NCBI GenBank assembly: GCA_023664305.1
Contig: JAMPFT010000026.1
Span: 1-43,060, forward strand
Direction of reading: 5' to 3'
Length of the DNA stretch: 43,060 nucleotides
From: a bacterium
Lineage (GTDB): Bacteria; Bacillota; Clostridia; Lachnospirales; Lachnospiraceae
Shown here piece after piece: positions 1-43,060 of this stretch; the stretch's first letter is position 1, and the number at the start of each line of letters is the position of its first letter. Below the pieces are notes generated by a model that saw only the letters and a list, made by a program, of their open reading frames with translations, did no database searches and was not told the origin of the DNA. The position numbers were made by a program, and so were the translations under genes.

Positions 1-15
1 GCTGAAGTGAAAAGT

Positions 16-50
16 TAACTTCCACTTCTTAGGGGTGCAAGTGGAAGTTA
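16..50. repeat. 12-bp perfect inverted repeat
   Basis: TAACTTCCACTT (16-27) is the exact reverse complement of AAGTGGAAGTTA (39-50), with an 11-base spacer. It could form a hairpin and may be the tail of an element or transcript entering from outside the window. No clear T-tract follows, so I do not call it a terminator. Confidence 0.5.
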
Positions 51-89
51 GTCTTTCCCGCTCATTCCGGCTGCAAAGACAACCTCTGA

Positions 90-214
90 GGCAGGCACAG
101 GTTCCTCTGCGGACCGTAAAAGCACATCGGCGCCTGGCGAGGTACTTTCGAGCCTGGCGTCCGTTATGTGCCGGCCCGAGTGCAAACGTGTCCGCAGAGG
201 AACCTGTGCCTGCC
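90..214. repeat. 25-bp perfect inverted repeat around a 75-bp core
   Basis: Positions 90-114 and 190-214 are exact reverse complements over 25 bp. The 75-bp core contains a direct repeat of GCCTGGCG and a smaller GCACAT/ATGTGC pairing. The whole block could fold into a long hairpin. It resembles a small non-coding palindromic element (MITE- or REP-like) or a structured RNA, and no known family was recognised. An 89-codon reading frame crosses it but has no ribosome site and looks spurious. Confidence 0.6.
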
Positions 215-271
215 GGAAGCGTCATTTTCATTCCCCATGGGCAATACCTTTCAAATTTCCCGATAAAAGAG

Positions 272-300
272 ATGACATTTTCCGGAAATAATTCTATAAT
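272..300 (+). promoter_or_regulatory. Sigma-A-type promoter for the FRG-domain gene
   Basis: ATGACA (272-277, five of six matches to TTGACA) is separated by exactly 17 bp from a perfect TATAAT (295-300). Transcription would begin near 307, about 27 bases before the start codon at 334. It supports independent expression of the FRG gene. Confidence 0.75.
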
Positions 301-333
301 GTAAATACTGAAATTACAGAAAGGAACCGGGCC

Positions 334-1083
334 ATGATCATTCAAAAGATCCGCACCATCGACGAACTGCTGCAGTTCATGAACGGTCTGTATGAAAAGC
401 ATGGCGCAAGACTCTGGTATCGGGGAATGGAAAACGCCTCCCTGACTCTTGTGCCCTCCATTCAGCGCAGCCGCAGACGTCTCGATGTGGAACGCTATAT
501 CACAAACGACTTTTACATCCGCGCAAGGCAGATCCTGGACAACCCTCCCGCAAAGCATAACTATGCGGCATGGGTTTCCCTGATGCAGCACTACGGCCTT
601 CCCACCAGAATGCTGGATTGGAGCGAATCCCCTTTGATCGCGGCTTTCTTCGCCACGGAAACCTACCGGACGACAGCCTTCGAGGACGCGGCAATCTGGG
701 TGCTTGCGCCGGATCTTTTGAACGAAAAGGAAGGGTTCGGACGCTGTATTTATCCCATCGACGCCGATACCACCCAGGAAATGCTGCTGCCCGCCTTCAA
801 GCACAATCACCACAATCTTGAGCTGGTGGACCGAATCCTGGCCTGCAGCTCCACGGAGAACAATCTGCGGATGTACTCGCAGCACTCCAACTTTACGGTC
901 CACAACTCCCTGCAGCGGCTGGAGGATATCTGTAGCGAAAATATGCTTTACAAGATTATCATTCCCGGGGACCGGAAAAAATACTTTATTGACAGCCTGC
1001 GTGTCTTCGGCATCACGGAGGGCGCGGTTTACCCGGATCTGGATCACATTTCCAGCGACCTGCGGGACGTCTACGGGATCTGA
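334..1083 (+). CDS. FRG-domain protein
   Basis: This is a 249-residue protein with the hallmarks of the FRG domain family. WYRG at residues 28-31 supplies the conserved Arg-Gly, and QHYGLPTRMLDW at about 85-96 is the second conserved block of the family. The ATG has an AAGGA ribosome site nine bases upstream and a good promoter at 272-300. There is no signal peptide or membrane segment, so the product should be cytoplasmic. FRG domains are widespread in bacteria, often in mobile or accessory regions, and their biochemical role is not firmly established, so none is assigned here. The gene is followed after 100 bases by an ABC-importer operon on the same strand with no terminator visible between them. 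A functional link is not implied. Confidence 0.85.
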   Translation: MIIQKIRTIDELLQFMNGLYEKHGARLWYRGMENASLTLVPSIQRSRRRLDVERYITNDFYIRARQILDNPPAKHNYAAWVSLMQHYGLPTRMLDWSESPLIAAFFATETYRTTAFEDAAIWVLAPDLLNEKEGFGRCIYPIDADTTQEMLLPAFKHNHHNLELVDRILACSSTENNLRMYSQHSNFTVHNSLQRLEDICSENMLYKIIIPGDRKKYFIDSLRVFGITEGAVYPDLDHISSDLRDVYGI

Positions 1084-1126
1084 GCGGGGCCAAAAATCCC
1101 TATAGGGTGGCAAATATTGATTTGTA

Positions 1127-1167
1127 TGCGCAAAGAGGGGTGTCTGCACACCCTCTTACGGAGCGCA
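1127..1167 (+). promoter_or_regulatory. Leader hairpin before the ABC-importer operon
   Basis: An outer TGCGC (1127-1131) pairs with GCGCA (1163-1167). An inner AGAGG-GGTGT arm pairs with ACACCCTCT with one bulge and a four-base loop. The structure ends 16 bases before the ATG at 1183, close to the AAGGGGG ribosome site. A 10-bp palindrome CCCTATAGGG lies just upstream at 1098-1107. It may control translation or bind a regulator; no riboswitch class was recognised. Confidence 0.45.
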
Positions 1168-1182
1168 CAAGGGGGTATAACC

Positions 1183-2292
<1,110 letters not shown>

Positions 2293-2349
2293 GTCAAACT
2301 GTTTTGTGTCGGGGTATTCGATTTCAAACCAAACGAGGTGATATGATTC

Positions 2350-3240
2350 ATGGAAAAAAACAATTTAAAAGGCTGGCTTTATCTGATACCGGCGTTTCTC
2401 TTTCTGGGGGTATTTATGATCTATCCCCTGGTGGACGTGTTTGTCTATTCCTTTGAGGAAGGCTACAATTTTGCTTCCCAGTCCTTTTTCGGCGTAGGCT
2501 CCTACAATTACTCCTACGTCCTGCACGACCCCTACTTTCTGCAGGCGGTGAAAAACACCTTCCTGCTGGTTGTGATCACCGTGCCCGTTTCCACCGGACT
2601 GGCGCTCCTGATCTCCGTGGGACTAAGCTCCATCAAGCCTCTGCGGGATCTTTTTCAGACAATCTACTTCCTGCCCTATGTGACCAACACGCTGGCGGTA
2701 GGGCTCGTGTTTATGATCCTGTTTAAAAAGACCGCCTACTCCGACGGCCTTGTAAACGTACTCATCACCGCCTTCGGCGGAGACAGCGTTGACTTCATCG
2801 ACGGCTCCTACTGGGCGAAAATGTTTGTCCTGTGCCTTTACACCGTGTGGGTGGTCATGCCCTTCAAAATCCTGATTCTGACCAGCGCCCTGGCCTCCGT
2901 GAATCAGGTATACTACAACGCCGCCAAGGTGGACGGCACTTCCCGGTTCCGAATCTTTTACAGGATCACGGTACCGATGATCTCCCCCATGATCTTCTAT
3001 CTGGTGATCACGGGCTTTATCGGCGCTTTCAAGGCCTACAGCGACGCGGTGGCGCTATTCGGCACAGACTTAAACTCCGCCGGAATGAATACCATTGTGG
3101 GCTATGTTTACGACATGCTTTACGGCGACAGCGGCGGCTTTCCGTCCTACGCGTCGGCCGCGGCGATCCTTCTGTTTGCCATCGTGCTGACGATCACATG
3201 CATCAATCTCCTGGTCAGCAAAAAGCATGTATATTATTAA
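2350..3240 (+). CDS. ABC importer permease, MalF/UgpA type
   Basis: This is a 296-residue integral membrane protein with about six predicted helices, beginning with a hydrophobic stretch at residues 10-30. The cytoplasmic EAA-type loop that contacts the ATPase is visible around residues 188-208 (NAAKVDGTSRFRIFYRITVP). It belongs to the binding-protein-dependent permease family and pairs with the next gene to form the translocation pore. AGGTGA lies eight bases before the ATG. The 57-base gap to the ATPase gene contains no terminator, so co-transcription is likely. Confidence 0.92.
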   Translation: MEKNNLKGWLYLIPAFLFLGVFMIYPLVDVFVYSFEEGYNFASQSFFGVGSYNYSYVLHDPYFLQAVKNTFLLVVITVPVSTGLALLISVGLSSIKPLRDLFQTIYFLPYVTNTLAVGLVFMILFKKTAYSDGLVNVLITAFGGDSVDFIDGSYWAKMFVLCLYTVWVVMPFKILILTSALASVNQVYYNAAKVDGTSRFRIFYRITVPMISPMIFYLVITGFIGAFKAYSDAVALFGTDLNSAGMNTIVGYVYDMLYGDSGGFPSYASAAAILLFAIVLTITCINLLVSKKHVYY

Positions 3241-3255
3241 GGGAGGCTTATTCGT

Positions 3256-4131
3256 ATGCAAAATCTATCGGATTATGAAAAAAAAGAAAAGGCCGCAGGC
3301 GTCAGACGGACCGCGGGAAACATTGTTCTCTATTTTCTGCTGACCTTCTGGGCCCTCGTCGTCCTGTTCCCCTTTTACTGGATGGTGCTGACCTCGGTAA
3401 AAAGCTACGGCTCCTATAACGCGGAGCGCATTCCCGCCTTTTTCACCCTGTCGCCGACGCTGCAGAATTACGCGGACGCCTTCACCACCGTGTCCCTGGG
3501 CAGATATCTGGTCAACACCCTGATTTTTACCCTGGTGACCACCGCCGTCATGCTGATCGTGATTACGCTCGCGGCCTTTGCCTTCGCCCGGCTGCAGTTT
3601 AAGGGCAGAGACCTTGTGTTTACCCTGTTTCTCTCGCTCATGATGATCCCCAACGAGCTTGTTGTCATCACCAATTTTACCACCGTCACCAATCTGGGGC
3701 TGCGCAACACCTTCACCGGACTGATCCTGCCCTCCGTGACCTCCGTGTTCTACATTTACCTGCTGCGGGAAAATTTTTCCCAGGTGCCGGATGAGCTGTA
3801 CTACGCCGCAAAGGTGGACGGGACGTCAGACCTGCGGTATCTGAGGAAGGTTATGATCCCCATCTGCAAGCCCACCCTGATCACCGTCGTGATCCTGAAG
3901 GTGATCGAGTGCTGGAACTCCTATGTCTGGCCCCGGCTGATCACCGATGATCCCGCGTATTATCTGGTATCCAACGGGATTCAGGAAATCCGGGAAAACG
4001 GCTTCGGACGGGAAAACATTCCCGCGATGATGGCTGCCGTGGTGGTCATCTCCCTGCCCCTGATCATACTGTTTCTGATCTTCCGAAAAAAAATCATGGC
4101 CGGCGTGGCGAGAGGAGGTACGAAGGGATGA
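3256..4131 (+). CDS. ABC importer permease, MalG/UgpE type
   Basis: This 291-residue membrane protein is the second half of the importer pore. A first helix at about residues 22-45 (LYFLLTFWALVVLFPFYWMV), several later helices and the EAA loop near residues 180-200 (YYAAKVDGTSDLRYLRKV) place it in the MalG class. A GGGAGG site precedes the ATG, and the gap to the previous permease is only 15 bases. Its stop overlaps the start of the binding-protein gene in an ATGA arrangement, which indicates translational coupling. Confidence 0.92.
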   Translation: MQNLSDYEKKEKAAGVRRTAGNIVLYFLLTFWALVVLFPFYWMVLTSVKSYGSYNAERIPAFFTLSPTLQNYADAFTTVSLGRYLVNTLIFTLVTTAVMLIVITLAAFAFARLQFKGRDLVFTLFLSLMMIPNELVVITNFTTVTNLGLRNTFTGLILPSVTSVFYIYLLRENFSQVPDELYYAAKVDGTSDLRYLRKVMIPICKPTLITVVILKVIECWNSYVWPRLITDDPAYYLVSNGIQEIRENGFGRENIPAMMAAVVVISLPLIILFLIFRKKIMAGVARGGTKG

Positions 4132-5738
4132 GTCGGATACGAAAAGCAATTTTACTTTTAGCTGCGGCCGTCGGATGTCTGCTCCTTTTATCCGGCTGTC
4201 ACGGCTCCAGGGGGCTGGACGCCTTTGCCGTTCCCGCGGAATTTGACGCCTCCCAAAATTACGAGCTCACCTTCTGGGCAAAGAACGATACCAACAAGAC
4301 CCAGACCGATATCTACCGAAAGGCCATCGCGGATTTTGAGTCGCTGTATCCCAATATCAAGGTGAATCTGCGGCTTTACACGGACTACGGGCGGATCTAC
4401 AATGACGTCATCACAAACATTGCCACAAACACCACGCCCAACGTATGCATCACCTACCCCGACCACATTGCGACCTATCTGACCGGCATCAACATCGTAG
4501 TGCCCCTGGAGGAACTGATCGAGGACCCGAAATACGGGCTGGGCGGAAGCGAGGTGCTGTTTGAAGCGCCCTCCGAGGCGGAGATCATTCCTCAGTTTCT
4601 CGACGAATGCGCCTTTAACACCCACTATTACGCCCTCCCCTTCATGCGCTCCACGGAGGCCTGCTATGTCAACAAAACCTATGTGGAAAAGCTTGGTTAC
4701 ACGCTGCCCGAGGTCATGACCTGGGACTTTATCTGGGAGGTTTCCGAGGCCGCCACGGCAAAGGACGGCGAGGGCTGCTTCCTGGTCAACGGACAGCAGG
4801 TCATGATCCCCTTCATCTACAAGTCCACCGACAATATGATGATCCAGATGCTGCGCCAGAAGGGCGCGGGATACTCCACGGACGAAGGAGAAATCCTGAT
4901 CTTCAACGATACCACAACCGAGCTTCTCCACACGGTTGCGGATCACGCACGGACAGGAGCCTTTTCCACCTTTAAGATTTCCAGCTACCCCGCGAACTTT
5001 CTGAACGCCGGACAGTGCATTTTTGCCATCGATTCTACCGCCGGTGCCACCTGGATGGGCACCGAAGCCCCGCTGCTGGATATCAGTGCGGAGGCTCTTG
5101 TGGAATTTGAGACGGCGGTGCTTCCCATCCCCCAGTTTGACCCCGAAAACCTCAGCATGATCTCCCAGGGTCCCTCCGTCTGTATCTTCAACAAAAGCGA
5201 CCCCCAGGAGGTTCTGGCTTCCTGGCTCTTTGCCCAGTATCTTCTGACCAATGACGTCCAGATCGCCTACGCCGAGACGGAAGGGTACGTCCCCGTGACC
5301 TTCAGGGCTTTGGATTCGCCGGAATATCAGGATTACCTCTCCAGGGCCGGCGAGGACAACCAGACTTACTACGACGTGAAGCTTACGGCCTCCCGGCTGC
5401 TTCTGGATCACATCGACGACACCTTTGTGACGCCGGTATTCAACGGCTCCGCCTCCCTCCGGGACGCGGCGGGCCAGATGATCGAGAACGTGACCAAATC
5501 CGTCCGCAGAAAGGAGACCGTGGACGACGCCTATATGGAGCAGCTTTTCCAAAGCGTCTCCTCCCAGTACCGGCTGAATCAGCGCAATACGGATACCTCC
5601 GGCCCCGCGGAGTTGGGCAGCCTCCCCACAACTTCGGTGATTCTGCTCTCCTCCCTGGCCGCCGCCTGGGCGCTGATTATCCTTTATGTAGGTTTTACCG
5701 CCCGGAAAGCGCGAAAAACCCGTCATAATAACCATTGA
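4128..5738 (+). CDS. Extracellular solute-binding lipoprotein of the ABC importer, with C-terminal membrane helix
   Basis: This 536-residue protein starts with a lipoprotein signal peptide whose lipobox LSGC gives Cys24 as the acylated residue. The mature part has the features of family 1 carbohydrate-binding proteins (YELTFWAKND near the start, later DFESLYPNIKVNL), so it should capture the substrate outside the membrane. It is unusually long for a CUT1 binding protein. It also carries an extra hydrophobic segment near residues 504-525 followed by a basic tail (ARKARKTRHNNH), which would give a second membrane anchor at the C-terminus. The start overlaps the upstream permease stop by four bases. 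The operon appears to end here, since a separate promoter for the next gene overlaps its stop codon. Confidence 0.88.
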   Translation: MSRIRKAILLLAAAVGCLLLLSGCHGSRGLDAFAVPAEFDASQNYELTFWAKNDTNKTQTDIYRKAIADFESLYPNIKVNLRLYTDYGRIYNDVITNIATNTTPNVCITYPDHIATYLTGINIVVPLEELIEDPKYGLGGSEVLFEAPSEAEIIPQFLDECAFNTHYYALPFMRSTEACYVNKTYVEKLGYTLPEVMTWDFIWEVSEAATAKDGEGCFLVNGQQVMIPFIYKSTDNMMIQMLRQKGAGYSTDEGEILIFNDTTTELLHTVADHARTGAFSTFKISSYPANFLNAGQCIFAIDSTAGATWMGTEAPLLDISAEALVEFETAVLPIPQFDPENLSMISQGPSVCIFNKSDPQEVLASWLFAQYLLTNDVQIAYAETEGYVPVTFRALDSPEYQDYLSRAGEDNQTYYDVKLTASRLLLDHIDDTFVTPVFNGSASLRDAAGQMIENVTKSVRRKETVDDAYMEQLFQSVSSQYRLNQRNTDTSGPAELGSLPTTSVILLSSLAAAWALIILYVGFTARKARKTRHNNH

Positions 5739-5762
5739 TTTCTTTTGAAATTTATGTATAAT
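5735..5762 (+). promoter_or_regulatory. Promoter for the small lipoprotein gene
   Basis: TTGATT (5735-5740) and a perfect TATAAT (5757-5762) are separated by 16 bp. The -35 box overlaps the stop codon of the binding-protein gene. Transcription from here would give a leader of about 40 bases to the AGGAGG site before the ATG at 5810. Confidence 0.6.
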
Positions 5763-5809
5763 AGACCTTGTTTCCTGATAAATTTATCCTACAAAAAAGA
5801 GGAGGAACT

Positions 5810-6547
5810 ATGAAAAAATTATTTGCATTATCATTGGCTCTTGTACTTATGTTTTCCCTCGCGGCCTGCGGCGGCGACGATACGGAAAAGAAATCCGAAG
5901 GCGTTATGACCTACGCGGAGTACATGGCGGCAGAGCTTGACTCTGAGGTTGTGATCGAGGCTTATGTACAGGCGACACAGGCCTGGTGGGACGAGACGAT
6001 CACCGTTTACGCTCAGGACAAGGACGGCGCTTACTTCATTTACGGCATGGCCTGCTCCGAGGCGGACTCCGAGAAGCTGGTTCCCGGAACCAAGATCAAG
6101 GTAACCGGCCACAAAGCGGAGTGGGCCGGAGAGATCGAGATCATGGACGCGACCTTTACGATCGAGACCGGCAGCTACATCGCTCCCGCTCTGGACGTCA
6201 CCTCCCTGCTGGGAACGGACGACCTGATCAAGCACCAGAACGAGTTTGTCTCCTTCAAGGGTCTGACCGTCGAGAGCTACGAGAAGGACGGCGTAGCCTA
6301 CGATTCCGCTTTCGTGTACAAGGATAACAACTCCGGCGACCATGATTCCAACAGCGATCTGTACTTTAACGTATCCCTGAACGGCCAGACCTATACCTTT
6401 GCGGTAGAGTCCTATCTGTGCGACAATACCACAGACGTTTACGCGGCTGTCGAGAATCTGAAGGTCGGCGACGTCGTTGATCTGGAGGGCTTCCTCTACT
6501 GGTACGAGGGAGCAAATCCCCACATTACTTCCGTTACCGTGAAGTAA
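5810..6547 (+). CDS. Small lipoprotein, probable OB-fold type
   Basis: This is a 245-residue lipoprotein. The signal peptide [20 protein letters not shown] ends in lipobox LAAC with Cys20. The rest is two similar-sized beta-rich parts (about 32-130 and 135-245), each with the pattern of a bacterial OB-fold: a strand pair around VVIEAYVQ and FVSFKGLTV and a closing GTKIKVTG or GDVVDLEG turn. Such OB-fold lipoproteins are common in Clostridia, and their ligand is not known. The open frame begins upstream at 5768, but the ATG at 5810 has a perfect AGGAGG four bases upstream and starts a proper signal peptide. It has its own promoter and a terminator, so it is probably monocistronic and not a fixed part of the importer. 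Confidence 0.82.
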   Translation: MKKLFALSLALVLMFSLAACGGDDTEKKSEGVMTYAEYMAAELDSEVVIEAYVQATQAWWDETITVYAQDKDGAYFIYGMACSEADSEKLVPGTKIKVTGHKAEWAGEIEIMDATFTIETGSYIAPALDVTSLLGTDDLIKHQNEFVSFKGLTVESYEKDGVAYDSAFVYKDNNSGDHDSNSDLYFNVSLNGQTYTFAVESYLCDNTTDVYAAVENLKVGDVVDLEGFLYWYEGANPHITSVTVK

Positions 6548-6596
6548 TAAAGACAGGAAAGCATTCTTTCACTGAAAAAGTAAACAAAACGCAAAC

Positions 6597-6629
6597 AGGA
6601 GGCGGCAATTAGCCGTCTCCTTTTACTTT
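6597..6629. terminator. Bidirectional rho-independent terminator
   Basis: The arm GGAGGCGGC (6598-6606) pairs with GCCGTCTCC (6612-6620) through a five-base loop with one G-T wobble. TTTTACTTT follows on the plus strand. On the minus strand the same stem is followed by a T-rich stretch (TGTTTGCGTTTTGTTT). It sits between convergent genes and probably serves both. Confidence 0.8.
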
Positions 6630-6678
6630 GCCGTGCAGACCGTTGGGTACACGGTAACACAAAAATTCCAATATCGCC

Positions 6679-8958
6679 CTACATCATCCCCGTCCAGCCG
6701 TAGAGCGGGTACAGGGAAAACCACCCGGCAATTTCAAGGCCAAGAAGCTTGAGAATGACCGGAACCGCTAAGAGCAGCAGGGCGAAAAAGACCGTCTGCG
6801 CCTGCGTCTTTCTCCACAGGGAGATCGCCAGCGTAATCAAGGCCGCCAAAACCACGGATAGCACTTGAGAAAAAGCAAACAGCAGAGCGAAAGACGCGAT
6901 TGGCATGGAAACAGGAAATCCGCGGAAATACGAAATATCCTGAACCGCCGCGAGGGGGCTGTGCATCGGATACACCGAGGAAATGCGATACCATCGGCAC
7001 AGAATCGGGACAAGCGCCAGCGCTGCCGCCACCCCGCTGCAGATCAGCGCTTTTTGCAGCATGATTTTTCGCTTTCCTGTTTTGGTTGCGCTGATTAAGA
7101 AAATCGAACCGCTCTGATACTCCAAAGCCACCGCCCCGCTTACCGCCAGAAGAACGCCTATGGACAGAATCAGAAAATCCTCCGAAAACGATTTCTCCAA
7201 CGCGCCGAAAAAACAGAGATAACCCGTATCGTACACAAAACTGCCGCCCTCCGCCTTGATATGCTCATATTGCTCCTCCACCCGCTGAAATGCCGGGTAA
7301 AAGGCCAGCGTCATATTCGCCTGCGCCTTCAGGGTATCCGCCGTATCGGCGTTCAGCTCTCCCGCGCTTACCATCCCGTCAATCTGCCGGATTTTTTGAA
7401 GGGCTTCCTCATACTTGGCTTTTTCGGATAAGACGAGCCTCTCTTTTTCCTCCGTCAGCCCGCCCTCCAGCTCCTCCATGACGCTCCGGTAATACTGCTC
7501 GCTCACTGACGGTGTGTAACTGCAGTTGAGGCTTCGATCGGCCAGCAAGGCGGCAAACAACAGCAGAATCGGCAAGGCATGGTTTGTAATCAGCAGCTTA
7601 TAGCCTTCGTGTCGCATGAGATTGGTATGCGGGCGGAAAGGCGTTGTGAACGGCAGACGAATCCTTTTTTCCTCAAGACTCTGCATCCTGCAGAAAGCAA
7701 CCAGGCTTTCCGCGGTTCCGAAAATACAAATCAAAGCGATCAGACAAAGGGACAGGCTCATTCTGGATACGGGATAGCCAAGTAAATTAAAATTCAGATA
7801 GCCGCCGTACAGGTTCTCGGTTTTCATCAGCCCTACAGGGCTCAGATATTTAAACGCGGAAAACGCCGACCCCGCCGGAATCAGGTAATACAGAAGCGCG
7901 CTCCCGCCGACCATTCCTGTTCCCGCCAAAAACGGCAGCGCCGCAACGCCGGTTTTGATACAAAGAAGCGTCAGCACCGCGCCAAGCCCAAACAGCAGCA
8001 GAGCTTTTGTCAGCACGGAAATCAAAAGATACCCCCAAATGCTGACAGGCAGACTGCTTTCCGCATAGGCGGCTATCGACTGTAGGCTTGCCCCCGGAGC
8101 AAACCAGCTTGTCCCCTGCCCAAAGAATACAAGACTGACCGCATAAAACAGGGACGTCAGCAGAATGCAGTGAATCAGTAGCGCCGTTATCTTTGCCGCA
8201 ATGCTGTGCAGTATGCCGCGCCTTGTGCTGCGGGTGATAAAAAACAGCCTTCTTTCCTTTTCCTCTGTCATCAGGCAGCCCACAAACAGCATCATGCCCA
8301 GAACCAGAAGAAGATCCGTCCAAATACTTTCCATGGCGGAAACAAGCCCTTTTGACGGCGCAAACCGTATTTTTTCGTCGGACAGCCCCGCATAATCCGC
8401 CGCGCTCTTCCGGAGGTTGCGGGCGCTGTAGGAATTTTGATTCTGTTCTCTGAAAATCGAAATGCCTTCCAGCAGCTCTTTGTTTTCCTGAACGGAGCGC
8501 AGATACGCCCCATAACCCGCTGTCTTTTGCTGTTCGGCATAAATTTCTTCCAGAAACGCCTGCTCCTGTTCCAGAGAATCGGTAAATCTCAGATACTCCC
8601 CCGACTGATACAGCCCATAATACTTTTCAAACACGCCGGGATGATTTTGCAGCCCCTGTTCCGCCAGCGCCCTCCCGATCTCGTTTCCAAAGGACTGCAT
8701 GGCGAGAATCTCCCGCACAAAGCAGACGCCGTCGATCTGCTCTTTCCATTCGACAATAAATTGTTCTTTTTCTTCTTCGCTTTTCCCGAAAAGCTCCGCC
8801 TGAAGCGCTTTGTAAGCGGAAAGTGGCGGCGTCTCCTCATTTGGCAGGGAGGTATACCACAGCAAAAACAGATGAATCAGCAACAGGATGCCGATCGACA
8901 GCGCAAAGCTGCGCTTTCGCCAGATTTTACTCAGTTCAAAGGGAATCAGCCGCAGCAT
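6679..8958 (-). CDS. ABC-2-type exporter permease, duplicated fused form
   Basis: This 759-residue membrane protein is encoded directly after the ATPase gene, with a 23-base overlap. Each half begins with a short basic stretch and a helix (FELSKIWRKRSFALSIGI near the start; LMRHEGYKLLITNHALPIL near residue 446). A large charged, probably extracytoplasmic section follows in each half, then a cluster of helices. The layout therefore looks like two ABC-2-type permease units fused head to tail, so one chain could supply the whole pore. Family members export lipids, peptides or antibiotics or give resistance to them; the substrate is unknown here. It is the last gene of the lipoprotein-ATPase-permease operon. 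Confidence 0.8.
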   Translation of the reverse strand: MLRLIPFELSKIWRKRSFALSIGILLLIHLFLLWYTSLPNEETPPLSAYKALQAELFGKSEEEKEQFIVEWKEQIDGVCFVREILAMQSFGNEIGRALAEQGLQNHPGVFEKYYGLYQSGEYLRFTDSLEQEQAFLEEIYAEQQKTAGYGAYLRSVQENKELLEGISIFREQNQNSYSARNLRKSAADYAGLSDEKIRFAPSKGLVSAMESIWTDLLLVLGMMLFVGCLMTEEKERRLFFITRSTRRGILHSIAAKITALLIHCILLTSLFYAVSLVFFGQGTSWFAPGASLQSIAAYAESSLPVSIWGYLLISVLTKALLLFGLGAVLTLLCIKTGVAALPFLAGTGMVGGSALLYYLIPAGSAFSAFKYLSPVGLMKTENLYGGYLNFNLLGYPVSRMSLSLCLIALICIFGTAESLVAFCRMQSLEEKRIRLPFTTPFRPHTNLMRHEGYKLLITNHALPILLLFAALLADRSLNCSYTPSVSEQYYRSVMEELEGGLTEEKERLVLSEKAKYEEALQKIRQIDGMVSAGELNADTADTLKAQANMTLAFYPAFQRVEEQYEHIKAEGGSFVYDTGYLCFFGALEKSFSEDFLILSIGVLLAVSGAVALEYQSGSIFLISATKTGKRKIMLQKALICSGVAAALALVPILCRWYRISSVYPMHSPLAAVQDISYFRGFPVSMPIASFALLFAFSQVLSVVLAALITLAISLWRKTQAQTVFFALLLLAVPVILKLLGLEIAGWFSLYPLYGWTGMM

Positions 8959-9679
8959 GGCGCTCCTCCTCTCCGAAAAGATATAGATACACCTCTTCCA
9001 GGCCGCGACTTTCCCCGTACTTCCGGCAGAGCTCTTCTACCGTACCCCTGTCAAGAATGCCGCCGGAGCGAATCAGCAGAATCTCTTTTGCGATGGGAGC
9101 GATATCAGATACCACATGGGTAGATACGAGGATAATCTTGTCTCCCGCGAGGGCCTTGATTTGTTCCCTGACCCGCACTCTCTCCTTCGGGTCAAGGCCC
9201 GCTGTGGGTTCGTCCAGCACAATCAGCCTCGGCTCGCCCAGAATAGCCTGCGCAATCAGGATTCTCTGCTTCATGCCGCCGGAGTAGCCGCCTATCCTCT
9301 CGTCCGCCGCCTTCTGCATGTTGACATAGGAAAGCGCCCGTTCTATCTCCTTTTGCACCTCCTTTTTCGGAATCCCTTTCAGCGCCGCCATATAGGAGAG
9401 GAAACGCCTGCCGGAAAAGCTGTTATACAATCCCTGCTGCTGCGGCGCGTAGCCTATCAGGCTTCGAAAGTCCGCCCCCAGCGTCCGGATGTCGCTGCCG
9501 TTCCATAAAACTTCGCCCTCTGTCGGCTTTAGATTGCCGGTGATAATATTCATCAGTGTGGATTTCCCCGCGCCGTTGGGGCCAAGCAGGCCGTAGATAC
9601 CGCAGTCCATTTCCAGCGACACGTCGTCCAGCGCGGTTTTGTCCTTATATTTTTTTGTGATATGATTTAGTGCCAGCAT
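8936..9679 (-). CDS. ABC exporter ATP-binding protein
   Basis: This is a 247-residue ATPase of the drug/lipid exporter (CcmA/NatA-like) class. It has Walker A GPNGAGKST at 33-41, Q-loop Gln near 80, signature YSGGMKQR at 132-139, Walker B LIVLDE at 152-157 and switch His188. It would form a complex with the fused permease encoded next. The start ATG follows a GGGAG site and lies only 12 bases after the stop of the lipoprotein gene, which indicates one transcript. A two-component system with a matching candidate operator lies directly upstream and probably controls it. Confidence 0.92.
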   Translation of the reverse strand: MLALNHITKKYKDKTALDDVSLEMDCGIYGLLGPNGAGKSTLMNIITGNLKPTEGEVLWNGSDIRTLGADFRSLIGYAPQQQGLYNSFSGRRFLSYMAALKGIPKKEVQKEIERALSYVNMQKAADERIGGYSGGMKQRILIAQAILGEPRLIVLDEPTAGLDPKERVRVREQIKALAGDKIILVSTHVVSDIAPIAKEILLIRSGGILDRGTVEELCRKYGESRGLEEVYLYLFGEEERHAAADSL

Positions 9680-9691
9680 ATTGGTTCTCCC

Positions 9692-11257
9692 TTATTTCCC
9701 CGTATTAATCATGTTGATTATACGATAGTTTTCTCTCCCCGCAAACAAGTCGCTCTTTGAAATCAGGGCGTGCCTGTACTGATGAATTTCATACGAGCCG
9801 TCCGAATGGCCCGTTGCGTCGTAGTCATAGACAAACAAAACATCCGATGCGGTTTCACAGCGAAAATCAATGGCCCAGCCGTTACAGGGAATCGTGAGCG
9901 GCGAATGGGTAATTGCTCCCGTCTTCGTATCCACAAAATACCAGACAGGATTTGCCCCCAGATTCCAGTCCCGGCAACACAGCACATCCCCCAGCGTATC
10001 CATGAGACAGTTCTGGGGAAGTGTGCAGACGGTTCTCCTTTCTCCCGTGTCAAGATGGACTACATCAATATTCTGGTTTCCCTTCGTGGATAAGTACAGG
10101 CCATTGCCGAGAAGCTTCACCGCATTTTCGTATCGGTTCGACAGCCGAAGAATTTCCTCAGGTCCTCCGCCGCCCTGATTCAGGAGCGCATATACCTCGG
10201 AGGAATTTTCGTATAATTCTTTATACGCGCTGTCATTCCATTCCTCCTCCCGTGACAGCTCCCTGCCGAAGTCGGTTCCGCACAGCACAAAATCATCCCC
10301 ATAGCACCCGAGCATTCGCCAGGAAATACCGTCTCCGAACTCCATGGAGCAGACCTCCGAGAGAGAAAGCGTGCTAAGATCCAAAAACATCAGTTTTCTC
10401 TCCGCAGAGGTGATATAGGTCAGACCGTCGCTCTTGTCGGCGGAAAGCTTCTTGGTAATTACATAAATTCCCCGGTCATTTCCGAATACCGTATCCTCAA
10501 GGGTGAGCGTTCCGTCAAAGGCATAAATTTTTTCCCGCCCTGTTCCGTCAAGATTGGCGCGGTAAACGGCTGCCGGTCGGCTTTCTCTTCCTACCAAACT
10601 GTTACCGCTGCCGAAATTCTCATCGCCGCCGAAAACCACAATATTTTGAGACGTGGAGCCGTCGTTATCAAATTCACGACTTAAAATGTATAGGTGATCC
10701 CGGAAAACAAAGAGAATCGTGCTGTATGAGGGGAAATCATCGTCGGAAAACACCGACGGACAGTCCGGGGAGTCATGCTGACAGCCCGCCGCACTGCACA
10801 GATAAATCTCTTGACCGGAAGCAAAATCCATGTACATGAGATGCGTTCCGTAGCTGCCGTCCCGAAGCTTTACCGCTTCCCCGGTCAGATAATAATATCC
10901 GTCTTCCGTATTGCAAGCGCTCTCACCGTAGCGGTTAGACAGGAGGCGCAGACCTTCGTTCCCCGCCGAGCTACTGCTGCCACCTGCGCCTTGCAGCGCG
11001 CCGGAATCGGGGCTGCCTGCATCTACCTCGCTATTGTTCCCGCCCTGCCATGCGCCGGAACCGGAATTGCCGCTATCTGCCTCGCTATTGTTCCCGCCCT
11101 GCCATGCGCCGGAACCGGAATTGCCGCTATTTGCCTCGCTATTGTTCCCGCTCTGCCGTCCACCGGAATCCGAATTACCGGCACCTATCCCGCCGCATCC
11201 GCACAGCGAGACGCTGACCAGCGCAACAATCAGAAAACGTACTACAAATTTTTTCAT
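9692..11257 (-). CDS. Repeat-bearing DUF5050-like lipoprotein
   Basis: This 521-residue lipoprotein has signal-peptide end LCGC, and the last Cys is the likely lipidated residue. A low-complexity Gly/Ser/Asn linker follows, made of about four copies of an 18-residue unit containing GNNSEADSGNSGSGAWQG. The remaining ~420 residues are beta-rich with propeller-like spacing. They include the block CSAAGCQHDSPDCPS, a Cys/His arrangement typical of clostridial surface lipoproteins of the DUF5050 kind. A TTG three bases upstream could also start translation, but the ATG has AAGGAGG at nine bases and is preferred. The gene is first in an operon with the ABC exporter, so it may sense or scavenge something near the exporter. 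The function itself is unknown. Confidence 0.82.
   Translation of the reverse strand: MKKFVVRFLIVALVSVSLCGCGGIGAGNSDSGGRQSGNNSEANSGNSGSGAWQGGNNSEADSGNSGSGAWQGGNNSEVDAGSPDSGALQGAGGSSSSAGNEGLRLLSNRYGESACNTEDGYYYLTGEAVKLRDGSYGTHLMYMDFASGQEIYLCSAAGCQHDSPDCPSVFSDDDFPSYSTILFVFRDHLYILSREFDNDGSTSQNIVVFGGDENFGSGNSLVGRESRPAAVYRANLDGTGREKIYAFDGTLTLEDTVFGNDRGIYVITKKLSADKSDGLTYITSAERKLMFLDLSTLSLSEVCSMEFGDGISWRMLGCYGDDFVLCGTDFGRELSREEEWNDSAYKELYENSSEVYALLNQGGGGPEEILRLSNRYENAVKLLGNGLYLSTKGNQNIDVVHLDTGERRTVCTLPQNCLMDTLGDVLCCRDWNLGANPVWYFVDTKTGAITHSPLTIPCNGWAIDFRCETASDVLFVYDYDATGHSDGSYEIHQYRHALISKSDLFAGRENYRIINMINTGK
11020..11170 (-). repeat. 54-bp tandem repeats encoding the lipoprotein linker
   Basis: About three near-identical 54-bp units, plus a diverged one, encode the Gly/Asn/Ser linker directly after the lipid-anchored Cys. 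Two adjacent units are almost identical at DNA level (the CTCGCTATTGTTCCCGC stretch recurs), so copy number could change by slippage without breaking the frame. Confidence 0.7.
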
Positions 11258-11304
11258 CAAAAAAGACCTCCTTACTTTTGATAAGGAGATCTTATCCGGT
11301 AAAA

Positions 11305-11320
11305 GTCAAAAGTCCGTCAA
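11305..11320 (-). promoter_or_regulatory. Candidate response-regulator operator before the lipoprotein/ABC operon
   Basis: On the minus strand TTGAC-N6-TTGAC occurs with an 11-bp period (plus-strand GTCAA at 11305-11309 and 11316-11320). It overlaps the last codon and stop of the histidine kinase gene and sits about 50 bases before the lipoprotein start. The identical arrangement occurs before the response-regulator gene at 13301-13316. OmpR-family regulators typically bind direct repeats with a 10-11 bp period. A small dyad GATAAG/CTTATC (around 11279-11296) lies between the repeat and the ribosome site. Confidence 0.55.
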
Positions 11321-12603
11321 ACTATCAAAAAGATTTTCACGCAGGCACCTTCAGAGGTATTCGACAGCTCCAGCCTGCCGCCGTGCTTGCGGCAGAGGAG
11401 GCGGCTTACGGAAAGCCCGATTCCCATATGTCCGTCTTCAGACGTTATAAGCAGCTTCTTTTCCTGCTTCTCCAGAATTTCCGCCGGGAATCCGTCCCCG
11501 TCGTCGGTCACGGAGACAGTAAACTCCGCCCCGCTTAGGGAAAATGCAAGCTGTATTTGCCGTCTGGCGTAGCGCAGCGCATTGTTTACGACATTTTCCA
11601 GAACCCGATACGCCAGGGCCGCATCGACCCGTATCTCTTTTTCCGGCAGACAGCCTCTCACCTGCATATCGATTCCGCTTTTCTCCGCCAGAAGGGATAA
11701 ATCCTCCGCCATTTCCGCCGCAAGCTTTCTCACGTTTACGGTTCTCCTGTCAAGCTGCGTTTCCTCCGTCCGGTTCAAAACCCGGACGGATTCGGTATAC
11801 TGCTCCAGCCGTTTTGCCGCCATACATAGGTTCCCCGCGATGCGGACTGTTTTTTCCCTGCTTATTTCTCCGTTTTTCAGGTTTGTCTCCAGATACTCGG
11901 CATACCCCTCGATAATGGCAATGGGATTCCGCAGATCATGCGCAATAGAGGCCTGCATCAGCCTTCGTTCCTCCAGCATATCCCACATGACCCTGTTGTT
12001 TTCACAGAGCGCCGCCCGCATCTCCTCAAAGGAGCGGCACAGACCGCCCAGCTCGTCGCCGCAGGAATAATCTACCCGGAAATCCAGATTCTGCTTCTCG
12101 ATCTGCTTTGCCGCGTCCGCCAACACCTCCAGCGGCCGCTTCAGCTTTCGGCGGTAAAAATACAGGCTGCAGAAAAGAATCGCCCCAAAGGCAAAAAAGG
12201 CGGGAGCGACAACCATAGCTACGCCGCACAGCCGATAGGCAAGCTTCCTTTTAGGGGACAGAGAATCCACTCCCGCCTCTATTTTTTCGACGGAATACCG
12301 GGTCTGCCTCACGCTGTCCGCAACCGGCACGCCGTCGCTCTCCACGCGCAAAAACGGCAGGGAAGAGAGATCGTCCCCATATTTCAGAAGATAGGTGCTT
12401 TGAATCACGTTTTCCTCCGACAGCGTTTCCTCAATGGTGAGATAGACTTCGTTGGAATCCGGCAAAAGCCAATGCCGGAAAGCGGCGCAGCCTCCGATGA
12501 TCAGCGCGGAGAGGATTCCTGTCATGCCCATAGCGCCAAAAACCGTCAGCATAAAAAACCGGCGAAGCGGCAAATCTCCCCATTTCTTTTTCAGCGCTTC
12601 CAT
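11317..12603 (-). CDS. Sensor histidine kinase
   Basis: This is a 428-residue membrane kinase. A first helix at about 16-40 and a second at 124-150 enclose a short sensor domain of some 80 residues. A HAMP linker (150-204) follows, then the H-box SIAHDLRNP with phospho-acceptor His222. The ATP-binding domain shows the N-box (ENVVNNALRYA), a G1 box (DDGDGF) and a G2 box (GIGLSVSRLL). The gene overlaps the response-regulator gene by 13 bases, so the two are translated together. The kinase should phosphorylate that regulator. Its stop codon overlaps the proposed operator of the exporter operon, and the signal is likely to be what the exporter handles. Confidence 0.92.
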   Translation of the reverse strand: MEALKKKWGDLPLRRFFMLTVFGAMGMTGILSALIIGGCAAFRHWLLPDSNEVYLTIEETLSEENVIQSTYLLKYGDDLSSLPFLRVESDGVPVADSVRQTRYSVEKIEAGVDSLSPKRKLAYRLCGVAMVVAPAFFAFGAILFCSLYFYRRKLKRPLEVLADAAKQIEKQNLDFRVDYSCGDELGGLCRSFEEMRAALCENNRVMWDMLEERRLMQASIAHDLRNPIAIIEGYAEYLETNLKNGEISREKTVRIAGNLCMAAKRLEQYTESVRVLNRTEETQLDRRTVNVRKLAAEMAEDLSLLAEKSGIDMQVRGCLPEKEIRVDAALAYRVLENVVNNALRYARRQIQLAFSLSGAEFTVSVTDDGDGFPAEILEKQEKKLLITSEDGHMGIGLSVSRLLCRKHGGRLELSNTSEGACVKIFLIV

Positions 12604-13265
12604 TTATATCCCACTCCCCAGACTGTCTCGATATACTCCTCGCCCGTGGCCCTATAGAGCTTGGCGCGAATCTTCCGTACATGCTCCTTGATCACATCCG
12701 CGCTGCCCTCCGCGTCCCATCCCCATATCCTCTCGTAGATCCGCTCCCGGTCAAACACCTGACCGGCGTTTGTCAGCAGGAACGCAATCAGATCAAATTC
12801 CTTCTTTGAAAATTCGATTTCCGTATCTTTGTAAAAAATGCGGCGCTGGGAAAGATTCACCAGCAGCTCCCCTGAGGTCAGCACAGAAGCGCAGCCGCTG
12901 GCACGTTCCTCCCGGCGCAGATGAGCCGCCACCCTCGCCGACAGCTCCTTTAAGCTGAATGGCTTGGTGATATAGTCGTCGCCGCCGTACTGTAAACCTG
13001 TAACTTTATCCTGTTCGGTAATCCTTGCCGTCACGAAAAGAATCGGACAGGCCATGTGCTCCCGTATGTTCCGACAAAGCTCCAGCCCGTCCGTCCCCGG
13101 CATATTGATATCAAGTATGATCAGGTCAGGATTTTTCGGCAGCAGCTCCAGTGCTCCGCCTGCGCTGTTTGCCGTATAAACCTCATAGCCCTCATCTCCC
13201 AAATGGTCGGACAGCAGCTCCGTGATCATTGTCTCGTCATCCACGACTAATATTTTGCGCTTCAT
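12591..13265 (-). CDS. OmpR/PhoB-family response regulator
   Basis: This 224-residue regulator has a receiver domain with acidic pair Asp9-Asp10, phospho-acceptor Asp52 (IILDINMPG), Thr79 and Lys101. It also has a C-terminal winged-helix DNA-binding domain ending EYIETVWGVGYKWKR, which is diagnostic for the OmpR/PhoB group. An AAGGGGGTG ribosome site precedes the ATG. The upstream 54 bases hold a TTGAC direct repeat at 13301-13316 shared with the exporter operon, which suggests autoregulation plus control of the exporter genes. Confidence 0.94.
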   Translation of the reverse strand: MKRKILVVDDETMITELLSDHLGDEGYEVYTANSAGGALELLPKNPDLIILDINMPGTDGLELCRNIREHMACPILFVTARITEQDKVTGLQYGGDDYITKPFSLKELSARVAAHLRREERASGCASVLTSGELLVNLSQRRIFYKDTEIEFSKKEFDLIAFLLTNAGQVFDRERIYERIWGWDAEGSADVIKEHVRKIRAKLYRATGEEYIETVWGVGYKWKR

Positions 13266-13300
13266 ACGAACACCCCCTTGGAAGAGAGTACAACAAAAAA

Positions 13301-13316
13301 GTCAAAAAAGCGTCAA
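13301..13316 (-). promoter_or_regulatory. Candidate operator/promoter element before the response-regulator gene
   Basis: Minus-strand TTGAC-N6-TTGAC with an 11-bp period (plus-strand GTCAA at 13301-13305 and 13312-13316) lies 36-51 bases before the regulator's ATG. It matches the element at 11305-11320 in both half-site and spacing. The distal TTGACG could also act as a -35 box, although no good -10 follows. Confidence 0.55.
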
Positions 13317-13319
13317 GCT

Positions 13320-14645
13320 TCACTTTAAAAACACAAAGGATTCCAGCTCAAACAGCACCCGGTCCTTCAAAAACTGATCCGCCCAGCTATTGATCTCCAG
13401 CTCGGTCACAAAATAAAGGGCATGGCGTCCCGTCACCGCCTTGACCTCCAGACGGTAAACGCCGTCGCCTAAACCGATCTCGCCTCTTCCGATCTCCGCG
13501 CCGTCCTCCCCGTCGATCAAAACCTTCAGCGTGCAGGCGCAGCCCATCCCCCTGACCTTCAGGCAAAGGTGCATGACCTTGCTGCCGTAATCCTCGCCAA
13601 AGTCAAAATACTTGTAGCCGATGACGTTATCCCTCTTAATCTGCGTGATCACACGGGTAAACAAATCCTTTTCCGTGACGAAGCAGCCGCCCTTCAATAC
13701 ACAGGCAATCTCCGCGGGAACAATCTCATAGGGAGAAAGCGACTCCTCAAAGCCCAGAGACGTCATTTCCACAGGCGGGATGCTCCCGTCCGGCAGAATC
13801 TCGATTTTTTCCACACAGGCACGCCTTGACATAATCGTGTTGTTGGTCATCCGATGATAGAAGACATACCACTGCCCGTTGATCTTGCAGATGGAACCGT
13901 GATCGTTCCCCGCGGGATAATCCACACCGTTGTCTATGATATATCCCCGGTAGGTGAACGGCCCCTGCGGGCTGTCCGACGTGGCATAGGCCAGCCTGCT
14001 GCCTTTTCGCGGCGAATAAATCAGATAATAGGTATCCCCGACCTTTCGGGGGGAGCTTGCCTCAAAGAAGCGCCTTTCCTCAGGAACCTCCGGCCTGTCG
14101 TCGATCACCCGGTTCTGCAGGCTCCCGTCCAGGATCTCGTACATGTTCTCCGGATTGATCTCGTTCATATGCGAGCCCTCAAAGCCGTAATAACAGTACA
14201 CCCTTCCGTCATCGTCCACCAGCACGCCCACATCGTTATAGATACCGTCGTCGCCCTCATTGCCCGGGGTGTACTGATACCGGGAAAGCAGTTCAAAGGG
14301 GCCTTCCGGGCGGTCGCTGACCCCGACGCATCCCTTCGCTCCCACGATGTACATATAGAGATAGTATTTTCCGTCATTCTCCACACAGTCCGGCGCATAC
14401 AGCTCATGATCCGTCCACGGCGTCTGGGCCGGATGATTTGCCGTGTCCCTGGTCTGAAAAGCTGTTCCGTGACACTGCCAGTCGCTCAGGTTCGTCAGCG
14501 GCGCAGACCAGACCTTCAGCTTGTAGTCGCAGAAGGAAGTGCCTCCCACCCTGTCATGGGAGCCGTACAGATAGACACGGTCTCCGAACACCCGGGGCTC
14601 CCCGTCGGGAATATACTCCCACAGGGGTAAAATAGGATTTGCCAT
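13320..14645 (-). CDS. Glycoside hydrolase family 43 protein
   Basis: This 441-residue enzyme has the five-bladed-propeller GH43 pattern. An N-terminal acidic residue is in IPDGEPRVFGDRVYLYGSHD (Asp14, candidate base). A second Asp is in GIYNDVGVLVDDDGR (Asp138, candidate pKa modulator), and Glu195 in RRFFEASSPRK is the candidate acid. After about residue 300 there is a beta-sandwich-like accessory part. GH43 enzymes remove arabinose or xylose from plant polysaccharides; exact specificity cannot be told. No signal peptide is present, so it should act on imported oligosaccharides in the cytoplasm. The start has AAAGGAGA at a good distance. It lies 57 bases after the vWA lipoprotein gene but has no obvious functional tie to it. 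Confidence 0.9.
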   Translation of the reverse strand: MANPILPLWEYIPDGEPRVFGDRVYLYGSHDRVGGTSFCDYKLKVWSAPLTNLSDWQCHGTAFQTRDTANHPAQTPWTDHELYAPDCVENDGKYYLYMYIVGAKGCVGVSDRPEGPFELLSRYQYTPGNEGDDGIYNDVGVLVDDDGRVYCYYGFEGSHMNEINPENMYEILDGSLQNRVIDDRPEVPEERRFFEASSPRKVGDTYYLIYSPRKGSRLAYATSDSPQGPFTYRGYIIDNGVDYPAGNDHGSICKINGQWYVFYHRMTNNTIMSRRACVEKIEILPDGSIPPVEMTSLGFEESLSPYEIVPAEIACVLKGGCFVTEKDLFTRVITQIKRDNVIGYKYFDFGEDYGSKVMHLCLKVRGMGCACTLKVLIDGEDGAEIGRGEIGLGDGVYRLEVKAVTGRHALYFVTELEINSWADQFLKDRVLFELESFVFLK

Positions 14646-14702
14646 AGTATAGTCTCCTTTTCACTTATTTGCCCTCATTATACACTCTATGGCCGTCCTG
14701 TA

Positions 14703-16409
14703 TCAACTGTTTCTCTGCAGCTTTTTCACCAGATAAGCAAACTCGTCTTTGTACTCGTCCGCGTCCGTATCGACCTTTTTTAACAGCTCCCGGATATTCT
14801 CGAAGGAAGCGTCCTTTTTGTACTCGCTGTCCCGGAGCAGCAGACCGAACTCCGCCACCGCCGCCGCAAAGTAAAAGTCCTCCGAAGGCTCCTGCGCGTA
14901 AGCTTCCTCCGTCACGGGATAAGTGCAGAGCAGACTGCTGTCGGACTCCGGCTCCTTATAGCGGACCCTAAGATTCAGCCACTCCCCGTTTTCCACCCCG
15001 GCGCTTCCCGTCTGCGTCTGATATTTCAGCTCCGTCTGCGGGATTTCCTGCGCGGAATCCGCGGGAATAATCTCATAAAGAACCGTTACCATATGCCCTG
15101 CGCCGATCTCGCCCGCATCCTTCCTGTCGTCGTCAAAATCCTCCGTGGCCAGCATTCTGTTTTCATAGCCCAGGAGCCGATACCCCTTGACATAAGCCGG
15201 ATTAAACTCCACCTGAAGCTTTACGTCCTTTGCCACCGTCACAAGCGTCGCGCCCATCTGCTCCACCAGCACCTTTTTCGCCTCGCTTAAGGAGTCAATA
15301 TAAGCGTAGTTGCCGTTCCCTTTGTCCGCCAGAGTCTCCATCTTATTGTCCTTGATATTTCCCGTGCCAAAGCCCAGAACGGATAAAAACACCCCGGATT
15401 CCTTCTTTTTTGACACAAGCTTCTCCAACTCGCTCTCGCTGCTGGCTCCCACGTTTAAATCTCCGTCGGTGGCAAGGATAATGCGGTTGTTCCCTCCCTC
15501 GATATAATACTCCTCCGCCAGCCTGTAAGCCGCCTCAATGGCTCCCGCGCCGTTTGTGGAGCCTCCCGCCTCCAGCGCCTCCAACGCATTGACGATTGTG
15601 GATTTTTCATCCCCGCGCACTCCTTCCAGAACCACAGACTCCTCACCCGCGTAGGTTATGACAGATACCCTGTCCTTCTCCGTAAGCTCCTGCGCCAGCA
15701 GAATGAAGGCCCTCTGCAGAAGAGGCAGCTTATCGTCGCTGTACATGGAGCCGGACACGTCAAGCAAAAAAACCAGATTGGAATCCGGCGCTTCGCTGAA
15801 ATCAACCGCTTCCGTCTTCAGGCCGATCTGCAGAAGCTTCGCGTCTCCGTTCCACGGACAGTCTCCCAGAACCGCCGTCACGCCAAAGGGCTCATCTCCC
15901 TCCGGCAGTTTATAATCGTAAGTAAAATAATTCAACATCTCCTCGATGCGGACCGCCCCGGCCGGAATATCTTCCATAGTATAACCGGCTTCAATCATAC
16001 GGCGCAGATTGCTGTAGGAGGCCGTATCCACATCCGCCGAAAACGTGGAGAGAGGATCGTTTATCACTGACTTGTACCCCTGCTCGCGGATACTGCTGTA
16101 CTCCTCCGTATTGCCGTTCTCCGGGTTGATCGGCCAATATTCCTCTTCCGGGCTGACATTCCGGATTCCTTCCGCAGAGAACGCTGCGTCATAATCCATG
16201 TCGTAAAAAAGCCCGCCGGCATTCTCTGTCACCGTCCAGCCGTCCGCCTCACTTTTCCCCGACACAGCCCCGGCATCTCCGATGCCCGTTTCCGTCCGGT
16301 TTCCGCCGACAAGCTCCGGCGAGGCCGCCCCCTTATCGCCGCATCCCGACACTGCCGTACATAACACTGCCGCCGCCAAAATCAATGCTGCCATCTTTCT
16401 CTTTTTCAT
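14703..16409 (-). CDS. YfbK-like von Willebrand factor A lipoprotein
   Basis: This 568-residue lipoprotein starts with a basic signal peptide ending VSGC. An N-terminal region follows (SYSNLRRMIEAGYTMEDIP ... RIEEMLNYFTY), which is the conserved leader of YfbK-type proteins. The vWA domain has a complete MIDAS motif DVSGS near residue 216 (LLDVSGSMYSDD) plus the later ATDGDLN. The C-terminal third resembles the DUF3520 domain that accompanies this family. The open frame extends upstream to 16670, but the ATG at 16409 has a GGGAG ribosome site and begins a sensible lipoprotein signal. It is the third gene after an ECF sigma and anti-sigma pair, separated from them by a 265-base region with hairpins. 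Its role is unknown; metal-dependent protein binding at the cell surface is likely. Confidence 0.86.
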   Translation of the reverse strand: MKKRKMAALILAAAVLCTAVSGCGDKGAASPELVGGNRTETGIGDAGAVSGKSEADGWTVTENAGGLFYDMDYDAAFSAEGIRNVSPEEEYWPINPENGNTEEYSSIREQGYKSVINDPLSTFSADVDTASYSNLRRMIEAGYTMEDIPAGAVRIEEMLNYFTYDYKLPEGDEPFGVTAVLGDCPWNGDAKLLQIGLKTEAVDFSEAPDSNLVFLLDVSGSMYSDDKLPLLQRAFILLAQELTEKDRVSVITYAGEESVVLEGVRGDEKSTIVNALEALEAGGSTNGAGAIEAAYRLAEEYYIEGGNNRIILATDGDLNVGASSESELEKLVSKKKESGVFLSVLGFGTGNIKDNKMETLADKGNGNYAYIDSLSEAKKVLVEQMGATLVTVAKDVKLQVEFNPAYVKGYRLLGYENRMLATEDFDDDRKDAGEIGAGHMVTVLYEIIPADSAQEIPQTELKYQTQTGSAGVENGEWLNLRVRYKEPESDSSLLCTYPVTEEAYAQEPSEDFYFAAAVAEFGLLLRDSEYKKDASFENIRELLKKVDTDADEYKDEFAYLVKKLQRNS

Positions 16410-16674
16410 CCTGCTCCCATCCTTTCCGTCCGTGCCTGCCGCCTGCCCTCCGCCTGCGCGGAACCGTCTCCGGCCCTTACCGCCGTCGGAACAAAGTGCC
16501 GCTGTGCGGCACAAAGCGCCCATATGGGCACTTAGAAGAATGCTTCGCATTCTTCCCTGACTACGGCGAAATTTCCTATAGAAGAACAAAACGCGCCACG
16601 AACTTTCCGCTTTGTAATATACACGGATGGGACTTCCGAATTTTATGGCATATTTTTCAATTTTTTTCACACAT
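16410..16674 (-). promoter_or_regulatory. Structured spacer with three hairpins between anti-sigma and vWA genes
   Basis: This 265-base gap holds three consecutive perfect palindromic structures. GTGCCGC-tgt-GCGGCAC is at 16496-16512, the 12-bp palindrome GCCCATATGGGC at 16518-16529, and GAAGAATGC-ttc-GCATTCTTC at 16535-16555. None is followed by a clear T-tract on the minus strand. They could process or attenuate the operon transcript between the sigma pair and the lipoprotein, or be remnants of a small repeat element. No promoter was convincingly seen. Confidence 0.5.
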
Positions 16675-17481
16675 TTATTTTACACTGCTGATCCGATACT
16701 TCTCCGCGCCGTCGGCATCTGCAATAACAGAAACCTCTACCTGACACTCCGCGCCCGCCTCAAGACTGCCGCCCTCGGTTCTGCCGTCGTAAAGCACAAT
16801 CTGATCTCCCGCCTGCAGCGGCAGCTCCTCCGACTCCCAAACCTGTGCGGTATACACCGTTTCGCCGTTCTCCTGCCAAACCGCCTCTATCCTGACCTGA
16901 AGCCGATACACCTGTAACTGCCCTCCCACAGACAAAGAACCGTTCGGCGGAAAACTGCCCGCTTCTTCTCCGGGCATTTCAGCCACCGCATTTCCGTCGG
17001 AATCCACACGGTCCGGACTTCCCCCGCTGTTCGCCGCCTCATAGTAAAGTTCCCCTTCTGCGATACCCGGCGCAGCGTCATAAAGATCTCCTTCCAATCC
17101 GACACCCGGCGCAGCGTCATAAAGATTTCCCTCCGGCCCGACACCCGGCGCTTCCTGATACAGACTCCCCTCCGGCCCGTTTCCCGCCGCTTCCGGATAC
17201 TGACTCCCGCCGGATCCCTTGTTCGCCGCCTCGTAATACATGCCGCCGCTTTCTGCGGACATTTCTCCGAACCCGGGCAGGAAAACCGTTCGCAGCGCAA
17301 ATCCTGTCACCGCCAGACACAGACAGGCCGCCGCCATGCCCCACATCAGGTTCCTCTGCCGCAGCCCTTTCCTTACAGGCCGGGACCGCTTCGGCTCCAG
17401 ACCGCCCTCTATTCTTCCCCACAGGTCAGGCGCATCCTTCGCCATATACTCCCGATACTCTTTTTCCAGATTTCTACTCAT
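16675..17481 (-). CDS. Anti-sigma factor-like membrane protein with internal repeats
   Basis: This is a 268-residue single-span membrane protein. The cytoplasmic N-terminus (residues 1-44) contains APDLWGRIEGGL, a sequence style seen in anti-sigma proteins paired with clostridial ECF factors. A helix lies at about 45-67. Outside the membrane, residues about 80-150 hold four or more copies of a 13-15 residue repeat of the type APGVGPEGNLYD. A globular C-terminal part follows that resembles a small beta domain. The gene overlaps the sigma gene by eight bases. The role as anti-sigma factor is inferred from position and topology. No zinc-binding HxxxCxxC motif is present. Confidence 0.7.
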   Translation of the reverse strand: MSRNLEKEYREYMAKDAPDLWGRIEGGLEPKRSRPVRKGLRQRNLMWGMAAACLCLAVTGFALRTVFLPGFGEMSAESGGMYYEAANKGSGGSQYPEAAGNGPEGSLYQEAPGVGPEGNLYDAAPGVGLEGDLYDAAPGIAEGELYYEAANSGGSPDRVDSDGNAVAEMPGEEAGSFPPNGSLSVGGQLQVYRLQVRIEAVWQENGETVYTAQVWESEELPLQAGDQIVLYDGRTEGGSLEAGAECQVEVSVIADADGAEKYRISSVK

Positions 17482-18007
17482 ATCCGCACCTCTTCAGCTT
17501 CCTGACCGCATTTTGATACCGCCAGGTCACAGTTCCCAACGGCTGCTTCAAAATATCCGCAATCTCCTGAAATGTGAGTTCACCCATGATTTTCATATTG
17601 ATAATTTCCCGCTCACCCGGCTTTAACATCTCCAACGCTCTCTCCAGGCTTACTTTAGCCAACGCATCGCCCTCCACGTCGTCGTCCGCCGCGCTTTCCG
17701 GAATGCTGTCCGCAAAATCCTCCGTCAAAAACTCATGCTTTCTCTTTCGCAGCAGATCAACCGCCATATTTCTTGCAATGACTGCCATCCAGGCTCTGTG
17801 GCCCCTGCGGCTCTCATAGGAATCCGCCAGCTTCCAAAGCTTTATAAAAAATTCGCTGGTCACATCCTCCGCATCCTCCCTGTTTTGCAGCACCTGCAAG
17901 ACAACGGAATACACATAGCCGATATATGCCTCATAAATCTCGTGCAGCGCCTCCCTGTCTCCTGCCCTGATTCTTTTCATGCATGCGTGAAACTGCCTGT
18001 CCTCCAC
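17474..18007 (-). CDS. ECF-type RNA polymerase sigma factor
   Basis: This is a 177-residue sigma-70 family protein with only regions 2 and 4. Region 2 includes YEAYIGYVYSVVLQVLQ and NREDAEDVTSEFFIKLW. Region 4 includes LKPGEREIINMKIMGELTF and QEIADILKQPLGTVTWRYQ, a helix-turn-helix that would read the -35 element. Translation begins at a GTG, with AGGAG at a normal distance. It is co-transcribed with the overlapping membrane protein, the presumed anti-sigma partner, and then the vWA lipoprotein, which is the likely target or output of the system. A strong terminator just upstream separates it from the accessory Sec operon. Confidence 0.9.
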   Translation of the reverse strand: MEDRQFHACMKRIRAGDREALHEIYEAYIGYVYSVVLQVLQNREDAEDVTSEFFIKLWKLADSYESRRGHRAWMAVIARNMAVDLLRKRKHEFLTEDFADSIPESAADDDVEGDALAKVSLERALEMLKPGEREIINMKIMGELTFQEIADILKQPLGTVTWRYQNAVRKLKRCGYE

Positions 18008-18095
18008 CGTCTTCTCTCCTGCACCTTCCTGTTAAATCATACGTTTCAGCTGACTTATATTTATGGGAAATTACTTTCTTTTTGGAGTATTTCAT

Positions 18096-18140
18096 AAAAC
18101 GCGGGGCCGTCTCACTTATTCTCAAGCGAAACGGCCCCGC
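18096..18140 (-). terminator. Rho-independent terminator of the accessory Sec operon
   Basis: On the minus strand a 17-bp stem (GCGGGGCCGTTTCGCTT pairing with AAGTGAGACGGCCCCGC, two G-U wobbles) closes a six-base loop and is followed by GTTTTATG. It begins four bases after the stop of the small membrane protein gene, so that gene belongs to the operon and is its last member. Confidence 0.9.
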
Positions 18141-18144
18141 CGCT

Positions 18145-18315
18145 TTAAAAGAAAATATTCAAAAGCGCCAGCACTGCCCAGACGACAGCGAGCACAATAT
18201 GTACGATCCTGAGAATTTTGTTTCTCGAAGCAAACACAAGAGTCACACTGTAAATTGCAAGTATGAACTCCAAAATAATCACGACCGTAACTGCACTTAA
18301 TCCTGTTCCTAACAT
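18145..18315 (-). CDS. 56-residue two-helix membrane protein at the asp4/asp5 position (SecG-like candidate)
   Basis: The protein begins MLGTGLSAVTVVIILEF and ends WAVLALLNIFF. It has two hydrophobic helices (about residues 5-28 and 37-55) joined by a short basic turn, RNKILR. AGGAGG lies seven bases before the ATG, and the start is 26 bases after the gtfB stop. A strong terminator follows immediately. In streptococcal accessory Sec loci the genes after gtfB encode Asp4 and Asp5, small membrane proteins compared with SecE and SecG. Position, size and two-helix topology fit an Asp5/SecG-like translocon subunit. This assignment is inference: sequence similarity to either was not tested. It could instead be an unrelated small membrane protein. 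Confidence 0.75.
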   Translation of the reverse strand: MLGTGLSAVTVVIILEFILAIYSVTLVFASRNKILRIVHIVLAVVWAVLALLNIFF

Positions 18316-18341
18316 ATTCTTCCCTCCTGATTTAAATGTTT

Positions 18342-19694
18342 TTATTTCAAAAGATCTGCATACGCCGCCGTCTCTTCCGACATTGCCGTTTTTTTCTGCA
18401 AATCAATTTGGCTGTTAATCATTTCTTCCTGCCCCATCACCTTATGCAGGAAAGCGGCCATAGCTTCATAATTGTCAAATATGTGCTCTTTGGCAATGAA
18501 TGTCCTGTTATGAAGCGTCTGATTAAATCCGAGAATCAGATGATTATGTAAAAACGCCTGCTTGACCGCGGATACGATTTCCGCCTCATGGTTGATATCC
18601 AGATAGTAATCGCAGGTATCAAACAGCTTGTCTATCGCCTCGGTGCGCGCTCCCGGATACAGCGTTACATTCTGATACTGTGACAGGCTCATCAGCTTAG
18701 ACGACATCTCCGTGACGGCCGCAATATGAAAATTCATCTGCGGAAGCGCCTTGATCAGCTCTTCGCACTTTTCAATCCTGTCGGAATTTGTACAGATCAG
18801 GGCCTCATTTCGGAAGGTATTCTGCCTGCTGTAGGCATAGGCGAATCCAAGCGGCTTTAACACCTGATCGGACGCGCCGAGCTCAATCAGCTTCTCGTAG
18901 CTTTCCTTTTTCTGCACAAAGATCCTTTTTACGCGTTTTGCCCGTCCGCCAAGGATCATCTGCATATTGCCGGGTATATCGTTTCTTGCGCCCTCCTGCC
19001 AGAACAGTATGTCTCCCTGCCGGTCGGCAGGCATTCTCTCGGACACAAACAGCGGTGTAGACAGGGAATTAAAGAAAATTCTGCTTCTCATCGCCCCCTG
19101 CTCTTTTAAAAACAGCAGGATAAGGTCCACCTTGCTTTTGAACACATAAACCTTGCCGTCCCTGTTCAGGATAATATCATGTGTCACAAAGTTTTCCAGA
19201 ACCGTCTCCCGGCCTTCCGCATCGAAGTACGTCTTGCAGAAGCGCTTTCCGTCCTTACTGAAAAAGGTTCTGGCATACAGCGCGCCGTACCGGTTATAGT
19301 GGTCGCTGGATCTGACGGTTCCCTTTTCATCCAGCCAGTCTACAACGCGCACCAGCCTCTTATGCTTTGGCTCCGCGTAAAAAATGCGCCCCCGCTCGCG
19401 ATGCAGATCCTGCACCTTCCCGCTGGAATTGTTACCGCTGATCTCCCAGTAATCCGGGACGTTAATCTGATTAAAATACCGCGCTTTCCCCGGTACTTTT
19501 CCGCCTTTTTGAAAATCACCGCAAAAATACTGCCAGACCGAAATGACGTCCTCCGGGAAAAAACCGTCGTCCTCGATCACAATTACCGGTCCCTTGAACC
19601 CGGCCCTTCGAAAAGACCGGTGAAGCATCTCGCTGTCTTCTCCGTAGTTATCCAACAGAAGAACCGTGTCTGTCAGCTCACTATGTTTTTCCAT
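18342..19694 (-). CDS. gtfB: Accessory Sec glycosylation chaperone/subunit GtfB
   Basis: This 450-residue protein is the GtfB partner of the SRR-protein O-GlcNAc transferase. The N-terminus (DTVLLLDNYGEDSEMLHRSF, then FFPEDVISVWQYFCGD) has the GtfB pattern, and the protein is about the usual length. GtfB has a GT-B fold without catalysis; it binds the acceptor Ser/Thr-rich region and stabilises GtfA. The later part (VTEMSSKLMSLSQYQNVTLY, YYLDINHEAEIVSAVKQAF) is the second Rossmann-like half. The gene overlaps gtfA by 22 bases, as expected for a tight complex. Order after secA2 and gtfA is that of the streptococcal loci. Confidence 0.92.
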   Translation of the reverse strand: MEKHSELTDTVLLLDNYGEDSEMLHRSFRRAGFKGPVIVIEDDGFFPEDVISVWQYFCGDFQKGGKVPGKARYFNQINVPDYWEISGNNSSGKVQDLHRERGRIFYAEPKHKRLVRVVDWLDEKGTVRSSDHYNRYGALYARTFFSKDGKRFCKTYFDAEGRETVLENFVTHDIILNRDGKVYVFKSKVDLILLFLKEQGAMRSRIFFNSLSTPLFVSERMPADRQGDILFWQEGARNDIPGNMQMILGGRAKRVKRIFVQKKESYEKLIELGASDQVLKPLGFAYAYSRQNTFRNEALICTNSDRIEKCEELIKALPQMNFHIAAVTEMSSKLMSLSQYQNVTLYPGARTEAIDKLFDTCDYYLDINHEAEIVSAVKQAFLHNHLILGFNQTLHNRTFIAKEHIFDNYEAMAAFLHKVMGQEEMINSQIDLQKKTAMSEETAAYADLLK

Positions 19695-21163
19695 CTAAGC
19701 TCCACCTCCTTCGTAAGAAAGCCTTTCGCCTTTTCGTAAGAATGTTCGTGGAAGCTGTCAAGATCAGCCTCCGTAAACAGACGGATCAGGCGTTTTGTCA
19801 ACTCCTCGATTTTCTGTTTTTGCGTCGTGTTCTCATCTACCGGAATCAAATACCCGTTTTTCCCCTCGTCTATAAAAGTCGGGTTCCCGTATCTTACGTT
19901 GAAGCCGATGATCGGAAGACCGCCTCCGATCGCCTCCATAAGGGTCAGTCCGAACCCTTCGCTCATGGATCCCGACAGATATAACTCGTAATCCTGATAA
20001 ACCTCTTTCAGATTCTGCTGGCCGCGGAGAACAATATAGCTTTCCGCACCCCGCTTCTGAATCAGCTCCCGAAGCTTCTGTTCCTCGCCGCCTTTTCCGT
20101 AGATATCCAGCGTAAGCTGCGGAACTGTTTCCCGCGCCTTTACAACGGCCTCGACAATCCAGTCGATATGCTTCTCCGTCGCCAGTCTGGAAGCCGTCAG
20201 AATCGAATAGGGCTTCCGGTTGATGGTCGGATACTTCAGCTCGTCCAGACTGCCCACGGGAATCGTATAGACGGTCGGCTCTACACCCTTATACTTCAGG
20301 AACTGCTCCCGCAGCAGCCTGTTCTGCTCATCGGTGGCCGTGACATAAAAGTCAACGTGCTTATGCATGGAAAAGGAATACTCATAATAATTATTCCACA
20401 AAATGTTGTCCGCGTCTGTGCTTCCTTCGCTGAAATGATCCGCGTGAATGACAATTCCCACCCGGGCGTCTCCCGCGTTCTGCAGGATAGCCTGTCCGAT
20501 TCCGGTCGTGCGGTCGATCAGCACAATGTCGTCTTTTGTCAGCTTCAGACACGACACCATATATCCTACAAATTCCTCCTTGGAGCAAAGAAGCTTATCC
20601 GGGAACTGATACATCACCTTCCCGTCGTCGTTGATTTCCTCGTAGGCCACCGTGCCGTCTTCGTTATAATACCTGCGCAGATACATATGCGCCTTGCCGT
20701 CAAGCGGCGCAAAATATTCCGTGAAAAGTCTGCCGTAGGTAAAATAATCCTTTCGGATCAGATAGCCTCCCGAGACAATCTCCACCCTGTGAATCCGCTC
20801 CGACTGTTCGTCCACAAAATAGATTGTATCATAATTGTTGTTCCCGGAAAAGACTAATTTTGCAGTCTTTCCGTTTCTTGTATAAGTATACTCTTCCGTG
20901 GGAAGCGTCTTTTTCAGATCGTCAAGGGTATAGGAGACCGGCGCAATCTTATAGTCCGTGAAAAACTGATACAGCCAGATAACCTCCGTATCCAGAAAAC
21001 CGATATTTTTCGTCATATGCTCGATATTATCCGCGGCGATCATGTCCGTGAATACAAACCTGGCGTCAGCTCCGATATTTCGGAGCATAACCGCCCGATA
21101 GCTCTGCGCATACTCTACTCCGCTGGAAGCCCAGCCTATTCCCAGATTAAAATTATAAATCAT
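19673..21163 (-). CDS. gtfA: Accessory Sec glycosyltransferase GtfA (O-GlcNAc transferase for SRR adhesins)
   Basis: This 496-residue GT4-type enzyme would transfer GlcNAc from UDP-GlcNAc to Ser/Thr of the SRR adhesins in the cytoplasm. The N-terminus MIYNFNLGIGWASSGVEYAQ is close to that typical of GtfA. The family's donor-site region is visible as ILTASRLATEKHIDWIVEA, and later GSMSEGFGLTLMEAIGGGLP contains the conserved EGFGLTLMEA with the GT4 glutamates. An upstream extension of 22 codons (GTG at 21229, next to the secA2 stop) is possible. The ATG at 21163 is preferred because a run of six G's lies six bases upstream and it matches the family start. No further adhesin-specific glycosyltransferases occur in the window. 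Confidence 0.93.
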   Translation of the reverse strand: MIYNFNLGIGWASSGVEYAQSYRAVMLRNIGADARFVFTDMIAADNIEHMTKNIGFLDTEVIWLYQFFTDYKIAPVSYTLDDLKKTLPTEEYTYTRNGKTAKLVFSGNNNYDTIYFVDEQSERIHRVEIVSGGYLIRKDYFTYGRLFTEYFAPLDGKAHMYLRRYYNEDGTVAYEEINDDGKVMYQFPDKLLCSKEEFVGYMVSCLKLTKDDIVLIDRTTGIGQAILQNAGDARVGIVIHADHFSEGSTDADNILWNNYYEYSFSMHKHVDFYVTATDEQNRLLREQFLKYKGVEPTVYTIPVGSLDELKYPTINRKPYSILTASRLATEKHIDWIVEAVVKARETVPQLTLDIYGKGGEEQKLRELIQKRGAESYIVLRGQQNLKEVYQDYELYLSGSMSEGFGLTLMEAIGGGLPIIGFNVRYGNPTFIDEGKNGYLIPVDENTTQKQKIEELTKRLIRLFTEADLDSFHEHSYEKAKGFLTKEVELRWKNIVS

Positions 21164-21225
21164 TCCAATCCCCCCTGTCCGCTTTGGCGGACGCTTTTTC
21201 GACAGTTTTTTATCGGTTTCAGACA

Positions 21226-23556
21226 TCACGGGAACAAAATATACATCTCTCCCGTCTTGCTGTATGCCCTTTCTCCCAGAAATATATTTCTCACGATCTG
21301 CTGCTTAATGATGCTTTCCATGCGGAGGAAGGATTCATGCGCCTCCACATGATATTCGAACACGGGATTTCTCTGAGCCGTAGCCCGGCCGCTGACGACA
21401 TACTGCAGCTGCTGCAGATAGTCCACCTGCTCGATCCAGGCCTCGTCGATCGCGTGCAGCGAACACAGACGGATATATTCCTGCAGCTCCTCTCTGGAGG
21501 AAAACTCCTTTACCTTATTTTTCCACGCCGTATTTACATAAGACAGCAGCACTTTTTCCAGCGTCTTTTTCCGGACCTTTTCAAAATTTAGATGCAGGAA
21601 CCGGTTATCCAGATTATAGGATATATTGTTCAACACATACCGCGTGATATCTCCCAGGGCAAAACGGCGCTTTGTTTTCAGGAACGCATGTACATTTTCA
21701 TAGGTCAGCTGCCGCACCAGCTCAAGCTCCAGACTTCCGCCGTCCAGCAGCCTGTTTCTGACCTCGTACATCATCACTCTCTGCCGCTTCATCACCTTGT
21801 CGTAGTCAACCGAGCTCTTCCTCTGCGCGACCGCCTGCTCCTCCTGGATCCTCTGCGTCCCGTTGATCAGCCGCTTCAGCCTCCGCTTCGAGATCCGCCG
21901 ATCCTTCTCAACATACTTTTCCAGAATTTTCTCCCCGATGGCGGAAAGGGAATCGTCCTCCAGAGAGACAAAAAACTGGCTGCTGCCCGGATCCCCCTGA
22001 CGACCCGCCCGGCCCCTCGCCTGACGCTCCAGACGGATATTTGCCATCCGCCCGATACCGATTACCGCGAGCCCGCCCAGCTCCTTTACTCCCGGTCCCA
22101 GCCGGATATCCGTCCCCCGTCCCGCCATACCTGTGGATACGGTGACCGTGTCCTTCTGTCCGGCCTCTTTGATAATCTGCGCCTCCCAGTAGGCATTGTT
22201 GGCGTTCAGCACGCTGTGCGCCACCTGACTTTCAATCAACAGACGGGAAATCCGCTCCGTGTCGGCAATGGTAGAGGTTACGATCAGCACCGGCTGCCCG
22301 GTCTCATGGCACTTCAGCACCTCCTCAACGGCCGCCTCGCACTGTTGCTCCGCGTTTTTAAAGAATAAGTCCTTCCTGTCCTCCCTCAGGAGAGGCCTGT
22401 TCGGCGGAATGACCACCACCCTTTTTTTGTAAACCTTATACAGCTCTTTTCTCGCGTCGGCGATGGTGCCGCTCATTCCCGCCAGATGCGGAAACAGCAT
22501 AAACAGATTTTGATAGGTGATGGAGGCAACCGACCTTGTCTCCTGCGTAAGCTTCATCTTCTCCTTTGCCTCGATGGCCTGATGAATACCGCCCCGCAGC
22601 TTCATGCCCGTGAGAACGCGTCCCGTGCCGTTATCCAAAAGCGACACCTCTCCCTTTTCGGTGACGACGTAATTCTTTCCCCTCTCCATGGTGATATGCG
22701 CCTTCATGGCAAGGGTCACATGCCGGTTCAGTTCAAAATTATCCGCCGCATAAAATTTTTCTATGCCAAAGTACCGCTCCGCATAGGCCACCCCTTCATC
22801 CGTAAGCCATACGCTGCCTTCCTCTTCTATGTAATCCCGCTCCGGCTGCAGCGTCGTCACAAAAAAATCCGTCATCCCGTACAGATTCGACTGCACCCGG
22901 GGAGCCCCCGCTATCACCAGCGGCATCGTCGCCGCGTCCATCAGCACCATATCCGCCTCGTCGATGATAACGTAATAAAACTCCCTCATAAAGCGGCCTG
23001 CCGCGCTGGATACAAGGTTATTCAGCAGATAATCGAAGCCCAGCGTCGAATGCGTCGTATAGACGATATCCGCATTGTAAACCTCGCGCTTTTCATCCTC
23101 CTTCATCGGTTCGTCCCGGTCTGAGCCCACGCCCGCCCGCACCGTCATCCCCAAAAACTCGTAAACGGGCCCCATCTCCTCCGCGTCCCGGGCCGCCAGA
23201 TAGCCGTTGGCCGTGACCAGCATCGTGCTTTTCCCCGTCAGCGCGTTCAGATAAAGCGGCATCGTCGCCGTCAGCGTCTTCCCCTCCCCGGTATTCATTT
23301 CCGCCAGATAGCAGTAATGCAGCGCAATGGCTCCCAGAATCTGGCAGTCGTAAGGCTCCTTGCCCAAAATACGCCTGTCCGCCTCGCACACCACCGCATA
23401 CGCCTCGGGAAGGATACTCCGGGTGGATTCGCCCCGGGCAATCCGCTCCTTAAACTCCTCCGTTTTTGCGCTGAGCGCCTCATCGCTCAGCTCCCGCACG
23501 GCCGGCTGTTCCCTCTTCACTTTTTTTAAAATGTACTCAAGTCTTCTATTCGCCAT
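21226..23556 (-). CDS. secA2: Accessory Sec motor ATPase SecA2
   Basis: This 776-residue motor protein drives export of glycosylated SRR adhesins through SecY2. Walker A MNTGEGKT is at 87-94, with the DEAD-type Walker B IIDEAD at about 198-202. NBD2 motifs include STGMAGRGTDIRLGPGV and RLERQARGRAGRQGDPGSS. It is shorter than housekeeping SecA and lacks the C-terminal zinc-binding tail, as SecA2 proteins do. Its start overlaps the asp3 gene by 11 bases and its stop touches the extended gtfA frame, so the genes are translationally linked. The assignment as SecA2 rather than SecA comes from this length and from the neighbours. Confidence 0.95.
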   Translation of the reverse strand: MANRRLEYILKKVKREQPAVRELSDEALSAKTEEFKERIARGESTRSILPEAYAVVCEADRRILGKEPYDCQILGAIALHYCYLAEMNTGEGKTLTATMPLYLNALTGKSTMLVTANGYLAARDAEEMGPVYEFLGMTVRAGVGSDRDEPMKEDEKREVYNADIVYTTHSTLGFDYLLNNLVSSAAGRFMREFYYVIIDEADMVLMDAATMPLVIAGAPRVQSNLYGMTDFFVTTLQPERDYIEEEGSVWLTDEGVAYAERYFGIEKFYAADNFELNRHVTLAMKAHITMERGKNYVVTEKGEVSLLDNGTGRVLTGMKLRGGIHQAIEAKEKMKLTQETRSVASITYQNLFMLFPHLAGMSGTIADARKELYKVYKKRVVVIPPNRPLLREDRKDLFFKNAEQQCEAAVEEVLKCHETGQPVLIVTSTIADTERISRLLIESQVAHSVLNANNAYWEAQIIKEAGQKDTVTVSTGMAGRGTDIRLGPGVKELGGLAVIGIGRMANIRLERQARGRAGRQGDPGSSQFFVSLEDDSLSAIGEKILEKYVEKDRRISKRRLKRLINGTQRIQEEQAVAQRKSSVDYDKVMKRQRVMMYEVRNRLLDGGSLELELVRQLTYENVHAFLKTKRRFALGDITRYVLNNISYNLDNRFLHLNFEKVRKKTLEKVLLSYVNTAWKNKVKEFSSREELQEYIRLCSLHAIDEAWIEQVDYLQQLQYVVSGRATAQRNPVFEYHVEAHESFLRMESIIKQQIVRNIFLGERAYSKTGEMYILFP

Positions 23557-23989
23557 CAGTCAATTCCGTTATCACAATCGAATGAAAATGAAAATGCGTC
23601 ACCCCGGCGTTGATCAGCTGAAGCTCATAGCTGAAGGTTTTCAAGGGGCACTGAAACTCCGCCTCGCCGTCCCGGATCACCATGCTTTCCGCCTCCACAT
23701 CGTAGCGGTCGAAAAAAATCAGCTTCAGGATCAATCCGTCCGAGGGCTCCGCGGACGCGTCCAGACTGATCCGATACCGGCCCTCCCCGTCTATCATGGG
23801 AAGGGACGGCTCGATCCGCAGACGCTGATAATTCACCTTGGAAAACCAACGTTTTATCACGGTTCCGGGAGACATCATTTCATTCTTAAATTCTATGTCG
23901 TCCTTTGCATGAAAGGAAACCTCCGACCCATACAGATAAGTCTCGCTTGCATACTCGTTCCAATAAACCTTCCACGATTCGCCTGTCAT
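23546..23989 (-). CDS. asp3: Accessory Sec protein Asp3
   Basis: This is a 147-residue beta-rich cytosolic protein with the Asp3 opening WKVYWNEYASETYLYGSEV, later LPMIDGEGRYRI and the closing GVTHFHFHSIVITE. In streptococci Asp3 forms a complex with Asp1 and Asp2 that binds the preprotein and SecA2 and is needed for export. It has a carbohydrate-binding-module-like fold. The start overlaps the asp2 stop (ATGA) and the end overlaps secA2, so the order asp1-asp2-asp3-secA2 is fully preserved. Confidence 0.9.
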   Translation of the reverse strand: MTGESWKVYWNEYASETYLYGSEVSFHAKDDIEFKNEMMSPGTVIKRWFSKVNYQRLRIEPSLPMIDGEGRYRISLDASAEPSDGLILKLIFFDRYDVEAESMVIRDGEAEFQCPLKTFSYELQLINAGVTHFHFHSIVITELTDGE

Positions 23990-25533
23990 CGCTGCAGCCT
24001 GCCCGCCTCGCTTTCCGCTTCCTCAAAATCCTTCTCTATAATCCTATTATACTGACTTACAAACCAACTTACAATACCCGGCGTATTGTCGTTGTGACGG
24101 CCGTGCAGGCCTTTTCCGTAAATCTGTACTCCGGCGTCCTTTAAGTGAAACTGCAGATTTTCATAGGCGTTTCCGTCGAGATCATCCTCTATCATATAAG
24201 AGATCGCAAACCTTGTCTCACTCCAGTCCGTGCGGTCAAACAGGCTCCAAAACCGATCGTTCAGCCGCTCAACCGCCTCCCGGTCCACGCTTCCGCATGT
24301 CTTGTGAAGAACGTCCACCCAGGAATGCGAGTCGTCGGGACATTTAATCCGTTTATTTTCCGCCACATCCCCGATACTGGCCAGGGGCTTGCCCAGAAGG
24401 ATGGTATTGGGTCGAATCCGGCAGCCGTAGTACAGCGCGCCGAAGGTTCCCATCGAAAGACCGGAGAGAATCACCTCCGAATTTTGAAATCCAAGCTTCC
24501 TCATGTGCTTCCGGATAATCTGTTCGACGGTGTTTTCGTACTCCTCCGAGCCGAGATAATAGCTTCCCCCCTCCAGCCTGCATTCCGCAATCAAAAGGAA
24601 GGGATGCTTCATTCTCCGCATCATGTAATACCCTTCGAAGCCTTCCTGCGTCTTATAACCGGAGAAATAGACATTTAAGGGCGGTTTCAGATTCCCCGGA
24701 TCAAAATAGTAAAAAACCTCTTCCCGATCCGAAGTGACCTTCCTTTTTCCGCCCGGCATAAAATGCCCCTTGCCGTTTCTCGAATGGCGGTCGTGCAGCG
24801 CCGTCACCGTAAGCCTCCCCTTACCGCTCGCCCTGAGGGAGGCAAACACATATACCGTCCGGTCGCTTTCATTCTGCACATAAACAATATGCTCCAGTTC
24901 CTTTTCGCCGAAAACCCGGGCATCCTGCACCTGAGGATCGGTGCCGTACCCGTACTGAAGCAGCGTGATCTCCAGCGATATCTCCACCGTATCGTCCTTT
25001 GCGTATTCCAGCCAAAATTCGATGGTCTGCTTTCCCTCCATCGGGATATTGTTTCGCCAGAAAACAATCTGCGTCAGCTCGCTGCCGTAATCCCCCTCCA
25101 AATCGACGCCCTCCAGGCCTCTCCAGGAAACTCTTCCGTCAAAGCCCTGCGCCACCGCCAGATTTTTCGGCAAGTATTTTTCCCCGTAGGAGCCTGAAAA
25201 ATAATCCGGCAGATCCACGGTAATAAGACGCTGCAGCTCCCCGGCGGAGATTCTCTTGCCCACCTTCCGGATAAAGAGCTGCTGCGTGAGCTCCCCGTTT
25301 CTCAGGGGGACGGCTTCCGTGAGAAACAGGCAGTAGGCCCTCAAAAAGCGGATCAGCCAGTCAAACTCCTCCTCCGTCACCTCGCGGTCCAGAATCGCCA
25401 CATCGAAGTCCTTTTCCGGCAATTCGGCAAAGTCCGGCTCATAATACCATTCCGCGCAATCCGATATCTCCATCGTCTTGCTGTAATCTTCACTTCCCAG
25501 CTGTAATACTCGTATTGTACTCAATGCGGGCAA
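23986..25533 (-). CDS. asp2: Accessory Sec protein Asp2 (putative GlcNAc O-acetyltransferase)
   Basis: This is a 515-residue protein with the Asp2 start motif IRVLQLGSEDYSK and a hydrolase-like catalytic region. The nucleophile elbow GLSMG (in LSGLSMGTFGALYYG) is near residue 357, and the late HGRHND block near 495 carries the candidate His. In streptococci Asp2 acetylates GlcNAc on the adhesin and is also needed for export. The start is a TTG at 25533, inside asp1, with GGAAAGGGG just upstream; a second in-frame TTG nine bases later is an alternative. It overlaps asp1 by 44 bases and asp3 by four. Confidence 0.92.
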   Translation of the reverse strand: MPALSTIRVLQLGSEDYSKTMEISDCAEWYYEPDFAELPEKDFDVAILDREVTEEEFDWLIRFLRAYCLFLTEAVPLRNGELTQQLFIRKVGKRISAGELQRLITVDLPDYFSGSYGEKYLPKNLAVAQGFDGRVSWRGLEGVDLEGDYGSELTQIVFWRNNIPMEGKQTIEFWLEYAKDDTVEISLEITLLQYGYGTDPQVQDARVFGEKELEHIVYVQNESDRTVYVFASLRASGKGRLTVTALHDRHSRNGKGHFMPGGKRKVTSDREEVFYYFDPGNLKPPLNVYFSGYKTQEGFEGYYMMRRMKHPFLLIAECRLEGGSYYLGSEEYENTVEQIIRKHMRKLGFQNSEVILSGLSMGTFGALYYGCRIRPNTILLGKPLASIGDVAENKRIKCPDDSHSWVDVLHKTCGSVDREAVERLNDRFWSLFDRTDWSETRFAISYMIEDDLDGNAYENLQFHLKDAGVQIYGKGLHGRHNDNTPGIVSWFVSQYNRIIEKDFEEAESEAGRLQR

Positions 25534-27106
25534 TAACCCCTTTCCATTGTTCGATCAGGTACTGTGTGGTATGCGACTTCCCCAGCTCATAAGACTGAAT
25601 CATCGCCTGATTCCAGTTTCGCAGGCTTTCCAGATAATAGGCCAGATCCTCTCCCAGACGGGACAGGTCCCCGTTGATCCTGCCGTTCTTTCCGGGCCGC
25701 ATGTACTGGGTGGCGCACCGCAGAATCTGCGGGATCCCCATGCTCACGCAGGATATCTGTAAAAACAGATCCGGCATATCCGCCAGATCCACCAAAAGCC
25801 TCTGCTCCCGCATACACTTATTGACCGACAGATCATCGACACACTGCTCCACGGTAAACAGGATCGGAATCTGATCCTCGTCGTCCAGCAAAAATTCAAA
25901 TTGATGCGTATTTCCTTTTCTCGCCCACTCCGGCGGATAACCGTTTCGCCGCAGCGCCTCGCTCACCTGCCTGAGCAGGATGTCCTCCCTCTCGAAGGAC
26001 GCGTTTCTGGTAAACAAATGCACTCTGGCGTCATGATTCTCTGTCAGATAGGCCGCCAGATACTTCACGGCCTCCTCCAGCACCCCCGCCGACAAATGAT
26101 CCACCGGAAACAGGATTTTCTGCACATGCATCTGCTGGCTGATTCCCGGATCGACCCGCGTGTCGTAGGGCGGAATATTGACCTTCTCCGTCTTTTTCAG
26201 GCTGTCCTGCCTCTCCAGAAGGTTTCGGTTTTCCTCGGAGTCCGTGACGATACAGTCGCCGTGGGAAAGCGCCCGCAGCGCAGAACCGTTCCCCTCCAGA
26301 GAAATTCTCCCGCCGAAAACGGAAAAAACCGTCCGCCTGTCCGCCAGCAGCCTGTCCAGCAGAGCCATGTGCCGTTCGTGCGCCGCCGCGCAGAAAATAT
26401 CCGTATCCTGCGTGGTTTTCAGATAAGACGCGAAAACCTCCCCGATTACCTCCTCCATGGAAGCATAGCTGCTCTTTTGAAACGGAATGCTTTCTTCCCC
26501 CTTGTCCGTGCGGATCAGATACTGATTGCTGCGCGGGTTCACGGCCACATGTCCGTCCGCAAAATGACAGAGCTTCCAGACCCCTTTGTCCGTCAGATAC
26601 TGCTCATAAAGCTTCTCCCCGTTTTCATAGATGGAGGTACAGGAGACAAACCCCCTGTCGTCGTAAATATTCTGGCGGTTGAGCAGACCGCCGCGGTATA
26701 AATCCACCTGTATGGGATTCCCGTATTCCCCGAACTCAATCTTCGCGTATCTCTCCCGATGAAGCATTGCGATGACCGAAAAAGGCGTATAGACAAACTC
26801 GATCTCCTTCGGCCAGTTCAGGTTGTGAAAGGAAAGCATCGCCTGCTTTTTCCGGCGCACCTCCTGTATCGCGTCGAACACGGACCAGTAAGGAGCCCGA
26901 AACGCGCTTTGCCGATGCAGGAAATGCCGGAAATTCGGCGCATACGACAAAAGCAGGATCTCATACTCGCAGATCGGATTCCTCTGGAACAGCTGAATCT
27001 GCTTCACCGTATCGTCCGTCTCCGTCACGGTGCGGCGCCTGTACCAAAGCTGCTCGCTTTCTTTCCATTCTCCTTTTAAATACCAGGCAGGTATAAAGTA
27101 AAACAT
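25490..27106 (-). CDS. asp1: Accessory Sec protein Asp1
   Basis: This 538-residue protein opens MFYFIPAWY, which is nearly invariant in Asp1 proteins. The body fits the GT-B-like fold known for Asp1 (two Rossmann-like halves; HRERYAKIEF and later VEQCVDDLSVNKCMREQRL). It is not expected to be catalytic; in streptococci it scaffolds Asp2 and Asp3 and helps engage the translocase. The ribosome site is weak (AAAGGAT 13 bases away), so translation may depend on the upstream secY2 message. The 57-base gap from secY2 has no terminator. Confidence 0.93.
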   Translation of the reverse strand: MFYFIPAWYLKGEWKESEQLWYRRRTVTETDDTVKQIQLFQRNPICEYEILLLSYAPNFRHFLHRQSAFRAPYWSVFDAIQEVRRKKQAMLSFHNLNWPKEIEFVYTPFSVIAMLHRERYAKIEFGEYGNPIQVDLYRGGLLNRQNIYDDRGFVSCTSIYENGEKLYEQYLTDKGVWKLCHFADGHVAVNPRSNQYLIRTDKGEESIPFQKSSYASMEEVIGEVFASYLKTTQDTDIFCAAAHERHMALLDRLLADRRTVFSVFGGRISLEGNGSALRALSHGDCIVTDSEENRNLLERQDSLKKTEKVNIPPYDTRVDPGISQQMHVQKILFPVDHLSAGVLEEAVKYLAAYLTENHDARVHLFTRNASFEREDILLRQVSEALRRNGYPPEWARKGNTHQFEFLLDDEDQIPILFTVEQCVDDLSVNKCMREQRLLVDLADMPDLFLQISCVSMGIPQILRCATQYMRPGKNGRINGDLSRLGEDLAYYLESLRNWNQAMIQSYELGKSHTTQYLIEQWKGVIARIEYNTSITAGK

Positions 27107-27163
27107 CAGGCAGTTTACATCCTTTCAAAAAACAAAGCTGCGCCGCGGCAAAATAACGGTCTC

Positions 27164-28363
27164 TCAGATAAAAAAGGAATAGGAATCAAATTTCCGGTAG
27201 GTTCTGATCTCCCGGCACAGCGGACAGACGATTCCCACCAGAATCATCGCCGTCGCAGGCAAAAGCGCCAGCTCCGACGAAATCTCGCCGTTCAGCGACA
27301 GCCCCAAAGACGTCCCCATCAACAGACAGAAAAGAAGGCCGCTGAAAGCGCTCAACAAAAAAAGCTTCCTTCTCAGATATCTCTTCGTCTTTCTCCCCGC
27401 ATAAACGCCGACAATACTGTCGCCGCCCTTTTGCAGCTGCTTTGCCATCTCGCCCGGCGAAAGCATAAGGAAGGAAAACGCAATATTCAAAAACAGGATA
27501 ACACACAGATAAACCCCCGCCCCCAACGTGTCCGTCAGGTTCAGCCTGTCGGAAATAAGCTGTAAGGTCTCATTCCCCCCTGAGAGGAACAAAAGCAGGC
27601 GTATGATTAACTGCGGTATCATAAAAAAGGCGACGGCAAACATAACCGGCATCACGCCGATGGGGTCAAGCTTATAGGCGATAAAGCTCTTGTCCGCAAA
27701 TTCATTGTGGATGGAAACCCGCTGCACCGGAATACGGATCAGGATGATTTCCATGGCCAGCATCACCGCCGCCATGACCAGACACAGAATTAGCGGGCTT
27801 TGAAGCTCCTCCCAGGTAAATTTCTGCACCGTGGAGACCAGATTATCCAGAATATTCACGAGGATAATCGGTATATGGCCGCCTATCCCGTACTCCTTAT
27901 TATAGCTCGCCATCTTAAAGATAACCAGGGCGCCAAGGATCATTTCCAGGACGGCAATCGCCCGCAACAAAACCGGATCAAAGCTCGACTCCTTAAAGAT
28001 CAGCCCGTCCGCCCGGGAAACCGAAAAGGACGCCGCAATGACAAGCATCAGGACCAGCGTGTACCGCTCCCTCTTCTGCGGCGAAAAACGGGCCTTAAAT
28101 TCGGCGCTCCTCAGCGCCGTAAAAATCCACATGATCAGCGTTGACGTAATATAAGGCATGATCCCCAGGGCAAACACCGTATACTGATACCGATCCCCGC
28201 TGATCATGGAAACCATGATATTCTGCGAGTTGAGTTCCTCTAACTCGTACGCCGCCGGATCCACATTATAAAGCAAGAGACTTCTTCCAACCATATAGAC
28301 TGCAAGAACCAGTACGCTGAAAAGAAGTCTCTTCCTCAATTCATGAGTTCTATTCTTTTTCAA
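27164..28363 (-). CDS. secY2: Accessory Sec channel SecY2
   Basis: This is a 399-residue integral membrane protein with about ten hydrophobic helices, as in SecY. It is somewhat shorter than housekeeping SecY. SecY-family hallmarks are visible: IMVSMISGDRYQYTVFALGIMPYITSTLI at residues 50-78, where ALGIMPYITSTLI resembles the SecY ALGIxPYIxxSI block, and GVMPVMFAVAFFMIPQ near residue 230. Translation starts at a TTG with AAGGG upstream. A stem-loop (28379-28415) lies between the upstream SRR adhesin gene and this start and may set the ratio of adhesin to translocase. It would form the pore used by SecA2. Confidence 0.93.
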   Translation of the reverse strand: MKKNRTHELRKRLLFSVLVLAVYMVGRSLLLYNVDPAAYELEELNSQNIMVSMISGDRYQYTVFALGIMPYITSTLIMWIFTALRSAEFKARFSPQKRERYTLVLMLVIAASFSVSRADGLIFKESSFDPVLLRAIAVLEMILGALVIFKMASYNKEYGIGGHIPIILVNILDNLVSTVQKFTWEELQSPLILCLVMAAVMLAMEIILIRIPVQRVSIHNEFADKSFIAYKLDPIGVMPVMFAVAFFMIPQLIIRLLLFLSGGNETLQLISDRLNLTDTLGAGVYLCVILFLNIAFSFLMLSPGEMAKQLQKGGDSIVGVYAGRKTKRYLRRKLFLLSAFSGLLFCLLMGTSLGLSLNGEISSELALLPATAMILVGIVCPLCREIRTYRKFDSYSFFI

Positions 28364-28378
28364 GTAAACATCCCTTCA

Positions 28379-28415
28379 TGTGTATCTCTCCGGCATAACG
28401 CCGGAGAGATACGCA
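28379..28415 (-). promoter_or_regulatory. Stem-loop between the SRR1 adhesin and secY2
   Basis: A 13-bp perfect stem (GTATCTCTCCGGC / GCCGGAGAGATAC, loop of five bases) extends to 16 bp with one wobble. It lies 22 bases after the adhesin stop and 15 bases before the secY2 TTG start. It is not followed by a T-tract, so it is more likely a processing or attenuation/stability element than a terminator. An almost identical stem-loop follows the other SRR gene (34819-34857). Confidence 0.7.
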
Positions 28416-29019
28416 CTCATTACAACCTGTTAATTACTTATTCCTTTTTCCTGACATCGACGGTTTCCGCTTTCTCCTCACGGCTTCTGCGGTAAGCCTC
28501 TACGGCGCTGGCAACTGCTCCTATGACAGGGAGCCAAGACCACCAGACCCTCTCTCCTTCACCGCCCGGCGCGCTGACAAGAGCCGTCTCTTCTTCCCCG
28601 ATCTCAACCGTCTGACCCGTTTCTTCCGCGTCCTCCTCGTTGTCCTCGGGAATTACTGCAAGAGGCACATCCTCGTCCTCAATGTCGATCTCACCGCCCT
28701 CATCGGGTTCCGGCGTTACGGGATCAAGATCCTCCGCCTCATCGGCTGCAGGACCGGCTGCCGCTGCCGCCGCTGCATCTGCCGCCGCGGTGCTGGTGCT
28801 ATCCGACACGCTGGTGCTTGCCGAATCGCTCTCGCTGGTACTTGCGCTTGCCGATGCACTTGCGCTGTCGCTCGCGCTGGTGCTTACACTTGCGCTGTCA
28901 CTTGCCGCCGTGCTCGCTGCAGTACTTGCGGCCGTGCTTGCTGCGGTACTTGCCGCCGTGCTTGCACTGTCACTTGCGCTGGTGCTTGCCGATGCGCTTG
29001 CGCTGTTGCTCTCGCTGAT

Positions 29020-32000
29020 GGAGAGGCTTTCGCTGGTGGATACGCTCTCACTGGTGCTGATGCTCTCGCTCGTGGATACGCTTTCGCTGGTGCTTACGCT
29101 TTCACTCGTGGATACGCTCTCACTGGTGCTTACGCTCTCGCTGGTGCTTACGCTCTCGCTCGTGCTTACGCTTTCACTTGTGGATACGCTTTCGCTCGTG
29201 CTTACGCTCTCACTCGTGCTTACGCTTTCACTTGTGGATACGCTTTCGCTCGTGCTCACGCTCTCACTGGTGGATACGCTCTCGCTGGTGCTCACGCTCT
29301 CACTTGTCGATACGCTTTCGCTCGTGCTCACGCTCTCACTCGTGCTTACGCTCTCACTCGTGCTTACGCTTTCGCTCGTGCTCACGCTCTCACTCGTCGA
29401 TACGCTCTCGCTAGTGCTTACGCTCTCACTTGTCGATACGCTCTCGCTCGTGCTGACGCTTTCACTCGTGGATACGCTTTCACTTGTGCTTACACTCTCA
29501 CTTGTCGATACGCTCTCACTCGTGCTGACGCTCTCGCTGGTGGATACACTTTCGCTCGTCGATACACTTTCACTTGTGGATACGCTCTCACTCGTGCTGA
29601 CACTTTCGCTGGTGCTTACGCTCTCACTCGTGCTCACGCTTTCACTCGTCGATACGCTTTCGCTCGTGCTCACGCTCTCACTTGTGGATACACTCTCACT
29701 GGTCGATACACTTTCGCTCGTGCTCACGCTCTCACTGGTCGATACGCTCTCACTTGTGGATACGCTTTCGCTCGTCGATACGCTCTCACTGGTGGATACG
29801 CTCTCGCTGGTGCTTACGCTTTCACTCGTAGATACGCTCTCACTTGTGGATACGCTTTCACTTGTGGATACGCTCTCGCTGGTGCTGACACTTTCGCTCG
29901 TCGATACGCTCTCACTTGTGCTCACGCTCTCGCTCGTGCTGACGCTTTCGCTGGTGGATACGCTCTCACTCGTGCTGACGCTCTCACTGGTGGATACGCT
30001 TTCGCTCGTCGATACGCTCTCACTGGTGGATACGCTCTCGCTGGTGCTTACGCTTTCACTCGTCGATACGCTCTCACTTGTGGATACGCTTTCGCTCGTC
30101 GATACGCTCTCACTGGTGGATACGCTCTCGCTGGTGCTTACGCTTTCACTCGTAGATACGCTCTCACTTGTGGATACGCTTTCACTTGTGGATACGCTCT
30201 CGCTGGTGCTGACACTTTCGCTCGTCGATACGCTCTCACTTGTGCTCACGCTCTCGCTCGTGCTGACGCTTTCGCTGGTGGATACGCTCTCACTCGTGCT
30301 GACGCTCTCACTTGTGGATACGCTTTCGCTCGTGCTCACACTCTCACTGGTGCTGACGCTCTCGCTCGTGCTCACGCTTTCACTGGTGCTTACACTCTCA
30401 CTTGTCGATACGCTCTCGCTGGTGCTGACACTCTCGCTCGTGCTCACGCTTTCACTCGTCGATACGCTCTCGCTGGTGCTTACGCTTTCGCTCGTGCTCA
30501 CACTCTCACTGGTCGATACGCTCTCACTCGTGCTCACGCTCTCACTCGTCGATACGCTTTCGCTCGTGCTTACGCTTTCACTCGTAGATACGCTCTCACT
30601 CGTGCTCACACTCTCACTCGTAGATACGCTCTCACTCGTAGATACGCTCTCGCTCGTGCTCACACTCTCACTCGTAGATACGCTCTCACTCGTGCTCACA
30701 CTTTCACTTGTGCTTACGCTTTCACTGGTGGATATACTCTCACTCGTGCTTACACTCTCACTTGTCGATACGCTTTCACTGGTGCTTACGCTCTCACTTG
30801 TCGATACGCTTTCACTGGTGCTTACGCTCTCACTTGTCGATACGCTTTCGCTCGTGCTTACACTCTCACTCGTGCTCACGCTCTCGCTGGTGGATACGCT
30901 CTCACTCGTGCTTACGCTTTCACTCGTCGATACGCTCTCGCTCGTGCTCACGCTCTCACTGGTGCTGACGCTTTCACTCGTCGATACGCTCTCGCTCGTG
31001 GATACGCTCTCACTCGTGCTTACGCTTTCACTCGTCGATACGCTCTCGCTCGTGCTCACGCTCTCACTGGTGCTTACGCTTTCACTCGTCGATACGCTCT
31101 CGCTGGTGGATACGCTTTCGCTCGTGCTCACGCTCTCACTTGTGGATACGCTTTCGCTCGTGCTCACGCTTTCACTTGTGCTTACACTCTCACTCGTGGA
31201 TACGCTTTCACTTGTGCTGACGCTCTCACTCGTCGATACGCTCTCGCTCGTGCTTATGCTCTCACTGGTGGATACGCTCTCACTTGTGCTGACGCTCTCA
31301 CTGGTGGATACACTCTCACTCGTCGATACGCTTTCGCTGGTGGATACGCTCTCGCTGGTGCTGACGCTTTCACTCGTCGATACGCTCTCACTCGTGGATA
31401 CACTCTCACTCGTGCTCACGCTTTCACTCGTCGATACACTCTCACTCGTGCTCACGCTCTCGCTGGTGCTGACGCTCTCACTCGTGCTTACACTTTCGCT
31501 CGTGCTTACGCTTTCACTCGTAGATACGCTCTCGCTCGTGCTCACGCTCTCACTGGTGCTTACGCTTTCACTCGTCGATACGCTCTCGCTGGTGGATACG
31601 CTTTCGCTCGTGCTGACGCTCTCACTCGTGGATACACTCTCACTCGTGCTCACGCTTTCACTCGTCGATACACTCTCACTCGTGCTCACGCTCTCGCTGG
31701 TGCTGACGCTCTCACTCGTGCTTACACTTTCGCTCGTGCTTACGCTTTCACTCGTAGATACACTCTCACTCGTGCTCACGCTTTCACTCGTCGATACGCT
31801 CTCACTCGTGCTCACGCTCTCGCTGGTGCTGACGCTTTCACTTGTGCTTACGCTCTCACTCGTAGATACGCTTTCGCTCGTGCTCACACTCTCGCTGGTG
31901 CTGACGCTTTCACTTGTGCTTACGCTCTCACTCGTAGATACGCTTTCGCTCGTGCTCACACTCTCGCTGGTGCTAACGCTCTCGCTTGTGCTTACGCTTT

Positions 32001-32364
32001 CACTCGTCGATACGCTTTCGCTCGTGCTCACACTCTCGCTGGTGCTGACGCTTTCACTTGTGCTTACGCTCTCACTGGTGCTCACGCTTTCACTCGTCGA
32101 TACGCTCTCACTCGTGCTCACGCTTTCACTGGTGGATACACTCTCACTCGTGCTGACGCTTTCGCTTGTGCTTACGCTCTCACTCGTGCTCACGCTTTCA
32201 CTCGTCGATACGCTTTCGCTCGTGCTCACGCTTTCACTCGTCGATACGCTCTCGCTCGTGCTTACGCTCTCACTCGTGCTCACGCTTTCACTCGTCGATA
32301 CGCTTTCGCTCGTCGATACGCTTTCGCTCGTGCTTACGCTCTCACTCGTACTCAAGCTCTCGCT
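29020..32364 (-). repeat. About 185 tandem 18-bp units encoding SVSTSE (SRR1)
   Basis: The unit is AGC GTA AGC ACG AGC GAG with many synonymous variants, and only a few units read SISTSE. It covers about 3.3 kb of the adhesin gene. Larger segmental copies are visible: a block starting at 29821 recurs at 30145 (324-bp shift, 18 units), one at 31387 recurs at 31621 (234 bp, 13 units) and one at 31821 recurs at 31893 (72 bp, four units). This indicates growth and shrinkage by recombination while keeping frame. Confidence 0.9.
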
Positions 32365-34280
32365 CGTGCTTGCTTCCTCACTCGCCTTAATCGAGTTACT
32401 TGCACTTTCATAGGAAGTCGAATTGGAAGCAGCTGCTTCTTCGCTTGCCGAATTAAAGCTATCAGACGCGTTACTTGCATCGGTGCTCCTGCTTTCGCTT
32501 GCTTCCTTCGCAGCAGCTGCGCTCTCGCTTGCTGCCTTCGAATTAGACTCGCTTGCCTCTTTCGCCGCAGATGCACTGGCGCTGGCCGCCTCGGATGCTT
32601 CTGAAATAGACTGCGACTGGCGATCCAACTCGTCATGATACTTCTGCAGAGCTTCCTCCTGACTGGTTACTTTCTCACTGCCAGTTATCACTCTGTCGTA
32701 AGTGTACTTCGTCGTGGTTGCCTTCGGGGTATACGCTGTATCGTTCTGGATTTTAAAGGTATATTCTGCCGTATCAGAACCGTTTCTGTACAAGCCATAG
32801 TTACCATTAGCATCCGTTTTCAGTACATAGTTGCTACCAAGATTCCGATATGTCAACTCCCACGACGTAGGCTTGTCTTTGTACTGGAGTCTAAATTCTC
32901 CATCCTTAATTAAAAGTGTATAATTGCTATTGTTTGCATCCTCAAGCTTGTGCCACTCGCCGTTCTGATCCTGAACAACAACATAATTCCCGACACCTAT
33001 ACCAGTGGCATTACCTCCTGCTACGGTATACTTGTTGCCGCCAACCGACTTTTCTGCTGTACTTGTATTCTCGTTCGAATTATTCAGCAAATTGTCATTT
33101 CCATTATTTTTATTATAAGTCGAATAATACCCTTCCGACCCGTCTGCCTTTACGACAAACATCTCACGATGGTCCGCATCATCTTCCAAAATATAGGAAA
33201 TCGTTCCGTCCGGATTAATCTGCCTGTCCGGATTCGTGTATGTCGTACCGTTTACCGTGATAACAACGTTTGTACCGCCGTTTCCATCAGATTCGATTTT
33301 GTAGTCGGTGGTCGGCGCACCCTCAGTCGTAATTGGCTTCGGCTTCTCATCATGCTTATTCGTAATCGTTACTTCTGTGCCGCCCGTCACCTCATAGCTT
33401 ATCTCCGCCTTATTGACGTTTACCTTCCCGTCCTCTACGGAATACTGGTAAACCTCGGAAAGCTCTCTTCCTTCGGAATCCTTATAGTAAACCGTATAAT
33501 AGCCCTGCTGATCTTCAGTCGCTTCCGTCCAGTCCATTTTGACGACAGAATTTCCGTTGCTGGCCATCTGATACTGGATAATGCTCTCCGCCACAATTTG
33601 TGCTGCCGCGTTCTGGTCTGCTGCCGACGCGGAATTGGAGTGCAGCGTAGACAGCGAATTAAGAGCCGAGTCGTAAGTAGAAAGAGCCGACGCCGCCTCA
33701 CTTGTAACACCATCCGTCTGGTAGGTCTCGGAAGTATGCTTGTATTCACTTTCAGACAGACTGAACTCATCACTGGCAGAATTACTCTCAGCCGTCACAT
33801 CGCTGGCGCTGTCAGACGCGCTGGCCGACATGGACTCGGATGTACTTTCCACACCGCTCTGAATCGCCGACAGAGATTCGGATGTAGACAGGCTCTCGCT
33901 TGTAAAGGTGTTAGAAGCGTCTACCTCTTCCGTCGAGTTCACCTCTGACGTTGACTCTACATCGCTCCACGTCTGCTGCGGGGGAACATTCTCCTTAGAA
34001 GCCTCTTCCCCGTCTCCCTCGGTGTCTCCGTCTGTTCCCCCCTCGGGATTCTCTTCCCCGGAGGTTCCGTTTCCTTCCCCATTGTTCTCGTTCTCGTCTG
34101 CAGACTCTTCCTCTTCTTCCTCGGATTCTTCCTCCTGCTCTTCCTCGGTGGATTTCTCCTGCTGATCTGCCCCGGGCTGCTCATTCGTCTGCAGGGTGAT
34201 TTCCTCATCATCCAGCGAAGCGACATTGATTCCGCCGTCATTCTGGCCATTTGCCGCAACGGTCTTAGTAACGGGAGATG

Positions 34281-34289
34281 CCCCCCCCC
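34281..34289 (-). repeat. Nine-base poly-G (minus strand) homopolymer tract in SRR1
   Basis: The adhesin message reads ATG followed by a G run totalling nine G's, then CATCTC. The neighbouring gene SRR2 has GTG GGG GCA at the same place, a run of only five. A length of eight or five G's would keep the adhesin in frame; nine puts it out of frame. Homopolymer runs of this length slip readily during replication. Confidence 0.85.
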
Positions 34290-34525
34290 ATTTCCTCAAA
34301 ATCGACATCCAGCTCTCCATTCGCTTTGGATGTTTCCTCCAGCTCCGCCGCCGTTTTTAACGCATCTTCCAACGTGCTCTGCGATTCCAGCGTGTTTTCC
34401 AGCTCGGCCTCAGCAGCAAATACGACGTTAGCGTCAAGCGTAGCCGCGCCGAGAACCACACCGGCTGTACCGGCGGCTTTCAGAACCTTGTTTACTTTGC
34501 TCGTCTTTCGGTTTCTCTTGCTCAT

Positions 34526-34897
34526 ATTCCCTCCTATGATCTTTCTGATTTATTTCCCACCTGTGATTGTAAACGAATTAATCCGGCCATTCAGATTTCA
34601 TATGTACTTCATCGTACACGTCTTGCCTCAATAAGTCAATCTTTTTTCGCTCTGACCGATCTTTCCTTTCGCAATCCTTCGGTTTGAAAGGCCTTTTAAG
34701 CTCCCCTCCCCCTTTCACAAAGAGGCCCTAACTTACTCTCACATATAGAAAGAGCGTTTGAAAATGAAAAATGGCTCAAAAAAATAAAATTTTTTTTGAG
34801 TTTTTTTCACTCGCCTTCACGCGTATCTCTCCGGCATAACACCGGAGAGATACGCGTTCGTTATACTACTTATCAATTTTTCTTTTCGGGACTATGC
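34526..34897 (-). promoter_or_regulatory. Upstream region of SRR1, with conserved promoter/leader block
   Basis: This 372-base gap lies between the SRR2 stop and the SRR1 start. It holds an SRR2 3' stem-loop (34819-34857) and an A/T-only dyad with a long T run near 34775-34805. A block near 34640-34800 is closely matched upstream of SRR2 (38215-38330). The shared block contains CAAACGCTCTTTCTATATG, a CTCT/AGAG dyad and a leader with a run GGGGGAGGGG. The dyad may be an operator and TATATG a -10. No convincing -35 box was found. A good AGGAGG site precedes the ATG. Confidence 0.6.
34819..34857 (-). promoter_or_regulatory. Stem-loop downstream of the SRR2 adhesin
   Basis: A 16-bp perfect stem (ACGCGTATCTCTCCGG / CCGGAGAGATACGCGT) closes a seven-base loop. 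It follows the SRR2 stop by 40 bases. It matches the stem after SRR1 in 10 or more bases per arm. An A/T-only hairpin with a T run follows on the minus strand, so this one may act together with that as a terminator. Confidence 0.7.
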
Positions 34898-37800
34898 TTA
34901 TTCCCTTTTCCTGACATCGACGGTTTCCGCTTTCTCCTCCCGATTTCTGCGGTAACCCTCTACGGCGCTGGCAACTGCTCCTATGACAGGGATCCAGGAC
35001 CACCAGATCCTCTCTCCTGCACCGCCCGGCGCACTGACAAGAGCCGTCTCTTCTTCCCCGATGTCAACCGTCTGACCCGTTCCTGCCGTGTCATCCTCGC
35101 TTCCCTCGGGAACTACCGCAAGAGGTACATCCTCGTCCTCAATGTCGATCTCACCGCCCTCTTCGGGTTCAGGCGTTACGGGATCAAGGTCTTCCGCTTC
35201 ATCGGCTGCAGGACCTTCTGCATCTGCCGCTGCCGCGTCTGCTGCCGCGGTGCTGGTGCTATCCGACACGCTGGTGCTTGCCGAATTGCTCTCGCTGGTG
35301 CTTGCGCTTGCCGATGCACTTGCGCTGTCGCTCGCGCTGGTACTTGCGGATGCGCTTGCGCTGTCACTTGCACTGGTGCTTGCGGATGCGCTTGCGCTGT
35401 CACTTGCCGCTGTGCTCGCTGCGGTACTTGCCGCCGTACTTGCTGCTGTGCTCGCCGCGGTACTTGCACTGGTGCTTGCGGATGCACTTGCACTGTTACT
35501 TGCGCTGGTGCTTGCCGACGCGCTTGCGCTATTGCTTGCGGATACGCTTGCGCTGTTGCTCTCGCTGATGGCGAGGCTTTCGCTGGTGGCAAGGCTCTCG
35601 CTGGTGCTGACGCTTTCGCTGGTGGATACGCTTTCACTCGTGGATATGCTCTCACTTGTGCTTACGCTTTCGCTCGTCGATACACTCTCACTCGTGGATA
35701 TGCTCTCACTCGTGCTTACGCTCTCGCTCGTCGATATGCTCTCGCTCGTAGATACACTCTCACTCGTCGATACACTTTCGCTGGTGGATATGCTCTCACT
35801 CGTTGATACGCTTTCGCTCGTGCTTACGCTCTCACTGGTGCTGATACTTTCACTCGTCGATACGCTCTCGCTCGTGCTGATGCTTTCGCTGGTGGATACG
35901 CTCTCACTCGTCGATACGCTCTCACTCGTGCTGATGCTTTCGCTGGTGGATACGCTTTCACTCGTCGATACGCTCTCGCTGGTGCTTATACTTTCGCTCG
36001 TGCTTACGCTCTCACTGGTGGAAAGGCTCTCACTCGTGCTCAGGCTCTCGCTGGTAGCCTTATAATAGGATGTCGAATGGGACTCCGATGTTTTCAGGCT
36101 CTCACTGGTGTAGCTATTCGATGCCTCATACCCGGCATCGCTCAAGCTCTTGATATCACTCTGCGCTGCAGTTTCGCTGGTCTCAGCCGATCCCGAATTT
36201 GTCGTACTGGTGCTCTTCGCATCGATTGCACTGTCGCTGGCTGAGTTAGACGTTTCCTCTATCGCCTCTGATTTGCTCTCCAACTCACTGTGATAGTTCT
36301 GCAAAGCGTTGTCATGGCCTTCTACTGGATCACCCGGTTTGATATTCCTGTTGTAGGTATAGGTCGTTGTAGTTGCCTTAGGGGTGTAGCTTGCGTCTTC
36401 TCCAATCGTAAGCGTATAGGCCGGTGTATTCTTCCCGTTTTCGTACAAGCCATAATTGCCATTCGCATCGGTCTTTAATACATACCCACTACCAATCTTT
36501 TTATAATCACCTTTTCCATTCAGCTGAGAATAGAAATTCCCATCATCAGATATTACAAGTTGACGACCCGGCTCCGAATCCAATGTAAGCTTATGCCATG
36601 CACCATTTTCATCCTGAACAACAGCATACTTATAATTGGTTAAAAGCCAATGATCCGTTCCTCCTGCAACAGTATAGCTGTTGCCATTAATCTCATAAGT
36701 ACTTGTGCTTGTTTTCTCATCCGAATTATTCAGCAAGCTACTTGTCTTATTATACGTCGTATAATAGCCGTTCGATCCGTCTGCCTTTACGACAAACATC
36801 TCTCTCTCTTTGTCGGTATCTTTCAGAATATAAGAAATCGTCTCATCCGGATTAATCTGTCTGTCAGGATTCTTATATGTGTCATCGCCTACCTTAATCA
36901 CAACATCCGTATCGCCCTTTTCGTTGGTTGTGATTTCGTAGCTGACGGTCGGCGCTTTATCAAGGTTCTCGATCTTATCCGGCTCCTTGTCATGATCGTC
37001 CGTAATCGTTACGGTCGTGCCGCCCGATACCTGATATTCTATCTCCGCCTTATTGACGCTTACCTTCCCCGCCTCATCTACGGAGTACTGGTAAATCTCG
37101 GAAAGCTCTCTTCCCGTGGAATCCGTGTAGTAAACCGTACAATAGCCGGGCTGATCGCCTGTCGCATCCGTCCATTCTATTTTGTCGGTAGCGCTTCCGC
37201 TGCTGGCCATCTGATACCGGATAATGCTCTCCGCTACGGTTTTCTCTGCATCAGCCAGATTTTCTCCCGACGCGGAATTGGAATGCAGCTCGGACAGCGA
37301 ATGAAGAGCCGAGTCGTAAGTAGAAAGAGCCGACGCCGCCTCGCTTGTAACACCTTCCGTCTGGTAGGTCTCGGACATATGCTTGTATTCGCTCTCCGAT
37401 GTGCTGAGCACTTCACTGGTGGACTCGCTGGTGGACGCCACGTCCGACGCGCTTTCCGACGCGCTGCCCGACAGGGATTCCGACGTGCTCGCCACATTGC
37501 TCTGAAGCGCCGACAGGGATTCAGATGTCGCCATGCTCTCGCTTGTGAAGCTGTTGGACTCGGATACTGCTTCCGTGGAGTTTACCTCTGATGTAGACTG
37601 CACTGCACTCCAGCTGTTGCTCCAATTCGGCGAGTCGGCTTCCCCGTCCTTAGGAGCCTCGTTCCCGTCTCCCTCGGTGTCCCCGTTTGTTCCCTCTTCG
37701 GGATTCTCATTTCCTGCCCCTTCGGTTCCGTTTGTGTTATTGATCCCGTCTGCAGACTCTTCCTCTTCTTCCTCGGAATCTTCCTCCTGCTGATCTGCCG

Positions 37801-38149
37801 CGGGCTGCTCATTCGTCTGCAGGGTGGTTTTCTCATCGTCCAGCGAAGCGGGATTGATTCCGCCGCCATTCTGGGCGTTTGCCGCAACGGTCTTGCTAAC
37901 GGGAGATGCCCCCACCTCTGCCAAATCGACGTCCAGATTTTCCTGCACGTTGGCTGTTTCTTCCAGCTCCGCCGCCGTTTTTATCGCATCATCCAGCGTA
38001 CTCTGCGATTCCAGCGTGTTTTCCAGTTCAGCTTCAGCCGCAAATACGACGTTAGCGTCAAGCGTAGCCGCGCCGAGAACCACACCGGCTGTACCGGCGG
38101 CTTTCAGAACCTTGTTTACTTTGCTCGTTTTCTGATTTCTCTTGCTCAT
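34898..38149 (-). CDS. Serine-rich-repeat adhesin SRR2 (intact)
   Basis: This is a 1,083-residue surface adhesin. A signal peptide is near 1-37, with a glycine-bearing core ([14 protein letters not shown]) ending VVFA, and lacks the KxYKxGKxW motif. A Glu-rich acidic part, a short serine-rich region (about 173-256), a likely ligand-binding region (about 315-600) and a long serine-rich region (about 620-970) follow. The last includes about 27 hexapeptides of [12 protein letters not shown] type and ASASTSAS-type repeats. The end is acidic, then has hydrophobic [19 protein letters not shown] at about 1045-1063 and a charged tail. There is no LPXTG. This is the SRR-glycoprotein layout; being first in the locus it should be the main cargo of the accessory Sec system. 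The AGGAGGGG site is strong. Confidence 0.9.
35570..36058 (-). repeat. About 27 tandem 18-bp units with a 144-bp super-repeat (SRR2)
   Basis: Units alternate SVSTSE and SISTSE. Reading the second residue in order gives I V V I V V I V, repeated two full times and a partial third, so eight units (48 residues, 144 bp) form a higher-order repeat. SRR1 has almost only SVSTSE, so the two genes have been homogenised separately. Confidence 0.8.
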
Positions 38150-38355
38150 ATTCCCCTCCTATGATCTTTTGATTTATTTTCCGCCTGTCATTGTAAACGA
38201 AGTTTAAAAGGCCTTTTCAGCTCCCCTCCCCCTTCACAAAGAGGCCCTGTTTACTCTTACATATATAAAGAGTGTTTGAGAAAGGAAAATGGCTCAAAAA
38301 AATTAAACTTTTTTCATTTTTTTCCAAATTTTTTTTGCGCGTTTCGTTTTTGAAA
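38150..38355 (-). promoter_or_regulatory. Upstream region and leader of SRR2
   Basis: This section has AAGAGT/ACTCTT arms (38253-38258 and 38268-38273) around a TATATATG block that could be a -10. A G-rich leader (GAAGGGGGAGGGG) and an AGGCC/GGCCT pairing follow, then the ribosome site AGGAGGGG next to the ATG. It matches the SRR1 upstream region over roughly 115 bases, which indicates shared regulation and duplication of gene plus promoter. The rest is A/T-rich and I see no other gene in it. Confidence 0.55.
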
Positions 38356-38380
38356 CAAAAATAGCGGGGAGATTCCCCGC
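38356..38380 (-). terminator. Rho-independent terminator after Rpn copy 1
   Basis: On the minus strand a 7-bp GC stem (GCGGGGA-atc-TCCCCGC) is followed by TATTTTTG. It lies 87 bases downstream of the nuclease stop and before the SRR2 promoter region, so it insulates the adhesin operon from the Rpn gene. A 65-codon frame across this area is not convincing as a gene. Confidence 0.75.
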
Positions 38381-38467
38381 CGTTAGGTGGACCAAGGCCT
38401 TTCGACCAGCCCAATCAGTGATTAATTTATATGTTTCTTTTCCCGACTTTAAGGTTTTGTCAAAAAA

Positions 38468-39448
38468 TCAGCCATCCTGACCTGCGGCAGCTTCATAATA
38501 AGCTTCCGCCCTTGCTTCACTTATTCCAAACCTCCGAACAAGCTTTGCTACGATGACGTCTTTTGCAAAACCGTTTTCAAGGTTGTCGCAAATCAGGGCT
38601 TCGATACCTTTTTCCAGTCCTTTTTCGATGCCTTTTTGCATACCTTTTTCCAGTCCTTTCTGCATACCTTCTTCAATGCCTTTTTCCATACCTTTTGTGA
38701 TACCCTTTTCCATACCTTCTTCGATACCCCGTTCATATTCCTCGACGCGTATGGCCTGTCTGGTGGCTTCCTCATCATATTCGTAGATGCTCATGCGTTT
38801 CACCTCCGCTTTATTCGCCAGAAGAAATTCTCTCAGGATTCCTTCCCTGATGCACTCGTCCACTGCCCGGTCTACCGCTTCCTCCATCGGCATAACGGCA
38901 GCGTATTTTCGAACCCTGTCTACATACTGCATATATTCGTCCAATGTTCGGCACTGTTCTTTGATCTCCGTGTTATAGCCGCTGTTAATATTCAGAACCA
39001 GCACCTGCAGCTCCAGCTGCGGTTCGTCCTCCCGTGACCGGAAAGCGTCCGAAAGCTTCATGACCTGCCTCTCCGGACAGGGATTTTTCCCGTTATAAAA
39101 TACGATAAAATGGGGAACCGGGAGCAAAACCCGCCTGCTGCCGTAAAAATTTTCCTTCGCGGTAAGACGCCCGTACTCCTCTGTGATATACTGCAGAAAG
39201 CGGAAGGGCATATTGGGGTTTACCGTGGACTGGTGTTCGTAAAGATACAAATGAAAATCCACCAGAAATGCCAGGTCGTTTTTTAGGCCCATATAGATGG
39301 CATTCTCCAGCGTTACGATTTCAAGTGCTTCCGGATCGGCGCATTTTTTCCCGCTGACAGCGCCGTACAGCTCCAACAGGTGTTTCCTGTCCCGAAACAG
39401 CATCCGGAATACGGTATCCTTATACTTTCTTTTTGTTTTTCTTTTCAT
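38468..39448 (-). CDS. Rpn-type recombination-promoting nuclease/putative transposase, copy 1
   Basis: This 326-residue protein belongs to the PD-(D/E)XK Rpn family. A nuclease core begins YKDTVFRMLFRDRKHLLELY, continues with NDLAFLVDFHLYLYEHQS (Asp and a Glu-His-Gln in the place of the ExK motif), and ends PVPHFIVFYNGK. A C-terminal coiled-coil-like stretch has ten or more tetrapeptides of the type GMEK, GIEE and GMQK (about residues 246-289). The family is linked to RecA-independent recombination and DNA cleavage. The ATG has AAGGAGG six bases upstream. A second copy at 41980-42948 is almost identical apart from the number of tetrapeptides, and a third fragment lies between them. Confidence 0.88.
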   Translation of the reverse strand: MKRKTKRKYKDTVFRMLFRDRKHLLELYGAVSGKKCADPEALEIVTLENAIYMGLKNDLAFLVDFHLYLYEHQSTVNPNMPFRFLQYITEEYGRLTAKENFYGSRRVLLPVPHFIVFYNGKNPCPERQVMKLSDAFRSREDEPQLELQVLVLNINSGYNTEIKEQCRTLDEYMQYVDRVRKYAAVMPMEEAVDRAVDECIREGILREFLLANKAEVKRMSIYEYDEEATRQAIRVEEYERGIEEGMEKGITKGMEKGIEEGMQKGLEKGMQKGIEKGLEKGIEALICDNLENGFAKDVIVAKLVRRFGISEARAEAYYEAAAGQDG

Positions 39449-39849
39449 TGCTCCTCCTTTTCGTGAAGTCCGAAAGGAAAAGCAAAATTTTCAGATATCC
39501 CGGCAGCAATACGCCGGGAACATCGGTCTGTTTCTGCCATGCGCTTCACGAACTCCATGCTTTATAAAATGATGTGGGATAAAAGCACAGATTTCATTGA
39601 AGTCATACGGGAGAACTCCCGATACAGAATGGCTTACGCCGCCAGAGATTCAAGAATATATGCTTTGAAATTATTTTATCAGATTACCTGCGGTTCGGCA
39701 ATACTTTAATTACTTGAGTTTTCACAAAAGAGTAGTGTTCGATACAATTTGATTGACACTCGCACATCATTTATGCACACTATCATGTGTGAACGAGATG
39801 ATTTGTATAGAAAAAGAGATGCGGTAAAAGTCATAAACCTGAGTCCGCT
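39449..39849. other. Intergenic region: Rpn 5' flank and low-complexity DNA
   Basis: Bases 39449-39560 are the 5' flank of Rpn copy 1 and are closely repeated at 42949-43060. A hairpin CGGGAG-aa-CTCCCG is at 39608-39621. A plus-strand frame of 56 codons (39539-39709) begins MRFTNSMLYKMMWDKSTDF, but it lacks a ribosome site and its start is inside the duplicated flank, so I do not call a gene. A/T-rich DNA fills the rest; no promoter is clear. Confidence 0.5.
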
Positions 39850-40179
39850 TTATATTAGTCCATCCCTGTTTTGCCCGCTATAGAGAAATCTTCTCACTTC
39901 CATAACCGGACTATTCGGGTCATCATCTATCACCACATAGTAAATTGTATAATTATCTACATAAATACGATAATAAATATACCTACGCTCTCTGGTAGAA
40001 TAATATGGTTCAAAAGATTCTGCCACCGGAAGACGCTCCATGATAGCCGCCTCCACTTTATCCAATAAATCGCTTGCCGCTTGGGGATTCTTTAGTTTCT
40101 CAACAATATAAGTTACTTTCTCGTCAAGATCTTCATAAAAAAGCGGCAGATAACTTAATCTGTACTTTTTACTGAGCAT
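39850..40179 (-). CDS. RelE/ParE-family toxin
   Basis: This 109-residue basic protein starts with YRLSYLPLFYEDLDEKVTYI, the usual opening helix pair of RelE/ParE toxins. It continues PQAASDLLDKVEAAI and ends in strand pairs such as RRYIYYRIYVDNYTIYYVV and VMEVRRFLYSGQNRD. RelE members cleave mRNA on the ribosome and ParE members poison gyrase. Which type this is cannot be decided from sequence alone. It overlaps the antitoxin gene upstream by 11 bases, as is usual in such modules. Confidence 0.88.
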   Translation of the reverse strand: MLSKKYRLSYLPLFYEDLDEKVTYIVEKLKNPQAASDLLDKVEAAIMERLPVAESFEPYYSTRERRYIYYRIYVDNYTIYYVVIDDDPNSPVMEVRRFLYSGQNRDGLI

Positions 40180-40429
40180 TTATTTTTCTCCGCAGCTTTC
40201 CAAAAACTTCCTCATGGCTCATTCGTTCAGCATTTTCCGCCGCAAGTCTGTCCGCTTTATCCAGCATAATTTCCACACTATTCGTCAACTTTGAATACTC
40301 CTCAAGACTTAATACCACCATTGCTCCATGCCCATTCTTAGTCAGATACACCGGTTCTCCGGCATTTACAATTTTCTCAATATCAGGAAACTTATTTCTC
40401 AAATCTGAGACAGGTCTGATCTGTAACAT
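40169..40429 (-). CDS. Phd/YefM-family antitoxin
   Basis: This 86-residue protein begins MLQIRPVSDLRNKFPDIEK, the DNA-binding Phd/YefM N-terminus, and includes EPVYLTKNGHGAMVVLSLEEY. It should neutralise the RelE/ParE toxin encoded downstream and repress the operon. A longer frame starts at 40453; the ATG at 40429 is preferred because AAGGAG lies ten bases upstream and the family starts there. A possible -10 (TACAAT) lies near 40490. Confidence 0.88.
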   Translation of the reverse strand: MLQIRPVSDLRNKFPDIEKIVNAGEPVYLTKNGHGAMVVLSLEEYSKLTNSVEIMLDKADRLAAENAERMSHEEVFGKLRRKINAQ

Positions 40430-40576
40430 ACCGTTTGCACTCCTTATCAACATCTTATCTTGATTTTATCATTCTCTTTATTGTACCACAAAACTTTTCG
40501 TTTATCAGTATCTATTTTATCTTCATCTTCCGCAGCCGCATCATTTTGTTTTAAACAAATCTTTTCTGTCAAAAAA

Positions 40577-40801
40577 TCAGCCCCTCTGCCCTGCGGCAGC
40601 TTCATAATAAGCTTCCGCCCTTGCTTCACTTATTCCAAACCTCCGAACAAGCTTTGCTACGATGACGTCTTTTGCAAAACCGTTTTCAAGGTTGTCGCAA
40701 ATCAGGGCTTCGATACCTTTTTCGATACCTTTTCCATACCCCGTTCATATTCCTCGACGCGTATGGCTTGTCTGATGGCTTCCTCATCATATTCGTAGAT
40801 G
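40577..40801 (-). pseudogene. Frameshifted C-terminal fragment of an Rpn nuclease
   Basis: This 225-base stretch matches the last part of the full Rpn genes, from SIYEYDEE to the stop, at nearly every base. The N-terminal two-thirds are missing: homology ends exactly where the Fic stop codon begins (TAG, 40802-40804). A one-base change in the tetrapeptide repeat puts it out of frame (EERGMEKVSKKVSKP then stop), and only about two repeat units remain. It is not expected to make a functional protein. Confidence 0.85.
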
Positions 40802-41869
40802 CTATTCCTGAACAGCGTCGGCACGGACATAGTAGGTGCTTCTGCCTGAACCGCATTTTAAGATAAGCCCCTCATCAGTCAGCTTTTTGATTGCACCAAG
40901 AGCTGCGCTTCGTCCCACGCTCGGACAGGCTGCGATGACTTCAACTCCGGTCATTTTTCCGATTTTGTCCATCATATAGGCTTTGACTATATCATAAGCG
41001 GTACTTCCCCGCCCTTTCCCATTCATCATGCCGACACGCTCTTCAAATTCCACATAACAGGCAAGCACCATTTGCAGCATATACTTGATAAACGGCGTTG
41101 GATCGTTGGTTTCCTCGTGCCAGCCGATATCGGACTGTGCAAGCATATCGTAATAAGCGTCCTTTGTTTTTTCAATCTGCTTCTCGATGCTGATATACTT
41201 GCCGACCTCGTATCCGTTCTGATAGAGCAGCAGCAAGGTCAGAAGCCTGCTCATGCGCCCGTTGCCGTCGTTAAAGGGGTGGACGCAGAGAAAATCACAG
41301 ATAACGGCGGGTATCAGAATTAAAGCGTCCACCGCTTCCGTGTTCAACGCCCGTTTGTAGCTTTCACAGATTTTTTCGACTGCCTCCGGCGTTTCATAGG
41401 GGGCAAGAGGGGTAAACCGCACAATCTGCGTTCCGTCGGGGCGTGTTTCGCTGATGTAGTTCTGCGTATTCTTGAAATTGCCGCCATAAGAAAGACCTGC
41501 GTGTTTGAGCAGATCTCTGTGAAGCTGAAGGATGTAGGACGGTGTTATCGGAATATAGTCGTGGCTTTCGTGGATGGTGTTCAGGACATCCCGATACCCT
41601 AAAATCTCGCTTTCGTCCCGGTTTCTCGGTGTGGTTTTTTCCTCCACCAACTGTCTGATACGGGTACTCGTGGTGACAATACCCTCAATTTTATTGGAAG
41701 CCTCGGTGCTTTGAATTTTTGCGACTTCAGTCAGTCGGTCAAGCTCTATGGGCTTTTGTCTCACAAACAGGTCCTGTCTGCCCTTGCATTCATGTATTTT
41801 GGCGACATAGGAAAGCACTTCGCTGTCCCATTTATAATTTGCCAGCTTTGTATAATCAAAATTTCTCAT
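40802..41869 (-). CDS. Class II Fic AMP-transferase with winged-helix tail
   Basis: This is a 355-residue Fic protein. The motif HPFNDGNGRMSR (about residues 196-207) holds the catalytic His and phosphate-binding residues, and SNKIEG (about 56-61) is the N-terminal inhibitory helix motif that marks class II. Fic enzymes usually add AMP to a target protein Tyr, Ser or Thr. The C-terminal 80 residues (IVKAYMMDKIGKMTGVEVIA, RSAALGAIKKLTDEGLI) look like a winged helix-turn-helix. The ATG at 41869 has AAGGAG at six bases. A longer frame from 41950 has no ribosome site. The promoter carries a perfect dyad, so autoregulation is plausible. It sits between Rpn copies. Confidence 0.92.
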   Translation of the reverse strand: MRNFDYTKLANYKWDSEVLSYVAKIHECKGRQDLFVRQKPIELDRLTEVAKIQSTEASNKIEGIVTTSTRIRQLVEEKTTPRNRDESEILGYRDVLNTIHESHDYIPITPSYILQLHRDLLKHAGLSYGGNFKNTQNYISETRPDGTQIVRFTPLAPYETPEAVEKICESYKRALNTEAVDALILIPAVICDFLCVHPFNDGNGRMSRLLTLLLLYQNGYEVGKYISIEKQIEKTKDAYYDMLAQSDIGWHEETNDPTPFIKYMLQMVLACYVEFEERVGMMNGKGRGSTAYDIVKAYMMDKIGKMTGVEVIAACPSVGRSAALGAIKKLTDEGLILKCGSGRSTYYVRADAVQE

Positions 41870-41910
41870 GGGAGACTCCTTACTTGAAATGTGTTCATCC
41901 ACCCTTGTCT

Positions 41911-41964
41911 TTTTCGTCCATATTATGTAATATAGTGGACGAAAACTCAATAAGGCGGACGAAA
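41911..41964 (-). promoter_or_regulatory. Fic promoter covered by a 10-bp dyad operator
   Basis: Plus-strand TTTTCGTCCA (41911-41920) and TGGACGAAAA (41936-41945) are exact reverse complements 15 bases apart. A third half-site GGACGAAA is at 41957-41964, 20 bp from the second. On the minus strand a promoter TTGAGT (plus 41945-41950), 17-bp spacer and CATAAT (plus 41922-41927) lies inside the dyad. Repressor binding would block polymerase. The Fic winged-helix domain is one candidate binder. Confidence 0.7.
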
Positions 41965-41979
41965 GGCACTTGCTTTAAA

Positions 41980-42948
41980 TCAGCCCCTCTGCCCTGCGGC
42001 GGCCTCATAATAAGCTTCTGCCCTTGCTTCACTTATTCCAAATCTCCGAACAAGCTTTGCTACGATGACGTCTTTTGCAAAACCGTTTTCAAGGTTGTCG
42101 TAAATCAGGGCTTCGATACCTTTTTCCAGGCCTTTTTGCATACCTTCTTCGATGCCTTTTTCCATACCTTTTGCGATACCCTTTTCCATACCTTTTTGCA
42201 TACCTTCTTCGATGCCTTTTTCCATACCCCGTTCATATTCCTCGACGCGTATAGCCTGTCTGGTGGCTTCCTCATCATATTCGTAGATGCTCATGCGTTT
42301 CACCTCCGCTTTATTCGCCAGAAGAAATTCTCTCAGGATTCCTTCCCTGATGCACTCGTCCACTGCCCGGTCTACCGCTTCCTCCATCGGCATAACGGCA
42401 GCGTATTTTCGAACCCTGTCTACATACTGCATATATTCGTCCAATGTTCGGCACTGTTCTTTGATCTCCGTGTTATAGCCGCTGTTAATATTCAGAACCA
42501 GCACCTGCAGCTCCAGCTGCGGTTCGTCCTCCCGTGACCGGAAAGCGTCCGAAAGCTTCATGACCTGCCTCTCCGGACAGGGATTTTTCCCGTTATAAAA
42601 TACGATAAAATGGGGAACCGGGAGCAAAACCCGCCTGCTGCCGTAAAAATTTTCCTTCGCGGTAAGACGCCCGTACTCCTCTGTGATATACTGCAGAAAG
42701 CGGAAGGGCATATTGGGGTTTACCGTGGACTGGTGTTCGTAAAGATACAAATGAAAATCCACCAGAAATGCCAGGTCGTTTTTTAGGCCCATATAGATGG
42801 CATTCTCCAGCGTTACGATTTCAAGTGCTTCCGGATCGGCGCATTTTTTCCCGCTGACAGCGCCGTACAGCTCCAACAGGTGCTTCCTGTCCCGAAACAG
42901 CATCCGAAATACGGTATCCTTATACTTTCTTTTTGTTTTTCTTTTCAT
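41980..42948 (-). CDS. Rpn-type recombination-promoting nuclease/putative transposase, copy 2
   Basis: This 322-residue protein is almost identical to copy 1 at 38468-39448, with the same PD-(D/E)XK core (NDLAFLVDFHLYLYEHQS). It has one fewer C-terminal tetrapeptide, with a different order of GMEK, GIEE, GMQK and GIAK units. The frame is open upstream to the window edge, but the ATG at 42948 has AAGGAGGAGCA before it and matches copy 1. The 5' flank to the window end is also nearly the same as that of copy 1, so the duplicated unit is at least 1.08 kb and may continue beyond the window. Confidence 0.88.
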   Translation of the reverse strand: MKRKTKRKYKDTVFRMLFRDRKHLLELYGAVSGKKCADPEALEIVTLENAIYMGLKNDLAFLVDFHLYLYEHQSTVNPNMPFRFLQYITEEYGRLTAKENFYGSRRVLLPVPHFIVFYNGKNPCPERQVMKLSDAFRSREDEPQLELQVLVLNINSGYNTEIKEQCRTLDEYMQYVDRVRKYAAVMPMEEAVDRAVDECIREGILREFLLANKAEVKRMSIYEYDEEATRQAIRVEEYERGMEKGIEEGMQKGMEKGIAKGMEKGIEEGMQKGLEKGIEALIYDNLENGFAKDVIVAKLVRRFGISEARAEAYYEAAAGQRG

Positions 42949-43060
42949 TGCTCCTCCTTTTTCATGGAATCCGAAAGGAAAAGCAACGTTTTCAGACATC
43001 CCGGCAGCTATATGCCGGGAACATCGGTCTGTTTCTGCCATGCGCTTCACGAACTCCATG

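Follow-up and report, generated by a model that had tools for sequence, protein, structure and literature searches.

A nine-G tract in the gene of a putative serine-rich repeat adhesin as a probable phase-variable switch in a Lachnospiraceae bacterium

A split SRR gene beside an accessory Sec locus

The window, by which we mean the whole 43,060-nucleotide stretch of DNA analyzed here, carries two tandem genes for serine-rich repeat (SRR) proteins, SRR1 and SRR2, which are followed on the same strand by the genes of an accessory Sec system (Table 1). Upstream of the SRR genes, at 39850-40453, lies a gene pair that we take, judging by eye, to encode a Phd/YefM antitoxin and a RelE/ParE toxin. 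The same region encodes two YhgA-like proteins (38468-39448 and 41980-43059) that score just below the cutoff of PF04754, and 12-nt repeat arrays occur near the C-terminal ends of both.

Table 1. Features of the SRR locus and poly-G promoter-like sites elsewhere in the same genome
Feature	Position	Strand	Basis or remark
SRR2, open tandem paralogue, 1,083 aa	34898..38149	-	ORF; five G's at the matching place, 37909-37913
Hairpin between SRR2 and SRR1, 16-nt arms fully complementary	34819..34857	-	
SRR1 promoter-like site, TTGACT, 17 nt, TACGAT	34611..34639	-	Consensus match only
Ribosome-binding-like AGGAGGG ahead of SRR1 start	34529..34535	-	Sequence
SRR1 start frame, signal-like N-terminus and linker, 86 codons, ending shortly past the tract	34265..34525	-	ORF
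Tract of nine G's at which the SRR1 frame is lost	34281..34289	-	Sequence; nine C's on the + strand
SRR1 continuing frame, 1,960 codons: acidic linker, non-repeat domain, SRR repeats, C-terminal hydrophobic segment and charged tail	28438..34320	-	ORF
SRR1 serine-rich repeat array, 18/36/54/90-nt units, about 1,120 codons	29008..32371	-	Repeat analysis
Similar hairpin between SRR1 and secY2, 16-nt arms 94% complementary	28379..28415	-	
secY2 (accessory Sec)	27164..28363	-	TIGR02920, E 5e-59, below curated cutoff
asp1, asp2, asp3	23546..27106	-	Profiles, all above cutoff
secA2	21226..23556	-	TIGR03714, 943 bits, above cutoff
gtfA glycosyltransferase and gtfB glycosylation chaperone	18342..21229	-	Profiles, both above cutoff
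Own poly-G promoter-like sites (L043, L045, L050, L057)	C19:22427, C22:51097, C38:87, C41:70415		

The tract of nine G's lies about 80 codons into SRR1. The start frame reaches a stop at the fifth codon beyond the tract, and the continuing frame, which is +1 relative to it, extends without a stop across the repeats as far as the natural C-terminus; codon usage supports coding both before and after the tract, in frames one base apart. The first-pass annotation had described a nine-G tract, a gene out of frame by one base, and a neighbor, SRR2, that shows the correct frame around a run of five G's, and each of these observations was borne out. The rest of the frame is open as it had stated, and its figure of 2,028 residues for a gene with eight G's agrees with span arithmetic only. 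It had also taken the long open frame as a sign against decay; the openness is real, but it fits a recent or a miscounted break equally well. An internal start at 34320 is unlikely to be the true start of SRR1, as the nearest GGAGG is 15 nt upstream and the product would have no signal sequence. In the SRR1 region, matches to the promoter consensus number two on both strands, compared with 0.6 expected.

Serine and threonine together make up a fraction of 0.66 of residues 656-1780 of the SRR1 continuing frame. Among the features by which SRR glycoproteins are recognized, the linked secA2/secY2/asp1-3/gtfA/gtfB genes are present, with only SecY2 below its curated cutoff, and so is a long serine-rich repeat domain (the array of SRR1), whereas the third, an LPXTG anchor motif, was found neither in the continuing frame of SRR1 nor in SRR2. 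A hydrophobic W-W-S-W-[IL]-P segment with a charged tail is conserved in SRR1 (28438-28560), SRR2 (34898-35020), and three related loci (L025, L026, and L027) and is perhaps another anchoring signal. By these features, SRR1 would function in the manner of accessory Sec-dependent SRR glycoproteins; the gene probably encodes a sticky surface protein, and we predict that this protein is glycosylated, exported, and adhesive. A profile search with the non-repeat domain against PDB chains returned nothing significant, the best match being a garlic-type agglutinin (E 0.088).

A scan of genome contigs returned five relatives of SecY2, which are 68-71% identical in the best segment. The nearest SecY2 records come from an uncultured Eisenbergiella, an uncultured Acetatifactor, an uncultured Lachnospiraceae bacterium, and two entries named "Clostridia bacterium." The sample names of these relatives point to the rabbit and mouse gut as the habitat, and we therefore regard the organism as belonging to a Lachnospiraceae genus of apparent gut commensals. 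Because there was no promoter-like site in 27900-28700, around the gap between SRR1 and secY2, an OFF state of SRR1 might reduce transcription from secY2 onward. The hairpins that follow SRR1 and SRR2 have no T run, and their exact core was confined to loci of this genome region among the 239 loci searched.

Evidence within the locus

Before the tract, SRR1 and SRR2 are 86% identical across 78 codons, and their C-termini resemble each other. Omega between the two genes is 0.28 before the tract, 0.44 after it, and 0.46 at the C-terminus; since it is below 1 in all three parts, the comparison suggests that, for much of the time since the two genes separated, both were maintained as proteins. The G9 run is by itself not rare on composition and proves little, because 23 of 100 dinucleotide shuffles of the window contained at least one such run, and we count this against switching. 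Contingency genes are marked by a simple repeat, in the gene or its promoter and long enough to slip, whose length decides the reading of an otherwise intact gene. In SRR1 the simple repeat is a G9 run, the longest run class in the genome, and its length decides whether the two frames are joined. A 21-base pattern built on the flank of the tract had no matches in viral contigs.

The interpretation that we consider probable is slipped-strand ON/OFF switching of SRR1, seen in the OFF state. Under this interpretation the G9 run would be a poly-G contingency tract early in a surface-protein gene whose product would depend on the neighboring accessory Sec system for glycosylation and export. Replication slippage would alter the number of G's; one frame would yield the whole protein, the other frames would lead to an early stop of translation, and the assembled sequence would represent the OFF state. 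The tract length would thus change within the population, reversibly. We count in favor of switching that the promoter-like site, the ribosome-binding-like site, both parts of the frame, and the C-terminus of SRR1 are all present, and likewise that omega is below 1 throughout.

The relatives of SRR1 itself count against switching. Comparisons within the genus drew on 138 genomes, one per species and our own included, of which six matched the SRR N-terminus. No G or C run of six or more was found in the parts read of five SRR relatives (L025, L026, G026, G124, and G153); these parts included the whole G026 gene (L027), 118 codons to a contig end (L062), L063, and 579 codons to the end of the locus (L064), with the relatives in G124 and G153 cut short and loci L065 and L066 left out by the motif filter. 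The same result counts in favor of SRR1 being a recently and irreversibly inactivated copy whose role has been taken over by SRR2, its open tandem paralogue, and pseudo-SRR genes split into adjacent ORFs are reported, for example, from several lactobacilli in excerpts of a review of SRR proteins (PMC6973325). We nevertheless consider such a fixed loss improbable: the break falls exactly within the G9 tract, the 1,960 codons beyond it have stayed open although 485 of them are a single substitution away from a stop, and homopolymer indels can in principle revert. It would be more surprising still if the shift were overcome during expression, through slippage of RNA polymerase along the G run or through a ribosomal frameshift, such that some full-length protein is made without a change in the DNA. 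Nine consecutive G's could serve as a substrate for slippage, but the continuing frame is +1 and so cannot be reached by the common -1 ribosomal slip, for which reason we rejected -1 frameshifting in SRR1 and regard bridging in general as very unlikely.

Long G runs in the genome

Slipped-strand switching of SRR1 draws most of its support from outside the window. Exact counts of G runs on both strands of the genome (G000) gave 308 runs of six, 27 of seven, 19 of eight, and 6 of nine, with none longer; overlapping matches among the runs of eight and nine were merged by hand. The ratio of successive counts is 0.09 between G6 and G7 and 0.70 between G7 and G8, a fall-off that is oddly slow for the long runs. 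Five genes are frame-broken at a run of at least seven G's: SRR1, an AraC-family regulator, and a membrane protein, all at G9, and two neighboring acyltransferases at G7. Four of these breaks have offset +1 and one has offset -1, and the three G9 breaks share a single offset, which we count against switching. The acyltransferase breaks are at C40:1106 (offset +1) and C40:2088 (offset -1; L136, Acyl_transf_3). In the first gene, the pieces before and after the run correspond to positions 3-181 and 210-319 of the Acyl_transf_3 profile, and the second gene matches the profile in its first piece only. Within 13 kb, the same contig has two further G8 runs inside genes (C40:5019 and C40:13689).

The surroundings of the runs were classified by length. 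Three of the six G9 runs are in the broken genes, two are in promoter-like spacers, and one is at the junction of a GntR and an ABC gene, beside a start codon; all six sit where a change in length could alter expression. The 19 G8 runs fall in clearly open genes (11), near gene ends (3; L042, L047, and L055, left out of the clearly open count), in promoter-like spacers (2), at a gene junction (1), and in noncoding sequence (2). A codon usage-based caller agrees for 5 of the 11 open genes (L040, L041, L046, L051, and L060). The other six (L038, L044, L049, L054, L058, and L059) were judged by their open frame, and for these the caller gave a frame switch in L038, a strand change in L049, and one or both sides noncoding in the rest. 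Classes were assigned to 18 of the 27 G7 runs, namely, 15 in genes that were open according to codon usage, 2 in the broken acyltransferases, and 1 at a gene junction. The presence of 11 clear G8 genes and 15 called G7 genes that are open counts against switching. Several of the G8 genes look like envelope genes, two types (SpaA-like and solute binding) by Pfam hit and others by signal, lipoprotein, or membrane features recognized by eye.

In G000, a G run also sits next to the start codon of the downstream gene at three apparent gene junctions, L053 (G9), L056 (G8), and L131 (G7), and junctions of the same type are present at L206 and L219 (both G9) in a second genome of the genus, G050. The length of such a run could change translation initiation.

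It is unlikely, in our assessment, that the length of the SRR1 tract was simply miscounted in the assembly and that the gene is open in the organism. Homopolymer G counts are error-prone, a deposited G-tract length differed from the culture majority according to excerpts of a study of Bifidobacterium breve (PMC9187656), and the common offset of the three G9 gene breaks also counts in favor of miscounting. However, errors should grow with run length, yet this genome has two genes that are broken at runs of seven, one with each offset, and 15 G7 genes and 11 G8 genes that are open. The acyltransferase breaks rule out a simple length threshold by which genes break only at G9, and they weaken the miscount reading more than they weaken switching. 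Of nine A runs with a length of nine or more, the only one flanked on each side by sequence called coding in the same frame is open, which also argues against miscounting.

Tract lengths among relatives

Single-G differences in tract length are present at other loci of the genus. The AraC gene, which in our genome is broken at G9 with the ligand domain before the run and the helix-turn-helix (HTH) domain after it, has G8 at the same place in G050 and is open there for 359 codons; the two genes are 92% identical over the piece compared. The motif used for this comparison located the region in 2 of 30 fetched loci, our own and G050, and the tract was read in these two. In G050, two open frames pass through a G9 run (L209 and L224), so that a run of nine G's is not as such a sign of error, and this too stands against a miscount in SRR1.

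The broken membrane-protein gene (L048), which has no Pfam hit, belongs to a family with relatives in 86 of the 138 genomes. Thirty loci of this family were scanned with their outer 900 bases excluded, and four had a G run of at least seven: our own genome (G9), G019 (G7), G129 (G9), and G099 (G8). The four runs (L048, L144, L145, and L149) are in four different places, and all four genes are frame-broken at the run, with both offsets represented. In each of the remaining 26 loci, the frame is open for at least 511 codons. That genes of this family are broken in other genomes at runs of seven, eight, and nine G's, with offsets of both kinds, speaks against miscounting, and such convergence appears hard to obtain from counting errors.

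BLAST-matched tracts of G000 and G050 were equal in length in seven of eight pairs, in a comparison restricted to runs of at least eight; owing to this restriction we dropped it as a test of conservation. Taken at face value, these tracts are less variable than expected of hypermutable tracts, and we count this against switching.

A poly-G promoter class

Four G runs of our genome (Table 1) are flanked by a TTGAC[A/T] box on one side and, immediately adjacent, by a TANNNT box on the other. They represent a promoter-like class in which the spacer between the -35 and -10 boxes ends in a run of 7 to 12 G's that directly adjoins the -10 box. The pattern was found at 155 sites in 46 of the 138 genomes, our own included, compared with 1 site for the control, which was the same pattern read backwards (counts summed by hand). 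Spacers were 15 to 20 nt long in the loci measured, and many of the first genes downstream look like genes for exported proteins, lipoproteins, or zinc-ribbon proteins (34 loci, judged by eye). Length differences of one G occur here as well: in G026, two near-identical copies of a promoter and lipoprotein-like gene differ by one G (G7 and G8), and among near-identical promoters of G159 and G035 the run is either G8 or G7.

One such promoter is upstream of an SRR gene. In G153, a GGDEF gene is preceded at a distance of 35 nt by a G9 promoter and is followed by a gene for a BTAD-domain regulator and then by an SRR gene that is cut by the contig end. Gene order is apparently the same in two other loci, L025 and L026, with genes labeled by eye, and scanning both loci yielded no TTGAC box combined with a G run of at least four and a -10-like box. 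We count the G9 promoter upstream of the SRR operon in G153 in favor of switching.

Slipped-strand ON/OFF switching, which the first-pass annotation had proposed, is the best-supported reading of SRR1, owing to the five genes broken at G runs with both offsets, the orthologous pair with G8 and G9, the gene family with four independent runs, and the genus-wide poly-G promoters; we regard the proposal as partly supported overall. The chances appear evenly balanced that this genus of commensal gut Lachnospiraceae runs a multilocus poly-G phase variation system like that of Campylobacter, which would include a promoter class with 7 to 12 G's abutting the -10 box and in which SRR adhesins would be controlled in two ways, by a coding tract in SRR1 and by a poly-G promoter upstream of the SRR operon in G153. 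If this interpretation of the tract holds, the genus would provide a case with many loci among apparent commensals of the Lachnospiraceae, and it would be worth reexamining, for the presence of tracts, SRR genes that have been listed elsewhere as split pseudogenes.

Comparison with known systems

Among the matches listed from the open-license PMC literature, no title or opening of an abstract described poly-G switching in Lachnospiraceae or of an SRR adhesin. Campylobacter and Helicobacter are Gram-negative bacteria with demonstrated poly-G/C switching. As in their contingency genes, several G runs are present here in envelope or surface genes, both inside genes and in promoters; unlike theirs, most tracts here are seven to nine long.

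SRR1 resembles Fap1, GspB, and the SRR protein of Lactobacillus reuteri in its SRR repeats and in its secA2/secY2/asp1-3/gtfAB locus but differs from them in that SRR1 and SRR2 have no LPXTG motif; the term "phase variation" does not occur in the main text of the review of these systems (PMC6973325). The C8 tract of mga in group A Streptococcus is a reversible switch, demonstrated in culture and in mice according to the abstract of the report (PMC10330708). It likewise is a C/G run, of eight, in a gene of a Gram-positive bacterium, whereas mga is a regulator gene and SRR1 is not.

The closest known system to SRR1 is that of the pilus G tracts of B. breve UCC2003, in which, as described in excerpts of the study, a slippage switch of sortase-dependent pilus clusters is established (PMC9187656). 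Slippage was measured there by deep sequencing, in culture and in mice, whereas the case for SRR1 is built from sequence, and the study warns about the G-tract lengths found in databases. The B. breve tracts are in pilus genes of a sortase cluster in an actinobacterium and are slightly longer as annotated (G11 and G10). In both systems, however, a Gram-positive gut commensal carries a G tract inside a gene that is annotated as two ORFs, and in both the gene belongs to a structure for adhesion at the cell surface, a role that for SRR1 is predicted.
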